Source of the DNA: Defluviitaleaceae bacterium | Lineage (GTDB): Bacteria > Bacillota > Clostridia > Lachnospirales > WQUN01 | Assembly (NCBI GenBank): GCA_009781765.1 | Contig: WQVC01000005.1 | Location: 1-53,005, forward strand | Direction of reading: 5' to 3' | Length of the DNA: 53,005 bases | In this document: piece after piece, positions 1 through 53,005 of the stretch | Layout of the letters: each line of letters starts with the position of its first letter | Position numbering within the stretch: position 1 is the stretch's first letter | The notes under the pieces: generated by a model | Database searches by the model: none | What the model was told of the DNA's origin: nothing | Seen by the model: only the letters and a program-made list of their open reading frames with translations | Translations under genes and position numbers: made by a program

Positions 1-711
1 ATTGAGTGGGGGCGGTTCAGACCACATGAACACCCCTTCTTTCCGGCCGGGACGGCAGTAGCCTTTATGCCGAGGCACGGAAGGACTTTACGACACCTTG
101 AGCTTATCGGGCAAATATGGTACGAGGGCAACATTTCATCTTTGGGAGTAGAAAGGTTCGGTTATGAAATCCGGCTGCCGGAGGTAATGTTTGGCACAGA
201 CCAGAACGTTCGGATACATCCTCCCCGTTTTTATGAAAGCATACGTGTAGGCATTTTGCTTCCCGTACCCGAGATTGACGACCGAGAATATCCGATTTTA
301 CCGACGCACTTACGGTTTGAAATCGGAAGTAAGGTTTATATTCATAACGGGGTGCAAAAGCAGCTTAACACTGCTCCGTTTATCAACGAGGAGACAGGGC
401 ATGTTATGCTTCCGGTGCTTGTTATAACAGAAGCACTGGGCTATTTTCACGATGTAGTCCACGTATTCGACAATCAATATTTTGCACTGGTGCTGAACCG
501 AACAGGCGATAGTGAATTTTATATACGGGATATTGACGAGCCGAGGAGGGGTATTAACAATATAGTGACTGTAAACGGTTGCCTGTTTGCCGCTCTGCAG
601 GGTGTCGCGTTAATCAGCTCTCAACATGAATACATCCGCCGCGACGGCAATTTTATTGATGTATGGGCTTCGCGGGAGGATGCCGCTGTTTGGCTTGAAG
701 CTCAAAATTAG
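1..711 (+). CDS. Stalk-domain protein, 5' truncated by window edge
   Basis: The frame is open from the first base of the window, so the start lies upstream; 236 residues are visible. The middle has the pattern of copper amine oxidase N-terminal-like (stalk) domains: a beta-strand segment, then TAPFINEETGHVMLPV and an EALGYF helix. It is a diverged paralogue of the lipoprotein encoded at 990-2048. Both share FFPAGT/YFPAGT, a GYE..L.EVM segment, PTHLRFE/PTYLRFE, TAPFI, an EALGYF/DAFGYF helix, and a C-terminal VW.S..DA...W motif. Such domains are common in exported clostridial proteins, often with peptidoglycan-related neighbours. By analogy with the paralogue it is probably exported and membrane-anchored, but its N terminus is not visible. 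Its function is unknown. It is followed after 30 bases by a family A repeat, as its paralogue is. Confidence 0.7.
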   Translation: MEWGRFRPHEHPFFPAGTAVAFMPRHGRTLRHLELIGQIWYEGNISSLGVERFGYEIRLPEVMFGTDQNVRIHPPRFYESIRVGILLPVPEIDDREYPILPTHLRFEIGSKVYIHNGVQKQLNTAPFINEETGHVMLPVLVITEALGYFHDVVHVFDNQYFALVLNRTGDSEFYIRDIDEPRRGINNIVTVNGCLFAALQGVALISSQHEYIRRDGNFIDVWASREDAAVWLEAQN

Positions 712-740
712 CCTCAGCACCACGACTCATACGCCTCGAC

Positions 741-880
741 ATCACCCCGACCGGATTATCGCGAACGTACTTGAGAAGCCCGTTCAGGCTTAGTCGGAAA
801 ACGCGCTGAAACCCGCGATTTCCCGACTCGCCTTCGCGGTTCTCAAGGGCGTTCGCTATATATAATTCAGTCGGGGTGAT
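741..880. repeat. Family A palindromic repeat, copy 1 (140 bp)
   Basis: The ends are inverted: ATCACCCCGAC at the left and GTCGGGGTGAT at the right, extending inward as an imperfect repeat of about 25 bases (GGATTAT..GCGAACG against CGTTCGCTATATATAAT). Inside, TTGAGAAGCC pairs with GGTTCTCAAG and the centre contains further pairing arms (AGTCGGAAA, TTTCCCGACT). It matches the copy at 2089-2228 almost base for base with equal length. No reading frame is present. It resembles a MITE-type or REP-type element. Confidence 0.85.
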
Positions 881-989
881 TTTTTATACATTTTAATTCA
901 CCTTCTCATGCGGAATTGCTCTGTTGTACAGAGGGCGGGCATTATATTTTAACCCCGATTAAAGTCAAAACAAGGGACGGGGGCAGTTT

Positions 990-2048
990 ATGCGGGGAAA
1001 GTTAAGGATATCGGTTTCGTTGCTTGCGGTTGCGCTGTGCGTAGTTTTCGGCGCAATGTTGACGGGGTGTTACGACTCAGCATACACCCCTGAAGAGGAG
1101 GACGATGAACAAGTAATTTATGAACCTGTGCATTATGAGCCTTATGAAGATGTTTGCGAGAAACAAAAACCCGAACCCACGCCTTCGCCGCCCACCGAGC
1201 CATCGTTTGAAGTTGTGTATGAAATTAAAGTCGAATCACGCACCCCGGGTAACCCGCCGGGAAGGTTTGTATTTTCTAACGAGCCGGTAGCAGCGGAAGA
1301 AGCCGGAAGCACTCACTTTAGGCGGTACACTAAGCACTACTTTCCCGCAGGTACAGTCTTTGCATTTATATCCGACAGCGATGATACTTTGCGAGAGGTG
1401 TACTTTTCTACGCACGTGCATTGCTCCGGGATTAACGTTCCTGTATCTTTGGTGATGTATGGTTACGAATTTCATTTGACGGAAGTGATGATGGGCTTTA
1501 CTGCTGATATTCGTGTAATCGCTTCTTCGTATGAGAGCATTCATATAGGCGTTTATCATCCGCCGTGGGAATATTTATTTCCGCCCCGCGACGAGGCAAT
1601 TCCTCCAACGTATTTGCGATTCGAGCTTAACAGTATAACCTATACGCTCAACGAAGAACCTCGCGAACTTGTCACTGCCCCCTTTATTGACGACGACACC
1701 GGTTTGATAATGTTGCCGGCGCAGGCTTTAGCGGACGCATTCGGATATTTCGTTGAGGTTTTGGAGTTTGGATTCAGGAAGCCTGTAGCAGTCTTTTATT
1801 GTGAACCGAGAGGCGGGACATTCCTGATGGATTTAAATTTGATTGACGGCAGAACCGACCCGATTACATTGGTACGTAACCCGGATGTTTCCCTTATAGG
1901 GGAATGCCTTTTCGTTTCGGTTTTTGCCCTGAGGGGAACGACTGCACACAACAGAACTATGTTCGGTTATGTTCGCTTCATAGGTGACGGTATTTATGTA
2001 TGGGAATCGGAGGACGCCGCGCGGGAGTGGCAACGCCTGATGAATTAG
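990..2048 (+). CDS. Stalk-domain lipoprotein
   Basis: 352 residues. The N terminus is a lipoprotein signal: MRGK, a hydrophobic stretch, then a lipobox LTGC with the acceptor cysteine at about residue 27. A glutamate-rich and proline-rich linker follows (residues 35-70). Residues 205-270 carry a copper amine oxidase N-terminal-like (stalk) domain: PTYLRFELNSITYTLNEEP, TAPFIDDDTGLIMLPAQ, DAFGYF. The protein is expected on the outer face of the cytoplasmic membrane. The upstream gene is a paralogue, so this is probably a tandem duplication that included the following repeat. A purine-rich stretch (GGGACGGGGGC) precedes the ATG at a slightly long spacing. The specific function is unknown. Confidence 0.75.
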   Translation: MRGKLRISVSLLAVALCVVFGAMLTGCYDSAYTPEEEDDEQVIYEPVHYEPYEDVCEKQKPEPTPSPPTEPSFEVVYEIKVESRTPGNPPGRFVFSNEPVAAEEAGSTHFRRYTKHYFPAGTVFAFISDSDDTLREVYFSTHVHCSGINVPVSLVMYGYEFHLTEVMMGFTADIRVIASSYESIHIGVYHPPWEYLFPPRDEAIPPTYLRFELNSITYTLNEEPRELVTAPFIDDDTGLIMLPAQALADAFGYFVEVLEFGFRKPVAVFYCEPRGGTFLMDLNLIDGRTDPITLVRNPDVSLIGECLFVSVFALRGTTAHNRTMFGYVRFIGDGIYVWESEDAAREWQRLMN

Positions 2049-2088
2049 AGCATTGCTTTATGCGACAACACAACTCATGCACCACAAC

Positions 2089-2228
2089 ATCACCCCGACC
2101 GGATTATCGCGAACGTACTTAAGAAGCCCGTTCAGGCTTAGTCGGAAAACGCGCTGAAACCCGCGATTTCCCGACTCGCCTTCACGGTTCTCAAGGGCGT
2201 TCGCTATATATAATTCAGTCGGGGTGAT
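2089..2228. repeat. Family A palindromic repeat, copy 2 (140 bp)
   Basis: Same length and almost the same sequence as 741-880, with the same ATCACCCCGAC/GTCGGGGTGAT ends. The flanking bases upstream (ACxACTCATxC...ACATCACC) are also partly shared. Its right end overlaps the 3' end of the minus-strand ppk gene and supplies that gene's last codons (NHPD) and TGA stop. Confidence 0.85.
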
Positions 2229-4251
2229 TTTTTATTCTGAGATTTATTGAAGCCCTGCGATGATGCTCAAGCTGCGAATGCACGGGATTCCCTCGGCGCG
2301 AAACGCGGGTGTACGTTCCGTCGGGGGCGGCGAGGCGGCGTTTTACGTTGTCGGAGAGCGACATTTCGACGGATGAAATTATTTCTTCCCTGAGGGTTTC
2401 GTCTTCAACGGGGAACATTATTTCAACGCGGCGATTTAAATTTCGCTCCATTAAGTCCGCACTGGAGAGGTATACGGCTTTTTTGCCGCCGTTTTCGAAA
2501 ATATAAACGCGGCTGTGTTCGAGATGCCGGTCGATTATGCTCGACACGAAAATATTTTCGCTTACGCCGGGTATGCCGGGCTTGAGGCAGCAAATTCCGC
2601 GCACGAGAAGGCGAATTTTTACGCCCGCTTCGGATGCGCGATACAGGTGACGAATCATTTCGATGTCGGTGAGGGAGTTCATTTTTGCCGTAATTGCGGA
2701 GGGCTTTCCCTTGGCGGCATTTTTGATTTCGTTTTCGATGAGGCGGGTTATTTCCGGGCGGAGCGTTGCCGGCGCAACAAAAAATTTTTCCCATTCGGTT
2801 ATTTTTGAATAGCCGGTGAGCAGGTTGAATAATTGGGTGGTGTCTTGGCCGAAACTGTCGCGGCAAGTGAACAGCCCGAAATCGGTGTAAATTTTCGCGG
2901 TTGATTCGTTGTAATTGCCGGTGCTGAGATGCATGTAGCGACGAATTGCGTCATCTTCCTGCCGCACAACGAGGCAAACTTTGCAGTGCGTTTTAAGTCC
3001 GGACAGTCCGTAAATCACATGAATGCCCGATTTTTCCATCAATTTCGCCCAGTGAATGTTGTTTTCTTCGTCGAAGCGGGCTTTCAGCTCAACCAAAACG
3101 CTGACTTGTTTGCCGTTTTCCGCCGCTTTAATCAGCGCGTGAATTACCGGCGATTTTCCGCTTACGCGGTACAGCGTTTGCTTGATTGCCAAAACGTGCG
3201 GGTCGGCGGCGGCTTCCTGTACAAAGCGAATAACGGGGCTGAACGACATGTACGGGTGATGCACGAGAATATCTTTTTCGCGAATGACTTCGAACATGCT
3301 CTCGACGCCTTCGAACGCGGCGACGGGCTTGGGCTTAACGGGCGCGTGCCGCAGATGCGCAAATTCCGGCGCGATTGCAAAGCCGAACCACGCCGATAAA
3401 TCCGGTGCGCCGTTAATTATAAATGAATGTTCGTCGGAAAGTTCGAGGGCGTTTTCGAGAAGCAACGTTGCATTCTTGCTTAATTTTTGCGATTTTTCGA
3501 TACGAACGGGTTCGCCCCAACGTCGCCCGCGAAGAGAACGCGCCATTTCGTCAAGCAAATCTTCGATGTCTTCGTCGGAGATATCAATATCTGCGTTTCG
3601 CGTAACGCGAACAAGGGACGTACGCAAAACCGTATGCCCGTGAAAAAGTTTATTTATGTGCGCGATAATTATATTTTCGAGCAGGATGTACGAGAATTCT
3701 CCGGGTAATTTTACTATGCGCGGAACAACCGTAGGCACTTGCACAAATGCGTATTTCGCGCCGGCGAGTTCGGCGAAAATATTTACGGTACGGCTGTTTA
3801 TTGCCGGAAACGGACGCCCCCGGTCGATTGCCATCGGCGTAAGAACCTGATAAATCACGTCGTTGAAGTAGTCGTCGCTGAATTTTTTTTGCTCGTCGTT
3901 GAGAGCGTCGTAAGTTAAAAAAAATATGCCTTCCTTTTTCATGGCCGGCAAAATGCTGCGCGTGAAACATGCATACTGCTTCGCCACCATTTCGCGTACA
4001 CGGTTCAAAACCGCCGAAAGCTGTTCGCGCGGGGTTTGCCCGGATGCGTCGGGCGTTTCGATTTCGCTGAACATCAGCGACGACACCCGCACCATAAAAA
4101 ATTCGTCCAAATTAGATGCGGAAATCGCCAAAAATTTCAGCCGCTCCATAAGCGGATTTGTTTTGTCGGCCGCTTCCTCAAGAACACGCTCGTTAAATTC
4201 AAGCCAGCTTAACTCGCGATTGTTGTACAAGGATGCATCGTCAAGGTTCAT
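2215..4251 (-). CDS. ppk1: Polyphosphate kinase 1
   Basis: 678 residues, the normal length for Ppk1, which reversibly makes inorganic polyphosphate from ATP. The N terminus NNRELSWLEFNERVLEEA and ISASNLDEFFMVRVSSL is diagnostic. The phospholipase-D-like catalytic half contains the HxK-type motif THCKVCLV (His422, the expected phosphorylated histidine), HLSTGNYNESTAKIYTD at about 441-457, and DRHLEHSRVYIF (second conserved His579). It is translationally coupled to the upstream methyltransferase by an ATGA overlap. The final residues NHPD and the stop codon are encoded by the inverted end of a family A repeat, so the native C terminus has been rewritten by the repeat. Confidence 0.95.
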   Translation of the reverse strand: MNLDDASLYNNRELSWLEFNERVLEEAADKTNPLMERLKFLAISASNLDEFFMVRVSSLMFSEIETPDASGQTPREQLSAVLNRVREMVAKQYACFTRSILPAMKKEGIFFLTYDALNDEQKKFSDDYFNDVIYQVLTPMAIDRGRPFPAINSRTVNIFAELAGAKYAFVQVPTVVPRIVKLPGEFSYILLENIIIAHINKLFHGHTVLRTSLVRVTRNADIDISDEDIEDLLDEMARSLRGRRWGEPVRIEKSQKLSKNATLLLENALELSDEHSFIINGAPDLSAWFGFAIAPEFAHLRHAPVKPKPVAAFEGVESMFEVIREKDILVHHPYMSFSPVIRFVQEAAADPHVLAIKQTLYRVSGKSPVIHALIKAAENGKQVSVLVELKARFDEENNIHWAKLMEKSGIHVIYGLSGLKTHCKVCLVVRQEDDAIRRYMHLSTGNYNESTAKIYTDFGLFTCRDSFGQDTTQLFNLLTGYSKITEWEKFFVAPATLRPEITRLIENEIKNAAKGKPSAITAKMNSLTDIEMIRHLYRASEAGVKIRLLVRGICCLKPGIPGVSENIFVSSIIDRHLEHSRVYIFENGGKKAVYLSSADLMERNLNRRVEIMFPVEDETLREEIISSVEMSLSDNVKRRLAAPDGTYTRVSRRGNPVHSQLEHHRRASINLRIKNHPD

Positions 4252-5069
4252 TGCGTTGCCTCCTTTGCAAAAACTACGAAAACCACACGTTCGCAGTCGG
4301 GTGCGGGTGCATTTTTGCTGTAGCCGTCAAAAATTTCCGCCGACGCGAACCCCGCTTCCGTAAGAAGTTGTTGCACGATTTCCGCCGAAAACGCTCGTTG
4401 GCGGTGGATTTCTTCGAACGGCTCGTTGCGGGGTTCGTTGCCGCTGTCGTCGTTGAAAAAAATTACGCGGCATTCGTTAATTTTCGTTTTCGGGTTGTAA
4501 TTGTTTTGCCATTCGTATTTTTCGCCGCCGCCGTCGCCTTCGAAAATTTTATTGCCCATGTTTTCGAATTTTGCTTCCGTGTTCATGTCGAAAATGAAAA
4601 TTCCGCCGGGGTTCAAAAACAGGCGCACACGCTTGAACGTCGCAAGCAAATCTGCCTCGCTTAAAAGATAATTCAGCCCGTCGCAAACGCAAACCGCTGC
4701 GTCGATTGTTCCGTAGAGATTTAATTTGCGCATGTCTTGTGCGAGAAATAAAATTTGCAGGTTTTCGGCTTTGCGCGACGCCTCGGCGAGCATATCCCCC
4801 GACGCATCTGCGCCGATTAAATCGTAGCCGGCCTTCGCAAGCCGAATTGCGATATTTCCGGTTCCGCACGCAAGGTCGAGCACCAAAAAATTTGCCTTGC
4901 AGATGCGTAATTTTTTTTCGTTTTCGTGCAAACATGCAGGTTGCGCAACATCGGGTTTTGATTTCGCAAATGCGCGCTGCAAAAGCAGTTCGTCTATGTA
5001 TTCCGCCCATGAATCATAGGGCGTTTCCGCCATAAGTGCGTCATACACTCGCGCAAAATTTTTATACAT
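4248..5069 (-). CDS. Class I SAM-dependent methyltransferase
   Basis: 273 residues. The SAM-binding motif I is VLDLACGTGNIAIRLAKAG (about residues 73-91), followed by an acidic residue at the end of strand 2 (IGADAS) and the motif DAAVCVCDGLNYLLSE, so the fold is a Rossmann-type methyltransferase. The opening MYKNFARVYDALMAETPYDSWAEYI is typical of the clostridial family annotated simply as class I SAM-dependent methyltransferase. The substrate is unknown. Its stop codon overlaps the ppk start (ATGA), so the two are probably co-translated. A family B repeat remnant begins about 20 bases upstream of the start. Confidence 0.85.
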   Translation of the reverse strand: MYKNFARVYDALMAETPYDSWAEYIDELLLQRAFAKSKPDVAQPACLHENEKKLRICKANFLVLDLACGTGNIAIRLAKAGYDLIGADASGDMLAEASRKAENLQILFLAQDMRKLNLYGTIDAAVCVCDGLNYLLSEADLLATFKRVRLFLNPGGIFIFDMNTEAKFENMGNKIFEGDGGGEKYEWQNNYNPKTKINECRVIFFNDDSGNEPRNEPFEEIHRQRAFSAEIVQQLLTEAGFASAEIFDGYSKNAPAPDCERVVFVVFAKEATQ

Positions 5070-5086
5070 CGGAATCTTCCTTTCGG

Positions 5087-5146
5087 GAGAGTAAAATTAT
5101 CCGTTCGCATACGCTCGTTCGCAGCTCACGGCATTTTTCAACTCTC
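5087..5146. repeat. Family B repeat, internally deleted copy
   Basis: A 60-bp version with both outer ends (GAGAGT...ACTCTC) and the arms CCGTTCGCATACGCTCGTTC and GCAGCTCACGGCATTTTTCAAC, but without the central hairpin seen in full copies (8136-8236, 15895-16003). On the minus strand it overlaps the end of the small gene at 5138-5299 and gives its last residues and stop (GAG AGT TGA). Confidence 0.75.
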
Positions 5147-5299
5147 TTTTTGAGTGCGTTTTCTTCGCGCCAAAATACCGCCGATTCGTCCGGTTTCTTT
5201 GGCGGTGAGGCTCTTCCAGCCGGTCGCGCTTATTTTGTCCGTAAGACCCAACTCTTCTGCAATTTCCGTTTTCATTATATCATGTTCCGATTTTTTCAT
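5138..5299 (-). CDS. Small spore-protein-like protein (53 aa)
   Basis: A 53-residue frame starts at ATG with a strong ribosome-binding site (GGAGGTGC) upstream. The protein has the features EIAEELGLTDKI, GWKSLTAKETGRIGGILARR and a basic tail. This layout (an E-[IV]-A protease-like site, GW, and a GRIGG near the C terminus) resembles short clostridial proteins of the alpha/beta small acid-soluble spore protein class, which coat spore DNA. Its codons have clear coding character, and its stop codon lies in the family B remnant at 5087-5146. The family assignment is by recognition only; a small unrelated basic protein is the alternative. Confidence 0.6.
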   Translation of the reverse strand: MKKSEHDIMKTEIAEELGLTDKISATGWKSLTAKETGRIGGILARRKRTQKES

Positions 5300-5334
5300 A
5301 AAAAATGCACCTCCGAATATTTCTGTTTTTTATA

Positions 5335-5438
5335 GAGAGTGTTGAAAAATAGCTTGAGGGTACGGGCAAAGAACGCCCGCACCCTTCAGGTCATTTTCCG
5401 AGATGCGGCATATGCGAAAGCGTAATTTTTCAACACTC
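5335..5438. repeat. Family B-prime palindromic repeat
   Basis: Ends GAGAGTGTTGAAAAAT and ATTTTTCAACACTC are inverted copies. The interior differs from family B proper: it has TCATTTTCCGAGATGCGGCATATGCGAAAGC (here split by position) and an inner hairpin GGGTACGGGC...GCCCGCACCC. The outer third matches the element at 27206-27314 in the opposite orientation. It occupies the gap between the spore-protein-like gene and the next plus-strand gene. Confidence 0.8.
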
Positions 5439-5548
5439 GCTTTAACTCTCTCTTTCCATTGTTTCAAAGTTGCGGAAATTTTATACATGCGATATTATTA
5501 GCGGTGCGGATTCGCATTTGAAGTCTGTTTTCGCAAAGGAGTGGTGAA

Positions 5549-6364
5549 TTGAATACAGAAAAAAATCCTAAAATTCGCGTCGCCACATCCGACCCGAGCT
5601 TGAAAGACAAAATAAAAATCAACCTTACGGGCGATATTGATACAATTCATTGGTCGATACGGTTTAATATTCCCCTCGACGAAACCTCGGTAAACGACAA
5701 AACGATGGAAGTAACCGACACCGACGGCTATGTTATGCGCACCGAAATCACCTACGTACACGGAAGCAACAGCATAACCATTTCGCCGCTCGATTCCTAC
5801 GAAGAACAGCGATTTTATCTGCTGAAAATATCAAAAAAAGTGCGGTCGGCAAAAGGGCAGCATTTGAAAAGCGAAATAAATATCTTGTTCAAGCTGTATC
5901 AGGGCAAAATGGCCGCAACAAAAACCGTCAAGCAAGATATTCCCGTGCCGAAATCGCGCCCGCGCCCGCGAAATTACGACGACCTGCAACCCCTGCGCGT
6001 TCATAACGATTTGGATAATTACGTCGATAATTTGGAACATCGTTCGCGCCTGTCGCTCGACGCAAACGGAATAAACCCCGTTGTGGGAATTTTGGGCTTC
6101 TTGGGAGTAGTCGGCGGAATTATTGCGGGAAGCCTGCCGGTAATGGTGGTTTCGGCGATTCTTTGTGTGCTTGGTGCGCTGCACATTATTTTGCAGTGGC
6201 AAAATAAAAATTTTCGTGCTAAAATGCATTACAACAAAGGAGTTAAGCATTTTAACAAGATGCAATATCAACTCGCAAAAGCCGCATTTCAGCAATCTTT
6301 GAGCGTAAACCCGGCATACGAAAACGCAAAATACGGCTTGGAAAGAGTTAAGGTATACAAGTAA
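5549..6364 (+). CDS. Ig-like/TPR membrane protein
   Basis: 271 residues, starting at a TTG seven bases after AAAGGAG. Residues about 25-115 look like a bacterial Ig-like domain of the SbsA type (FNIPLDETSVNDKTMEV, then a strand-rich region ending in RFYLLKISKKVRSAKG). A basic, proline-rich linker follows. A hydrophobic hairpin with two membrane segments lies at about 178-218 (VVGILGFLGVVGGIIAG, VMVVSAILCVLGALHIIL). The C-terminal 45 residues match a TPR unit (HYNKGVKHFNKMQYQLAKAAFQQSLSVNPAYENAKYGL). Both soluble parts may face the same side of the membrane. A protein-protein scaffold role is inferred; the exact function is unknown. Confidence 0.65.
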   Translation: MNTEKNPKIRVATSDPSLKDKIKINLTGDIDTIHWSIRFNIPLDETSVNDKTMEVTDTDGYVMRTEITYVHGSNSITISPLDSYEEQRFYLLKISKKVRSAKGQHLKSEINILFKLYQGKMAATKTVKQDIPVPKSRPRPRNYDDLQPLRVHNDLDNYVDNLEHRSRLSLDANGINPVVGILGFLGVVGGIIAGSLPVMVVSAILCVLGALHIILQWQNKNFRAKMHYNKGVKHFNKMQYQLAKAAFQQSLSVNPAYENAKYGLERVKVYK

Positions 6365-6407
6365 CGCGAATCAAGATGTAAGCAATAACCACTCAGGAGG
6401 GGTATTT

Positions 6408-7313
6408 ATGGATTTATTAACACGTTCAGACTTTGACGGGTTGGCGTGCGCGGTTCTTTTGCGCGAAATCGGGCTTATCGGCAAATGGCGTTTCGTCCAT
6501 CCCAAAGATTTGCAAGACGGTCACGTGCGCGTTACGGCAAACGACATTTTGGCAAACGTGCCGTACGTTGCCGGTTGCGGCATGTGGTTCGATCACCACA
6601 CAAGCGAATGGGAACGCATCGGCAAGCCGGAAGGGTTTGTCGGCTCGCTTCGCAAAATGGACAGCGCGGCTCGTGTAGTGTACGATTACTTCAAAGACCG
6701 CTACGACATCGAAAAATTCGAACCGATGCTTACCGAGGTTGATAAAGTTGACTCCGGCCGCCTTACCGCCGACGATATTTTAAACCCGAAGGGTTGGGTA
6801 CTGTTGGGCTTCCTTTCCGACCCGCGAACGGGCTTGGGGCGTTTCCGCGAGTTCCGCATCAGCAACTACAGCCTGATGGAGGAACTCATCGACCTTTGCC
6901 GCACAAAACCCATCGAAGAAATTTTGGCGCATCCCGACGTAAACGAGCGCGTTGAACTTTATTACGAACAAGCCGCCCTGTTCAAAGAGATGCTTAAAAA
7001 ACACACAACGGTTAAAGGCAACGTAATTATCACCGACCTTCGCGGTGCGGAAACAATAAACGCGGGCAATCGCTTCCTTATATACAGCCTCTTCCCCGAG
7101 CAAAACATGTCTATGTGGGTAGTTGACGGCAAAAACAAAGAAAACTGCTCTATCGCCTGCGGCTACAGCATTTTGAATCGTACATCCGTCGTTGACGTCG
7201 GCTCGGTGCTTTTGAGCTACGGCGGCGGCGGTCACAGGCAAGTGGGAACATGCCAAATACCTTACGCCGATGCCGACCGCGTAATCGCAGAACTCAGCGA
7301 GAAATTACAATAG
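6408..7313 (+). CDS. DHH-family phosphoesterase
   Basis: 301 residues, with a GGAGGGG ribosome-binding site before the ATG. The family motif order is present: an N-terminal SDFDGLACA, a WFDHHTSEW segment carrying the DHH signature (about residues 63-71), an acidic EVDKVDSGRL motif, and a C-terminal DHHA1-type GGGGHRQVGTC. These proteins are manganese-dependent phosphodiesterases or phosphatases acting on short RNAs, nucleotides or polyphosphate. This member is closer to the short exopolyphosphatase-like proteins than to RecJ. The nearby ppk1 makes a polyphosphate role tempting, but they are on opposite strands and nothing in the sequence shows a link. Confidence 0.85.
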   Translation: MDLLTRSDFDGLACAVLLREIGLIGKWRFVHPKDLQDGHVRVTANDILANVPYVAGCGMWFDHHTSEWERIGKPEGFVGSLRKMDSAARVVYDYFKDRYDIEKFEPMLTEVDKVDSGRLTADDILNPKGWVLLGFLSDPRTGLGRFREFRISNYSLMEELIDLCRTKPIEEILAHPDVNERVELYYEQAALFKEMLKKHTTVKGNVIITDLRGAETINAGNRFLIYSLFPEQNMSMWVVDGKNKENCSIACGYSILNRTSVVDVGSVLLSYGGGGHRQVGTCQIPYADADRVIAELSEKLQ

Positions 7314-7416
7314 GCAACTTCTTGCGTGATTCGGGAATTTTCGAGGGGTCAGCGCAAGAAGTCCGACGGAGCACTTTCAGCGAAGCCGAACACATTATTT
7401 GAAAAGGACTGATAAC

Positions 7417-7608
7417 ATGCATATCAAAACAATTTTCTCCGGAAATTTTGACAAAAAGCACATCAACTGCGGCGAATGCCAAACTTCGTGCCAATCTGCC
7501 TGCAAAACTTCCTGCACAATCGCGAACCAAAATTGCGAGCATCCGGATTCCCTGCAAAACAAAAAATCCGCTCGCGTAAACAGGATTTTTCGCGAAAAAA
7601 CCGCGTAG
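7417..7608 (+). CDS. scfA: SCIFF (six-cysteine) ribosomal peptide precursor
   Basis: The core CGECQTSCQSACKTSCTIAN has the hallmark spacing of the SCIFF (six cysteines in forty-five residues) peptide, a substrate for thioether cross-linking by a radical SAM enzyme. A further cysteine follows (NQNC), giving the six. The ATG at 7417 is preferred over the in-frame TTG at 7399 because AAAAGG sits nine bases before it. The encoded 63-residue peptide is longer than the usual precursor: a basic tail of about 22 residues (HPDSLQNKKSARVNRIFREK) follows the cysteine region. The maturase is two genes downstream. Confidence 0.9.
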   Translation: MHIKTIFSGNFDKKHINCGECQTSCQSACKTSCTIANQNCEHPDSLQNKKSARVNRIFREKTA

Positions 7609-7611
7609 CTT

Positions 7612-8019
7612 ATGAAAAAGCGAATCGTACGATGCAAAATCTGCCAAGAAATGTACGAGTTTGAAAAAGGATTTCCTCCGCCGTGCTGCCCTAAGTGCAA
7701 GGTGGTTCGTGATGAGAGATTTCAAAAAGTTCGCGAACTTATAAAGCGGATGCCCGGCATTACCGCGCTTGAAGTTCATGTAATTACCGGCGTTCCTCTT
7801 GAGATGATTATGCAATTCGTGCGGGACGGCGACATCGAAGCAATCCCGATTGCGTCCGAGAAAGATATGACTCTCGACGAACGCATCGGCATGATGGTGA
7901 AAAAGGCGAAAGAGAAAAAAGCCATCCTATATGACGCGCTCGTCGAGGACGGCGGCACGATTGACGGCTTAAATGCCGAGGAAAAAGACGTACTTATTAA
8001 CTGGCTTTTCAAGGAGTAG
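7612..8019 (+). CDS. Zinc-ribbon/helix-turn-helix protein (YvyF-like)
   Basis: 135 residues, beginning three bases after the SCIFF stop. The N terminus has two CxxC knuckles (CKICQEMYEF and CCPKCK), consistent with a zinc ribbon. The middle (ITALEVHVITGVPLEMIMQFVRDGDIEAIPI) looks like a MerR-type helix-turn-helix as in the flagellar-region protein YvyF/TIGR03826. The C-terminal third is charged and helical. No ribosome-binding site is visible, so coupling to SCIFF translation is likely. It lies between the SCIFF peptide and its maturase. A regulatory role is inferred from the fold only. Confidence 0.6.
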   Translation: MKKRIVRCKICQEMYEFEKGFPPPCCPKCKVVRDERFQKVRELIKRMPGITALEVHVITGVPLEMIMQFVRDGDIEAIPIASEKDMTLDERIGMMVKKAKEKKAILYDALVEDGGTIDGLNAEEKDVLINWLFKE

Positions 8020-8021
8020 TT

Positions 8022-9410
8022 ATGATTCACTGCTTTGAAATCGGAGAGCGCAATTTAGTTCTTGATGTAAACAGCGGCGCGTTACACAGTGTTGACGACG
8101 CCGCTTTTTACGTTCTGAAAAATATGGCCGCCGTTGAGAGTGTTGAAAAATGCCGTGAGCTGCGACGAGTTCGCAGAAAACCGGCGGCCCGGTTTTCGAG
8201 AACGAGCGAATGCGAACGGACAATTTTTCAACACTCCGAAATTCCCGCCGACACCCCCGAATCTTTGCGCCGGGAAATTCGCGAGCTGATTGACGCCGGG
8301 CAGCTCTTCTCACGCGACCGCGCCGATGAAGCTCACGAACACATGCAAAATCGTAACCCGGTTGTGAAGGCACTTTGTTTGCATATCGCCCACGAATGCA
8401 ATTTGCGATGCAAATACTGCTTCGCCGGGCAGGGCAATTATTCCGAAAACGACCGCGGGCTGATGCCTTTCGAAGTCGGCAAAAACGCGATTGACTTTCT
8501 TATTGAAAATTCCGGCACGCGCCGCAACCTCGAAGTCGATTTTTTCGGCGGCGAGCCGATGCTTAATTTTGACGTCGTGAAAAAAATCGTGGCATACGGG
8601 CGCGAACGCGAGGGCGAAAAAAACTTTCGCTTCACTCTCACAACAAACGCCGCGCTGCTCAGCGACGAAAATATTTCGTACATAAACGAAACTTTCGATA
8701 ACGTCGTGCTGTCCCTCGACGGGCGCAAGCACGTTAATGACAATATGCGCCCGTTTGCCGGCGGCGGCGGCAGTTACGATGAAATTCTGCCCCGGATAAA
8801 GGCGTTAGCGGATGCGCGGCAGGGCGCAAATTATTATGTTCGCGGTACGTACACGCGGCACAATCTCGACTTTGCCGCCGACGTACTGCATCTTGCCGAC
8901 GCCGGCTTCAAAAACATTTCCGTCGAACCGGTTGTTGCTCCGGCGGACACGGATTACGCTATTCGCGAGGAAGATTTGCCCGCACTTTTCGCCGAATATG
9001 AAAAACTCGCGCTCGCACTGCTTGCCCGCGAGCGCGAAGGGCGCGGCATCTTTTTTTTCCATTTCGAAACCGACCTCAGCGGCGGCCCGTGCATTGCCAA
9101 GCGCGTAACCGGTTGCGGCGCGGGCGCGGAATATTTGGCGGTAACGCCGTCGGGCAGGCTGTATCCCTGCCATCAGTTTGTTGGCGACGAGAAATTCATG
9201 CTCGACGCCCCCTCCCCCGCTTTCTCCGCAAATCACGTTTTTACAAAACCCGAATGCGCTGCCTGTTGGGCGAAATTTCACTGCGGCGGCGGCTGTTTTG
9301 CCACGGCATATCACATGAACGGCGATATTTCAAAGCCGGATAAAATTTCGTGCGAACTTATGAAAAAGCGCGTTGAGTGCGCGTTGTTTATGTTTGCTGA
9401 ACGTCAATGA
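8022..9410 (+). CDS. scfB: SCIFF radical SAM maturase with in-frame repeat insertion
   Basis: 462 residues; AAGGAG precedes the ATG and overlaps the previous stop region. The radical SAM cluster motif CNLRCKYC lies at about residues 127-134, followed by FFGGEP. A SPASM/twitch region near the C terminus provides extra cysteines (CHQF, CAACWAKFHCGGGC, SC). Its family installs thioether bridges between SCIFF cysteines and threonine alpha carbons. The N-terminal recognition region (LDVNSGALHSVDDAAFYVL) is typical. Residues about 39-72 (ESVEKCRELRRV...TIFQHS) are encoded by a family B repeat and have no place in the family; removal would restore an ordinary protein of about 428 residues. Confidence 0.93.
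   Translation: MIHCFEIGERNLVLDVNSGALHSVDDAAFYVLKNMAAVESVEKCRELRRVRRKPAARFSRTSECERTIFQHSEIPADTPESLRREIRELIDAGQLFSRDRADEAHEHMQNRNPVVKALCLHIAHECNLRCKYCFAGQGNYSENDRGLMPFEVGKNAIDFLIENSGTRRNLEVDFFGGEPMLNFDVVKKIVAYGREREGEKNFRFTLTTNAALLSDENISYINETFDNVVLSLDGRKHVNDNMRPFAGGGGSYDEILPRIKALADARQGANYYVRGTYTRHNLDFAADVLHLADAGFKNISVEPVVAPADTDYAIREEDLPALFAEYEKLALALLAREREGRGIFFFHFETDLSGGPCIAKRVTGCGAGAEYLAVTPSGRLYPCHQFVGDEKFMLDAPSPAFSANHVFTKPECAACWAKFHCGGGCFATAYHMNGDISKPDKISCELMKKRVECALFMFAERQ
8136..8236. repeat. Family B repeat inside scfB coding sequence
   Basis: GAGAGTGTTGAAAAATGCCG at the left and CAATTTTTCAACACTC at the right are inverted ends. The interior matches the intergenic copy at 15895-16003 in opposite orientation, including GTGAGCTGCGACGAGTTCGCAGAAAACCGG (described in parts) and ACGAGCG-ATGCGAACGGAC. 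It is 101 bp; with one flanking base the insertion is 102 bp, so the reading frame is preserved and no stop is created. Confidence 0.85.
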
Positions 9411-9584
9411 AGTTTAGGGGCTACGCAAAACCAAATTGCTGATGTTACGGTTGTTGGTTGGATGGGTTCGGAAGGTCACAGAAATGCAATAATGGGAGAG
9501 GGTACTCCGGCTATGGGGGTAGGCTCGGCAGTCGACCCGGCAAGAGGAACTGTTTTTGTTTATTGGTTTGGTGATGGAAGATAG
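9411..9584 (+). pseudogene. CAP-domain (SCP/PR-1) protein remnant
   Basis: Directly after the scfB stop, and in the same frame, about 57 codons read GATQNQIADVTVVGWMGSEGHR, NAIMGEGTPAMGVGSAVD and FVYWFGDGR before TAG (given here in pieces). GW(M)xSxGHRxxI, then GVG and YWxxxFG, is the C-terminal half of CAP-superfamily domains. There is no start codon or N-terminal half, so this is a 3' fragment of a secreted CAP protein whose upstream part was lost, perhaps when scfB reached this position. Confidence 0.65.
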
Positions 9585-9600
9585 TAGTTTCCTGTACACT

Positions 9601-9630
9601 AAAAAATCGCGCATTCGCGCGATTTTTTTA
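9601..9630. terminator. Bidirectional rho-independent terminator
   Basis: AAAAAATCGCGC/GCGCGATTTTTT stem with an ATTC-type loop and T-runs on both strands. It separates plus-strand scfB/CAP remnant from the convergent minus-strand CBS-ACT gene and liv operon. Confidence 0.85.
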
Positions 9631-9651
9631 TTTTGACTCACTATTTACAAA

Positions 9652-10302
9652 TTACTCAAACTTCCTCACATCCGAAACCTTAATCCCCGCCGCTGCAAGC
9701 GCGGCAACAATTCCGTCGATATCAAGAGTGTCAACCCGCAAAACGATTTCCTGCTCGCCGCCGCCCCTGTCATAATTGCCGATGTGTCCGATATTTACGC
9801 CGGCATCCGCAACAATGCGCGAAATTTTCGCAACAATGCCGACGTCGTTGGCAACGTCAAATGCAAGCCGCGTCCCCTTGTGGTTCACGCCCATCAAACC
9901 GTACAACGCCTTGAAAATATCGGTTTGCGTAATAATTCCGACAAGGGTGCTGTCCGCGCGAATAACCGGCAACGAGCCGACATCGTGAGTGTAAAGCGCG
10001 AGCGCGGCTTCTTCCACAAGACTATCCGGCCCGATTGTGAAAACTTCCTCAAATTTCAACATAACGTCACGAACCTTCGTTCGCGTCATCAGATAATTTA
10101 TTTCATAAACGCTCAACGCCGTCGCCTTTGAAGGTCGCACTTCCGCAAGCAAATTTTCCGAAAGCAAGCCTACAAGCCGCTCTCCGCGCACAACCGGCAA
10201 CACCTTGTGCCGCCTGTCGTGCAAAATTTGAAACGCCTTGTTAAGCGACGCTTCTTCCGTTACGGTTGCGACATCCGTCGTCATCATTTCCGAAATCCGC
10301 AT
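9652..10302 (-). CDS. CBS-ACT domain protein (AcuB-like)
   Basis: 216 residues when started at the ATG of MRISEMM, which has AAAGGTGG at the right distance; an upstream in-frame start has no such site. Two CBS motifs occupy about residues 1-60 (MTTDVATVTEEASLNKAFQIL...LPVV) and 75-135 (VRDVMLKFEEVFTIGPDSLVEEAAL...LPVI). A C-terminal ACT-like domain (about 145-216) has FDVANDVGIVAKISRIVADAGVNIGHI. CBS pairs bind adenosyl ligands and ACT domains bind amino acids. Its place downstream of livF suggests sensing of branched-chain amino acids, but that is inference. Alternative name: acetoin-utilisation AcuB family. Confidence 0.85.
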   Translation of the reverse strand: MRISEMMTTDVATVTEEASLNKAFQILHDRRHKVLPVVRGERLVGLLSENLLAEVRPSKATALSVYEINYLMTRTKVRDVMLKFEEVFTIGPDSLVEEAALALYTHDVGSLPVIRADSTLVGIITQTDIFKALYGLMGVNHKGTRLAFDVANDVGIVAKISRIVADAGVNIGHIGNYDRGGGEQEIVLRVDTLDIDGIVAALAAAGIKVSDVRKFE

Positions 10303-10329
10303 GTAATTTCCACCTTTCTTCACAACGCG

Positions 10330-10424
10330 CACCACGAAAACGTGCAAAGCACGTTTTCACGAGTTTTTGCCCCGCTTTTTCCAAAAAGCGGGCGGGGGTT
10401 CGGGGCGGAGTCCCCGAGATTTCA
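10330..10424. repeat. Family D hairpin cluster, copy 1
   Basis: Consecutive hairpins: GAAAACGTGC/GCACGTTTTC, CCCGCTTTTTCC/AAAAAGCGGG and GGGGCGGAGTCCCC. The same modules recur at 17998-18118, 19190-19345, 21029-21225, 28785-28900, 35617-35790 and 46430-46558. It lies between livF and the CBS-ACT gene and could act as an intraoperon attenuating terminator. Confidence 0.7.
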
Positions 10425-10425
10425 C

Positions 10426-11121
10426 CTACGCCCCTAAATAAGCCTTCCTTACATCATCGTTCGAAATCAATTCGTCGGCACGACCCGAAAGGGCAACAAG
10501 CCCGGTTTCAAGTACATAAGCACGGTCGGAAATCGACAACGCCATGTTCGCGTTCTGCTCAACGAGAAGAATCGTCATGCCGGCGTTGTTGCACTCCTTA
10601 ATTATGCGAAAAATTTCCTTTACCAGAATCGGCGAAAGCCCCATGGACGGCTCGTCCATCAGAAGCATTTTCGGCTTGGACATCAGCGCGCGCCCGATTG
10701 CAAGCATCTGCTGTTCGCCGCCGGAAAGAGTGCCGGCAAGCTGCTTGCGCCGCTCGTAAAGACGGGGAAAAAGCGCGAAAATTTCCTGATAATCGGCGGA
10801 TTTAGCCTTGTGCAAATACGCGCCCATGGCGAGATTTTCGCGCACGGTCATTTTTGCAAATACGCGCCGCCCCTCCGGCACCTGAACAAGCCCCTGCGCA
10901 ATAATTTTGTGCGCGGGCGTTGCCGAAATTTCGTTTGTCAAGAATTCGACGCTGCCGTCGGCGGCCTTTAAAAGCCCGGAAATTGCGTGCATAATCGTGG
11001 TTTTGCCGGCCCCGTTCGCGCCGATAAGCGACACGATTTCGCCCTCGTTTACATGAAAAGAAACGCCGCGAACGGCGGTAATTGCCCCGTATGATACGTG
11101 CAAATTCGAAACTTTTAACAT
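10426..11121 (-). CDS. livF: Branched-chain amino-acid ABC transporter ATPase LivF
   Basis: 231 residues, normal for LivF. Walker A GANGAGKT, Q-loop LVQVPEGRRVFAKMTVRENL, signature LSGGEQQML and Walker B MLLMDEPSMGL are all present, followed by the H-loop region ILLVEQN. The PEGRRVF motif marks LivF rather than LivG. With LivG it powers import of leucine, isoleucine and valine or related solutes through LivH/LivM. It overlaps the end of the HEPN gene by 7 bases, so it is still part of the liv transcript despite the intervening MNT/HEPN pair. Confidence 0.95.
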   Translation of the reverse strand: MLKVSNLHVSYGAITAVRGVSFHVNEGEIVSLIGANGAGKTTIMHAISGLLKAADGSVEFLTNEISATPAHKIIAQGLVQVPEGRRVFAKMTVRENLAMGAYLHKAKSADYQEIFALFPRLYERRKQLAGTLSGGEQQMLAIGRALMSKPKMLLMDEPSMGLSPILVKEIFRIIKECNNAGMTILLVEQNANMALSISDRAYVLETGLVALSGRADELISNDDVRKAYLGA

Positions 11122-11513
11122 TTCGTCGCGCCTTTCTTAAAAAAAGCGTAAATTTTTTCCGCCAATTCCAAAGCCTCGGCGGATTGCGATTCTGTAAGTT
11201 CGAAATATGAGTTGCCCGGATAATTCGTATCGTAATAATAATCCGACAGTTTAGACAAAATGCCGGCGTCCCTGTGCGACAATTCGCGCCAACCAAGCTC
11301 GACGCAACGGTCGTACAAACGCCGCGGCTTATGCAACGACATCAGCTTGTAATCGCTCGAATCGCCGTGCTTTTCGATATATGATTTCAAACATTTTTCA
11401 ACGGCTTGCTCGCAAAATCGCCCGGCGGCACTGTAGTCCGAAAAATCGTGCATGATTCGGGCGCGGGTCAAATCTTTTTCAGCGATATACAAAAAACTGC
11501 CTATCTCTGCCAC
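11115..11513 (-). CDS. HEPN-domain protein
   Basis: 132 residues starting at GTG, overlapping the preceding MNT gene by 13 bases and the livF start by 7. The helical pattern FLYIAEKDLTRARIMHDF, AAGRFCEQAVEKCLKSYIE and LSDYYYDTNYPGN matches PF05168-type HEPN domains, where the last segment is usually YYIPTRYPD. The arginine of that segment is an asparagine here. An RxxxxH sequence occurs in helix 1 (RARIMH) but not at the usual catalytic position, so RNase activity is uncertain. Partnered with an MNT nucleotidyltransferase, it forms a two-gene module of the HEPN/MNT toxin-antitoxin type. Confidence 0.85.
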   Translation of the reverse strand: MAEIGSFLYIAEKDLTRARIMHDFSDYSAAGRFCEQAVEKCLKSYIEKHGDSSDYKLMSLHKPRRLYDRCVELGWRELSHRDAGILSKLSDYYYDTNYPGNSYFELTESQSAEALELAEKIYAFFKKGATKC

Positions 11514-11797
11514 AGCAACACGCCCTCTTTTTTTATTGACGACGACACGTGCAACGGATTTTCATCAATTTTGAAAACATCCGCTTCGACATAGGTGTAC
11601 TCAACATCAGCGCGATGGCGGTCGGCAACTTCGTTAAGCGCGGCGCGATTTATTCGGGCGGCGTCGGTGTGAATCACCGCGATATCAACGTCGCTGAACG
11701 CGGTGGCCGCCCCTCGCGCGTGACTGCCGAACAAGTACAACTCGCGAATACATTCATCCCTGCCGGCGGCGGAAATAATGTCATCGAACAGCGTCAC
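11501..11797 (-). CDS. MNT-type minimal nucleotidyltransferase
   Basis: 98 residues from a GTG start, two bases after the livG stop. The motif GSHARGAATAFSDVDIAV is the GS-x9-DxD signature of minimal nucleotidyltransferases, with a later acidic strand (ADVEYTYVE) that may give the third metal ligand. In characterised HEPN/MNT pairs this protein adenylylates and silences the HEPN RNase. The pair sits inside the liv operon with overlaps or tiny gaps on both sides, implying co-transcription with transporter genes rather than an autonomous promoter. Confidence 0.85.
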   Translation of the reverse strand: MTLFDDIISAAGRDECIRELYLFGSHARGAATAFSDVDIAVIHTDAARINRAALNEVADRHRADVEYTYVEADVFKIDENPLHVSSSIKKEGVLLWQR

Positions 11798-11799
11798 GC

Positions 11800-12558
11800 C
11801 TATTCCCCCAAATACGCCTCGACAACACGCGGATTATTTTTAATTTCGTCGGGAGTGCCGGCGGCAATTATCATGCCGTAATCCAGCACAACCATGCGTT
11901 GGCAAATGCCCATAACGAGCTTCATATCGTGTTCGATTAAGAGAATCGCGATATTAAATTTTTCGCGAATCAGCCGGATTGTATCCATAAGAAGCTGTGT
12001 TTCACTGGGATTCATGCCGGCGGCGGGTTCGTCCAAGAGGAGAAGTTTCGGGTTTGTTGCAAGAGCGCGAGCAATTTCAAGCTGACGTTGCTTGCCGTAG
12101 GGCAAATTCGCGGCGTTTGCGTCGGCGAGGTCCGCCATGTCGAAAACGGAAAGCAGTTCCAACGCAGAATTGTGAATTTCCGTTTCCTCGCGCCAATATG
12201 ACGGCAAGCGCAAAATGCCGCTCAACAAATTATATTTCATGCGGGCGTGAAAAGCGGTTTTCACGTTCTCAACAACGCTCAACCCCTTGAACAGCCGAAT
12301 ATTCTGAAACGTCCGCGCAATTCCCAAATTATTTATATGATACGATTTTTTTCCTGCGATGCTTTTGCCGTCGAAAATAACGTCGCCTTCCGTGGGCGCG
12401 AAAACGCCCGTCAGCAGGTTAAAGCACGTGGTTTTTCCCGCGCCGTTCGGGCCGATAAGACCGACAAGCTCGCTCGGTTCAATTTCGATATTAAATTCCG
12501 ACAGGGCGCGCAAACCGCCGAAATCCACGCCCATGCCTTTCGCTTCCAAAAGTGCCAC
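11800..12558 (-). CDS. livG: Branched-chain amino-acid ABC transporter ATPase LivG
   Basis: 252 residues. Walker A GPNGAGKTT, the LivG-specific IARTFQNIRLFKGLSVVENV, signature region LPYGKQRQLEIARAL (YGxQR in place of SGGQ, as is normal for LivG) and Walker B LLLLDEPAAGMNPSE. The C-terminal NNPRVVEAYLGE is the LivG tail. It starts two bases after livM stops. It works with LivF as the heterodimeric motor of the importer. Confidence 0.95.
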   Translation of the reverse strand: MALLEAKGMGVDFGGLRALSEFNIEIEPSELVGLIGPNGAGKTTCFNLLTGVFAPTEGDVIFDGKSIAGKKSYHINNLGIARTFQNIRLFKGLSVVENVKTAFHARMKYNLLSGILRLPSYWREETEIHNSALELLSVFDMADLADANAANLPYGKQRQLEIARALATNPKLLLLDEPAAGMNPSETQLLMDTIRLIREKFNIAILLIEHDMKLVMGICQRMVVLDYGMIIAAGTPDEIKNNPRVVEAYLGE

Positions 12559-12560
12559 GA

Positions 12561-13571
12561 TTACGCCCTCCCTCCGCGAAATTTTTTGAGAATGTTCTGC
12601 ACAGAAAATTCATACGAACCCATAAGCCCTTTGGGGCGAAAAATCATCATCGCAATAAGAAGCACGGCGTAAACAAGCATTCGCCACAGTTGAAATTCGC
12701 GCAAAAACTCCGGCAGAAGCGTAAGCACAATCGCGGCGATAATCGCGCCGGTAAACGACCCCATTCCGCCCAAAACAACAATAACAAGCAACTCAATTGA
12801 AAAAACGAAATCGAAGTCAAGCGGCTCAATGAAAAACACTTGATGCGCAAAAAGTCCGCCCGCCACGCCGGCAAAAAATGCAGAAATCGTAAAGCCCAAA
12901 ATTTTATAATACACGGTCGAAATGCCGGAAGCCTCAGCGGCAATTTCATCCTCGCGAATGGCAATCATTGCGCGTCCGTGCCGCGAGCGCACGAGGCAAA
13001 CAAGCACCGCAACCGTTATAACCATAACAAAAAATGCCGCCTCGAACGTGGTCAGGCGCGAAACCGTCATGCCCTGCGCACCGCCGGTAGCATTCAAAAG
13101 GCTCGCCAACGGGTACAGGAACGACCCCTCCGAAACGTTGAGAATATTGTTCAAATTAAGCATCAGCGACTGCACGATAAACACAAACGCGAGGGTAATA
13201 ATCGCGATATAATCGCCGCGCAAACGCAGTGCCGGCACACCGATAATTATTCCGGAAACCGCCGCTGCCAAGCCGCCGACAACCAATGCCGCAAGAAGCC
13301 CCGGTGTTCCGGTTGCGCCGATTGCGTTCGCAAAAATCGCCGCAGCATACGCCCCGACGGACATAAACGCCGCGTGCCCGAGCACCAATTGCCCCAAAAA
13401 GCCCGCCGACAAGTTCAGGCTCACGGCCAAAATAATATTTATGCACACCAAAATAATCAGATGCTCGTGGAACGGATTAAAAACGCGGAGCTGCAACAGC
13501 ACAGAAATAACCGCAAAAACCACCAACAAAAGCCCTGCATTTATAAAGTACATTTTAAAGTTCGGCTTCAT
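12561..13571 (-). CDS. livM: Branched-chain amino-acid ABC permease LivM
   Basis: 336 residues with about ten hydrophobic segments. Family signatures are NLSAGFLGQLVLGHAAFMSVGAYAAA near residue 55 (described in parts), LRLRGDYIAIITLAF and the cytoplasmic loop SRHGRAMIAIREDEIAAEASGIS, which contacts the ATPase. The tail RPKGLMGSYEF is typical of LivM. The start is one base from the livH stop, so the membrane subunits are tightly coupled. Confidence 0.95.
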   Translation of the reverse strand: MKPNFKMYFINAGLLLVVFAVISVLLQLRVFNPFHEHLIILVCINIILAVSLNLSAGFLGQLVLGHAAFMSVGAYAAAIFANAIGATGTPGLLAALVVGGLAAAVSGIIIGVPALRLRGDYIAIITLAFVFIVQSLMLNLNNILNVSEGSFLYPLASLLNATGGAQGMTVSRLTTFEAAFFVMVITVAVLVCLVRSRHGRAMIAIREDEIAAEASGISTVYYKILGFTISAFFAGVAGGLFAHQVFFIEPLDFDFVFSIELLVIVVLGGMGSFTGAIIAAIVLTLLPEFLREFQLWRMLVYAVLLIAMMIFRPKGLMGSYEFSVQNILKKFRGGRA

Positions 13572-13572
13572 T

Positions 13573-14454
13573 TTACACCTTCTCCCGCACGGTTTTGCCC
13601 AAAAGTCCGGACGGTTTTATAAGAAGCACAAGAATCAAAATACCGAAAACAACCGCGTCTGACCAAAGCGTTGAAACATACGCGCGGGTGAGGCTTTCAA
13701 TTACGCCGAGCAACAGCCCGCCAAGCATCGCGCCGGGAATAATTCCGATGCCGCCCAACACCGCCGCAACAAACGCCGTCAAACCCATTTGCAACCCCAT
13801 AAACGGCTCAACAAGCGGAAAAGTTGACGCATAAAGCGCACTGCCGACAGCCGCAAGCGCACTTCCGATTGCAAATGTTACGGCAATCGTATTGTTCACA
13901 TTTACGCCCATAAGGCTTGCCGCGCCGGAGTCTTCCGACACTGCCCGCATAGCCTTGCCCATTTTTGTTTTCTTAACAAACAGATGCAACAGCAACATCA
14001 TAAGTGCCGACACGGAAATCGTGATAATTGCCAACCAACTCACCGTAACGTCGCCGAAAAGCGTCACCGAACCTTCCACGCCCAACGACGGAAACGGTCG
14101 CGGGTCCGGCCGAAACGCAACCATGAACGCATTTTGCAAAAACAGGCTCACACCGATTGCCGTAATCAGCGCGCTCAGGCGCGTCGCATTTCGAAGGGGC
14201 TTGTACGCAACTTTTTCCATAAGCACGCCCAAAATCGCGCAGCCCACCATCGCCAGAAAAACCGCAAGCAAAAACGGCACCCCTGCATAGCGTGCCAAAA
14301 AATAAATAATATACGAACCCACCATAATGACATCGCCGTGGGCAAAATTGATGAGCTTAACAATGCCGTAAACCATTGTGTAACCGAGCGCGACGAGGGC
14401 ATATATGCTGCCCGCCGACAAGCCGTTTATCAATTGCGCAATGAATAATTCCAT
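13573..14454 (-). CDS. livH: Branched-chain amino-acid ABC permease LivH
   Basis: 293 residues from MELFIAQLINGLSAGSIYAL, the usual LivH N terminus; an upstream in-frame ATG would add 12 residues encoded by repeat sequence (MCLQVLPPRTSI). LVALGYTMVYGIVKLINFAHGDV and KKTKMGKAMRAVSEDSGAASLMGVNVN (in parts) are family motifs, and the tail IKPSGLLGK fits. No good ribosome-binding site precedes the ATG: the sequence there is the right arm of the repeat at 14468-14551, which may have displaced it and lowered translation. Confidence 0.93.
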   Translation of the reverse strand: MELFIAQLINGLSAGSIYALVALGYTMVYGIVKLINFAHGDVIMVGSYIIYFLARYAGVPFLLAVFLAMVGCAILGVLMEKVAYKPLRNATRLSALITAIGVSLFLQNAFMVAFRPDPRPFPSLGVEGSVTLFGDVTVSWLAIITISVSALMMLLLHLFVKKTKMGKAMRAVSEDSGAASLMGVNVNNTIAVTFAIGSALAAVGSALYASTFPLVEPFMGLQMGLTAFVAAVLGGIGIIPGAMLGGLLLGVIESLTRAYVSTLWSDAVVFGILILVLLIKPSGLLGKTVREKV

Positions 14455-14467
14455 AATAGAGGTTCGC

Positions 14468-14551
14468 GGGGGGAGAACCTGCAAACACATACACCATGCT
14501 TCCGCATTCTCTCGAAGCCGGATACTGCTTGCATTGCCAAGTTCTCCCCCC
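14468..14551. repeat. Composite repeat: family C core in an outer inverted repeat
   Basis: Outer arms GGGGGGAGAACCT and AAGTTCTCCCCCC flank a core containing GCATTCTCTCGAAGCCGGA, the family C right end. The same nesting occurs at 35798-35900 with arms GGGGAGAACCTTT/AAAGGTTCTCCCC. It lies between livJ and livH, immediately upstream of the livH start. Confidence 0.75.
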
Positions 14552-14703
14552 GCATCCCCCTCTCCAAAAAATTTATCCGAAAACCGCGCCCGGCACGGTT
14601 TTCAAGTAGGGGTACAAGGTGACGTTCCCAAGTTGCACGTGCGAGCAGTTCGTTGCAAATGCGCGAACGACCGACTCGCGAGGGTGCGGGGCGAAGCCTC
14701 CGC
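14552..14703. repeat. Hairpin-rich intergenic tract, family D-like
   Basis: Contains ATCCCCCTCTCCAAAAAATTT, an arm pair AAAACCGCGCCCGGCACGGTTTT, GCACGTGC, and GCGAACGACCGACTCGC, ending in GGGGCGAAGCCTCC. This is the same kind of modular hairpin string seen at other family D sites, though more diverged. It sits just after the livJ stop and may reduce transcription into livHMGF, as commonly seen after solute-binding-protein genes. Confidence 0.55.
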
Positions 14704-14706
14704 GTT

Positions 14707-15861
14707 TTATTCGGGAACGAAGCGATGGTACAAACGTGCGACGGTTTCGTCGTCGTCGTTGGTTTCGATTGCGATAATCATAAGCTCCTTAATCGGGTCG
14801 CCGCGGTCGTTGAAGGTAATCGGACCGGTTACGCCGTTAAAGCTGATGTTTTGCATCGCACGAATAATTTCTTCGTTGTCGGTTGAGCCGGCTTCTTCGA
14901 TTGCTTGAGCAAGAATGCCCGCAGCGTCAAAGCCGAGCGCAGCAAATGAATTCGGCGGAACATCGAAACGCTCAGTGTAGCTTTCTACGAAAGCGCGCAC
15001 AACGGGGCTGGGATAGTCCACCGCAAAGTGTGCGCTGAAAAACGCGCCGTCGAGAATCGAGGGGTCGTCCACTACGTTGAATACGCCTTCCCATCCGTCT
15101 GCGCCGAGCAAAGTGGATGTTACGCCGAGTTCACGCACTTGCGCCGCCATGAGCGCTATTACCGGGAAATAATCCGGCAGGAAAAGTACGTCGGCATCGG
15201 TTGCGCGAATTGTTGTAAGTTGGGTGCGGAAGTCAACCGCGCCCGAAATGTACGCTTCGGATGCGACAATTTCGCCGCCCAGAGCTTCGAAATATCTGCG
15301 GAAATTTACCGCCAAACCTTCGGAATATGCCATGCCGGAGTCAAACAAAATTGCGGCGGTTCTTGCTCCGAGATTGTTGTAGGCGAAATTCGCCATATTG
15401 TATGCCTGAAACGCATCAAGGAAACATGCGCGGAAGATGAAATCGCCGAAACTTGTAACATCTTCGTGGGTGGCGGTGGGAGCAATCATGGGGAGACGGT
15501 TTTGAACAGCCGCCGCACCGACCGCATTTGCGGGACCGCTTGTAACCGGCCCGACGATTGCAATTACGTTATCCTGATGCACGAGCCGTTGAAACGACGC
15601 GATAGATACTGCCGGAGTATGCTCGTCGTCGATAAGGAAGTAGTTCACGGGCAAGCCCAAAAGTCCGCCGCGCTCATTGATTTCCTCAAACGCAAGCCTC
15701 GACCCGTTGCTGGACGCAACGCCGAAAACAGACGCTCCGCCCGTAAGCGGCGCGATAATTCCGATACGAATTTCTTCTTCATTTGCACTACCGGGAGTAC
15801 ATGAAAAAATTACAAGCGACACTAACGACAACATACCGAAAAGAACGATTTTTCTTAACAT
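14707..15861 (-). CDS. livJ: Branched-chain amino-acid ABC substrate-binding lipoprotein
   Basis: 384 residues. The N-terminal signal ends in a lipobox VIFSC (acceptor cysteine about residue 25). The mature protein begins with IRIGIIAPLTGGASVFG, followed by AFEEINERGGLLGLPV, IVGPVTSGPANAVGAA and a second lobe, which is the periplasmic-binding-protein type I fold of LivJ/LivK (PF13458). It captures a branched-chain amino acid or related solute outside the membrane and delivers it to LivHM. AGGAGG lies seven bases before the ATG. It is the first gene of the operon, with a family B repeat directly upstream. Confidence 0.93.
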   Translation of the reverse strand: MLRKIVLFGMLSLVSLVIFSCTPGSANEEEIRIGIIAPLTGGASVFGVASSNGSRLAFEEINERGGLLGLPVNYFLIDDEHTPAVSIASFQRLVHQDNVIAIVGPVTSGPANAVGAAAVQNRLPMIAPTATHEDVTSFGDFIFRACFLDAFQAYNMANFAYNNLGARTAAILFDSGMAYSEGLAVNFRRYFEALGGEIVASEAYISGAVDFRTQLTTIRATDADVLFLPDYFPVIALMAAQVRELGVTSTLLGADGWEGVFNVVDDPSILDGAFFSAHFAVDYPSPVVRAFVESYTERFDVPPNSFAALGFDAAGILAQAIEEAGSTDNEEIIRAMQNISFNGVTGPITFNDRGDPIKELMIIAIETNDDDETVARLYHRFVPE

Positions 15862-15894
15862 TTAAAACCTCCTGATAAAAATTTTTTTGTAAGT

Positions 15895-16003
15895 GAGAGT
15901 GCTGAAAAATTGTCCGTTCGCATACGCTCGTTCTCGAAAACCGGCCTGAACCCGCCGGTTTTCTGCGAACTCGTCGCAGCTCACGGCATTTTTCAACACT
16001 CTC
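15895..16003. repeat. Family B palindromic repeat, full-length intergenic copy
   Basis: 109 bp with inverted ends GAGAGTGCTGAAAAATTG and CATTTTTCAACACTCTC. The centre folds as AAAACCGGC/GCCGGTTTT. It is the closest relative of the copy inside scfB. It fills the space between livJ and the restriction endonuclease gene and lies within the likely livJ promoter region. Confidence 0.88.
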
Positions 16004-16008
16004 CCAGT

Positions 16009-16674
16009 TTAATTTATACGGGGAAAAATTGCAAGTTTTGCGGAAACAACACGATACCATTCGTCGGGAGGAATCGCGCCTTCCAAAGGAAAAAGTGTTC
16101 GCGTATCGCGAATTGCCGCAATGAATTTTTCCGCACTGCCGAACGCTTCGCCGGGCAATTTGTGAAACGGAAACGGCCGAATCGCATAGGGTTGCCCCTG
16201 CTTAACCTGCAATCCGACGGGATACTTTCGCGAAACCGAAGTTATGTCCCACAAATTTTTCAAAAAAATATCCTTTATCTCAAAACCATGCTTTGTGGGC
16301 GAATATCCGAAAATCAAATATTTTGCATTCAACTTGGCGGGATTCGAAAAAATTTCGCGATAAAACCCGTTAAAATTGGCGATGTCAAACGCGGGTGATT
16401 GGTTATAATTCCAACACTTCACTTCCATATCATATCGCTTGCCGTCAATTACGGCTGTGAAATCGGGAAAGGCTTGGCTTTTCTTGTTGCTTTCAAGCGT
16501 AAGCCCTTCATCTTCAAGCCATTGCGGTATCCACTCCTGCACACAATTTCCGATTATATCGTTCGACTTACTTATTTTCGGAATGTTGCCAATGGTAATC
16601 ACAACCGTGCCTCTCTCGCCCTTGATTTTTTCGAGGGCTTTTTTATACAACCCTTCCAACGGTTGAAGCGACAT
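16009..16674 (-). CDS. Type II restriction endonuclease, possibly NgoBV/NlaIV family
   Basis: 221 residues from the ATG preceded by AAAGGGGAG; an upstream in-frame ATG has no such site. PD at residues 70-71 and EVK at 84-86 (FPDFTAVIDGKRYDMEVKCW) form a PD-(D/E)xK nuclease core. The rest (SNDIIGNCVQEWIPQWLE, FNGFYREIFSNPAKLNAKYL) recalls the NgoBV/NlaIV family cutting GGNNCC, a tentative match. It overlaps the cytosine methyltransferase gene by 32 bases, so the pair is a coupled restriction-modification operon with the methyltransferase first, which protects the host before the nuclease is made. Confidence 0.8.
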   Translation of the reverse strand: MSLQPLEGLYKKALEKIKGERGTVVITIGNIPKISKSNDIIGNCVQEWIPQWLEDEGLTLESNKKSQAFPDFTAVIDGKRYDMEVKCWNYNQSPAFDIANFNGFYREIFSNPAKLNAKYLIFGYSPTKHGFEIKDIFLKNLWDITSVSRKYPVGLQVKQGQPYAIRPFPFHKLPGEAFGSAEKFIAAIRDTRTLFPLEGAIPPDEWYRVVSAKLAIFPRIN

Positions 16675-17935
16675 TTTGAAGCTCCCCTTTCGAAGTTGCA
16701 AACGTTTGCAAAAGACGCAGCGAAATTTCGGTGATTACGGGAATACACACGGTATTTCCCAATAAATCGAAGGCTTCGCGCGGCGTTAAAAAATCCAAAT
16801 CGTAATCTTCCGGAAATCCGAATAAACGCAACCCCTCGCGCACAGTAAGCGACCGCAAGCCGTCGCGCACGCACACGCCGAGCCGAAGCGCATCCGTTGC
16901 AACAAGCGTAGGCGTAATTCCGCCGGGGTCAAGAATTTTATTGTATTCGAAAGACAATTTGCCGCTCACGATGTTATAACCCTTTTCGGTTGTCGTATCG
17001 TAAACGCGGCGACCGCCTTCTTTTTTCTTGGGATGTTCAAGCACCAAGTATCCTTTTTGCACCAAGTCGTCAAGCATTTGTCGCAAATTTTTCGAATCGT
17101 AAAATGTACGAATCATGTCTGCCGTGAGCGGCATTCCGTCCATCCAGTCGATGCCGTAAATTTCTGCCCATTTTTTGTTACGCCGCTGCTTTAAAAGCAT
17201 CCCCAGAAGCTCCTTTTGCGCCTCCGTTACCTTTCCTTTCAGCGCGAAGTCCCAACTGTGAATATTGCTTTTTCCGCCGCGCTTGTCCTTAATTTGCTTG
17301 CCGATAAGCTCGTCGGGCGTGTAATGCGCCAAAAGTTTTCGCGTAAAATCAGACTTTACCGGCGGAACATCCGTTTCAATAATATCCGCCAACACAGCAG
17401 TTTTTTCCGTAAAATTTCGCAAAACAACATGTTTTTGCCTGTTACCCGTTATGTAAATCCTTTTTCGGGATTGCGCCAATCCGAAATCCTTGCCGTCCAA
17501 AATTTCGTACCCGACGAAATAACCCAAACCCTTCAAAATATCAATCATGCGCGCCAATGTCGCGCCGTTTTTATGCGAAACAAGCCCTTCGACGTTCTCC
17601 AAAATAAAAGCCGTCGGATTTTTTGCTTTTAAAATCCGCACAATATCAAAAAAAAGCGTGCCTCTTGTATCCTCGAAACCCATTCGTTTACCGGCAGCAG
17701 AAAACGCCTGACACGGAAATCCCGCCAAAAGCACGTCAAAGTCAGGAATATGCCGTTCGTTTACGGCGGTGATGTCGCCATGGACTTTATGACCGTCAAA
17801 ATTATTTGAATACGCCCTAACCGCGTGACTCTTTATTTCCGACGCAAAAACGCAGACACCGGACATGCTTGAAAGTGCCGCTTCAAAGCCCAACCGCATC
17901 CCTCCGAGCCCGCAAAATAAATCAACAAACCTCAT
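16643..17935 (-). CDS. DNA (cytosine-5) methyltransferase
   Basis: 430 residues from MRFVDLFCG, with GGAGGTG upstream; an earlier in-frame ATG would add six residues. Motif I DLFCGLGGMRLGFE, motif IV GFPCQAFSAAGKRMGFEDTRG (in part; catalytic Cys75), motif VI ENVEGL, motif VIII QSRKRIYITG and the C-terminal LTVREGLRLFGFPEDY and LLGNTVCIPV motifs are present. Between motifs VIII and IX is an extended target-recognition region that includes a winged-helix-like stretch (LTADMIRTFYDSKNLRQMLDDLV...YLVLEH). It transfers a methyl group to carbon 5 of cytosine and is the cognate partner of the nuclease at 16009-16674. Confidence 0.93.
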   Translation of the reverse strand: MRFVDLFCGLGGMRLGFEAALSSMSGVCVFASEIKSHAVRAYSNNFDGHKVHGDITAVNERHIPDFDVLLAGFPCQAFSAAGKRMGFEDTRGTLFFDIVRILKAKNPTAFILENVEGLVSHKNGATLARMIDILKGLGYFVGYEILDGKDFGLAQSRKRIYITGNRQKHVVLRNFTEKTAVLADIIETDVPPVKSDFTRKLLAHYTPDELIGKQIKDKRGGKSNIHSWDFALKGKVTEAQKELLGMLLKQRRNKKWAEIYGIDWMDGMPLTADMIRTFYDSKNLRQMLDDLVQKGYLVLEHPKKKEGGRRVYDTTTEKGYNIVSGKLSFEYNKILDPGGITPTLVATDALRLGVCVRDGLRSLTVREGLRLFGFPEDYDLDFLTPREAFDLLGNTVCIPVITEISLRLLQTFATSKGELQNVASTVGRVV

Positions 17936-17997
17936 TAGCCACACCTCCGGCACAGTTTATTGTTCCGAGTTGTTGCTGTCAAATTTTTTTCCGGTTG

Positions 17998-18118
17998 TCA
18001 GGGGCTTCGCCCCCAAGCCCCCACGAACTTTTTTGGAAAAAAGTTCGACAAAAAACTCAAAAAATCGCGCTATCGCGCGATTTTAAGTTTTCCCCCGATT
18101 TTTTCAAAAAGCGGATTG
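17998..18118. repeat. Family D hairpin cluster, copy 2, with terminator module
   Basis: GGGGCTTCGCCCC, CGAACTTTTTT/AAAAAAGTTCG, AAAATCGCGC/GCGCGATTTT and CCGATTTTTTCAAAAAGCGG follow one another. The third hairpin has a T-run and probably acts as a terminator after fmt. It separates fmt from the restriction-modification operon upstream. Confidence 0.7.
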
Positions 18119-18124
18119 TTGCTG

Positions 18125-19168
18125 TCACCCCAAAAACTCCCCGATTTTCTGCCCGCGCAAATAATCCGTCGCCGCCATTCGCTTTTTTCCGACAGCCTGA
18201 AGCTCCGTCACTCGCAACGCGCCGTCGCCGGTTGCAACGATTAAACCGACCTTCGAATCCGCCGCCAAAACTCTGCCGGCAGAGTGTTCGAAAAGCTCCG
18301 TTTCGCATTTGCCGCATCTCAAGAACCGACCCGATGCCGTCGGTTCTTTGCGATGCAGGCACGGCTCAACGGGATTTTCGGACACTCTGCCGGGTTGCAA
18401 CTTTTGCAACTCCTCGCAATCCTCAATTTTCTCAACGCCCCAAATTTTAAGCGCATCCCCGCCGTACATAGTGAAGCACGCGAGCGCACGCACCCGGTTA
18501 AAAATTTTCTCGCTCGTGTCCGCCCAGTTAATCAGCCCGTCGGATTTTTTCAAAAGCGGCGCGTGACTCGCGAGCGCGTGATTTTGCGGAACTCGCGCTG
18601 CCGTTCCCGCCTCAATTTGCTCCAACGCCTCAAGCAACGCCTCCGCGCCCAGCGTCGCCATGCGGTCGTGCAATTCCGCGAACCGCTCGCTCTCCCCCAC
18701 TTCAAGCCGCTTTTGCAAAATCATGTCGCCGGTATCAAGCCCCGCGTCCATATGCATAATCGTTATGCCGGTTTCGCGGTCGCCGTTTAAAATCGCGGCA
18801 TGAATCGGCGACGCCCCCCGATATTTCGGCAACAACGACGCATGAACATTCACGCAACCAAACCGCGGCATCTCCAACACGCCCTTCGGAAGCAACAACC
18901 CGTACGCCGCAACAACAAAAATATCCGCGCCGAACGCAGCAAGTTCCTCACGAACCTCCCTGCTCTCCGACAAGCGCAGCGTTTCCGGCTGAAAAACCGG
19001 CAGACCGCGCTGAAGCGCAAACTCCTTCACCGGGCTTGCCGTAACCCTATGTCCGCGCCCGGCCGGCCGGTCCGGCTGCGTACACACCGCAACAACCTCG
19101 TGCTTGTCCATCAACGCTTCCAACGAAGCCGCCGCAAAAACCGGCGTTCCCATAAAAATTATTTTCAC
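18125..19168 (-). CDS. fmt: Methionyl-tRNA formyltransferase with in-frame repeat insertion
   Basis: 347 residues from the GTG of MKIIFMGTPVFA, which has AAAAGGAG upstream; the longer frame would be translated repeat. Catalytic landmarks are HASLLPKYRGASPIHAAILNGD (in parts) and ITIMHMDAGLDTGDM. It formylates initiator Met-tRNA. The usual length is about 310. Residues about 261-297 (SENPVEPCLHRKEP, SGRFLRCGKCETELFEHSAGRV) are encoded by a palindromic element at 18275-18394 inserted in the C-terminal beta-barrel domain; the flanking PGRV and AGRV look like a duplicated junction. The remainder (LIVATGDGALRVTELQAVGKKRM) resumes the normal family sequence. It pairs with def next door. Confidence 0.94.
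   Translation of the reverse strand: MKIIFMGTPVFAAASLEALMDKHEVVAVCTQPDRPAGRGHRVTASPVKEFALQRGLPVFQPETLRLSESREVREELAAFGADIFVVAAYGLLLPKGVLEMPRFGCVNVHASLLPKYRGASPIHAAILNGDRETGITIMHMDAGLDTGDMILQKRLEVGESERFAELHDRMATLGAEALLEALEQIEAGTAARVPQNHALASHAPLLKKSDGLINWADTSEKIFNRVRALACFTMYGGDALKIWGVEKIEDCEELQKLQPGRVSENPVEPCLHRKEPTASGRFLRCGKCETELFEHSAGRVLAADSKVGLIVATGDGALRVTELQAVGKKRMAATDYLRGQKIGEFLG
18275..18394. repeat. Family B-like repeat inside fmt
   Basis: GCCGGCAGAGTGTTCGAAAA and ATTTTCGGACACTCTGCCGGG are inverted ends, variants of the family B terminus GAGAGTGTTGAAAA. The interior has GCATTTGCCGCATCTC (as in B-prime at 27206) and a hairpin GAACCGAC...GTCGGTTC. The coding frame of fmt runs through it without a stop. 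Confidence 0.82.
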
Positions 19169-19189
19169 GATGAAGGCTCTCCTTTTTTG

Positions 19190-19345
19190 AGACCTTGGGG
19201 GAGAAACTTTTTTTGCAAAAAAGTCTCTCCCCCAAACCCCCTCTTCAAAAAACTTTAACAAAAAATCGCGCGAAGCGCGATTTTTAAATGTTTTTGTCGA
19301 ACTTTTTTTAAAAAGTTCGTGGGGTTCGGGGCGAAGCCCCGAGGT
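19190..19345. repeat. Family D hairpin cluster, copy 3
   Basis: Modules are TTGGGGGAGAAACTTTTTTT/AAAAAAGTCTCTCCCCCAA (partly paired), AAAAATCGCGCGAAGCGCGATTTTT, CGAACTTTTTTTAAAAAGTTCG and GGGGCGAAGCCCC. It occupies the whole gap between def and fmt, so the two genes are not tightly linked although their neighbourhood is conserved. Confidence 0.7.
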
Positions 19346-19363
19346 TTTATTGATTAAAAATTA

Positions 19364-19912
19364 TTATCTCCGACGCCCGGAATACACGCCCTGCCGGCGC
19401 AATTTTCGTTCCTGAATGCGCTTTTTGCGGGCGCGTTTGCGAGCGCGCATCTGTTCTTCGTTGATTAGCTGAACGTTGGTCGCCTTGTCGATGAACAACA
19501 CGCCGTCGAGATGGTCGAGTTCGTGGCACATAATTGACGAAAGAAAATCGTCGGCTTCGATAATGTATTCTTCGCCGTTACGGTTTGTCGCTTTGATTTT
19601 GGCGTTAAACGGACGCTTGACGTCGCCGCAACGCCCCGGAACGGACAAGCAAGCCTCGTTGCATTTTTGTTCGCCCTCCGACTCGATTATCTCCGGATTT
19701 ATCATTTCATATAATTCGTCCTCAAAATCAACAACGACAACGCGCTTTAATACGCCGATTTGCGACGCCGCAACCCCAACCGCATCAAGGTCGTGAATCG
19801 TCTGTTTCATGTCGTCGAGCAGCTCGATAATGGAGGGGCTAATCTCCTTAACGGGCTTGCACTTTTTTTTCAAAATTTCATCGCCTTCTTTGCGAATAAG
19901 CCTGCGTCCCAT
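19364..19912 (-). CDS. def: Peptide deformylase
   Basis: 182 residues. It removes the formyl group from nascent chains and works opposite to fmt next to it. The three family motifs are visible: GVAASQIG (usual GxGLAAPQIG), EACLSVPG (usual EGCLS) and HELDHLDG (HExxH metal site). Two departures stand out: glycine to alanine in the second motif and serine for proline in the first. The last 30 residues are a strongly basic tail (ARKRARKKRIQERKLRRQG), longer than usual and possibly ribosome-binding. TGGAGTG precedes the ATG. Confidence 0.93.
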   Translation of the reverse strand: MGRRLIRKEGDEILKKKCKPVKEISPSIIELLDDMKQTIHDLDAVGVAASQIGVLKRVVVVDFEDELYEMINPEIIESEGEQKCNEACLSVPGRCGDVKRPFNAKIKATNRNGEEYIIEADDFLSSIMCHELDHLDGVLFIDKATNVQLINEEQMRARKRARKKRIQERKLRRQGVYSGRRR

Positions 19913-19917
19913 TTATT

Positions 19918-22143
19918 TCACTCCATCATTATCGGATTTAATGTCAAATGCAATGTCATATTTTTAAGTCCGTCACTTTGCTTCATCTTATTTATACAAT
20001 ATAACACAAATGCAACAAGCGGTGCTTCTTCGGGCGATTTTACAAGAAGTTTCCACCGAAACCGCTTTTTTATCATCGAAACAAACGCTGGCGACAGCCC
20101 GATTATTTCAAAACGCGCTTTGCCGTCGCGTTGATTTACATATTCCATAATCGCGCACAGCGTTTGCAGCGCGTCGATGACGTCGCGTTCGTTTGTGCCG
20201 GTAATCATCACGGAAAAAACATGCGAAAACGGCGGATAAACCATGGCGTGACGCAACGCGATTTCATGCTCAAAAAATTTTTCGTAATCACTTTTTTCCG
20301 CCAAAACAACGGCGTAATGTTCCGGATTATACGTTTGGATGAAAACCTTTCCGGAAAATCCTGCGCGTCCCGCGCGTCCGGCAACCTGCGTCAGAAGCTG
20401 AAACGTGTGTTCTCCCGCGCGAAAATCGCCGGTATGAAGCGACATATCCGCCGCAATAACGCCGACCAACGTCACGTTCGGAAAGTCCAAGCCCTTGGCA
20501 ACCATCTGCGTTCCAATCAAAATTTGCGCATCCCCCGCCCGAAACGCATCCAAAATTTTCGCGTGACCGAACTTGCCCCGAGTTGTGTCCATGTCCATTC
20601 GAAGTACCTTTACGGCAGGAAAAAGCTCGCAAATTTCCTCTTCGACCTTCTGCGTACCCGTGCCGTACTTCTTTATATGCTCCGATTCGCAAACCGGACA
20701 CTTTTTCGGCAAAGCCAATCCTTTTCCGCAATAATGACACAAAAGCCGCCCCTTGTCCGCATGATATGTATGATTAACCCGACAACTTTCGCACCCCATA
20801 ACGTGTCCGCACCATCGGCAACTCACAAACGACGAATACCCCCGCCGATTCAAAAATAAAATCGCCTGCCGACCCGCCGCAATTGTTTCCCCCAACGCGC
20901 TTTGAAATTCCGCCGAAAACACCGACGTGTTTCCGCGACGCATTTCGTGCCGCATGTCAACGATGTGAATTTCCGGCAGAGTTTTGTTGATTCGCTCGCT
21001 CAGTTTTACGAGTTTATACCGGCTTACGGGGGAACTTTTGAAAAAGTTCCCCCGCGCCCCCTCAAAACTTTTCTCGGAAACCGCGCTTCGCACGGTTTCC
21101 GGGCCGGGTGTCGAGCTTTCATCCGAATTTTTCCCGAGAAACCGCGCTTCGCGCGGTTTCTCAATCGGGGTCAAGGGGACATTGTCCCCTTGCGGGGGGA
21201 TTGGGGGCGGAGTCCCCAAGGTCTTAAAATAACTCTCCAAGCTCGGCGTTGCAGAGCCGAGAACAACGGTTGCGCCGGAGAGTTCACCGCGCTTGAGGGC
21301 GACTTCGCGAGCATCGTACTTGGGGGAAGTGTCGGAATGGTAGGAATGTTCGTGTTCCTCGTCGATGACGATTAAGCCGAGGTTGGGAAAGGGCGCGAAA
21401 ACGGCGGAACGCGGCCCGATAACAAGCGAGGCGCGGGAAGTCAGGGCCATTTTCCAAATTTGAAAGCGTTCGGCTTGGGTGAGGCGGCTGTGCGTGACAG
21501 CAACGGCCGAGCCGAAACGTGCGGAAAACAACGCGACCATCTGGGGGGTGAGCGCGATTTCGGGAACAAGTACGATGGCTTGCTTGCCGGCGGATAAAAT
21601 ATTTTCGATGGCGTGAAGGTAAACTTCGGTTTTTCCGCTGCCCGTTACCCCGTGCAATAAAATGGGAGGCTGTCCTCCCGCGTTGATGCTTTTATTTATT
21701 TGTGAAACGGCGTGCGTTTGTTCGGGGGTTAGGGTGACGTCGGCGGGAATTGCCTCGGCAACCGGAGGTTTTCGTCGTGCCGTCGGGAAGCGTCCGTCGG
21801 ATTTCGCGCCGGGGATAATCGCCCGAATGCAGGCGGCGAGGGTTGTGTAATATTTTTTTTGCATCCAAAAAGCGAGAGCGATTGTTTCCGGCGTGAGAAC
21901 GGGAAAATCGTCAAGTGTGCTGTGAATTTCTTTAATTTTTGAGATGTCGGCGGAATCGGGGGGAAGGTCGGCGAAAACTTCCGTTACGTAGCCGATTTTT
22001 ATTGAGTCGCCCCGCCCGAACGGCACACGAACACGCCAACCCGGTGAAACTTCAAGGGTCGGCGGAATTTTGTATGAAAAAAGCCTGTCTACGTCGCCAT
22101 GCAAAATATCAACGCAAACGGACGCGAAAAAAAAATCAGGCAT
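19918..22143 (-). CDS. priA: Primosomal helicase PriA with in-frame repeat insertion
   Basis: 741 residues from MPDFFFASVCVDIL, whose ATG overlaps the rpoZ stop region by eight bases; the longer frame would read back through rpoZ. It restarts stalled forks. Helicase motifs: VTGSGKTEVY (Walker A), VIDEEHEHSYHSD (DEEH), GSATPSLESYF, QMVAKGLDFPNVTLVGV and QVAGRAGR. Zinc-binding cysteines appear in CRWCGH, CESCR, CHYCGKGL and CPVCES. Between GSATPSLESYF and the KLSER segment, residues about 306-372 are foreign, proline-rich and encoded by a family D hairpin cluster (21029-21225). The insertion lies at a loop on the helicase surface and keeps the frame. Confidence 0.94.
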   Translation of the reverse strand: MPDFFFASVCVDILHGDVDRLFSYKIPPTLEVSPGWRVRVPFGRGDSIKIGYVTEVFADLPPDSADISKIKEIHSTLDDFPVLTPETIALAFWMQKKYYTTLAACIRAIIPGAKSDGRFPTARRKPPVAEAIPADVTLTPEQTHAVSQINKSINAGGQPPILLHGVTGSGKTEVYLHAIENILSAGKQAIVLVPEIALTPQMVALFSARFGSAVAVTHSRLTQAERFQIWKMALTSRASLVIGPRSAVFAPFPNLGLIVIDEEHEHSYHSDTSPKYDAREVALKRGELSGATVVLGSATPSLESYFKTLGTPPPIPPQGDNVPLTPIEKPREARFLGKNSDESSTPGPETVRSAVSEKSFEGARGNFFKSSPVSRYKLVKLSERINKTLPEIHIVDMRHEMRRGNTSVFSAEFQSALGETIAAGRQAILFLNRRGYSSFVSCRWCGHVMGCESCRVNHTYHADKGRLLCHYCGKGLALPKKCPVCESEHIKKYGTGTQKVEEEICELFPAVKVLRMDMDTTRGKFGHAKILDAFRAGDAQILIGTQMVAKGLDFPNVTLVGVIAADMSLHTGDFRAGEHTFQLLTQVAGRAGRAGFSGKVFIQTYNPEHYAVVLAEKSDYEKFFEHEIALRHAMVYPPFSHVFSVMITGTNERDVIDALQTLCAIMEYVNQRDGKARFEIIGLSPAFVSMIKKRFRWKLLVKSPEEAPLVAFVLYCINKMKQSDGLKNMTLHLTLNPIMME
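21029..21225. repeat. Family D hairpin cluster inside priA
   Basis: GGGGGAACTTTTGAAAAAGTTCCC, AACCGCGCTTCGCACGGTTT, AAACCGCGCTTCGCGCGGTTT (21 listed as paired arms AAACCGCGC/GCGCGGTTT), AAGGGGACATTGTCCCCTT and GGGGGCGGAGTCCCC occur in series. The last two modules are also at 35617-35790, which is intergenic. All are within the priA frame, with no stop on the coding strand. Confidence 0.8.
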
Positions 22144-22591
22144 CTTCTTCGCCGCTGTCCTCGTAAATATCAAGGTCATCGTCGTCTTTTGCGGCGGCGG
22201 CGGGGGGTTCTTCCGCTTCGAGGGGAAATACTTCGTCATCCGTGTCCGTGCTGTACGACGCGGATGTGTAATCTTCTTTTAAATCCTCGCGCAAATCGTC
22301 TTTGGACACTGCGGAGCGATAGCGGAACGGGTCTTTTCTCAAGCGTTCGTGGTCTTCGTCGAGGAGGCTGTCTTGGATTTTTATGCGCAACTTGCCCTCG
22401 CTCATTTCTTTTACGGCGATGGAAACGGCGCGGTCGGTGGGCGCGTAGGTGAGCGGGTTCGCGCCGTCAGTGATTTGCCGTGCGCGTTTCGCCGCCGCAA
22501 GAACAACGGTGTAGCGGCTTGTAACGCGATTGTCGAGTTTTTCGCCCTCTTGGATTGTTTCCATCAATTCGGAATAGGAAGGTGTAAGCAT
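22136..22591 (-). CDS. rpoZ: RNA polymerase omega subunit with acidic tail
   Basis: 151 residues. The first 70 residues carry omega motifs: NRVTSRYTVVLAAAKRARQI, followed by a helix EMSEGKLRI. Omega assists assembly of the beta-prime subunit. Typical clostridial omega proteins have 70-90 residues; here about 80 more form an acidic, low-complexity tail (DDLREDLKEDYT, EDSGEEDA). The gene lies between gmk (two-base gap) and priA (overlap), its expected place. Confidence 0.92.
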   Translation of the reverse strand: MLTPSYSELMETIQEGEKLDNRVTSRYTVVLAAAKRARQITDGANPLTYAPTDRAVSIAVKEMSEGKLRIKIQDSLLDEDHERLRKDPFRYRSAVSKDDLREDLKEDYTSASYSTDTDDEVFPLEAEEPPAAAAKDDDDLDIYEDSGEEDA

Positions 22592-22593
22592 TG

Positions 22594-23205
22594 TCAGAAC
22601 TCCTTTTGGCTGTCGATAAATTCTTGAATTATTTTTGCCGAGCGAGCGGGTTTCAACCGCTCCGCCGTAACGATGCTGTCGATTTTGTGAACGGCGTCGG
22701 GGATGTCGTCGTTTACGACGAGATAATTGTAGCGATTTATAAGGGGGACTTCTTCGAGTGCCCGTTTCAGGCGCGCCTCGATTGTAACGGCGTCTTCCGT
22801 GCCGCGATTGTTCAGGCGAGCGGAAAGCTCCGGCAACGACGGCGGAATGAGAAAAATCAGCACGGCCGCCGGAAATTTTTCCTTAACCTGCAATGCGCCG
22901 TGAACGTCGATTTCAAGCACAACTATTTTGCCGTTTTCGATTTGCTCCTCGACATATTTTCGCGGAGTGCCGTAAAAATTTCCGACATAGGCGGCGTGTT
23001 CCAAAAGCGCGTTTTCCGCGCGCAAATTTTTGAACTCGTCTTCCGTTGCGAAAAAATAATCGCGTCCGTGAACTTCGCCTTCACGCGGAGCGCGTGTTGT
23101 AACAGAGATGCTCAGTGCATAGCCGTTTTCCGGGCTCAAACGCTTCACGACGGTTCCTTTGCCCGAACCCGACGGCCCCGAAATTATTACAAGCAACCCC
23201 TGCAT
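22594..23205 (-). CDS. gmk: Guanylate kinase
   Basis: 203 residues from MQGLLVIISGPSGSGKGT, with AGGAGG before the ATG. The P-loop is GPSGSGKGT. SVTTRAPREGEVHGRDYFF is the GMP-binding segment, and IDVHGALQVKEKFP follows. It converts GMP to GDP. A longer in-frame upstream extension was rejected because it reads back through remA. rpoZ starts two bases after the stop. Confidence 0.96.
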   Translation of the reverse strand: MQGLLVIISGPSGSGKGTVVKRLSPENGYALSISVTTRAPREGEVHGRDYFFATEDEFKNLRAENALLEHAAYVGNFYGTPRKYVEEQIENGKIVVLEIDVHGALQVKEKFPAAVLIFLIPPSLPELSARLNNRGTEDAVTIEARLKRALEEVPLINRYNYLVVNDDIPDAVHKIDSIVTAERLKPARSAKIIQEFIDSQKEF

Positions 23206-23257
23206 TATCAGACCTCCTGTTTCGGTAGGGCGGAATTTTGCACCTGCGCGAGGAGAT

Positions 23258-23521
23258 TTATTGAACTTCGCCGACTTCGTTGCTTGTTTCAAAGCGATTC
23301 GCGATTGTTTCCGGCTGCAACGCCGACAACACAAGATGCCCGCTGTCGGTATAAACGACGGCGCGGGTTTTTCGTCCTTGGGTTGCATCAACAAGCATGT
23401 GTTTTTCTTTCGCTTCGCCGATATTTCGCTTTACCGGCAAGGAATCGTTGCCGACAATCGCGATAATTCTGCCTGCGGGAACAGTATTGCCGAATCCTAC
23501 GTTAATCAGCTTTGAATTCAT
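23258..23521 (-). CDS. remA: Extracellular matrix/biofilm regulator RemA-like (DUF370)
   Basis: 87 residues from MNSKLINVGFGNTVPAGRIIAIVG, the standard RemA N terminus, continuing with DSLPVKRNIGEAKEKHMLVDATQGRKTRAVV (in parts). In Bacillus subtilis RemA is a DNA-binding activator of matrix genes. In Clostridia the gene is nearly always between yicC and gmk, as here. GAGGGTG is upstream of the ATG. Confidence 0.93.
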   Translation of the reverse strand: MNSKLINVGFGNTVPAGRIIAIVGNDSLPVKRNIGEAKEKHMLVDATQGRKTRAVVYTDSGHLVLSALQPETIANRFETSNEVGEVQ

Positions 23522-23532
23522 GCTATGCACCC

Positions 23533-24438
23533 TCATTCTATATTTTGAACTTGTTCGCGTATTTTTTCAATAAGACTTTTCAGCTCAACGGCTGATTTTG
23601 TAAGCTGAATATCGTGGGATTTCGCGGAAATCGTGTTTGCTTCGCGGTTCAGCTCCTGCACGAGAAAATCCATTTTACGCCCGACCGCGCCGCTTTCGTT
23701 CATTATTTCCGCAAGTTGCCCCAAGTGGCTTTCGAGGCGGGCAATTTCTTCGTTTATGTCGGATTTGTCTGCCAAAATTGCGATTTCCGTTAAAATGCGC
23801 GAATTGTCGCCGCTTTCGCCGAACTTGTCCATCAGTTCGCGGACGCGCTCTTTCAGCCTTTCGGCATATTCTTCCGACGCTCGCGGCACGAGTTCGCGAA
23901 TTTCCCTGATGATGTCCAACGCGCGAGTGTAGTTTTCTTTTATATCGCAAATGAGGGCTTTGCCTTCCGTTTCGCGCATGATGTTAAATTGCTCCAACGT
24001 TTTTTCCAGTGCCGCCGAAAGCCCTTCCCATATTTCGTCCGCAACCCCGGAATCCATCGCATCGTCATATTTATCATGCACAATTACGTCCGGAGTTTTT
24101 GCCAACAACTCAAGGGCGATTCTGTCCGGTTCGCCCACGCCGTAACGCCTGCTCAATTCCCACAAAACTTTCATATATGCGTCGGCATAGACTTCGTTTA
24201 TGTGAATTTTCATGTCTTCTTCCGCGAAACTTTCGAAGTTGACCCATACATCCGTTTTGCCGCGCACGATGTCTTTTGCGAGGCGGCTTCGCACACGTTC
24301 CTCGAACGGCGCAAGAAAACGCGGAATCCTTATTGAAAAATCGCTGAAGCGATGATTTACCGACTTCATTTCGATACGAAATTTTCTGTCGTGGAGGGAG
24401 GATTCGCCCCGCCCGAAGCCCGTCATACTCTTTGGCAT
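23533..24438 (-). CDS. yicC: YicC-family endoribonuclease-like protein
   Basis: 301 residues from MPKSMTGFGRGES, the family N terminus, with AAGGA upstream. SVNHRFSDFSIRIPRFLAPFEERVR and the C-terminal GRKMDFLVQELNREANTISAKS (in parts) are the conserved YicC blocks. YicC proteins have been linked to endoribonuclease activity and stationary-phase survival in other bacteria. The following remA starts eleven bases after the stop. Confidence 0.93.
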   Translation of the reverse strand: MPKSMTGFGRGESSLHDRKFRIEMKSVNHRFSDFSIRIPRFLAPFEERVRSRLAKDIVRGKTDVWVNFESFAEEDMKIHINEVYADAYMKVLWELSRRYGVGEPDRIALELLAKTPDVIVHDKYDDAMDSGVADEIWEGLSAALEKTLEQFNIMRETEGKALICDIKENYTRALDIIREIRELVPRASEEYAERLKERVRELMDKFGESGDNSRILTEIAILADKSDINEEIARLESHLGQLAEIMNESGAVGRKMDFLVQELNREANTISAKSHDIQLTKSAVELKSLIEKIREQVQNIE

Positions 24439-24458
24439 AGATTTCATCCTTACTGTGT

Positions 24459-25793
24459 CTAGTAGCGTCCGAATCTGCCGGATGTTCGCACGGCACTTCC
24501 GGTTCTCGATTTTATTGCGAGTACGATTCCGAAAATTCCGAACGCAACGCCGAAAACCCCGAACCAATACGGCAACGCGCGGCGCGTGAATACGTTTCCG
24601 ATAATCGCCGCTAAATAATAATCCATGTCGCTGTCGAACGAACGCGGAATTACTTCGCGCGCCGGCAAAACCGCCGCTTCGAACAGCACTTCGCCGTTTA
24701 ACAGGAACGCTGCCCGCCCCGCCGCTTCGCCGTATTCAACGGGCGCACGGAGGGTGGGATTTTCTGCTCCGAGGACTTCCAAAAGCGGGTCGAAGGTGAT
24801 GGTTTTTTCGATTTCTTCGTATTCGGCGTGATTTAAAAGCACGACGTGCGACTCTGCTGCGATAATTTCCAAAACATCCGGGTCGCCGAGGCGCGGATTT
24901 TCAATTAAAACGGTTTGCAATATTTGACCTTCGCGGACAATTTCGCGGAAATGATAGTTGTAAAAAGCGTAGTCCATCAGGCGGCGAGTGTCCGACCATC
25001 GCTGCGGGTCTGTTCCGCCGAGCACGATTGTTACGAACCCGAGGTCGCGACGATTGTCGTGCGCTGCGCCGGCAAAAACATGCCCCGCCGGCGTTGTCAG
25101 CCCTGCGATTCCGCCTGTCATATGGATATAACCGAGCGGCGCATCCGGCAGCATTTGATTTGAATTTGTCCATTCGCCGTAGGTTCCGGTTCCCGTTATT
25201 TCGGCCAAAATCGGATTTTGCATAAATGCTCGCGTGATAATCGCGAGGTCGTATGCGGTTGTAAAATGATTGTCGGCGTGGCCTCCGAAGGGATTTGCAA
25301 AATGCGAACCCCTTGCTCCGAGCGACAGGGCTTTTTCGTTCATTAAGACGGCAAAGGCGCGTTCGGCTTCGGTGTAGGGGATATTTCGGCGACCTTCGGT
25401 TCGGCGCACGGTGTTGAGCGCGAGAACTCGCGCCGCTTCACCCGACGAGCGCACAAGCAACGAGTTTAAAAGCGTATGCACCGTTGCGACTTCGCCTTCG
25501 GAGTGAACGTTCAACCCGAAACCGGGGGGCATAACGCGAATTTCCGTGCCGACGATTATTTCCTCCTCGACAGCAAGATGCTCTGCCGCCACAAGCGCGG
25601 TAAGCATATTTGTAAGATGCGCGGGATATCGGCGTTCGCGTTCGTTACGTGCGTAAAGCACACGCCCGGTGGTTTGCTCGACGAGAATTACGGCAGGCGA
25701 ATCCGCCAACTCCTCCGGCGTTCGGGGAGCAGCTTCAACTTCCATGCAAAAAATAAGCAGCAGAATGGATGCAAAAAATAAAAACCTGCTCAT
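24459..25793 (-). CDS. Penicillin-binding-protein homologue lacking catalytic residues (DacF-like)
   Basis: 444 residues. A signal peptide (residues 1-21, MSRFLFFASILLLIFC) leads to a D-alanyl-D-alanine carboxypeptidase fold: SPAVILVEQTTGRVLYARNE, GLNVHSEGEVATVHTLLNSLLVRSS (in parts), HFANPFG, and a C-terminal membrane segment near 405-425. All three active-site motifs are altered. SxxK is HLTN (59-62), SxN is SGE (117-119) and KTG is MTG (225-227). It cannot acylate on serine as family enzymes do, so it is probably a pseudoenzyme with a structural or binding role in the cell wall. A good promoter and AAGGCGGG site precede the ATG. Confidence 0.85.
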   Translation of the reverse strand: MSRFLFFASILLLIFCMEVEAAPRTPEELADSPAVILVEQTTGRVLYARNERERRYPAHLTNMLTALVAAEHLAVEEEIIVGTEIRVMPPGFGLNVHSEGEVATVHTLLNSLLVRSSGEAARVLALNTVRRTEGRRNIPYTEAERAFAVLMNEKALSLGARGSHFANPFGGHADNHFTTAYDLAIITRAFMQNPILAEITGTGTYGEWTNSNQMLPDAPLGYIHMTGGIAGLTTPAGHVFAGAAHDNRRDLGFVTIVLGGTDPQRWSDTRRLMDYAFYNYHFREIVREGQILQTVLIENPRLGDPDVLEIIAAESHVVLLNHAEYEEIEKTITFDPLLEVLGAENPTLRAPVEYGEAAGRAAFLLNGEVLFEAAVLPAREVIPRSFDSDMDYYLAAIIGNVFTRRALPYWFGVFGVAFGIFGIVLAIKSRTGSAVRTSGRFGRY

Positions 25794-25814
25794 TTGAAAC
25801 CCGCCTTTTTTAAC

Positions 25815-25844
25815 AGTATAGCAGAGTATTGGGCAAAAATGCAA
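25815..25844 (-). promoter_or_regulatory. Sigma-A-type promoter of the DacF-like gene
   Basis: On the minus strand: TTGCAT, an 18-base spacer, TATACT. The expected transcription start is about 15 bases before the coding ATG at 25793. Confidence 0.6.
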
Positions 25845-25872
25845 TAAAAAAACGACTTTACGCCGTTTTTTA
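25845..25872 (-). terminator. Rho-independent terminator after the XRE gene
   Basis: On the minus strand AAAAAACG...CGTTTTTTT with a GCGTAAAGT-type loop and a T-run, overlapping the stop codon of the XRE gene at 25870-26106. Confidence 0.65.
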
Positions 25873-26106
25873 ATTTTTATTTTCATTTCGTTGCTCATCA
25901 AAAGCGAAAAATTCGCTGAGCGTCATTCCGAAACCATCGCATATTTTTTTTATTGTTGTAATTTTGGGGTCGTTACTTTTTCCGTAAATGATATTTTTAA
26001 CTGACGACGGCGGCAAATTTGATATTGCGGCCAGCTTATTTATTGTAAGATTTCGTTCGCCGCACAGGCGCAAAATACGCCCGCGCATCTCCGAAACAGT
26101 GTCCAT
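25870..26106 (-). CDS. XRE-family helix-turn-helix regulator
   Basis: 78 residues, a single HTH_3-type DNA-binding domain: MRGRILRLCGERNLTINKLAAISNLPPSSVKNIIYGK (in parts) followed by KITTIKKICDGFGMTLSEFF. Such minimal proteins are often autoregulators. GGGAGGT lies at a good distance before the ATG. It is transcribed divergently from another XRE gene at 26258, so the 150-base gap may hold shared operators. Confidence 0.88.
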   Translation of the reverse strand: MDTVSEMRGRILRLCGERNLTINKLAAISNLPPSSVKNIIYGKSNDPKITTIKKICDGFGMTLSEFFAFDEQRNENKN

Positions 26107-26196
26107 TTACATACCTCCCGAGAAACGGTCGCTCCCCCCGACCATTCGCCTTCAGTACAGAATAGCAAAGTGTCGCAAATTGGTAAATGGTGTCGA

Positions 26197-26225
26197 TTGC
26201 TTTTTTCGACTACCCATGCTACAAT
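26197..26225 (+). promoter_or_regulatory. Sigma-A-type promoter for the plus-strand XRE gene
   Basis: TTGCTT at 26197, a 17-base spacer, and TACAAT at 26220. Transcription would start near 26232, which excludes the in-frame TTG at 26234 as a practical start codon. Confidence 0.65.
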
Positions 26226-26257
26226 TAAAATAATTGAAAAAATTGAAACTATATGTG

Positions 26258-26620
26258 ATGGGGGGTGTTACTATCAATAAAGCAGAGATGCGTGTCTTGG
26301 TTGGCACAAATATACGCAGAGAACGAGTTGCGCGCGGAATTACAACCGATGAACTTGCCAGCCTTCTCGGGCATACTCCGAGTTCTGTCGGGCTTATCGA
26401 ACGCGGCGACAGAGGCGCGTCGGCATTTAATTTATTTAAATTGTCGAAAATTTTTAACGTATCCACCGACAAGTTTTTCGAGCGGGCTGAAACCGACGAA
26501 CCTCAAAAAAGGCATGTTCGTGAAAAACTTGAAAGCCTTATTTCGGATTTCTCCGAGGAAGAGCTTGCGTTTCTCGTTCATGTTGTTAAAGGCGTACGCG
26601 ATTTAAATGAAGAACAATAA
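26258..26620 (+). CDS. XRE-family transcriptional regulator
   Basis: About 120 residues. The helix-turn-helix domain is LVGTNIRRERVARGITTDELASLLGHTPSSVGLIERGDRG (in parts) with ASAFNLFKLSKIFNVSTDKFF; a short helical C-terminal segment follows (EKLESLISDFSEEELAFLVHVVKG). The start is uncertain. The ATG at 26258 is given. The run GGGGGGTG at 26261 suggests initiation further in, perhaps at ATG 26288 (long spacing). Its targets are unknown; the divergent XRE gene is the nearest candidate. Confidence 0.8.
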   Translation: MGGVTINKAEMRVLVGTNIRRERVARGITTDELASLLGHTPSSVGLIERGDRGASAFNLFKLSKIFNVSTDKFFERAETDEPQKRHVREKLESLISDFSEEELAFLVHVVKGVRDLNEEQ

Positions 26621-26629
26621 GCCGACGCC

Positions 26630-26672
26630 GGAGGCAAATACAACCGGCCGCGCATTCCCTCGAAGCCGGACA
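26630..26672. repeat. Family C repeat, intergenic
   Basis: GACGCCGGAGGCAAATACAAC at the left and GCGCATTCCCTCGAAGCCGG at the right, the second being the diagnostic family C end. The stem with the CAA loop is missing here. Confidence 0.7.
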
Positions 26673-26700
26673 ATTCCGGAATAATTTTCGGCGCAATTAA

Positions 26701-26742
26701 AAATCCTATCGGCAGCTGAGAAGCAACCGATAGGATTTTTTT
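26701..26742 (+). terminator. Rho-independent terminator
   Basis: AAATCCTATCGG pairs with CCGATAGGATTT, with a T-run. It ends transcription of the XRE gene and can also work for the opposite-strand spore protein gene. Confidence 0.85.
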
Positions 26743-26782
26743 ATTGCATTATTTATTTCGCAGAAAATTTTTTACAACGTGA

Positions 26783-26824
26783 TATGGCTTCGAGGGAATG
26801 TGAAAGTTTCTCACATATTCTCCC
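26783..26824. repeat. Family C repeat, inverted orientation
   Basis: TGGCTTCGAGGGAATGTG, a spacer, then CACATATTCTCCCGG. Read on the minus strand this is the CCGGGAGA...CACATTCCCTCGAAGCC pattern. It lies at the 3' end of the spore protein gene. Confidence 0.7.
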
Positions 26825-26828
26825 GGTA

Positions 26829-27023
26829 TTACTTGCCTGCCATTTGGCGTTCTTGTGCTTCAATCATTTTTTTAACCATGTAGCCGCCTACATAGCCCGC
26901 TTGTGCGGAAGTAAGGTCACCGTTGTAACCTTGTTTCAGGGGCACCCCGATTTCGTTTGCAACTTCGTATTTGAATTTGTTAAGAGCTTCACGTGCTTGC
27001 GGTACTGAAGAATTATTATTCAT
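26829..27023 (-). CDS. Alpha/beta-type small acid-soluble spore protein
   Basis: 64 residues. The sequence KFKYEVANEIGVPLKQGYNGDLTSAQAGYVGG (in parts) and MVKKMIEAQERQMAGK matches the alpha/beta spore protein family, including the germination-protease site E-V-A. Such proteins saturate spore DNA and protect it from UV and heat. AAGGAG is nine bases before the ATG. Expression in the forespore under sigma-G is expected from the family but no promoter was confirmed. Confidence 0.95.
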   Translation of the reverse strand: MNNNSSVPQAREALNKFKYEVANEIGVPLKQGYNGDLTSAQAGYVGGYMVKKMIEAQERQMAGK

Positions 27024-27205
27024 TTTTTGTTTCTCCTTATATGATTCGGCTTTCGCCTTATTTGGTAATGAAGCGCGAATTACTTTTGTCGCGTCTTATT
27101 ACAAAGCTATTATTTACAGGGTTCTTCTTTTTATGTCGTAAATTTTTGGCAAATTGTTTGTTATATTGACAGAATACCGCAAAACAACTAAAATCATGCT
27201 TACTC

Positions 27206-27314
27206 GAGAGTGTTGAAAAATTACGCTTTCGCATATGCCGCATCTCGGAAAATGACCTAAAGCCGTCATTTTCCTGCGATGCCGGCACAGCTAAAGCTAT
27301 TTTTCAACACTCTC
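27206..27314. repeat. Family B-prime palindromic repeat
   Basis: 109 bp with ends GAGAGTGTTGAAAAATTAC and TATTTTTCAACACTCTC. Inside are GCTTTCGCATATGCCGCATCTC and a stem AAAATGACCT/GTCATTTTCC. It has the same interior as 5335-5438. The 27024-27343 gap otherwise holds an AT-rich tract with no gene visible. Confidence 0.85.
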
Positions 27315-27343
27315 TACCCCTGTACGGAAGGCTCGGTGAAAAA

Positions 27344-28636
27344 ATGAATAAAAATGACAGAACAAACGACGGTAAAAAAGATGCGTTCTACAGCGAGGAA
27401 CTTTCACGCGCTGCCGTGCAGCTTCTTTGGGCTTCCGACGACGATGACGACGACGCGCAGCCCCAAAAACCCGCGCCCGCTCAAAGCCCGTTTGTTTCCG
27501 GGTTCGACCGGGAGCAGGAAAACCCCGACAGAGCGCCCACGAAAAATATTGATGCCGAACAGTTTAAACCTCGGCTTCATACCGTTCCGCCCCCGGACGG
27601 CGACGAGCCTCCTCGTCCGCCGCGTCCGGCACGTCCGCGTTTAGGCGAAACCGCGCAACGCCCTCGCCTGCATGAAACCGCGCCGCGTCCGCGTTTGGGT
27701 GAAACTGCTCCGCGCCCGCGTCTGCACGAAACCGCACCGCGCCCCTCTTTGGGAACTCCGCCCGAAGACGATTTTGAAGAAACCGGTCGTCGTCGTCGTT
27801 CGTCGGCGGCAACAAACAGGGTTCTTCACGGCGATACATCCGAACTTAATTTCGAACGCCCCGGTCGCGAACGTCCGCGCCGCAGAAATCCCGCGCCTAA
27901 TCCGGCCGTGCGTGTAAACGTTGAGCATCCCGTTCCGCACGACCGCGACGACGACGAACCCGCCTCCGAACAGGATTTGGACGGCTTCCGCCGCAGGTTT
28001 AATTCCGGCGAACTTGTTTCGCCGCCGCGAAATACAAATCGGCCGCCGCGCCCCGGTGCCGGCAACAACGACGTTCGCACAAATCGCATGAGAACCGACC
28101 ATACCGAAACCGAACCGATTAGCCCTTTTCGTGTAGTTTTGGCAGGTGCGGCAATTTTTATGCTTGCGATTGCAGCAATTTTAGTATGGCAAATCGTTTC
28201 CGTTCGAAGCGACCTTCGCGAAGCGGAAACTCTGCTTGAAGATGCCGAAATCGCACTTGCAAACGCAAACGCTCAAATCAGCATTCAATCGTCCAGATAT
28301 AACGACCAATTAAACGAAGCGCGGGCCGAGGCAGACACCTACCGCAATATTCTCATCGCAAACGACCTCGACCCCAATCCGTCACCGCCGCCCGCCGACG
28401 GCATCGGCCCCGGCGAAGCGACCGGTCAGCCGGGCCAAACATCTCCGCCCGCCACGCCCGAACTTCCCACAACCCACATCATACAACCGGGCGAAAATCT
28501 TAATATGATTGCCCGCCGCTACTTCCCCGGCGTCGATGTGCAGTTGGCAATAAATCACATCGTTGCAACAAATAATATTCCGAACCCGAACAATGTTCCC
28601 GCCGGGCGTCTGCTTAATATCGAGCCGATGGAATAG
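27344..28636 (+). CDS. LysM-domain membrane protein with repetitive linker
   Basis: 430 residues. The N-terminal 260 residues are charged, proline-arginine-rich and contain an alternating short repeat (RPRLGETAP/RPRLHETAP, residues about 100-145). One membrane segment lies at about 263-286 (VVLAGAAIFMLAIAAILVW), followed by a coiled coil (SDLREAETLLEDAEIALANANAQI) and a proline-rich spacer. A C-terminal LysM domain (about 380-428: HIIQPGENLNMIARRYF...VPAGRLLNIEPM) should bind peptidoglycan outside the membrane. The N terminus would be cytoplasmic. It may tether an internal structure to the wall; the specific function is unknown. Confidence 0.75.
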   Translation: MNKNDRTNDGKKDAFYSEELSRAAVQLLWASDDDDDDAQPQKPAPAQSPFVSGFDREQENPDRAPTKNIDAEQFKPRLHTVPPPDGDEPPRPPRPARPRLGETAQRPRLHETAPRPRLGETAPRPRLHETAPRPSLGTPPEDDFEETGRRRRSSAATNRVLHGDTSELNFERPGRERPRRRNPAPNPAVRVNVEHPVPHDRDDDEPASEQDLDGFRRRFNSGELVSPPRNTNRPPRPGAGNNDVRTNRMRTDHTETEPISPFRVVLAGAAIFMLAIAAILVWQIVSVRSDLREAETLLEDAEIALANANAQISIQSSRYNDQLNEARAEADTYRNILIANDLDPNPSPPPADGIGPGEATGQPGQTSPPATPELPTTHIIQPGENLNMIARRYFPGVDVQLAINHIVATNNIPNPNNVPAGRLLNIEPME

Positions 28637-28710
28637 TGCGCCAAGCGCACTTTGGACGCCGGGGACATATAGCGGCGTCGGTACATTCTCTCGAAGCCGA
28701 ACTGAGCCGG
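28636..28710. repeat. Family C repeat with intact CAA-loop hairpin
   Basis: GTGCGCCAAGCGCAC (28636-28650) is a six-base-pair stem with CAA loop; its first base is the last base of the LysM-protein stop codon. Then come the seven-base spacer TTTGGAC, GCCGGGGACA, a GGCGTC arm, and GTACATTCTCTCGAAGCCG. This is the reference intergenic arrangement of the family. Confidence 0.82.
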
Positions 28711-28784
28711 ATGAAATTTTTAAAGGATATTTTAAAGGATAGCGCGGGAAATTTTCGCTTCACTCGTTGCACCTTTTAAAAACT

Positions 28785-28900
28785 CGACAAAAACTTTAAA
28801 ATTAACACCGAAAATCGCGCGAAAGCGCGATTTTTTATTGTTTTTGCCACGCTTTTTTCAAAAAGCGTGTGGGGGATTGGGGGCGAAGCCCCCAAAAATT
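28785..28900. repeat. Family D hairpin cluster, copy with terminator module
   Basis: GAAAATCGCGCGAAAGCGCGATTTT with a T-run (28810-28837) acts as a terminator, followed by ACGCTTTTTTCAAAAAGCGT and TTGGGGGCGAAGCCCCCAA. Between this and the next gene (28901-29060) no further structure was recognised beyond an AT-rich upstream region. Confidence 0.72.
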
Positions 28901-29060
28901 GATTCGCGATACAAAAACAACCGGAAACTTGCGTTTTTTTTCGGAGCAAAGTATTATTGTCGCGGCAGTTTTTGTTTCGACATGAAACACTTGCCTCGAA
29001 ATGTAATATTATAATTTCAGGGCAGGTCTTATAAGCAGTAAATTCCGGAAGGAGCGCAAC

Positions 29061-31052
29061 ATGGATAAAAATACTCCGAATACATTCGGTGATGATGAAC
29101 ACGGCTTTGATGACGAGTACAGCCTCGATAATTTCAAGTACGATGAAAAGTACGACGAAAAATACGACGACGAAACATTCGACAACGACCCCTACGGCGG
29201 CGACACCTACAAAGAAACATACGATTACGACGATGATTACGATTTCAACGACGAGCAACCTCTGACCGACGAAACTCCCCTCACCTCGCCTCTTGATACG
29301 GCATTCGACAGGGAAAAAGCCGGCGCATTCGAGTCGCCGTCAAAAAAAGAAGAACCTCGCAATCGCCCCGCATCGCGCCGCGAAACCATCGCTCGCGTAG
29401 CGGAAGACGTTCAGGGCGGAAGTCACCGCAAACCGGGCGTAGCTGCGCCGGATACGCGGCTCGCAACAAAGTATCCCGCTCGTCCCGCCCCGAAAAATCG
29501 CCCGGTACGCTCGGCAAAACCGTTTCCCGATATGCCGCCGCCTCCGGCGCAACGCAGCAACAAAGCCCTGTTTTCAGGGTTTTATATCGCATTTTTGATG
29601 CTTGCAATCGGGCTTGTGTTGGTGCTGTTGATGTTCGCAATCGGGCGCGGCGGCGATGCATTACAAAATATGCCGCTTTTTGCGTGTACCGAACCCGGTA
29701 TGCCCGGACAGGACACGCAATCGACAATTGTTCCTGCCGACCCTGTCGAACTGCGCAGTCAAACCGCAATGATTACAGGAATCAATCCCTTCGGCGACGT
29801 GCGAACCCTTACGCTTCTCGACGTCACAACCCACCGCACGCAAGACTTAAATATGCCGGACAGCGCGATAATTTCTGCGCGTCACGGCGGCGCAATGGCG
29901 TTCAGCGAGCTTCGCACGGGGCATATCGTAGACGTTTCTTTCGACTCGCGCACATTAAATATCGCCGCGCTTAACGAAAGCCGCCACGCATGGACGCGCC
30001 CCGGTCGCACAAATGTTCAGGTAGACATCTCGAATTTCACCGTCAGCCTCGGCAACGAATCGTGGAGTTTTAACTCGCAGACCTTGGTGCTTTATCGCGG
30101 CGAACCCTTTGCGATAAGCCAAGTTCGCCCCATAAACTCCGTCACATTACACGGGCAGGGCGACATTGTGTGGCTTATTCAGGTTGACGCCGCGCACGGA
30201 TTTTTGCAGTTTACAAACTCGGATATGATTGTCAACGGGCAGGTTCTTGTGGGAAGTATGCCCATGCGACTCGACGATATTACTGATTCAATTGAGCTTG
30301 CCGAAGGTTCGCATCGCCTTATGATTGAGGGCGATAATATCGAAACATACGTCGGCGAAATCGTAATAAATCAGGGCGAAACCACGCGCTTTAATATGGG
30401 AGACCTGCCGCTTCGTTCCGCAATTGTGCATATTTCCGTTACGCCGCCCGATGCGACTGTCCTTGTAAACGGCGAAATACACGAAGCCGGCACAGCGGCG
30501 CAAGTCGAGTTCGGCGAAAATTTAATACGTGTTGAACGCGAAGGCTTCCTCCCGCAAGAGCAGCGGCTCAACATCGTAACGGCAATCAATCAAATTGCGT
30601 TCGACCTCACGGAAATCGTTCACACAAGCACGTTGACAATTTTCACAACACCCACGAACGCGGAAATTTTCATAAACAATGTTTTCGCGGGGCATTCGAC
30701 GCTTACGTATCCGGGGGTTGCGCCCGGCAACGTAACGGTAATCGCGCGGCTTCCGGGGCATAACGAAGCCCGGGTTGACATCGTTGTAACCGGCAATGAA
30801 ACCTCCGACATCGCGCGCTCGCTGATTCTCACACCTGCAACCAACGACCCGTTTGACAATCGCCCCCTGCCGGACGTTGACCCCATCCACACACCCGCGC
30901 CGTTTCCGACGCTTCCGCCGCCGCAACAAACGCCGCTGCCCACGCTTCCGCCCGTTGACCCGTTCCCGCCGTATGAATCCGGTCCCGGCGACGACCCTGT
31001 TGTTCTCCCGACGCCCGAGCCTACCCCGCGACCGTGGTGGGATATTCCGTAA
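29061..31052 (+). CDS. PEGA-domain membrane protein
   Basis: 663 residues. An acidic Asp/Tyr-rich N terminus (residues 1-80, with a YDEKYDEKYDDE-type repeat) is followed by a basic linker and one membrane segment at about 169-195 (GFYIAFLMLAIGLVLVLLMF). The external part has a beta-rich region and at least two PEGA domains: about 452-520 (VHISVTPPDATVLVNGEIHEAG) and 523-595 (LTIFTTPTNAEIFINNVFAG). A PEGA-like unit may precede them. The C-terminal 65 residues are proline-rich. AAGGAG precedes the ATG. PEGA domains occur in surface proteins; the exact role is unknown. The stop overlaps the uvrC start by one base. Confidence 0.75.
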   Translation: MDKNTPNTFGDDEHGFDDEYSLDNFKYDEKYDEKYDDETFDNDPYGGDTYKETYDYDDDYDFNDEQPLTDETPLTSPLDTAFDREKAGAFESPSKKEEPRNRPASRRETIARVAEDVQGGSHRKPGVAAPDTRLATKYPARPAPKNRPVRSAKPFPDMPPPPAQRSNKALFSGFYIAFLMLAIGLVLVLLMFAIGRGGDALQNMPLFACTEPGMPGQDTQSTIVPADPVELRSQTAMITGINPFGDVRTLTLLDVTTHRTQDLNMPDSAIISARHGGAMAFSELRTGHIVDVSFDSRTLNIAALNESRHAWTRPGRTNVQVDISNFTVSLGNESWSFNSQTLVLYRGEPFAISQVRPINSVTLHGQGDIVWLIQVDAAHGFLQFTNSDMIVNGQVLVGSMPMRLDDITDSIELAEGSHRLMIEGDNIETYVGEIVINQGETTRFNMGDLPLRSAIVHISVTPPDATVLVNGEIHEAGTAAQVEFGENLIRVEREGFLPQEQRLNIVTAINQIAFDLTEIVHTSTLTIFTTPTNAEIFINNVFAGHSTLTYPGVAPGNVTVIARLPGHNEARVDIVVTGNETSDIARSLILTPATNDPFDNRPLPDVDPIHTPAPFPTLPPPQQTPLPTLPPVDPFPPYESGPGDDPVVLPTPEPTPRPWWDIP

Positions 31053-33400
31053 TGTTCAATATTTCCGAAGAATTAAAAAAACTGCCTGCCCGCCCCGGCG
31101 TGTATATAATGAAGGACAGCGAAAACACTGTCATCTATGTGGGCAAGGCAAAAAATTTGCATAATCGGGTGCGGCACTATTTTCAAAAAACGGTGCCGGA
31201 CGTAAAAACGGCGCAACTCGCAAAAAAAATTACACATTTCGAATACGTTGTCACCGACACGGAAAACGAAGCCTTCATATTAGAAAACAATTTAATAAAA
31301 CTTCACCGCCCCAAGTACAATATCCGCTTGAAGGACGGAAAATCGTATCCGTATATAAAAATCACCGCCGAACGGTTGCCGCGTGTTTTAATTTCGCACA
31401 AACGCGGCAAGGATAAGGCGAAGTATTACGGGCCGTTTGTAACCGGTTCGCACGTGCATGATTTACTCGAACTGATGCACCGATTATGGCCGTTGCGCCG
31501 CTGCGCGAAGCTGTTTCCGCGCGATTTCGACAAGGGTCGCCCGTGCCTTAACAATCATATCGGGCAGTGCAAAGCACCGTGCAACCGACTTTTGCCCGAG
31601 GAAATTTATGACGAATATGTACGGGAAGCCGAGCGATTTATTCGCGGCAAAACGTCCGACGTTGCCGAACGGCTTTCTCGCGAGATGCACGAAGCCGCCG
31701 AAAAAATGGAGTTTGAACGCGCGGCAGAACTTCGCGACACAATAAACGCGCTGAAAATGCTCAAGGAACGTCAAAAAACCGAAACCGGCGAGGACGACCG
31801 CGATTATATCGCCACTGCGCAAAAAAATAACGAAGCTCTGATGCAGGTTTTTTTCGTACGCGGCGGAAAATTGGTCGGGCGCGAGCATTTCTTAACCGAG
31901 GGCATTGCTTCCGATGAAATGCATTCGGATGAAGTGTCCTCGAATGAAGCTCATTCGGATGAAACGCATTCGACACCTTCGCCCGAAGCACTTTCTGATA
32001 ACGTGCATTCGCCGAACGAGTCCGACATTGCCGGCGACAGTATCGAAAGCAATTCATCCGACACCGCAGAAAGCAATTCATCCGGCGTCGATACAGCATC
32101 CGCCGTTTCTGCATTTATCAAGCAGTTCTACGGCGAGGCGGCGTTTATTCCCAAGGAAATCGTTGTTGCGGAAGCGGCGGATAAGGCTTCAATTTCCGCA
32201 TGGCTTTCGGAGCGAGCCGGCAGGCAGGTTGCAATCGTCGTGCCGAAAATAGGCGAAAAGCTCAAAATGCTCAAACTCGCGCAAACAAATGCCGAGCTTA
32301 CAATGTCGCAATTCGGGGCGCACATTAAAAGGGAAACGGAGCGAAACGCCGCCGCCCTTGCGGAAATTTCCGAGGCATTAGGCGCGCAAAAACTTACACG
32401 TATCGAAGCATATGATATTTCAAATATTCAGGGTTACGAGTCCGTCGGGTCGATGGTGGTGTTCGAAAACGGCAAAGCAAAGCCCACCGATTATCGGAAA
32501 TTCCGGCTGCGCACGGTTGTCGGGCCGGATGATTATGCGGCAATGGAGGAAGTTCTTTCGCGCCGACTCGCCCGCTTGCGCCAAGCGCACGAAGCCCGCC
32601 AAGCGGGCGATGATAGCCGGGAACATATGTCGGATGCAACGCATTCCCACGAGGCCCGCCAAGCGGGCGATGATAGCCGGGAACACGTGTCGGATGCAAC
32701 GCATTCCCACGAGGCTCGCCAAGCGGGCGGTGATAGCCGGGAACACGTGTCTGATGCAACACATTCCCACGAAGCCGGTTCGGTTGCGCGGGATGATGCG
32801 CGCCGGAGCACACGCCCGGACTCCTTCTGCATTCTCCCGGATATAATTTTCGCTGACGGCGGCAAGGGTCAAATCTCTGCCGTCGAGAAAGCATTGCGCG
32901 AGCATAATATTAACATTCCCGTTTGCGGAATGGTCAAAGATGAACGCCATCGCACACGCGGTCTTCTTGTGCGCGCCCGCCAAGCGGGCAATGATAGCCG
33001 GGAACACATGCACGCAGCAACACATTCCCTCGAAGCCGGTTCGGATTTGCACAGCCGGGGACACACACAAGCAACCGCACATTCCCTCGAAGCCGACTCT
33101 GCCTTTCGGGAAATAATTTTGCCGCGCCACAGCGAAGGCTTCAAACTTCTCACGCGAATACAAGACGAGGTGCATCGTTTCGCGTTGGAGTATCATAAAA
33201 AATTGCGGGCGGAGTCGCAAACGCGCTCTGTTTTGGATGAAATCCCGGGCATCGGCAAAACCCGCCGCAAAGAGCTTCTCAGGCACTTTAAAAGCATCGA
33301 CGCGATTCGCGCGGCAAGCATCGACGAACTTTCCGCCGCGCCGTCCATGAACAAAAAATCCGCCGAGGCGGTACATAACTTTTTCAACAAGGAGCGTTGA
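31052..33400 (+). CDS. uvrC: Excinuclease UvrC with three in-frame insertions
   Basis: 782 residues against about 600 in the family. The GIY-YIG nuclease is at the N terminus (PGVYIMKDSENTVIYVGKA), with the UvrB-binding UVR motif at about 210-245 (EAAEKMEFERAAELRD). The RNase-H-like nuclease is split across IEAYDISNIQGYESVGSMVVF, IIFADGGKGQI and GMVKDERHRTRGL. Helix-hairpin-helix motifs end the protein (IPGIGKTRRKELLRHF). Extra sequence lies at about 285-349 (Ser/Asp/Glu/His repeat), 513-583 (three 20-residue copies of HEARQAGDDSREHVSDATHS) and 641-685 (two more partial copies), the latter two from family C DNA. All insertions fall between conserved blocks and keep the catalytic residues, so activity is probably retained. 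Confidence 0.95.
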   Translation: MFNISEELKKLPARPGVYIMKDSENTVIYVGKAKNLHNRVRHYFQKTVPDVKTAQLAKKITHFEYVVTDTENEAFILENNLIKLHRPKYNIRLKDGKSYPYIKITAERLPRVLISHKRGKDKAKYYGPFVTGSHVHDLLELMHRLWPLRRCAKLFPRDFDKGRPCLNNHIGQCKAPCNRLLPEEIYDEYVREAERFIRGKTSDVAERLSREMHEAAEKMEFERAAELRDTINALKMLKERQKTETGEDDRDYIATAQKNNEALMQVFFVRGGKLVGREHFLTEGIASDEMHSDEVSSNEAHSDETHSTPSPEALSDNVHSPNESDIAGDSIESNSSDTAESNSSGVDTASAVSAFIKQFYGEAAFIPKEIVVAEAADKASISAWLSERAGRQVAIVVPKIGEKLKMLKLAQTNAELTMSQFGAHIKRETERNAAALAEISEALGAQKLTRIEAYDISNIQGYESVGSMVVFENGKAKPTDYRKFRLRTVVGPDDYAAMEEVLSRRLARLRQAHEARQAGDDSREHMSDATHSHEARQAGDDSREHVSDATHSHEARQAGGDSREHVSDATHSHEAGSVARDDARRSTRPDSFCILPDIIFADGGKGQISAVEKALREHNINIPVCGMVKDERHRTRGLLVRARQAGNDSREHMHAATHSLEAGSDLHSRGHTQATAHSLEADSAFREIILPRHSEGFKLLTRIQDEVHRFALEYHKKLRAESQTRSVLDEIPGIGKTRRKELLRHFKSIDAIRAASIDELSAAPSMNKKSAEAVHNFFNKER
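31908..32097 (+). repeat. Short-period minisatellite inside uvrC
   Basis: Degenerate units around TCGGATGAAxxGCAT encode SDEMHSDEVSSNEAHSDETHS-like sequence (given in part) and later AATTCATCCG..AGCAATTCATCC repeats. It is unrelated to the family C copies and sits between the UVR motif and the RNase-H domain. It adds about 60 residues. Confidence 0.7.
32587..32780 (+). repeat. Family C repeat array in uvrC (three 60-bp copies plus end)
   Basis: Exact 60-base period. Each unit has GCCCGCCAAGCGGGC (six-base-pair stem with CAA loop; the third has GCTCGCC), the spacer GATGATA or GGTGATA, GCCGGGAACAC, and ACGCATTCCCACGAGGC. The second and third units differ at very few bases, which suggests recent tandem duplication. 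The period of 60 is 20 codons, so the frame is preserved. Confidence 0.88.
32976..33102 (+). repeat. Family C repeats in uvrC, second site
   Basis: One full unit (GCCCGCCAAGCGGGC, AATGATA, GCCGGGAACACATG, ACACATTCCCTCGAAGCCGG) and one without the stem (CCGGGGACACACACAAGC, GCACATTCCCTCGAAGCCG). They lie about 200 bases after the first array, with conserved UvrC sequence between. Confidence 0.85.
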
Positions 33401-33402
33401 CC

Positions 33403-33696
33403 ATGACCGTTTTGGAGCAGGATTATGTATACGAAGAGGACGGCACGGGTGAATTTTGCGTTGTGCGCGTATCGCTCGGAGTTGCCGAATTTGAAGAAAT
33501 CGTCACACTTGCCCCGCAAACTAACATGACCCTGGCGGAAATTGAGCGCGTTTTGCACGGCTTCGAGGCCGACGTGCTTAAAAAAATGCAAATGAAACTT
33601 GAGGGTCACTATCCCGCCCGCATCAAATACGACGAAAAAATTTTTAAAATCGCCTTTGACAACAAACACAACGTCAAAGGGCTTGTTGAGCTGTGA
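33403..33696 (+). CDS. Conserved small protein of unknown function
   Basis: 97 residues from the ATG at 33403, with AAGGAG overlapping the uvrC stop region. The sequence has alternating strands (EFCVVRVSLGVAEFEEIVTL) and a central helix (MTLAEIERVLHGFEADVLKKMQM), then KYDEKIFKIAFDN. It has no signal or membrane segment. It lies between uvrC and hprK, and its TGA overlaps the hprK GTG (GTGA), so the three are co-translated. I do not recognise the family. Confidence 0.75.
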   Translation: MTVLEQDYVYEEDGTGEFCVVRVSLGVAEFEEIVTLAPQTNMTLAEIERVLHGFEADVLKKMQMKLEGHYPARIKYDEKIFKIAFDNKHNVKGLVEL

Positions 33697-34679
33697 GCGC
33701 GGCAACAGGCGGCGCGTTTGACACGCCCGGAAGCGGATATTTCGTTCCGCTTCCCACAGTTATTCAGGAATTTAAGCTGAAACTTCTTACCCCCGCAACA
33801 GATGTAGAAAAAAAATCCCTTGTTCGAACAAATATCAACCGACCGGGACTACAGCTTGCGGGTTTTTTTGATTATTTCGACTCAAACCGCCTGCAAATTA
33901 TCGGCATGGTTGAACATACTTTTTTATCCTGCTTCGACGAAAAAACGCGCTGCGAAAAAATTTCGCGCATTTTTCAAGAAAAAATTCCTGCGGTTGTTGT
34001 GTGTCGCGGGCTTGAAGTCTTTGCCGAAATGCTCGAAGTTGCCGAAAAATACGACGTGCCGATTTTGCAAACCGATTCCGCCACAACAGATTTCATCAGC
34101 GAAGTAATTCGCTGGATGAAGGTGCAGCTTGCGCCGCGCATCAGTATGCACGGTTGCCTCTTGGATATTTACGGCGTCGGAACACTCATTATCGGCGAAA
34201 GCGGCATCGGAAAAAGCGAAACCGCCCTCGAACTTGTAAAGCGCGGCCATCGTTTTATTGCCGACGACGCCGTTGAGGTTCGTCGCGTTTCGGCGGAAAC
34301 TTTAATCGGCTCTTGTCCCGCAAATATCAGGTATTTCCTCGAACTTCGAGGCATAGGAATTATTGACATAATGCAAATGTTCGGCGTTCAATCCATCAAA
34401 CCCACCCAAGCAATCGAGCTTGTGATTAAGCTCGAAACATGGGATTCAGCGCGCATTTACGACCGTATCGGCGCGCCCGACGAGTACACCGAAATTTTAG
34501 GCAACAATGTAAACAGCCACACAATTCCCATTCGGCCGGGTCGCCCCCTCGCAATGCTTTGCGAAGCCGCCGCAATAAATCATCGGCAGAAAAAAATGGG
34601 CTACAACGCCGCCGAAGTTTTAACCGAGCGCGTTATGAATATTTTTGCAGGAAGCCTGAATATCCCCGACCATTTTTGA
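33693..34679 (+). CDS. hprK: HPr kinase/phosphorylase
   Basis: 328 residues from a GTG that overlaps the previous stop. Walker A GESGIGKSE at about residue 168, the catalytic ADDAVEVRRVS and the family signature LELRGIGIIDIMQMFGVQSI (up to 20 residues given) are present, as is the preceding MHGCLLDIYGVG. It phosphorylates and dephosphorylates Ser46 of HPr, controlling carbon catabolite repression in Firmicutes. The genomic place next to uvrC and murB is standard. Confidence 0.95.
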   Translation: MSAATGGAFDTPGSGYFVPLPTVIQEFKLKLLTPATDVEKKSLVRTNINRPGLQLAGFFDYFDSNRLQIIGMVEHTFLSCFDEKTRCEKISRIFQEKIPAVVVCRGLEVFAEMLEVAEKYDVPILQTDSATTDFISEVIRWMKVQLAPRISMHGCLLDIYGVGTLIIGESGIGKSETALELVKRGHRFIADDAVEVRRVSAETLIGSCPANIRYFLELRGIGIIDIMQMFGVQSIKPTQAIELVIKLETWDSARIYDRIGAPDEYTEILGNNVNSHTIPIRPGRPLAMLCEAAAINHRQKKMGYNAAEVLTERVMNIFAGSLNIPDHF

Positions 34680-34724
34680 CGCCGGAGGCAAATTTCCTGC
34701 AACACACTCCATTAAATCCGGAGG
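34680..34724. repeat. Degenerate family C repeat between hprK and murB
   Basis: GACGCCGGAGGCAAATTTCC matches the left part of 26630-26672. The right part CACTCCATTAAATCCGG is a diverged CATTCCCTCGAAGCCGG. The murB ribosome-binding site GGAGGAG begins in its last bases. Confidence 0.55.
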
Positions 34725-34730
34725 AGTCAC

Positions 34731-35615
34731 ATGACCCCATTTGACGATGTTCGCAAATTATGCGAAACCGTTTTAACAAATGAACCCATGAGCCGTCATA
34801 CGTCGTTTAAAATCGGCGGGCCGGCAGATGTGACGGCGTTTCCGAAAACAAAAGACGAGCTGATTTCGCTGCGAAATTTTTGCTGCGCCGAAAAAATTCC
34901 GGTTACCGTTCTCGGCGACGGCGCGAACGTGCTTGTTTCCGACGCCGGCATTCGCGGAGTTGTGATTTTTACAAATAAAATGACCGGCATGGAAATCGAC
35001 GGCACAAAAATTCGCGCCGATTCCGGCTTGCGACTTGCCGCGCTTGCGGAAAAAGCCGCGCGCGCCGGGCTCAGCGGGCTTGAATTTGCCTGCGGAATCC
35101 CCGGAACGGTCGGCGGCGCGGTATACATGAATGCCGGCGCGTACGGGAATGATATTTCCGAATTCGTCGAAGCAGTCGCGCTGTTTTCCGGCGCGGAAAT
35201 TATTACAAAATCCGGCGCGGAAATGGATTTCGGCTATCGCCGAAGTTTCGCCCAAACTTCCGACGCCCTTATTCTCGACGCAACATTCAGCCTTTCCCGC
35301 GCCGAACCCGAACAAATTCGCGAAAAAATGGCCGACCTCAACTCGCGCCGACGAAAATCCCAACCCCTCGAATTCGGCAGTGCGGGCAGTTTTTTCAAAC
35401 GCCCCGAAGGCCATTTTGCGGGCAAGTTAATCGAAGACGCCGGCCTCAAAGGTTTTCGCGTAAACGACGCACAAGTTTCCGAAAAACATGCCGGCTTTGT
35501 TGTAAATCGCAAAAATGCCACCGCCGACGACGTTCTCGCTCTCATGCGCCACGTACAAAGCACCGTACTTGAAAAATTCGGCGTTCAACTCGAACCGGAG
35601 GTTAGGATTTTATAA
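34731..35615 (+). CDS. murB: UDP-N-acetylenolpyruvoylglucosamine reductase
   Basis: 294 residues. TSFKIGGPAD, GDGANVLVSDAGI and CGIPGTVGGAVYMNAGAYG are FAD-binding motifs. The catalytic serine lies in GSAGSFFKRPEG, and VSEKHAGFVVN follows, with the terminal EPEVRIL. It reduces the enolpyruvyl group to make UDP-MurNAc in peptidoglycan synthesis. GGAGGAG precedes the ATG. The sequence is complete and canonical. Confidence 0.96.
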   Translation: MTPFDDVRKLCETVLTNEPMSRHTSFKIGGPADVTAFPKTKDELISLRNFCCAEKIPVTVLGDGANVLVSDAGIRGVVIFTNKMTGMEIDGTKIRADSGLRLAALAEKAARAGLSGLEFACGIPGTVGGAVYMNAGAYGNDISEFVEAVALFSGAEIITKSGAEMDFGYRRSFAQTSDALILDATFSLSRAEPEQIREKMADLNSRRRKSQPLEFGSAGSFFKRPEGHFAGKLIEDAGLKGFRVNDAQVSEKHAGFVVNRKNATADDVLALMRHVQSTVLEKFGVQLEPEVRIL

Positions 35616-35616
35616 A

Positions 35617-35790
35617 AACCTCGGGACTCCGTCCCGAACCCTGCAAGGGGACACAGTCCCCTTGACCCCTTCAAAGAAACGCGCTTCGCGCGTTTCTTGT
35701 TAAATTTTTCGGAGAGGCACGACTCCGGCGAAGCCGGCGTCGCGGAGCGACGGGCCGCCCGACCGGCGTGCGCAGCACGCGAGAGGGGGG
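35617..35790. repeat. Family D hairpin cluster, extended
   Basis: Modules: CGGGACTCCGTCCCG, AAGGGGACACAGTCCCCTT, AGAAACGCGC/GCGCGTTTCT, then CCGGCGAAGCCGG, CGTCGCGGAGCGACG and CGTGCGCAGCACG. The first three match the modules inside priA. It lies directly after murB and probably attenuates transcription into rapZ. Confidence 0.7.
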
Positions 35791-35797
35791 TGTGTGA

Positions 35798-35900
35798 GGG
35801 GAGAACCTTTTTAAACACGCTTAGAAATGTAAGCAAAATCCGGCTTCGAGAGAATGTGCGGTTGCTTACACATTTTTCCCGGCGTCAAAGGTTCTCCCCC
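35798..35900. repeat. Composite repeat: inverted family C core in outer arms
   Basis: Outer arms GGGGAGAACCTTT and AAAGGTTCTCCCC. Inside, GTAAGCAAAATCCGGCTTCG, AGAGAATGTGCGG and TTGCTTAC form a second pair of arms around the family C end, and CCCGGCGTC follows. It is built like 14468-14551. The 314-base gap between murB and rapZ holds only this and the previous cluster. Confidence 0.75.
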
Positions 35901-35929
35901 CACAATCAACCTCGTCAAAAGGAGAACAT

Positions 35930-36790
35930 ATGAGAATCGTAATCGTAACGGGAATGTCGGGCGCGGGAAAAACAACCGCGCTGAAAATTTTTGAGGATGA
36001 AGGTTTCTATGTGTCGGATAATTTGCCCGCGCCGTTGATGGGCGACTTTGCGCGGTTTTGTCACGGCGCGGGGATTTCGCAGGTGGCGTTGGGTATTGAT
36101 ATTCGGGGCGGACGAATGTTTATCGACTTTTCGCGCGGGCTTAACGAGTTGGACAAGCTGGGCGTCGAGTGGTCGATTTTATTTTTGGATTCGTCGAACG
36201 ATGTGTTGCTGAAGAGATACAAGGAAACGAGGCATGTGCATCCGCTTGCGAAAGACGGCATTGTGAGCGTGGGCATTGCGAAAGAGCGCGCGTTGTTGGA
36301 AGATGTGCGCAGTCGTGCAAATTCAATTATGGACACGAGCGGAATTTTGCCGCGCCAGTTGAAAATAAAAATTCGCGATATGTTTGCTGAGGGCGAACAC
36401 GCGGGCAAACTTTTAATAAATGTGCTGTCGTTCGGGTTTAAGTACGGTGTGCCGGAAGAATCCGACCTTGTTTTCGACGTGCGTTTTCTGCCGAACCCGT
36501 TTTACGACGCAAGGTTGAAGCCGATGTCCGGGCTTGACGCGCCTGTGCGCGAGTATGTAATGAATCACGATGTAAGTGTGCGGTTTTTGGAAAGTTTGTT
36601 TAATATGCTGAGTTTTCTTGTGCCGCATTATATCAGCGAGGGAAAAAATCAGTTGATTGTGAGTATCGGCTGTACGGGCGGGCGACATCGTTCGGTTGCG
36701 CTTGCGGGCGAATTGCAAAAACTGCTCAAAGCGCACGAACATCACGTCGAAATTCACCATCGCGACATTGATAAAGACCCGTCGGTGTAA
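35930..36790 (+). CDS. rapZ: RNase adapter/nucleotide-binding protein RapZ (YvcJ)
   Basis: 286 residues. The P-loop is GMSGAGKTTALKIFEDEGF at the N terminus, followed by VSDNLPAPLMGDF. The C-terminal conserved block is VSIGCTGGRHRSVALAGEL with the KRDID-like end HRDIDKDP. RapZ/YvcJ is a nucleotide-binding protein that in enterobacteria controls GlmS via small RNA decay; in Firmicutes the role is less defined. AAAAGGAGAA precedes the ATG. The order rapZ-whiA is conserved. Confidence 0.95.
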   Translation: MRIVIVTGMSGAGKTTALKIFEDEGFYVSDNLPAPLMGDFARFCHGAGISQVALGIDIRGGRMFIDFSRGLNELDKLGVEWSILFLDSSNDVLLKRYKETRHVHPLAKDGIVSVGIAKERALLEDVRSRANSIMDTSGILPRQLKIKIRDMFAEGEHAGKLLINVLSFGFKYGVPEESDLVFDVRFLPNPFYDARLKPMSGLDAPVREYVMNHDVSVRFLESLFNMLSFLVPHYISEGKNQLIVSIGCTGGRHRSVALAGELQKLLKAHEHHVEIHHRDIDKDPSV

Positions 36791-36795
36791 ACGCC

Positions 36796-37416
36796 GTGTC
36801 ATTTACGAAGCGCATTCGTGACGAAATATCCGAAAAAAAATTTTCGGATAAAAGTCGTGCGTTCGTGCGGGATTGTTTTGTGGCCGGCGGCGTAATTTCG
36901 AATCCGCAAAAAGCGTATCATTTGGAATTTCTGCTTGACGATGAAAATGCGGACAAAATTTCGGAAATTCTTGTCGGATTCGGGCTGCGTCCGAAAAAAA
37001 TTTTACGTGGCGGCCAAAATGTTATATATTTGAAAGAGGCCGAAGAAATTTCCGATGTGTTGAAAATTATTCGGGCGGACAAGTCACTGCTTGCCCTCGA
37101 AGAATTGCGTGTCGAAAAAGCGATTGCAAACAACGTTAACCGTAAGGTAAACTTTGAAACGGCGAATTTGAACAAAACCGTTGATGCGGCGCAAGTTCGA
37201 ATTGAGTCGATTAAATATATTGAAAAAAACGGCGGGCTCGGTATTTTGCCCGAGCCGTTGGAAGAAGTCGCGCGGTTGCGTTTGCAAAACGAGAGTCTTT
37301 CTCTTGCGGAAATCGGCGAATTGCTGAACCCGCCTGCGGGAAAATCCCGGGTAAATCATCGCCTGCGAAAAATTTGCGAAATCGCACGTGATATGCGGGA
37401 ACAGTCAGAAGTGTGA
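36796..37416 (+). CDS. whiA: WhiA-like protein lacking the N-terminal homing-endonuclease half
   Basis: 206 residues from a GTG five bases after the rapZ stop; the family is usually about 310. The first residues SFTKRIRDEISEKKF are the normal WhiA start, but they jump directly to SRAFVRDCFVAGGVISNPQKAYHLEF, which is normally near residue 110. About 90 residues of the first LAGLIDADG-like repeat are missing. The remaining LAGLIDADG unit and the helix-turn-helix (ETANLNKTVDAA, LSLAEIGELLNPPAGKSRVNHRLRKI in parts) are intact. WhiA is a DNA-binding protein tied to division and sporulation in Gram-positive bacteria. Binding to DNA through the C-terminal domain probably remains. Confidence 0.9.
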   Translation: MSFTKRIRDEISEKKFSDKSRAFVRDCFVAGGVISNPQKAYHLEFLLDDENADKISEILVGFGLRPKKILRGGQNVIYLKEAEEISDVLKIIRADKSLLALEELRVEKAIANNVNRKVNFETANLNKTVDAAQVRIESIKYIEKNGGLGILPEPLEEVARLRLQNESLSLAEIGELLNPPAGKSRVNHRLRKICEIARDMREQSEV

Positions 37417-37456
37417 AAAAAAGGTGAACTTCCTTTTTTCATTGCGAAGGAAACTG

Positions 37457-37523
37457 CCCCGGCTTCGAGGGAATGCGCGGCAACTCACATGTGTCCCCGG
37501 TGTTCAAAGTGCGCTTGGCGCAC
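37457..37523. repeat. Family C repeat, minus orientation, intact hairpin
   Basis: Read on the minus strand: GTGCGCCAAGCGCAC (six-base-pair stem, CAA loop), spacer TTTGAAC, ACCGGGGACACATGTGAG, then GCGCATTCCCTCGAAGCCGG. The spacer differs from the copy at 28636 by one base. It lies after whiA. Confidence 0.82.
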
Positions 37524-37595
37524 TTTTTCATCCGAATAATTGAGCCGCAAGCGGGCCTTGCCAACGTTAAGCGGCATGAGACTAGGAGTGATTGT

Positions 37596-38048
37596 ATGTT
37601 CACTATTTATACAAATAATTCCGTTGTTGCGGATTTTTTCGGGGAAAAAGTTGCTCAGTACGAACTTAAATGGGTTGCCGCGCCCGCAATCAGCGTACTT
37701 GAGGCGGTAAAAGGCGCGACACGTCACGGCGCGATTATTAAAAGCGATATAATGTCCGGAACGCGCGAACCGCAGCAGCTTTTCGGGTCGTCGTTTGAGA
37801 GGATTCAAACGCCGGACAGTCGCGCGCCCATTCGGTCAATAAACCCGTATCTTTCGGTAATTACCGAATCCGGAAGCGGCCTTGTTGATTTCGATTCCGT
37901 AAAAAATATCGACGAAGCGTTGCGTTTGTACAAAAAAAATGCTAAGTTGCGTTTTGCCGCGCATAACGACGACGCAATCAGGCGTTTTCAAACAGACGAC
38001 ATGGACGTTATTTTAGTAACCCTCGGCGCATTAGCGAAATTGCAATAG
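37596..38048 (+). CDS. Unknown protein, possibly GrdX-like
   Basis: 150 residues from the ATG preceded by TAGGAG; a longer in-frame version would read through the repeat. It begins MFTIYTNNSVVADFF, contains a short EYxLxW strand, then GAIIKSDIMSG, RSINPYLSVITESG and FDSVKNIDEALRLY. The arrangement of a cleft-like HxxxxSDIxSG segment and SINPYLSVI recalls the small GrdX family found near glycine-reductase genes, but there are no grd genes here, so the resemblance is only suggestive. There is no signal or membrane segment. Confidence 0.65.
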   Translation: MFTIYTNNSVVADFFGEKVAQYELKWVAAPAISVLEAVKGATRHGAIIKSDIMSGTREPQQLFGSSFERIQTPDSRAPIRSINPYLSVITESGSGLVDFDSVKNIDEALRLYKKNAKLRFAAHNDDAIRRFQTDDMDVILVTLGALAKLQ

Positions 38049-38084
38049 AGGAGTACATACAGACCATATCACGGAGGGCTGCAA

Positions 38085-39326
38085 ATGCCGACAACTCACG
38101 ATTTTCTCGAACGGTGCGACAAACTTGCCGTAATGGGCGGAACTTTTGACCCGATTCATAACGGGCATATTGCTGTTGCAAACGCGGTTTTGAAAGAGTT
38201 TTCGCCGCGCAGGGTGCTTTTTATGCCGGGCGGGCATCCGCCGCACAAGCCGCCCGTAACCGACGGCGAGCATCGTTTTAATATGGCTCTTGCCGCCGTT
38301 TGCGAAAATCCTGCTTTTGACGTGTCGCGTTTGGAAATCGACCGCAAGGGTCGCAGTTACACCGTTGATACGATTTCGGAGCTGCGAAAAATTTGCCCCG
38401 TCGGTGCTGAAATTTATTTTATTATCGGCGCAGACGCGCTGATGGAAATTTTAACGTGGGAGGGCGCGGAAAGATTGCTTTCGATGTGCGAAATGATTGC
38501 GGTGCATCGACCCGGCTACAAGTTGGACGAGCAATTTATAAAAAATTTGCGCGAAAATTACGGCGCGAAAATTCACATCTTCGAAGGGCCTTTGTTGGAG
38601 ATTTCCGGAACGGAAATTCGCAACAATTTTTCGCACGGGCAGGGCGGAATTGTTCCGCGTTGCGTCGAGGATTATGCGCGTTCGCACGGGCTTTACGGCA
38701 CTGAGGCAAATCCTTTTGAAAAAGCAAAGGCGCAGCTCAAAAGCCGGCTTTCGCCGCGACGCTTTCATCACACGCTCGGTACGGTAATCGAGGCGGAAAA
38801 ATTGGCGGCGCATTACGGCGCGGATGTGAATAAGGCTCGCTGGGCGGCACTTTTGCACGATTGCGCAAAGGAATACAGCTCGGCAAAAAAGCGCGCGCTG
38901 TGCGAACTTTGGGGCATTCCCCTCGACCCGATTTTCGAATCGCGCATTGATTTAACACACAGTTTACTCGGTGCGGAATCGGCGCGGCGCGATTATCTTG
39001 TAACCGACCCGGAAATTCTGCAAGCCATCGCACGGCACACAACCGGCGGCGCAAACATGACTCTTCTCGACAAAATAATTTTGCTTGCCGATTTCATCGA
39101 GCCGCATCGCGACCACTACCCTCCCCTGCTCGAAATGCGCCGTCACGCATATAAAAATTTGAACAAGGCCTTGCGAATCGGCATGAAATCCACCGTCAAC
39201 GACCTGCTTGAACGCGGCAACGCCGTGCATCCCGCAACACGCGCAGCATTGAAAGAATTAAAACAGACTGAAACAGGAGGACATTATGGAAAAAATCGCA
39301 GTTTCGGAACTAAAAATCGCACTTGA
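38085..39326 (+). CDS. nadD: NadD-YqeK fusion: nicotinate-nucleotide adenylyltransferase/HD hydrolase
   Basis: 413 residues. Residues 1-205 are NadD: GGTFDPIHNGHI, PGGHPPHKP, FIIGADAL and ISGTEIR, so it makes deamido-NAD. Residues 220-400 are a YqeK-type HD domain: RRFHHTLGTVIEAEKLA, ALLHDCAKEY (metal-binding HD), HSLLGAESA, AIARHTTG and DKIILLADFIEPHRD. YqeK proteins hydrolyse diadenosine tetraphosphate. These are neighbouring genes in many Clostridia; here they form one polypeptide. It overlaps the rsfS start by 41 bases. Confidence 0.93.
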   Translation: MPTTHDFLERCDKLAVMGGTFDPIHNGHIAVANAVLKEFSPRRVLFMPGGHPPHKPPVTDGEHRFNMALAAVCENPAFDVSRLEIDRKGRSYTVDTISELRKICPVGAEIYFIIGADALMEILTWEGAERLLSMCEMIAVHRPGYKLDEQFIKNLRENYGAKIHIFEGPLLEISGTEIRNNFSHGQGGIVPRCVEDYARSHGLYGTEANPFEKAKAQLKSRLSPRRFHHTLGTVIEAEKLAAHYGADVNKARWAALLHDCAKEYSSAKKRALCELWGIPLDPIFESRIDLTHSLLGAESARRDYLVTDPEILQAIARHTTGGANMTLLDKIILLADFIEPHRDHYPPLLEMRRHAYKNLNKALRIGMKSTVNDLLERGNAVHPATRAALKELKQTETGGHYGKNRSFGTKNRT

Positions 39327-39615
39327 CAAAAAATTTGCAAAAGACATCACGGTACTGGATTTAAACGGCATTTCACCCATTGCCGATTTTTTTGTAATCG
39401 CCACAGGGGGAAGCGTGCCGCAAATTGCCGCACTAACCGACGCCGCCGAGGAATGCTTAAAAATGCACGGCATGAAGTTGCATCATACGGAAGGCTTGCA
39501 GTCCGGCAAATGGGTTTTGTTGGACTTCGGCGCGATTATTGTGCATATCTTCGATAAGGAGTCACGCGAATATTATAATTTGGAGCGCACTTGGGGCGAC
39601 GCAAAGGTTATATAA
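39286..39615 (+). CDS. rsfS: Ribosomal silencing factor RsfS
   Basis: 109 residues, with ACAGGAGG before the ATG inside the nadD-yqeK 3' end. DITVLDLNGISPIADFFVIATGGS, GLQSGKWVLLDFGAIIVHIF (in parts) and YYNLERTWGDA are the Iojap/RsfS signature. It binds ribosomal protein uL14 and blocks subunit joining under starvation. Its place after nadD and yqeK is conserved. Confidence 0.96.
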   Translation: MEKIAVSELKIALDKKFAKDITVLDLNGISPIADFFVIATGGSVPQIAALTDAAEECLKMHGMKLHHTEGLQSGKWVLLDFGAIIVHIFDKESREYYNLERTWGDAKVI

Positions 39616-39627
39616 GGGGGAGGCATT

Positions 39628-41070
39628 ATGCTGCGGTATTCTGCAAAAATACCGATAATTGACACGGCAACCATGAGTGATTGCACGGAGCTTTTTATCC
39701 GGTGGGTTGAAGACAGTCCGCATCGTGACGTTACGGTTGATTACGATGTTACATCGCGAGATGATTACACAAAAGAATTCGGCGATAAAAAAGTCAGCAT
39801 AATGCACTACTGCGACGAATTTTGCGACACGGCAATACTGCGCCTTGTTGAAAATGACGCAGGAGTGATATATACCACGGATTGCAGTTATTTTTCCGCC
39901 GGGGGAGAAAAGTACATCAAAGTGCAACTATCGTGCAATGCGCAAACGCCTTCATCAAAACTGCCGAATAATAAAATACCGCGCATCGCCGAAATGCTCA
40001 TGGAAAAAAATATGTGCAAACCGGACAGGTTTTTTCCGATAACCGACGCCCCTGTTTTCGTGAGCGAAGAAAATTTGGCGCAGTGCGCAGAATATATGCG
40101 CGGCGAATCCGACGATTGCTTGCCGATGGTTTATGTAAGCTGCAAAAAATCCGGCAAACCCGCTTTGACCGGCGACAAATTGACGGAGCTTGCGAAACGA
40201 ATATCGGGGCTTGCGCACGTTGTGGTTGAGCCGAACAAAAAAATTCGCTACCGACTGCAAGAGCTGACCGATTCCCGCAATGTTGTTGACGGATGCGTGG
40301 GCGTGTATTATCCGAAGTCTGAAAATCGCGAAAAATTCAACCCGGACGATGCGGATGAATCCACGATTTACACGGCTGTGCAACGCGCAATTTCTAACGA
40401 CGTGCGCTCGCTCGAATATAATTGGCAAAATGTCGAGCTTCTGCGCGCAAAAAAGAAAATTACCGAAATGGCAAAGGCAATTGAGGTCGAAAAGGACGAA
40501 AAACTAAAAATCCTAACTGACTCAGATGCGTTTATGGCGGCTTTTGATGCGGAAATTTCCGAGTATAAAGAAAAAATCGACTCGCTTAACCTGCAACTGA
40601 ATTCGGCAATCGCAGAAAAAGAAGGCTACAAAGTGCGCCTGCAAAACTTGGGCAACGAAAATCTAATCAACCCCGGCGACGCGGAAGAATTTTTTCCCGG
40701 CGAAAAAAATGATTTGATTTACAGCATTTTGGAGCAATGTTTGGGCAAAATCGACAAAGGAAGCTATCCGCGAATTTACGATTTATTGCTCTCACTGGTT
40801 GAGGCAAATCAGTCTTTTGATACGGGCAAGGAAAATTTTCGTCACATTAAAGAAATTTTGAAAAAGGGCGAGCTTCGCCCTAAAGAACGCAACGATTTAC
40901 AGGCTTTCGGCGTAACCTTTACCGAAAAAGGACACGGACACGACAAGGCATATTTCGGCGAGCCGAAGTACGGCGTTACGATTTCTCTGACGCCGAGCGA
41001 CCGCAAAGGTGCGCAAAATAATGCGTCTGATTTTATCAAGCCGTTTGATATTTACAGAAAATTTTTGTAA
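39628..41070 (+). CDS. Unidentified 480-residue protein with coiled coil and HicA-like end
   Basis: 480 residues, with GGGGGAGG before the ATG. The N-terminal 260 residues are globular: TELFIRWVEDSPH, PRIAEMLMEKN, VFVSEENLAQCAEYMRG, LPMVYVSCKKSGKPALTGDKL and LAHVVVEPNKKIRYRLQELTD. Residues about 275-345 form a coiled coil (KKITEMAKAIEVEKDEKLKI, YKEKIDSLNLQLNSAIAEKEG). The C-terminal 100 residues end in FTEKGHGHDKAYF, YGVTISLTPSDRKGAQNNASDFIKPF, a pattern like the G(K)HxK...TPSD(x)R(x)G.N motif of HicA-type double-stranded RNA-binding folds. I do not recognise the whole protein. Proteins built this way often sit in toxin or defence loci, but no partner gene is seen here. Confidence 0.8.
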   Translation: MLRYSAKIPIIDTATMSDCTELFIRWVEDSPHRDVTVDYDVTSRDDYTKEFGDKKVSIMHYCDEFCDTAILRLVENDAGVIYTTDCSYFSAGGEKYIKVQLSCNAQTPSSKLPNNKIPRIAEMLMEKNMCKPDRFFPITDAPVFVSEENLAQCAEYMRGESDDCLPMVYVSCKKSGKPALTGDKLTELAKRISGLAHVVVEPNKKIRYRLQELTDSRNVVDGCVGVYYPKSENREKFNPDDADESTIYTAVQRAISNDVRSLEYNWQNVELLRAKKKITEMAKAIEVEKDEKLKILTDSDAFMAAFDAEISEYKEKIDSLNLQLNSAIAEKEGYKVRLQNLGNENLINPGDAEEFFPGEKNDLIYSILEQCLGKIDKGSYPRIYDLLLSLVEANQSFDTGKENFRHIKEILKKGELRPKERNDLQAFGVTFTEKGHGHDKAYFGEPKYGVTISLTPSDRKGAQNNASDFIKPFDIYRKFL

Positions 41071-41131
41071 CCGTTTATTTTTCCGAAAATTGTCAATACT
41101 TTTGATATACATTCGAAAGGAGTGACTTTTT

Positions 41132-41503
41132 ATGGAGAAATTAACAACGGAACGATTAAAAATCGGTGCGCTTATTTTTGCAACCGCAACGGCGGCTGTT
41201 TGCGCGGGGTTTGTTCTCGGTTATTTTGCCTTCGGAAGAGCTGCGACAAATACGCTTGTTGAGGCGCAAATTGCCGTTCCGCTAAATTATGAGGAGCCGC
41301 CCGAACCGGAAGAACCGGAGCATAAATTTGTTGTAACGTCGCGCGATGACGCAATTATTGTTTACTCTGCGGGCGAAGAAGCGGACATCTTTGATGTAGC
41401 GGTCAACGCTCTGCCCGAGCCGGACAGAGAGCGTCTTTTGCAAGGAATTTTCGCGAATACCGAAGAAGAACTGGCGCGAATTTTGGAGGATTACGGCAGT
41501 TAG
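41132..41503 (+). CDS. BofC-like membrane protein
   Basis: 123 residues with GAAAGGAGTG before the ATG. One N-terminal membrane segment (about 10-33) is followed by a glutamate/proline linker and a C-terminal domain (about 65-123): KFVVTSRDDAIIVYSAGEE, LPEPDRERLLQGI and TEEELARILEDYGS. The last two motifs, LPxxDxxxLxxGI and EELxxxLEDYxS, match the C-terminal domain of the forespore protein BofC, which restrains the sporulation protease SpoIVB. The assignment by motif is moderate, and the context (other sporulation genes in the window) fits. Confidence 0.7.
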   Translation: MEKLTTERLKIGALIFATATAAVCAGFVLGYFAFGRAATNTLVEAQIAVPLNYEEPPEPEEPEHKFVVTSRDDAIIVYSAGEEADIFDVAVNALPEPDRERLLQGIFANTEEELARILEDYGS

Positions 41504-41514
41504 GGCGTGTTGAA

Positions 41515-43929
41515 ATGAAGGTACTGCACATGATTTCCGGCGGCGATAAGGGCGGCGCAAAAACTTCGGTTTTCGCGCTTCTTTTGGCGTTAAACGAAGA
41601 GGTTGACATCACCGTTGCCTGCTTTACGGAGGGCGTTTTCTATCGGGAAGTTTTGGAATTGCCCGTAAAATCGGTTCTTTTCAAGCAAAAATTTCGCAAC
41701 GATTTAAGCATAATCGGCAAATTGTCGCGATACGTGCGGCAAAACGGCTTTGACATCATCCACGCGCACGGCGCACGTGCAAATTTTATTTCGATGATGT
41801 TAAAGCCTTTTGTTTTTGTGCCGATTGTTACAACCGTACATAGCGATTATAAGCTGGATTTCACGGACAAATTCTACAAACGGCTGTTTTACACCGGGCT
41901 TAATTCTGTCGCGCTTCGTACGCTTGATTATTACATCGGCGTGTCGGAAGAATTTCGCAGAATGCTGATAAATCGCGGCTTTGACGAAAGTCGCGTGTTT
42001 TCGGTGTACAACTCGTTGGACTTCAAAAAAGAAATTTCATTTTGCCCCAAAGACGAATTTTTGCAACGCTACGGCATAAACGCCGAGGGAAAAATTTTGG
42101 TGGGAATTATAGGGCGATTTGATTTTGTAAAGGGACACGATATTTTTTTGCGGTGCGCCGCGCGCGTCAAACGCGCGGTGAACGCCGGAGACACGTGCGG
42201 GTTCCAACACGTTCCCTCGAAGCCGGAGCGCGTCAAACGCGCAACGGAAGCCGGGGACACGTGCGGGTTGCAACACATTCCCTCGAAGCCGGATGCAGCG
42301 TCGGAAGCCGGGGACACGTCGCACGAGCCGCACATTCCCTCGAAGCCGGATGCGGCGTCGAAAAAAGAATTCCTCTTTCTGCTTGCCGGCGAAGGCCCGG
42401 AGGAAGCGACGCTCCGAAAGCTCGCGGAATCCCTCGGAATTGCGGAAAACGTGGTTTTTTGCGGGTTTGTGAACGATATTTTCAGCTTTATCAATGCGAT
42501 TGACATAAATGTTTGCGCGTCGCGCTCGGAAAGTTTTCCGTTTATGCTTTTGGAAGGCTCGCGGCTGAAAAAGCCTACGGTTTCGACGGCTGTGGGCGGG
42601 ATTCCCGAGCTTATTTCGTCCGGCGAAACGGGATTTCTTGTTCCGGACGGCGATTATGCCGGGCTTGCCGAAAAAATTTTGTTTTACGCAGAAAACCCCG
42701 AAACAGCGGCATTGCACGGCGAAAATCTCCATTTGCGCGCGAAAACCAATTTTTCCAAGGAGAGTCTGCAAAAAAAGTCGGTTGAAATATACGAAGAGAT
42801 TTTGCGCAAGGAAAAGGCGGCAAATCGCCTTTTCGACGTTATGCTTACCGGCTATTACGGTTATGCGAACTCCGGCGACGATGCAATTTTGGACACGATA
42901 ATTAAGTCGCTTCGCAATGAACGCGACGGACTTTCGCTGTTGGTTTTGAGCAAAAATCCGCAGGAAACAACCCGCGATTACGGCGTTTTTGCAATTCATC
43001 GGCTTAATTTTTTTCGTGTGCGGCGATACATGAAGCGTTCGCGCTTAATTGTGTACGGCGGCGGCAGTCTGATGCAAGATATTACAAGCACGAGGTCGCT
43101 TGTTTACTACACTTTTCTTGTTCACTTGGCAAAACATGCGGGAATGCGCGTGATGCTTTACGGCAACGGAATCGGACCGATTATCAAACCGCGCAACGAA
43201 AAAAAGGTTCGCCGCGCTTTGAACAAATGCGATTATATCTCGCTTCGCGACCCCGAATCCTTGGAATTCATCAAGAAAATCGGGGTGAAAAATCCGAACG
43301 TTGCCGTAAGTATCGACCCGGTTTTTAACATCGCGGAGGCGGAGGCAGAGCCTCTTTTCGCCGGGGACACATCCGAAGAGCTTTTGCATTCCCTCGAAGC
43401 CGAAAATTGCTTCGCGGTTTCGCTGCGGCCGTGGCAGTATAACGAACCCGGATTTATCGAAAAAATTGCACATGCAATCAATCATGCCGCCGAAAATTAC
43501 AATCTCACGCCGCTGCTTATTCCCATGCACCTCATGGATGTTCCGATTTTAAAGGAAACCGCCAAACGCCTGCATTGCCGGCACGAAATTCTCACAAAGG
43601 TGTACGATTACAAAACGATTATTGCGATTATTGCCCGCACCCGATTTGCAATATGTATGCGGCTTCACGCCCTGATTTACGCCGCCGGCGCAGGCGTACC
43701 GATTATCGGCCTCGTTTACGACCCCAAGGTTGCCGGTTTTATCTCCTACATGAACGAAGAAACCGCCGTTGATACCGCAAATTTAGACTTGCCCGCCCTG
43801 CTCGCCATGATTGACCGCATCATGCAAGACCCCGCCGCCGCAAAAGAAAAAATCGCCCGCGAACGCGAACGACTCAAAAAATTAGCGGGGCGTGATGCAA
43901 AAGTTGCGGTCGGGTTATTGACCGTTTGA
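41515..43929 (+). CDS. csaB: GT4 glycosyltransferase-CsaB polysaccharide pyruvyl transferase fusion
   Basis: 804 residues. Residues 1-425 are a GT-B glycosyltransferase (family 4): MISGGDKGGAKTSVFALL, IIHAHGARANF, GIIGRFDFVKGHDIFL, NVCASRSESFPFMLLEGSRL and ELISSGETGFLV. Residues 440-800 are polysaccharide pyruvyl transferase CsaB: GYYGYANSGDDAILDTII, YGGGSLMQDITSTRSLVYY, YGNGIGPI, and AICMRLHALIYAAGAGVPIIG. CsaB pyruvylates wall polysaccharide for S-layer anchoring. Family C DNA adds about 67 residues (217-283; RVKRAVNAGDTCGFQHVPSK and two more copies) in the first domain and about 14 (617-630, AGDTSEELLHSLEA) in the second. Confidence 0.92.
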   Translation: MKVLHMISGGDKGGAKTSVFALLLALNEEVDITVACFTEGVFYREVLELPVKSVLFKQKFRNDLSIIGKLSRYVRQNGFDIIHAHGARANFISMMLKPFVFVPIVTTVHSDYKLDFTDKFYKRLFYTGLNSVALRTLDYYIGVSEEFRRMLINRGFDESRVFSVYNSLDFKKEISFCPKDEFLQRYGINAEGKILVGIIGRFDFVKGHDIFLRCAARVKRAVNAGDTCGFQHVPSKPERVKRATEAGDTCGLQHIPSKPDAASEAGDTSHEPHIPSKPDAASKKEFLFLLAGEGPEEATLRKLAESLGIAENVVFCGFVNDIFSFINAIDINVCASRSESFPFMLLEGSRLKKPTVSTAVGGIPELISSGETGFLVPDGDYAGLAEKILFYAENPETAALHGENLHLRAKTNFSKESLQKKSVEIYEEILRKEKAANRLFDVMLTGYYGYANSGDDAILDTIIKSLRNERDGLSLLVLSKNPQETTRDYGVFAIHRLNFFRVRRYMKRSRLIVYGGGSLMQDITSTRSLVYYTFLVHLAKHAGMRVMLYGNGIGPIIKPRNEKKVRRALNKCDYISLRDPESLEFIKKIGVKNPNVAVSIDPVFNIAEAEAEPLFAGDTSEELLHSLEAENCFAVSLRPWQYNEPGFIEKIAHAINHAAENYNLTPLLIPMHLMDVPILKETAKRLHCRHEILTKVYDYKTIIAIIARTRFAICMRLHALIYAAGAGVPIIGLVYDPKVAGFISYMNEETAVDTANLDLPALLAMIDRIMQDPAAAKEKIARERERLKKLAGRDAKVAVGLLTV
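42162..42360 (+). repeat. Family C repeat array inside the GT4-CsaB gene (three copies)
   Basis: Two 66-base units start GCGCGTCAAACGCGC (six-base-pair stem, CAA loop), have spacers GGTGAAC and AACGGAA, then GCCGGRGACACGTGCGGGTT and CCCTCGAAGCCGG. A third unit of about 57 bases lacks the stem. All lengths are multiples of three. The stem sequence differs from the GCCCGC/GCGGGC of uvrC and GTGCGC/GCGCAC elsewhere but remains perfectly paired. Confidence 0.88.
43364..43403 (+). repeat. Family C repeat in the CsaB half (minimal copy)
   Basis: GCCGGGGACACATCCGAAG then GCATTCCCTCGAAGCCG, without the stem. It encodes AGDTSEELLHSLEA in the same frame as the uvrC second site (HSLEA). Confidence 0.75.
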
Positions 43930-44787
43930 AGTTAGGCGCAACAACAGATAAACCGAAAAAACGCAAACCATACTGAGCAATGTCCCAATCAGGAAATATT
44001 CAGCGCGGCTGTTTTTTGGGGCTTCACTGGACTTGCTTAACCGCAACCTTGCGCGAAAGTTCGTCGATTTAACGCGGCTGTTTTTTTGGGTTTCCCCTTT
44101 TAAAATTTCGGGAAAGCGCATGACGGCTTTTGCCGTAACAACAAAACCGATTGTTCCGATGGCATCGTTTAACAGCAGAAAAAAGACAATCAACCGCTCT
44201 AAATATCCAATCATTATGCCTCCGTTCGGGATGATTTTGGCGGGGTCGGGTTCGGTTTCGCTTTGGTCGGCTTCGTTTTGGTCGGCTTTACATGAGTTCG
44301 TTTCAGCATCGTGTTTGAAATTCCAAATTTCGTTGCTTTCTATCAACTTCCCCACAGGGCGAAGAATAACCAACACCCCCAACAGCGTCCAATACGGGTT
44401 GTCAAACAGCAACGAAAGTCGAGAAAAAATATTTTCGGCTAATTCCGCCGCATGTGCCGACATCGCGATATTGTCGCTGAATATGCGCCATACCAAAAAA
44501 ATTACTGCAATATGTAAAAGCTGCCCGGCGATAAAGGGCTTTTTTGCAAACCGCTTAACTCTGTCCGGGTTCGAAATAAAATAGTGCGATATGCCGACGG
44601 CAAGGAAAATACATACCAATGCTAACGAAAACTCCATTACGGAAAACAATACTGCGCCCATAACTAACGCATAGCACAAGTCATACCGCGCAAGACCTTT
44701 TCCGCTTGGCGATTTATCCGACCGCACGTAAAAGTCACCGATAACATGTCCGAATAAAAGCAAAAAAAGTAAAGGATGGTATGTCAT
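43915..44787 (-). CDS. DUF3307 membrane protein
   Basis: 290 residues. The N terminus LLFLLLFGHVIGDFYVRSDKSP is the DUF3307 signature, followed by several hydrophobic segments (about 40-65, 90-110, 130-160) and a conserved RPVGKLIES. A charged loop (about 170-195) and two further membrane segments (about 197-220 and 268-287) follow. Its ATG overlaps the SatD-family stop (ATGA), so the pair is co-translated. Its 3' end overlaps the convergent csaB by 15 bases. Function unknown; it probably forms a membrane complex with the SatD protein. Confidence 0.82.
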   Translation of the reverse strand: MTYHPLLFLLLFGHVIGDFYVRSDKSPSGKGLARYDLCYALVMGAVLFSVMEFSLALVCIFLAVGISHYFISNPDRVKRFAKKPFIAGQLLHIAVIFLVWRIFSDNIAMSAHAAELAENIFSRLSLLFDNPYWTLLGVLVILRPVGKLIESNEIWNFKHDAETNSCKADQNEADQSETEPDPAKIIPNGGIMIGYLERLIVFFLLLNDAIGTIGFVVTAKAVMRFPEILKGETQKNSRVKSTNFRARLRLSKSSEAPKNSRAEYFLIGTLLSMVCVFSVYLLLRLTSNGQ

Positions 44788-46139
44788 TTGCCCGCCTCCC
44801 GATGTGACATTAAAAACGACAACTCATTTTGAACCTCTACGATGTACTTATGTGTCGGGGGCAGGTTATCTTCAAATAACCGGAGTGCTTTCTTGTAATA
44901 TGAAATTGCACTTGAAAAATCCCCCTCAAGATAATAGCAACCGGCGATATTCCCTAATGTAACAGCATACTCAACAGGTCTTTTGTCCTTATCTTGGGCG
45001 GTCAAAAATTTATAGTACAACTCCTTTGCATTTTCATATTCACCCTGTAAATCATACGTTGCAGCAAGCTCGTGATACAATTCGACAATGTAAGGATGAC
45101 CGTCATTCACTGCATTACGTGCTGTATCTAAAGCCTCATTGTAATATTTTGTCGCATCCGCCATATTGTTCACATAGCGGCAAAGCCCCGCTTTTTCGCC
45201 CAATGTTTCGGCATATTCAAGCCTAGCCTTGGGCATGGATTCTTGAATGCGCAAGGCTTCAGCGATACTTTCTTCTGCCTTCTCATATTGTGCAGTCCTT
45301 GTATATATCTTCGCAAGCATGTTGTATATTGCGATAAATTGGGCATCGTCCGGGTTTAAGTTTTGCTTTGCTTTGCTGAGTGCTTTTAGGGCGGGCTTCA
45401 ACGCTCCGGCAAAATCGTGACGCTTGGCCATGCGCAGTGCCACATTAAAAAACGGAATATGGCTTTCATCGCCGGGGGGCGTGCCGTCCACTATATGTTC
45501 GTCCATCTTAATAAGTGCTTCGGTTAATCCGTCCCATGCCGCGCGGTAGGCTTCATAGTTTGCCGCTTTAAGCTGCTTGGTTACCACTGGAGCGGAGATG
45601 TTCAGCTTACGAGCAACGGCTTTTTGATAATCATCGTGATTTTCCATTGCCCATACAATCTCCCGTTGCTTATCCGTCCAACCCTCGGTTAATGCGGACA
45701 GTAACGCCAAGTTTCCTTCCGCAAGACCTTGCGCCCAGTTTCCGATGTCGAAATGAACCTGCAACCAATGCCGGCTGTTTCTTTTTTTAAGCTCCGCTAA
45801 TCGCTCCAACGCACGATAGAATGCAGGACCGTCGGCTTTATTGCGGTCGCCGTCGGTTACCGACAGTTCCCCCAAAACAACGCTGATACGCACGGTGGTT
45901 TTTTCTTCCGAGTAAAATGCCTTAATAATGTCCCGCACAATTTGCGGCGCATAGGATTGCGTAAGAATAACCCCTTCAAAAGCATCGCCGCGCACCATGC
46001 CGAAATCCGCCATCACAGAACTCATATATTTTGTATTGATTCTGTCAAACGCATACTGCGCCGCACGCTTGACCGCTTGCCTTGTTTCATCGCTTAATTC
46101 ACGGGAATTTATAATATCGCCCATGACAACACAGTACAT
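44784..46139 (-). CDS. SatD-family protein with C-terminal TPR repeats
   Basis: 451 residues from MYCVVMGDIINSREL, the usual SatD start, with GGAAGGAA upstream. A TTG 39 bases earlier in frame has a stronger site (AAAGGAGG) and could add 13 residues. Residues 1-205 are the SatD-type domain: VMADFGMVRGDAFEGVI, VRISVVLGELSV, and a helix-turn-helix-like WTDKQREIVWAMENHDDYQKAVARKLNISAPVVTKQLK (in parts). Residues about 220-450 are TPR units (YNMLAKIYTRTAQYEKAEESIAEAL, LYHELAATYDLQGEYENAKELYYKFL, NIAGCYYLEGDFSSAISYYKKAL in parts). SatD was named for an acid-tolerance operon in streptococci; the biochemical role is unknown. The TPR extension is unusual. Confidence 0.8.
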   Translation of the reverse strand: MYCVVMGDIINSRELSDETRQAVKRAAQYAFDRINTKYMSSVMADFGMVRGDAFEGVILTQSYAPQIVRDIIKAFYSEEKTTVRISVVLGELSVTDGDRNKADGPAFYRALERLAELKKRNSRHWLQVHFDIGNWAQGLAEGNLALLSALTEGWTDKQREIVWAMENHDDYQKAVARKLNISAPVVTKQLKAANYEAYRAAWDGLTEALIKMDEHIVDGTPPGDESHIPFFNVALRMAKRHDFAGALKPALKALSKAKQNLNPDDAQFIAIYNMLAKIYTRTAQYEKAEESIAEALRIQESMPKARLEYAETLGEKAGLCRYVNNMADATKYYNEALDTARNAVNDGHPYIVELYHELAATYDLQGEYENAKELYYKFLTAQDKDKRPVEYAVTLGNIAGCYYLEGDFSSAISYYKKALRLFEDNLPPTHKYIVEVQNELSFLMSHREAGK

Positions 46140-46193
46140 AATTTTATTCCTTCCGGCGGCTGATTTCCGCAACCGGGTCGCCTCCTTTCGCAG

Positions 46194-46224
46194 TGTATAC
46201 CAATTTAGGCTACAGGACAAGCAA
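46194..46224 (-). promoter_or_regulatory. Putative promoter of the SatD/DUF3307 operon
   Basis: On the minus strand TTGCTT, a 19-base spacer, and TATACA preceded by TGG (extended minus-10). The motif TATACCAA at 46196-46203 recurs inverted (TTGGTATA) at 46264-46271, which could be an operator pair. Confidence 0.45.
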
Positions 46225-46330
46225 TTGCCCTTAATTGGTGCACAAGCTGCAAATTAACCTTTTTTGGTATATATCATTTTATTCAGTATCCCCGATTCGG
46301 TGATTTTTACACCCTATGCATTTCATAAAA

Positions 46331-46373
46331 AAAGCGCGTTCTTGAAAAAAATCAAGAACGCGCTCTTTTTTTT
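46331..46373. terminator. Strong rho-independent terminator
   Basis: AAAGCGCGTTCTTGA pairs with TCAAGAACGCGCTCTTT, then a run of T; bases A on the other side allow function on both strands. It separates the ispD operon from the SatD operon. Confidence 0.88.
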
Positions 46374-46429
46374 GCTTTTCAAATCAACCGGGTTGCGCTG
46401 CCCCTGCGAACGCCTGCCGACCGGGTCTG

Positions 46430-46558
46430 CTCAGAAACTTTTGAAAAAGTTTCATCAAAACTTTAATAAAAAATCGCGCTTCGCGCGATTTTAACGGTTT
46501 TTGCCCCGCTTTTTTCAAAAAGCGGGTGGGGGCACATGGGGGCGAAGCCCCCATATCC
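46430..46558. repeat. Family D hairpin cluster, with terminator module
   Basis: GAAACTTTTGAAAAAGTTTC, AAAATCGCGCTTCGCGCGATTTT, CCCGCTTTTTTCAAAAAGCGGG and TGGGGGCGAAGCCCCCA in series, ending just after the ispD stop. The 420-base gap between ispD and the SatD gene holds this, the terminator at 46331 and the SatD promoter. Confidence 0.75.
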
Positions 46559-46560
46559 GG

Positions 46561-47229
46561 CTATAAAACCAACATCTCCGCGATTTTCAAATCAAACGGG
46601 GTTGTTATTTTGATATTCGCCGGGTCGCACGGGACAATCTTCACCGAAATTCCCGCCCGCTCCGCGAGGGAGCTGTCATCGGTAGCGGCGGAAAGTGTGC
46701 CGTCGGCGTCGGCGAGTTCGTAGGCGCGTAAAATTTCGCGATATGTAAAGCCTTGCGGCGTTTGCGCCCGCCACAATGCGGCGCGGTCGGGCGTGGCGGC
46801 GATTAAACCGTTCGCGTCCGCTTCTTTTATTGTGTCCGTTACCGGCGACGCCGCAATTGCCGCGCCGTATTTTTTTACGGCGGCGGATACTTTTTCGATT
46901 ATTTCGTGTGTGACAAAGGGGCGTATTCCGTCGTGGATTAAAACGATTTCGCTGTCGGAAAGGCATTGCAATGCCGCAAATACGCTTTCCGCGCGAGTTT
47001 TTTTGCCGGTTACGATGTGCCTGACTTTGGGCAAATTGTATGCCGAAACTTCGGCGGCGTAACCGTCGGGAACTGCAACGGCTATTTCCGCCACAATTTC
47101 GCAGGAATCAAAAACGGCGAGAACACGCTTTAAAATCGGCTCGCCGCCAAGCTGTAAAAATTGTTTGGGAACGTCGCCGCCGACCCGCACACCCGCGCCC
47201 GATGCGGGAATTACCGCAGTTATCTTCAC
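46561..47229 (-). CDS. ispD: 2-C-methyl-D-erythritol 4-phosphate cytidylyltransferase
   Basis: 222 residues from the GTG of MKITAVIPASGAGVRVGGDVPKQF (in part), which overlaps the stop of the previous gene (GTGA). The nucleotide-binding AAGxGxR motif is present as IPASGAGVRVG, followed by KQFLQLGGEPIL, HDGIRPFV, PVTDTIKE, RAQTPQGF and TDDSSLAE. It makes CDP-methylerythritol in the non-mevalonate isoprenoid pathway. The longer in-frame extension upstream was rejected. Confidence 0.95.
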   Translation of the reverse strand: MKITAVIPASGAGVRVGGDVPKQFLQLGGEPILKRVLAVFDSCEIVAEIAVAVPDGYAAEVSAYNLPKVRHIVTGKKTRAESVFAALQCLSDSEIVLIHDGIRPFVTHEIIEKVSAAVKKYGAAIAASPVTDTIKEADANGLIAATPDRAALWRAQTPQGFTYREILRAYELADADGTLSAATDDSSLAERAGISVKIVPCDPANIKITTPFDLKIAEMLVL

Positions 47230-47807
47230 GTCACAACCACAACCTTTTCCGGATAAACCGACGCAGGCGAACTGGCGGTTATCATGTCTGTCCAGATGAA
47301 AAATTCCATGCCGGGAACGATGTCGGCGGGGGAAAGCCGACCGTGCCGAGGGTGAATAATTGTTGTGTCGGCGGTAATTGCAACACGATATCGCTCGTTT
47401 TCGCATAAAAACACTGCGGAATCATCGCCGGTTACAATATTCTCGCCGACTGTAACCGTAAATGCCGCCGCGTTTTCGTCCGACCAGTTCAGCCACAACA
47501 CAACCGACGACAGAGGCTCGTCGCCGCGCAAACTGTACGCCGCCCGAACGTCAATGCCCTCACGAAGCGCGTTCGCGCTTACGCGAAACCCGGTTGTTAA
47601 ATCGTAAATCGGCGCATTGCCCGCGCTTACAAGCACGCTTGCAAATCCGCTTTCGCTCAAGGGTTCGCCGACAACATGCAACACATCGCCGCTCATTTCC
47701 ATGATAAACCCTATTGTTTCGCCAACATTATCACTGCGGGCATAAACTGTCAAACCTGCGCCGGCAATCAAAATCGCCGCAAACAGCGCGAAAATCCATG
47801 TTTTCAT
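47226..47807 (-). CDS. Exported protein of unknown function
   Basis: 193 residues from MKTWIFALFAAILIAGAGLTVYA, a signal peptide or N-terminal anchor, with GGAGGTTGAA before the ATG. The rest is beta-rich: IGFIMEMSGDVLHVVGEP, SVLVSAGNAPIYDLTTGF, RVAITADTTIIHPRHGRLSPADI and MEFFIWTDMITASSPASVYPEKVVVV (in parts). The last half has the look of an OB-like or copper-oxidase-like small barrel that follows a Ca or metal-independent pattern, but I do not recognise the family. Its stop overlaps ispD. Confidence 0.75.
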   Translation of the reverse strand: MKTWIFALFAAILIAGAGLTVYARSDNVGETIGFIMEMSGDVLHVVGEPLSESGFASVLVSAGNAPIYDLTTGFRVSANALREGIDVRAAYSLRGDEPLSSVVLWLNWSDENAAAFTVTVGENIVTGDDSAVFLCENERYRVAITADTTIIHPRHGRLSPADIVPGMEFFIWTDMITASSPASVYPEKVVVVT

Positions 47808-47935
47808 TTCAACCTCCGAATTTTGTGAAATCTCGACAGGTTTATTATGCCCCGGCATCCCGGAAAAATATGCATATTTTCCGAAATCAAAAAATAGGAT
47901 GGACATGAGCGGATTTTCAAGCGAGGTGAAATGAA

Positions 47936-49059
47936 ATGAATCGAGTTCCTTACAGGCGTGTTTTTCCGTCGCGCATGAGCGGAGTCGGCGGGTCTGTTGT
48001 CGGGCGGCGAACGATGAAAACATCGCGAACATCCCGCGCATACGACACATTTTCCGGCAGCCACGCTCATTACGAACCGGAATACAACCACGCGCATTAC
48101 GAACCGGAATATGAACCCGCCGCAAATGCGTACATGCCTCCGCCCTACGTTGCGGCGAGAATGCAGTCGGGCAGAATGTCCGAAGACCCCGCTTTGCTTC
48201 CGAAGCTCCGCAATGAAATGCAGGCTTCGGGGCATTTTCTGAACAGTCGGGGATGCAAATCGGGGGAAGCGGATGTTGACGAAATCGGTGCGCGCCGCCC
48301 CCGGCGACCTTTTCGCCTTAACACCGACCCCGACCCGGCAGAACCGTCACGCAACGAAACCTTCATTTTGCAATGCATGGTGAGCGGGGTTTTGGTGGTA
48401 TTTGCGGCACTTATCGGGATGGCGCAATTCGACGCAGCCGAGGGCCTGCGAAACGGATTGCGCAGCGCGCTTTCCGGCGCGGAAACGCCCGCAGAACTTT
48501 TTGAGGACGTTCGCGGATTATTCCCCGACGCACCGGCATATGTTCCCGAGACGCCGGAGGCAGACGAGCCTCTGCTGCTTCTGCCGGAAGCCCCTCTGAC
48601 GACAGAATACGAAAGCCCTCCGCAGATTCCGGGGTCGTCAGAAATGCCGGAACTGCGGTAGCCGAAAAGGCTGATGTTTGGATTGCGCCTGCAACGGGGC
48701 GAATATCGTCGCCGGCGGGGCATCGAATAAATCCGATAACCCGGCGACCCGAATTTCACGACGGCATCGACATCGCGATTCCGGTAGGAACGCCGATTCT
48801 CGCGCCGAAAGCGGGCGAGGTTACGGCAAGCGGATTTTGCAACGGATACGGATTTTTCGTGCGCCTTGCTCATGCCGACGGGTACACGAGTTTTTTCGGG
48901 CATTTGAGCTACGCGGTTGCCGAGGTCGGCGAATTTGTGCCGCAAGGCGCGCAAATTGCCTACTCGGGCAACACCGGGCAATCAACCGGCCCGCATTTGC
49001 ATTTTTCGATTTTTCGCAACGGGCAGTTTGTGAACCCGCTGAACCGCGTAGAAATTTAG
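47936..49059 (+). pseudogene. spoIVFA: SpoIVFA-like M23 protein, apparently frameshifted
   Basis: The first frame (47936-48661) encodes 241 residues: a charged N terminus with a HYEPEYNHAHYEPEY repeat, a membrane segment at about 140-163 and an acidic proline-rich linker, ending at TAG. The M23 domain follows in the minus-one frame: ADVWIAPATGRISSPAG, FHDGIDIAIPVGTPILAP and GPHLHFSIFRNGQFVNP, to TAG at 49057. Joining the frames near 48650 (PEL to PET-AVAEKADVW) gives a continuous protein of about 374 residues. The metal ligands H-x3-D and HLH are present. Followed by spoIVFB, it fits SpoIVFA, the regulator of that protease. A single missing A at GGAACT explains the shift; sequencing error or programmed frameshifting are alternatives. 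Confidence 0.75.
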
Positions 49060-49073
49060 AAGGGGGCGACCTT

Positions 49074-49856
49074 ATGAACATTGTAATAACCATAGTTTTG
49101 TTGGTTGTATCGTTATTGATTCACGAATACGCACATATTTTTGCCGTGCGATTTTTCGGCGGAAAAATTGAACGCGCCGGAATTTTTCCGCTCGGATTTT
49201 TCGCAAAAGCGCGGCAGCTCGATACGCTTTGCGGGTGGGAGCGATATATAATTTTTGCGGCGGGTTCGGCAATGAACTTCGCAATTGCGGCATGGGCGGT
49301 TACAGTGTCGCGGGTATCGTATGTAGGGGTGGAATGGCTTGATTCTCTTGCGTTTTACAATGCGGTGTTGGGAATTTTTAATTTAACGCCCGTGCTTCCT
49401 CTCGACGGCGGACGCATTTTGTTGCAATTTTTGGGCAATCGCGTGGGAATCTTACGCGCAAGCCGTTTCGTGAAGCGATTGGGAATTGTTGTTGCGCTAC
49501 TGTTTATTTGCCTCGGCGTGGTACAAGCAGTGCTGTTTCCGTTCAATATAACGCTTTTTTGCGCGGGGGTTTTCCTCCTTCGCAAGAATAAAAACATCGA
49601 GCCGGAATTACAAGCGGCGTTTCATGCCGCTCTTGCGGGCAAGGAATCCCGCGCGCGAACTCTGCCGGTACGAGACATTACTCTGCCGCCGGAAACGCCA
49701 ATCAAACACGCGCTCGAACGTCTCGCCGGCGATTATTTTATCGTATTTCACATGAACGAAGAGAGTGCTGAAAAAAAACGCCCGCTCCGTGAGCAGACGC
49801 TTATCGAACATGTTTTTAAAAACGGCATGGTCGGGACGATTGGGGATATTCTATAG
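49074..49856 (+). CDS. spoIVFB: Site-2 protease SpoIVFB
   Basis: 260 residues from the ATG at 49074, with AGGGGGCG upstream. The metalloprotease motif HEYAH lies in the first membrane segment (about 19-23), and NLTPVLPLDGGRIL (NPDG-type motif) is in a later one. There are about five to six hydrophobic segments, and the C-terminal region contains a diverged CBS-like pair (LPVRDITLPPETPIKHALERL). SpoIVFB cleaves pro-sigma-K in the mother cell during sporulation. It follows the SpoIVFA-like gene by 14 bases, as in other spore-formers. Confidence 0.93.
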   Translation: MNIVITIVLLVVSLLIHEYAHIFAVRFFGGKIERAGIFPLGFFAKARQLDTLCGWERYIIFAAGSAMNFAIAAWAVTVSRVSYVGVEWLDSLAFYNAVLGIFNLTPVLPLDGGRILLQFLGNRVGILRASRFVKRLGIVVALLFICLGVVQAVLFPFNITLFCAGVFLLRKNKNIEPELQAAFHAALAGKESRARTLPVRDITLPPETPIKHALERLAGDYFIVFHMNEESAEKKRPLREQTLIEHVFKNGMVGTIGDIL

Positions 49857-49880
49857 CGAACGCACCTCGCGTTCGTTACA
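49853..49880. other. Short family A-like hairpin remnant
   Basis: TAGCGAACGCACCTCGCGTTCGTTA: arms AGCGAACGC and GCGTTCGT match the arms of family A (GCGAACG/CGTTCGC) with the middle deleted. It overlaps the stop codon of spoIVFB and reaches the purC stop, so it may act as a bidirectional stop/terminator structure. Confidence 0.5.
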
Positions 49881-50550
49881 ACACCAACGCCGCAAGCTCC
49901 ATAGGGGGAACAATCTCCCCGCCCCTGTACACGCGCATAATTCCGGCAGAAAATTCGTCCGCAAGAATAATTTCTCCGTCGTTTCTGAAAAATTCGAATT
50001 TTATATCGTAGAGTTCAAGCCCCTTTGTTGCCAAATCATCGGCGATAATGCGGGCGATTTTTTTTGTAAGCGCGGCGCAAACATCGTATTCGTCGGCGGT
50101 CATTATGCCGAGCGCGACGATGGTTTCTTTTGTGGCGGGAGGGTCTTGCCGCTCGTCATCTTTGAGCGTAACTTCAACGAGGCAATCAAGCTCCGCACCT
50201 TTTTTCACATACGCGCCGTATCTCCGCACAAAACTGCCGTCGGCACGAAGCCGGCACACAAACTCCACGCCGCCGCCGAACACACTCCCCGCTTTTACAA
50301 CCATTTCAGCTTTCGCAACGTCGCCGGAAATATAATGCGTGGGAATGCCCGCCGCATTCATCATTTCAAAATAATGCACCGACATCCGCAACGATTCACG
50401 CCCGAGTCCCTCAATGCTTAAACCGACGGCGTTTTCCCCGGGGTCGAAAACGCCGTCGCGTCCGGTTGCATCGTCCTTAAATTTCAGCGTTATTGTGTTG
50501 TTGTCGTTTTCGTACACGTTTTTCGTTTTGCCTTCGTAGAGAAGTTTCAT
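49876..50550 (-). CDS. purC: Phosphoribosylaminoimidazole-succinocarboxamide synthase
   Basis: 224 residues. YEGKTKNVYENDNNTITLKFKDDAT (in part), GIPTHYI, VEFVCRLRADGSFVRRYG and GLELYDIKFEFF, with DEFSAGIMRVYR, are the SAICAR synthetase motifs. The canonical DE.SPD.xR motif is replaced by DEFSAGIMR, as in the shorter family members. It adds aspartate to CAIR in purine synthesis. AAGGAG precedes the ATG. It lies downstream of purD with a membrane protein in between. Confidence 0.92.
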   Translation of the reverse strand: MKLLYEGKTKNVYENDNNTITLKFKDDATGRDGVFDPGENAVGLSIEGLGRESLRMSVHYFEMMNAAGIPTHYISGDVAKAEMVVKAGSVFGGGVEFVCRLRADGSFVRRYGAYVKKGAELDCLVEVTLKDDERQDPPATKETIVALGIMTADEYDVCAALTKKIARIIADDLATKGLELYDIKFEFFRNDGEIILADEFSAGIMRVYRGGEIVPPMELAALVL

Positions 50551-50616
50551 TGGGACTCTCCTTCTGTTTTGAAAGATATATACAGTGCGCTACATATCGG
50601 GAAGCGGGAGCGCGCC

Positions 50617-51210
50617 CTAAGGTCTGCCCTGCACACGATTTACTCGGTAAACATTTATCGTATGCGGGTCGATTCTTTCAGTTTGCAGGGTATCGCGCCA
50701 ACCGGCATATTCTTGCCCGGGCAGAACGCGGAAAAAGCAGCTTTCAAAATCCGACTCCGGGAGTTCGACGTCGAAAAGGTTTTCAAATTGCCGTTGCGAA
50801 TGCTCATCTTCAATGGTGAGCCGGGTGATGAACAGCAAATTATAATCGACGCCCAATTTGCCGTCGGGGCGAAGAAAGTAACGTTGCGCCTCCGTATACT
50901 CGCCGACATGTACGGTCATTACATGCGTATGAACGGTATATTGCCGAACGCGCTCGCCCCGCACCGAATCCAAACCGGAAGATATTCCGATGAAAGCGAC
51001 AACGGCAAGCGGCAACATCATCGCGCCGGCAATAATCCGCCGCCTTATATTTTTTTCGCGAGAACGCATCCACCATACCGCTCCCGCAACTGCCGTTAAA
51101 ATCGGCACTCCGATAAACAGCAAAAAAAGCCCGGAAAGCGCGGAATCCGGGTTGCTGCTGTCAAACATAGCAACGAGCAAAATAATCAATCCGACAGTTC
51201 CGATAATCAT
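50617..51210 (-). CDS. Membrane protein of unknown function
   Basis: 197 residues from the ATG eight bases after AGGGGG; a GTG three codons earlier is less well placed. There are three hydrophobic segments (about 2-17, 27-46, 63-80) and then a soluble C-terminal 110 residues of alternating strands (YTVHTHVMTVHVGEYTEAQ, YNLLFITRLTIED, YAGWRDTLQTERI). It starts about 13 bases after the purD stop and is followed by purC after 66 bases, so the three are likely one transcript. I do not recognise the family. Confidence 0.7.
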   Translation of the reverse strand: MIIGTVGLIILLVAMFDSSNPDSALSGLFLLFIGVPILTAVAGAVWWMRSREKNIRRRIIAGAMMLPLAVVAFIGISSGLDSVRGERVRQYTVHTHVMTVHVGEYTEAQRYFLRPDGKLGVDYNLLFITRLTIEDEHSQRQFENLFDVELPESDFESCFFRVLPGQEYAGWRDTLQTERIDPHTINVYRVNRVQGRP

Positions 51211-51222
51211 CGCCGTCACCCC

Positions 51223-52467
51223 CTAAATATCCGAGCGATAAAATAAATTTTCGCACTTGATTTTTTTTATGTCGCGATATAATTCGCGGCGGGCGGTTGC
51301 CGCATTTTGTGCCTTGCGGGCGGCAAAAAGTACGCGCCCGCCCTTTGTTACAAACGCGCCGGCGTCGTTTTTGTCTGTGCCGCAATGGAAAAGGAGAGTT
51401 TCCGGGGCGAGCTTATCGAGTCCGTTGATAACAAAGCCGCTTTCGTAGTCATCCGGGTAGCCTTTCGAGGCGAGAACAACGCCCAAAACTTCGTCGTCGC
51501 TCCAAACCGGCTCGGGGTCTTTGCCGTCGAGAATGTCGTTAATCAGCTCAAAGAGGTCGCTTTCGAGGCGCGGCAGAATAACCTGCGTTTCCGGGTCGCC
51601 GAAGCGGGCGTTAAATTCGATGACCTTCGCGCCGGCGCGGGTCGCGATTAAACCGGCGTATAAAATTCCGGTGAAGGGTCGCCCCTCCGCAACCATTGCC
51701 TTTACCGTCGGCAGCAGAATTTCCGTTCGCGCCGCTTCAATTATTTCGTCGGAAATTTGCGGCACAGGCGAATACGCTCCCATTCCGCCCGTGTTCGGAC
51801 CGGCGTCGCCGTCAAATGCGCGCTTGTGGTCTTTGGCAATAACCATCGGAAAAATTCGCTCGCCGTCCGCAAATGCCATAAACGAAAATTCCGTTCCCGC
51901 CAAAAATTCCTCAATAACAACCGTGTTTCCCGCCGCCCCGAACCGCTTGTTTTGAAGCATTTGCGCAAGCGCGGCCTCGGCTTCGTCGCGGGTTTCGGCA
52001 ATTACTACGCCCTTGCCCGCCGCAAGCCCGTCCGCTTTTAGCACAAACGGCGGGCGGCGCGTTTTGATATACGCCGACGCACTCGAAAAGTCTGTGAAAA
52101 CTTCATAATCCGCCGTGGGAATTTTATATTTTTTCATCAAATCTTTGGCGAAGCTCTTGCTGCCCTCGATGATTGCGGCGTTTGCTCGCGGGCCGAAAAT
52201 TTTCAGCCCTTCCTTTTCGAAAAAGTCAACGATTCCGCCCACAAGCGGCACTTCCGGCCCGACAAATGTAAGCGCGACCTCGTTTTCCTTCGCGAACGCC
52301 GCAAGCGCGGCAAAATCATTTATTCCGACGGGAACGCATTCGGCGACCTGCGCGATTCCGGCATTTCCCGGCGCAACGAATACCTTTTCAACCTGCGGCG
52401 ACTCCGCAAATTTTATCGCAAGTGCGTGTTCGCGCCCGCCCGAGCCGATTATAAGTACGTTATTCAT
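51223..52467 (-). CDS. purD: Phosphoribosylamine-glycine ligase
   Basis: 414 residues, the usual length. MNNVLIIGSGGREHALAIK, FVGPEVPLVGGIVDFF and the ATP-grasp motifs (FVLKADGLAAGKGVVIA, VVIEEFLAGTEFSFMAFADG, DGDAGPNTGGMGAYSP, EFNARFGDPETQVILPRL in parts) are all present. It joins glycine to phosphoribosylamine in the second step of purine synthesis. AAGGGG lies before the ATG. Confidence 0.96.
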   Translation of the reverse strand: MNNVLIIGSGGREHALAIKFAESPQVEKVFVAPGNAGIAQVAECVPVGINDFAALAAFAKENEVALTFVGPEVPLVGGIVDFFEKEGLKIFGPRANAAIIEGSKSFAKDLMKKYKIPTADYEVFTDFSSASAYIKTRRPPFVLKADGLAAGKGVVIAETRDEAEAALAQMLQNKRFGAAGNTVVIEEFLAGTEFSFMAFADGERIFPMVIAKDHKRAFDGDAGPNTGGMGAYSPVPQISDEIIEAARTEILLPTVKAMVAEGRPFTGILYAGLIATRAGAKVIEFNARFGDPETQVILPRLESDLFELINDILDGKDPEPVWSDDEVLGVVLASKGYPDDYESGFVINGLDKLAPETLLFHCGTDKNDAGAFVTKGGRVLFAARKAQNAATARRELYRDIKKIKCENLFYRSDI

Positions 52468-52500
52468 GTGTAAAACCCCTTCATTTATTATTCTTTTGAA

Positions 52501-52803
52501 TCATTCGCAAGAAGTCCAATCAAAGCAGGTTCGATTTTTCAAAGCAGTGGTTATGAACTCCGCCGCCGCAACGTGCGCGGGATGAATTTTATACGCGTTG
52601 AGAGCTTCTTCGCTTTCGAACGTGCTGTCGAGCATGATGTCGGTGTTGCTGTACGGCAGCTCGTTGATGCGAACCTTCATTTCAATAACGCCGTCGAGGG
52701 CGACGAGTGCTTCCAAGTCGTGCTTAATTTTTTGCGCGTTTGCGGCATTTTCCGCGTCCGAAAAATTTTCTGCGTAATTCCACATAACAATGTGCTTTAA
52801 CAT
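52501..52803 (-). CDS. Dabb-family (stress-responsive alpha/beta barrel) protein
   Basis: 100 residues. MLKHIVMWNY, LDGVIEMKVRINE, DIMLDSTFESEEALNAYKIHPAHV and AAEFI are the Dabb motifs, including the YxxHPxH segment. These small proteins form ferredoxin-like dimers; functions differ and are mostly unknown in bacteria. GGAGGTGC precedes the ATG. It lies upstream of purD by 33 bases on the same strand and may be co-transcribed with it. Confidence 0.92.
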   Translation of the reverse strand: MLKHIVMWNYAENFSDAENAANAQKIKHDLEALVALDGVIEMKVRINELPYSNTDIMLDSTFESEEALNAYKIHPAHVAAAEFITTALKNRTCFDWTSCE

Positions 52804-52871
52804 AATGCACCTCCGAGGCTGAGTTTATCATATATCGGGATATAGTGAAACAAGGTAAAAGCATTCTTGTT

Positions 52872-53005
52872 TCACCCCCAAACACTCGCACTTTTGTAGC
52901 GAACGCACTTGAGAAATCCGTTCAGGTTTCGTCGGAAAACGCGCAGAAGCCCGCGATTTCCCGACTCGCCTTCACGGTTCTCAAAGGCGTTCGCTATACT
53001 TGCGC
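52872..53005. repeat. Family A repeat, third copy, cut by window edge
   Basis: TCACCCC at the left, then GCGAACGCACTTGAGAAATCCG and GTTCTCAAAGGCGTTCGCTAT match family A copies 1 and 2 across about 105 bases with scattered differences. The left part is more diverged, and the right end (GTCGGGGTGAT) is outside or lost. Confidence 0.8.

Follow-up and report, generated by a model that had tools for sequence, protein, structure and literature searches.

Within the window (the whole 53,005-nucleotide stretch of DNA analysed), the SCIFF peptide maturase ScfB contains an extra segment that is best explained, with a probability of about 0.85, by a non-autonomous, transposon-like palindrome that inserted into a loop of the protein and is translated and tolerated as extra length. 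The scfB gene (8022–9410, forward strand) encodes a thioether-forming radical SAM/SPASM enzyme of 462 aa with an N-terminal RRE. Its identity as a SCIFF maturase is given by a score of 590 bits against the NCBIfam equivalog TIGR03974 (cut-off 425 bits) and by a nearby SCIFF precursor, the six-cysteine peptide encoded by scfA upstream (7423–7608, forward strand; TIGR03973, 60.5 bits, cut-off 50). CteB (PDB 5wgg, 5why) belongs to the same maturase family and aligns with ScfB over residues 1–460 (E = 1e-155 for 5wgg), but at the site of the 34-residue insert its own native segment is shorter. In named collections, which may leave out records close to the window, the five nearest ScfB loci come from MAGs, four of Defluviitaleaceae and one of Eubacterium, whose isolate names point to termite guts. 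Between scfA and scfB lies a 135-aa ORF (7612–8019) with weak, below cut-off similarity to TIGR03826 (YvyF), unlike the arrangement in the congener G009, where scfB directly follows the SCIFF region.

The insert is encoded by a palindromic, MITE-like element of 103 bp (8136–8238, forward strand), read in-frame as ESVEKCRELRRVRRKPAARFSRTSECERTIFQHS. The left terminal inverted repeat, GAGAGTGTTGAAAAAT, occupies 8136–8151 and its partner 8223–8238 on the reverse strand, with the last two bases altered to CG where the family has TC. The 14-bp arms at 8138–8151 and 8223–8236 are 100% complementary, and the 103-nt strand folds with −48.4 kcal/mol (z = −7.5), a stability equalled by none of 200 shuffles. 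As the first-pass annotation had proposed, an inverted repeat is therefore present within the N-terminal part of a single ORF of 462 aa (8022–9410). The length of 101 bp (8136–8236) given there required extension, since the family ends in GA..TC and the unit thus reaches 8238. Likewise, the predicted addition of about 34 basic residues was right in number, but the residues are not all basic, with 10 K/R and 5 D/E giving a net basic segment. The proposal that 101 bp plus one adjoining base makes the insertion divisible by three was not upheld; the family duplicates 5 bp, and element and expected duplication together give 103 + 5 = 108 bp, or 36 codons.

Compared with the 109-bp family consensus, the scfB copy shows a 6-bp deletion at the apex and two internal substitutions in addition to the changed right end. 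The expected left target duplication is CCGTT (8131–8135), while the right flank (8239–8243) reads AAATT, so that only two of five positions agree and no 5-bp duplication is readable at this site. Because of these poorly matching flanks and the altered right end, the scfB copy is considered older or altered. Among the copies found, the closest is at 40719–40819 of contig C14 of the host genome, with 97% identity. The host genome is a draft of 2,943,766 bases in 154 contigs, and repeats are known to break assemblies; nevertheless, a repeat misjoined into scfB is a most improbable source of the segment, as this copy is identical to no other found, differing by a 6-bp deletion and an end change of its own, and the sequence on its two sides belongs to a single gene that can be aligned with G009 across both flanks.

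RRE domains consist of three strands followed by three helices, according to the available part of a published description (PMC12710340), which places the insert at the expected position of the middle helix. The AlphaFold model of ScfB, generated from a 6-sequence alignment (mean pLDDT 57.7, about 40 within the insert), shows three strands, a helix at residues 26–35, a poorly predicted stretch at 37–72 and a helix at 80–91. Superposition on CteB gave a Z score of 29.1 and an rmsd of 4.0 over 379 residues, comparing mostly the radical SAM part. Together, this low-confidence model and the CteB alignment position the insert inside the RRE, after the first of these helices and before the second, consistent with the earlier placement near the peptide-recognition region.

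The same loop was compared by eye among congeners, leaving out the fragmentary G006. The distance from the KNM at the end of the first helix to the next conserved EI is 49 residues in the window protein, 16 in G009 and G004, 17 in G005 and 18 in G007. The nearest of these, G009, whose ScfB is 82% identical, lacks the element and represents the empty state of the site, in support of the mobile insertion suggested by the first-pass annotation; its scfB is spread over two contigs overlapping by 92 identical bases. That annotation had also named an equivalent segment in homologues without the repeat as evidence against insertion. No such segment occurs in G004, G005, G007 and G009, while G001, G002, G003 and G008 do have longer loops at the same place, of unrelated sequence. 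The loop of G002 contains an unrelated 104-bp palindrome and a second hairpin. A query spanning this palindrome and hairpin gave 16 match rows in G002, corresponding to 11 places besides ScfB, one place in G009 and none in the host genome. G002 has a further copy of the 104-bp palindrome within a 735-aa ORF, placed in-frame in its polyprenyl-synthetase part. The G001 loop contains a 59-bp repeat, 83% identical to part of an insert that this protein has in its SPASM region; the repeat recurs at the mfd locus of that genome. The tracing of loops to repeats covers the window, G002 and G001, and not the long loops of G008 (L003) and G003 (L005). Given that the repeats in the window, G002 and G001 are unrelated to one another, at least three repeat families have entered the ScfB loop independently. 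Judged from these sequence comparisons, the RRE loop of ScfB is a tolerant site that has been repeatedly hit by repeats.

The G002 locus is identical, over the stretch compared, to that of L106 (WRGX01000120.1), a Defluviitaleaceae MAG. The single ScfB of L106 (3001–4554) appears to contain several in-frame repeat segments: the 104-bp palindrome and hairpin in the RRE loop, an ‘HSLEAG’ repeat within the core and a SPASM insert. A relative of the GCCGGGGACACAT..ACATTCCCTCGAAGCC repeat lies in-frame near residue 266 of this protein; in the window, that repeat forms arrays at 32588–33097 and 42156–42350, inside ORFs of 807 aa (30977–33397) and 844 aa (41395–43926) respectively. The window also holds three copies of a 105-bp repeat (756–860, 2104–2208 and 52894–52998; 90–98% identical), and no ORF of at least 150 aa runs through the first two.

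To the exclusion of the loop, the core of ScfB (residue 77 on) evolves with a dN/dS of 0.061 against G009 and 0.063 against L106, at a dS of 1.8–1.9 that is near saturation. Lineage-specific replacements number 12 in the window protein, 14 in G009 and 12 in L106, and are not datable relative to the insertion. The CxxxCxxC motif and the conserved cysteines of the SPASM region are intact and the six-cysteine precursor is present. With this precursor upstream, a dN/dS of about 0.06 and no excess of lineage-specific changes, ScfB with its insert appears functional from its sequence, with purifying selection acting on the remainder. Insertions often mark decaying genes, and one stretch in the SPASM part of ScfB is shorter here than in most congeners; G009, however, has the same shortening, and this together with the low dN/dS, the unremarkable number of changes and the retained cysteines and precursor makes it very unlikely that the insertion was one step in the loss of the gene. 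Somewhat less improbable, although still unlikely, is that the basic loop alters binding of the SCIFF leader or another partner by the recognition domain and has been kept by selection. The insert does lie inside the RRE, is net basic and occupies a loop that is also extended in G001, G002, G003 and G008. Against such a function, the loop sequences of the sister species are mutually unrelated and absent from several congeners, the same sequence is present in unrelated proteins (Tmk, AzlC and an MFS transporter) and between genes, and there is no sign of a changed evolutionary rate. The insert is therefore most likely a neutral, tolerated passenger.

The occurrence of the element elsewhere in the host genome identifies it as a member of a family. 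When used as a query, it returned at least 45 match rows, some partial, with the best 40 of 142 candidates scored. A search for the end motif GAGTGTTGAAAAAT, allowing at most one mismatch, gave 85 forward and 83 reverse matches (168 in total), while a reversed-pattern control gave one forward and none in reverse. Starting from the places known from these searches, with 100 end-motif places listed, 69 stretches were examined (68 fetched around known places and the window), and contained 63 end-motif pairs, of which 51 with a length of 85–170 bp were kept and seven shorter and five longer were dropped. The 2.94-Mb genome thus has at least 51 paired copies, that in scfB included. Copies are bounded by the inverted ends GAGAGTGTTGAAAAAT and ATTTTTCAACACTCTC with GA..TC termini and contain no transposase gene. 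There are two main subfamilies of 109 bp, B (scfB-like) and A, and A also has longer variants. Within the window, a B copy lies between genes at 15895–16003 (reverse strand; 92% identity), confirming that the same element is also intergenic, on the opposite strand to the scfB copy; an A copy lies upstream of a gene at 27206–27314 (reverse strand), and a shorter A variant with no ORF running through it at 5335–5440 (forward strand).

A target duplication, which the first-pass annotation had recommended be sought at the junction, is clear for the family even though it is not readable at scfB. With the ends taken as GA..TC, a 5-bp duplication was exact in 13 of the 51 copies and agreed at four of five positions in a further 11. 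On average 3.33 of the five flanking positions matched, compared to 1.45 for re-paired right flanks and a maximum of 1.94 over 2000 shuffles. Other duplication lengths, from 2 to 11, gave at most four exact cases each. Terminal inverted repeats, the lack of an internal transposase and a fixed 5-bp duplication are all features of MITEs. No autonomous element with the same ends was seen by eye among ORFs near the checked ends, and a genome-wide search for the transposase family PF01609 gave no matches. The strict end pattern occurred in one of 38 family genomes and, by similarity, the element was found in two of 61 genomes including its own. The second, G029, has one copy of 73% identity; the 0.7 kb read there contains no long ORF that crosses this copy. 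No match was found in the phages, plasmids or viral contigs searched.

In-frame copies were identified in seven genes: scfB, tmk, mfd, azlC, and those for an MFS transporter, a methyltransferase and a membrane protein with two copies. The insert splits the TIGR00041 match of thymidylate kinase (tmk; contig C72) and the TIGR00346 match of AzlC (C65) into two pieces each, and the Pfam domain of the methyltransferase (C120) is found in pieces on either side. The MFS transporter and mfd copies are at position 1414 of C23 and 4278 of C37, and those in the membrane protein (C31) are 159 and 75 bp long. For five of these genes (scfB, tmk, mfd, azlC and that of the C31 protein) nine congeners were compared. 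The element was absent from Tmk in all eight congeners with a match (one of the nine had none), from AzlC in both with a match (seven had none), from the C31 protein in all five with a match (four had none), and from Mfd in the seven of nine congeners that could be aligned, G007 and G009 giving no match over that part. The C31 protein has 332 aa, against ORFs of 235–254 aa in relatives. Thymidylate kinase is essential in most bacteria. Separately, about 33 residues of Tmk after the element (residues ~196–228; locus L034, 1533–2510) are also absent from all eight congeners with a match. Mfd of the host (L075) has a second extra segment at residues ~243–287 that matches parts of large ORFs in C14, C16 and C89 and, on this sequence match, is probably another translated repeat.

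The B consensus is free of stops in three of the six frames and the A consensus in one. Among the genes, B copies use all three open frames, with scfB and the MFS transporter sharing one, AzlC using another, and Tmk and the methyltransferase the third; the A copies within mfd and the C31 gene are in the single stop-free frame of A, in agreement with a segment that is translated rather than removed. An open ORF was the criterion by which in-gene copies were recognised, so this frame usage and the finding that all are in-frame are partly circular. The sum of unit and duplication is 114 bp in 24 of the 51 copies and 141 bp in seven, and in 41 copies it is divisible by three. These counts give no independent proof of selection for such lengths, being dominated by the 24 units of 114 and seven of 141; only seven of the 13 distinct lengths are multiples of three. 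The hairpin is very stable, and its removal by self-splicing, or its skipping by ribosome bypass, might be entertained. Such a process would not require the open frames and multiple-of-three units that in-gene copies keep, no Rfam match reached the gathering threshold in 5000–17000, and it is considered extremely unlikely.

No gene split by a copy was seen among the flagged pairs of left and right ORFs, 8 of 12 of which were left unsettled by family models. In the other four, Pfam names both sides as different genes (response regulator/kinase; MFS/GAP1; MgsA/aquaporin-like; copper-amine-oxidase-like/methyltransferase), so that the copies are intergenic and not within broken genes. Where an ORF was open in the joined empty site alone, it was judged by eye to be a shadow ORF or to lack support. 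Several further copies were rejected as in-gene. In C68 (PilT-like), C2 (alanine dehydrogenase) and at 27206–27314 of the window, the copy precedes the recognised domain or start; at C7:25397, C14:40721, C16, C23:4907, C37:4768, both C75 copies and window 15791–16201, the ORFs are without family support; and in C13, a 377-aa ORF ending in the copy has no Pfam or NCBIfam match.

Under the favoured reading of a translated insertion, the element, moved by a transposase presumably supplied in trans, would have landed in the recognition domain of ScfB, in its variable loop between the first and the last helix. Unit and 5-bp duplication together have a length divisible by three, and the palindrome has no stop codon in the frame of landing, so the gene would have been left unbroken. 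The element would then be translated, with no removal from the mRNA, giving the recognition domain a protruding loop of about 34 residues, and would survive as the loop tolerates extra length, with a probably near-neutral effect on the enzyme.

Comparable elements have been described in other lineages. In the portions of the reports available, RPEs are palindromes of 105–146 bp fused in-frame in Rickettsia genes, one of which, in guanylate kinase, leaves the enzyme active with a changed substrate affinity (PMC2229807), and a protein-coding palindrome is reported from Methanocaldococcus jannaschii (PMC2996958). The present family shares with RPE and WPE the form of palindromes of ~100–150 bp, with several families per genome, placed between genes and in-frame in unrelated conserved genes (PMC2229807, PMC3767692, PMC10969869, as available). 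The scfB copy is of this size and forms a stem-loop (103 nt, −48.4 kcal/mol, z = −7.5), and copies lie in-frame in seven unbroken genes, with relatives lacking the element in five. The likeness described here is one of architecture, and the kin of the present host are clostridial rather than Rickettsiales, the hosts of RPE and WPE in the strict sense; the nearest named ScfB loci are those of the Defluviitaleaceae and Eubacterium MAGs. Furthermore, RPE duplications are listed as ‘?’ in the available part of PMC2229807, whereas a duplication of 5 bp is measurable here, with GA..TC ends. Bacterial MITEs such as Correia/NEMIS, RUP and QMITE1 of Coxiella are similarly short, with terminal inverted repeats and target duplications and without a transposase. 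Most known bacterial MITEs, however, as far as the accessible text of PMC2229807 and PMC5896051 describes them, carry a TA terminus and are found in intergenic positions or at the ends of genes, unlike the present family with its GA ends and some copies inside unbroken enzymes.

The present family thus behaves like the protein-coding palindromes of Rickettsia, Wolbachia and M. jannaschii, in a new lineage. None was found for Clostridia in literature whose full-text coverage lacks most subscription papers; within this literature, protein-coding palindromes belong to intracellular Rickettsiales and one archaeon, and the present cases come from a clostridial lineage and show clear marks of transposition. 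More tentatively, several unrelated palindrome families may be routinely translated in essential and metabolic enzymes across the genus, at least three of them having independently entered one ScfB loop, and the window's family may have been selected as harmless in genes, through a unit and duplication that make a multiple of three and a B consensus free of stops in three of six frames; we regard this wider reading as possible but doubtful. More than ScfB alone, it is the in-frame set, the element-free sister genes and the reuse of one loop by different repeat families that make the case interesting. As sister species lack the element, the uptake of mobile-DNA segments by proteins is traceable in before and after pairs, which include thymidylate kinase and a RiPP enzyme of assayable activity.

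What the first reader, a model, noticed from the sequence alone, without database searches (positions are those of the whole stretch)
18275..18394. B-like element in fmt with an apparent duplicated junction
The Fmt C-terminal domain is interrupted by about 36 residues. The protein reads PGRV before and AGRV after, matching the CCGGCAGAGTG ends, so the duplicated target may be hidden in the element's own ends. This gives a clue to how the element inserts.
Basis: partly seen in the sequence, partly recalled or inferred. Interest (0 to 1): 0.65.

Follow-up and report, generated by a model that had tools for sequence, protein, structure and literature searches.

The report
Hairpin mobile element inside fmt
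A 109-base hairpin-shaped mobile DNA element, one of about 80 in this termite-gut bacterium's genome, has landed inside the gene for methionyl-tRNA formyltransferase without breaking the reading frame, because element plus its 5-base target duplication adds exactly 38 codons.

Summary
It is a diverged copy of a palindromic element with roughly 80 copies in this genome. The family consensus is 109 bp, GAGAGTGTTGAAAAAT...ATTTTTCAACACTCTC.

Across 51 copies the element makes a 5-bp target duplication just outside its ends (70% identity versus 28% shuffled; 15 exact versus 0.4). A sister-genome empty site in azlC confirms this: CCGCA is duplicated and 114 bp are inserted. At fmt the direct repeat is 10 bp (CCGGCAGAGT), so the five duplicated bases cannot be fixed uniquely. 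CCGGC|109 bp|CCGGC is the register closest to the family ends. End-like target flanks are not a family rule.

Other copies lie in frame in mfd, azlC, scfB and a membrane-protein gene, as Rickettsia palindromic elements do. A 73-nt core hairpin with conserved internal loops and strong covariation recurs in seven genomes of the family, some with unrelated terminal arms. No Rfam, phage, plasmid or viral match was found, and no mobilising transposase.

The parts
18125..19162 (-). fmt, methionyl-tRNA formyltransferase, with a 38-residue in-frame insert in the C-terminal domain
   Evidence: TIGR00460 equivalog above cut-off; Pfam Formyl_trans_N and Formyl_trans_C, the latter matched at 204-338 across the insert; alignment with relatives
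18280..18388 (-). the inserted palindromic element (109 bp in the 5-bp-duplication register; the symmetric CAGAG...CTCTG hairpin is 18280-18389)
   Evidence: genome-wide family matches; fold z -7.8; registers
18389..18393 (-). target duplication, upstream (coding-strand) copy CCGGC; part of the 10-bp direct repeat CCGGCAGAGT (18384-18393)
   Evidence: duplication length from family statistic and azlC empty site
18275..18279 (-). target duplication, downstream copy CCGGC; part of the 10-bp direct repeat CCGGCAGAGT (18270-18279)
18299..18371 (-). conserved core hairpin (GCA/GA internal loop, 10-bp apical stem, 8-nt loop)
   Evidence: covariance model R1 hit, 85.7 bits, the fmt copy being one of the 18 model sequences; covariation
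8136..8238 (+). another copy (103 bp), in frame inside the SCIFF-peptide maturase gene
   Evidence: TIGR03974 covers the protein end to end including the insert
15895..16003 (-). another copy (109 bp, subfamily with GCCGTGAGCTGCGACGAG arm)
27206..27314 (-). another copy (109 bp, main subfamily), imperfect 5-bp duplication TACTC/TACCC
5335..5440 (+). another copy (106 bp) whose core is partly replaced by a different small hairpin

Best explanation
The feature is one old copy of a non-autonomous, MITE-like palindromic element that transposes by a cut with a 5-bp stagger, leaving 5-bp target duplications, presumably through a DDE-type transposase acting in trans. The element is 109 bp (a common longer form is 136 bp) and has at least one stop-free frame. 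Insertion plus duplication therefore adds 114 (or 141) bp, a whole number of codons, and a copy in the right frame can survive inside an essential gene as an extra loop, as Rickettsia palindromic elements do. At fmt it landed in a length-variable loop before the PG(T)V strand of the C-terminal domain, and the gene stayed open. Shown: family, 5-bp duplication, in-frame net 38 codons, absence in relatives. Inferred: transposase in trans, tolerance of the protein, the exact duplicated bases at fmt.
For: 157 terminal repeats in this genome versus background level in relatives. 5-bp duplication over 51 copies: 0.702 identity versus 0.282 +/- 0.030 shuffled, 15 exact versus 0.40; lengths 2-4 and 6-9 show no comparable signal. 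azlC empty site: a relative reads AAC CAC GCC CCC GCA CTA; this genome reads AAC CAC TCT CCC GCA [109 bp] CCGCA CTT. mfd also has a 38-residue insert absent in relatives. fmt insert is exactly 114 bp between 10-bp direct repeats and is absent in relatives. fmt, azlC and mfd (114 bp), scfB (108 bp) and the L140 gene (168 and 84 bp) are all multiples of three. Every copy has at least one open frame; mean 1.9 versus 0.96 in shuffled copies. The AlphaFold2 model of the interrupted Fmt is confident except mainly residues 259-291 of the insert, which form a low-confidence loop between two strands.
Against: No transposase with these ends was found: no PF01609 or PF13751 in the genome, and no terminal-repeat pair 0.6-4 kb apart with a matching duplication and convincing ends in the stretches fetched. 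The fmt copy's outermost bases (CAGAG) differ from the family (GAGAG), and the 10-bp repeat leaves six possible registers. The empty site at fmt itself is only inferred, since relatives' linkers there are too diverged for base-level comparison. The multiple-of-three property is shared by 27 of 43 other copies, so it is not proof of selection.
Confidence: 0.85

Rival explanations
1. Homology at the ends drives insertion: the element enters by pairing of its own terminal GAGAGTG with a like sequence at the target (recombination or template switching), so the repeated junction is the element's end, not a duplication.
For: At fmt the target continues with AGAGT, at azlC the bases before the duplication are CACTCTC, and one further copy (L093) is followed by GAGTGG.
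Against: Over 48 copies, flanks outside the 5-bp duplication match the element's ends no better than background overall, with one 7/7 case only, azlC. Many copies have clean 5-bp duplications with unrelated flanks. In the azlC relatives the codon that matches the end in this genome is different (GCC/GCG instead of TCT), so the match may not be ancestral there.
Confidence: 0.08
2. The hairpin is primarily a conserved structured RNA or single-strand DNA signal (for example a recombinase or RNA-protein site) whose core is selected, and mobility with exchangeable terminal arms is secondary.
For: The same 73-nt core with mostly fixed internal loops occurs in seven genomes of three genera, with 17 of 27 pairs showing compensatory changes and 70 both-side cells versus 20.8 shuffled. 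Core identity to four other genomes is 0.71-0.77 while the arms are at 0.35-0.45.
Against: No Rfam match. Compensatory change in inverted repeats can also arise by template-switch correction of quasi-palindromes, and several copies have lost the GCA/GA internal loop altogether. Copies in genes and in either orientation argue against one transcribed role.
Confidence: 0.25
3. The extra 38 residues are a lineage-specific protein insertion, such as a domesticated zinc-ribbon-like loop (CGKC motif), and the resemblance to repeats is incidental.
For: The insert carries three cysteines (C..CGKC) and is open.
Against: Matching DNA copies genome-wide, strong hairpin and model match and a flanking direct repeat. 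The model gives no confident fold for the insert.
Confidence: 0.03

Closest known systems
Rickettsia palindromic elements (RPE; Ogata et al. 2000, as summarised in PMC10969869)
   Same: About 100-150-bp palindromic repeats, many copies, inserted in frame inside unrelated protein genes; open through the element; non-autonomous.
   Different: Unrelated lineage (Defluviitaleaceae-type Bacillota, probably termite gut). A precise 5-bp target duplication is demonstrated here. The interrupted fmt, scfB and azlC proteins match no RPE-type model among the NCBIfam hits shown.
MITEs (IS-derived miniature inverted-repeat transposable elements)
   Same: Short, terminal inverted repeats, target duplications, no transposase gene, high copy number in one genome.
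   Different: No parent insertion sequence found. Between genomes the internal core is conserved while the termini change, the reverse of the usual MITE pattern.
ERIC / BOX / Correia-type repeats (recalled, not tested)
   Same: Long imperfect hairpin, nested hairpin insertions, mostly intergenic.
   Different: Different sequence as far as recalled; a 5-bp duplication; several in-frame intragenic copies.
Coding palindromes of Nematomorpha mitochondrial genes (PMC6649704, abstract)
   Same: Inverted repeats embedded in protein-coding genes.
   Different: Animal mitochondria; not shown to be a dispersed mobile family with duplications in a bacterium.

Membership tests
MITE | terminal inverted repeats | tested here: met
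   GAGAGTGTTGAAAAAT/ATTTTTCAACACTCTC in most copies
MITE | target-site duplication of fixed length | tested here: met
   5 bp; at fmt consistent but register ambiguous
MITE | short, many copies, no transposase gene | tested here: met
   mostly 109 or 136 bp, 157 termini
MITE | ends shared with an autonomous parent element | tested here: inconclusive
   no parent found in the stretches fetched or by two transposase families; genome 94% complete, other transposase families not searched
Rickettsia palindromic element | in-frame insertion in conserved protein genes | tested here: met
   fmt, mfd, azlC with insert-free homologues; scfB by profile
Rickettsia palindromic element | sequence relationship to RPE families | tested here: not met
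   no RPE-type family among the NCBIfam hits shown for the interrupted fmt, scfB and azlC proteins (for scfB only the best 25 of 66 hits were shown); direct DNA comparison not done; that NCBIfam holds RPE models is from memory
Known Rfam RNA family | covariance-model match at gathering score | tested here: not met
   0 matches in the window; only sub-threshold chance matches for one copy

The most novel reading that the evidence does not exclude
A conserved structured core (RNA or single-strand DNA hairpin with fixed internal loops) is the selected, mobile unit in this bacterial family and is carried by elements whose terminal arms have been replaced between lineages. In the present species it has been amplified as a frame-neutral element that inserts loops into essential proteins.
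Probability: 0.25. Interest if true: 0.72.

Novelty: new variant of a known kind. Interest (0 to 1): 0.55.

Why it matters
In-frame palindromic insertions are best known from Rickettsia. Here is an independent case in a gut Bacillota with a measured 5-bp duplication, an empty site in a sister genome, and arithmetic (109 + 5 = 114) that explains why insertion in a gene can be harmless. The conserved core with exchanged ends across genera gives a concrete handle on what drives such small hairpin elements, whose mobilising enzymes are often unknown.

Tried and rejected
Parent insertion sequence: terminal-repeat pairs 0.6-4 kb apart with matching duplications in fetched stretches gave nothing convincing; no DDE_Tnp_1 or DDE_Tnp_1_6 in the genome; ORFs beside five unpaired termini showed ordinary genes and one serine recombinase, none a DDE transposase by eye. 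G009 contigs that begin in half a core hairpin looked like a longer autonomous element but proved to be a second hairpin nested in the arm. 4-bp CCGG as the true duplication at fmt: possible, but a 5-bp register exists (CCGGC) and fits the family. End-like target preference: tested and not a rule. Known RNA family: none. Phage, plasmid and viral occurrence: none. A search for 5-bp duplications around the core elements of other genomes was not conclusive.

Full report
What is there. The window is one contig (C5) of a 2.9-Mb, 154-contig genome whose closest named fmt relatives are Defluviitaleaceae and Clostridiales MAGs; the termite-gut source is inferred from those relatives. fmt lies on the minus strand (18125-19162) and the finding falls in its C-terminal part. 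On the coding strand the gene reads CAA CCC GGC AGA GTG TCC ... GAA CAC TCT GCC GGC AGA GTT TTG. A 10-bp direct repeat, CCGGCAGAGT, stands 114 bp apart. Relatives from the same genus to the same order, aligned over this region, have no such insert. The protein is still a methionyl-tRNA formyltransferase by profile.

The element family. The inserted DNA is one diverged copy of a family of imperfect hairpins (about 70-81% identity to most other copies it matches). The terminus GAGAGTGTTGAAAAAT with at most one mismatch occurs 78 times forward and 79 reverse in this genome, against 0-4 in each of 195 relatives, and 0 times here for the reversed control. I extracted 51 candidate copies with flanks. 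The pentamers just outside GAGAG...CTCTC agree at 70% of positions against 28% (sd 3%) after shuffling, and 15 are exact against 0.4 expected; other lengths give nothing comparable. So the family duplicates 5 bp. The commonest lengths are 109 bp and, with a small extra hairpin, 136 bp. Three subfamilies are visible; the fmt copy groups with C83:7125-7253 (locus L002) in having ends CAGAG...CTCTG.

Empty sites. For azlC, two relatives at 81-82% protein identity read AAC CA(C/T) GC(C/G) CCC GCA CTA ATC, and this genome reads AAC CAC TCT CCC GCA [109 bp] CC GCA CTT ATC: one copy of CCGCA became two and exactly 114 bp were added. mfd has a 38-residue insert in a loop whose length varies in relatives, with a decayed duplication. 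For fmt the nearest relative is 78% identical and its linker too different for base-level comparison, so the empty site CAACCCGGCAGAGTTTTGG is inferred. Any of six registers gives a 5-bp duplication plus a 109-bp element; the one with ends closest to the family is CCGGC|AGAGTG...CACTCTG|CCGGC. Because CCGG is its own reverse complement, the duplicated bases look like part of the terminal inverted repeat. The further match (AGAGT) is shared by target and element end. Such end-like flanks are not enriched across the family, so they say nothing general about insertion.

Why genes survive. 109 + 5 and 136 + 5 are multiples of three, and each copy has at least one stop-free frame (mean 1.9 of 6 against 0.96 in shuffled sequence). 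The in-gene copies (fmt, mfd, azlC, scfB at window 8136-8238, and two in one membrane-protein gene, L140) all add whole codons. At fmt the frame used differs from that of the other in-gene copies. In sister copies that frame usually meets a TAG (one search lists 1 TAG in most sister matches); the fmt subfamily has one extra base in the left arm and no stop. An AlphaFold2 model from 17 sequences is confident (mean pLDDT 86.5) except residues 259-291, a low-confidence loop between two C-terminal strands.

The core. The inner 73 nt form the same hairpin in all subfamilies and in six other genomes of the bacterial family: a 4-bp helix, GA/GA loop, a helix with one bulged U, a GCA/GA internal loop, a 10-bp apical stem and an 8-nt loop. 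On 18 sequences 93.6% of cells pair, 17 of 27 pairs have changes on both sides, and 70 such cells are seen against 20.8 in shuffles; the structure was taken from a fold of one of these sequences, so the percentage paired is favoured, and relatedness is not removed by the shuffles. In G001, G005, G009 and G021 the core is 71-77% identical to copies here but the outer arms only 35-45%, and their termini are different sequences. This is the opposite of what a transposase-driven MITE should show, where the termini are the conserved part. It may mean a selected core, or merely old common descent with fast-changing arms. Template-switch correction of quasi-palindromes can also make paired changes, and some copies have become near-perfect palindromes, so I do not claim an RNA function. 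Rfam has no match.

How it probably moves. A 5-bp staggered cut with terminal inverted repeats points to a DDE-type transposase in trans (inference). None was found: no PF01609 or PF13751 in the genome, and no long element with these ends among the stretches taken.

Placement. It works like Rickettsia palindromic elements (PMC10969869 summarises them) and has the defining features of a MITE except a demonstrated parent. It is not filed as an RPE, since the interrupted proteins match no such family. I rate it a new variant of a known kind.

Noticed in passing
window 718-887, 2066-2235, 52894-52998: A second hairpin repeat family (ends around CGCGAACG...CGTTCGCG, core CCGTGAAGGCGAGTCGGGAAATCGCGGG) with a similar architecture; weak hits of the core model R1.
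   Followed up: partly
L137:10264-10412 (contig C14): A related long hairpin lies in frame near the 3' end of a serine-recombinase gene, next to an unpaired CTTTTTCAACACTCTC terminus.
   Followed up: partly
L140:3144-4142 (contig C31, minus strand): One predicted membrane protein gene holds two in-frame copies (163 and 79 bp) of the element.
   Followed up: partly
L210, L213 (genome G009): In a same-genus genome the core hairpin carries a second nested hairpin in one arm, at several loci and at contig ends.
   Followed up: partly
L183:1501-1692 (genome G021): Two core hairpins in tandem; this genome has 13 core copies with ends unlike those in the window genome.
   Followed up: no
window 17984-18094, 19249-19345, 28799-28892, 46457-46551: Repeated intergenic stretches with AAAATCGCGCG..CGCGATTTTT hairpins near TTTTTGCC..GCTTTTTCAAAAAGCGG, possibly a terminator-like or intergenic repeat of its own.
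   Followed up: no
window 26624-26670, 28630-28698, 32588-33097, 37456-37532, 42156-42350: Another dispersed repeat ending CATTCCCTCGAAGCCGG, partly tandem with 57-66-bp spacing.
   Followed up: no
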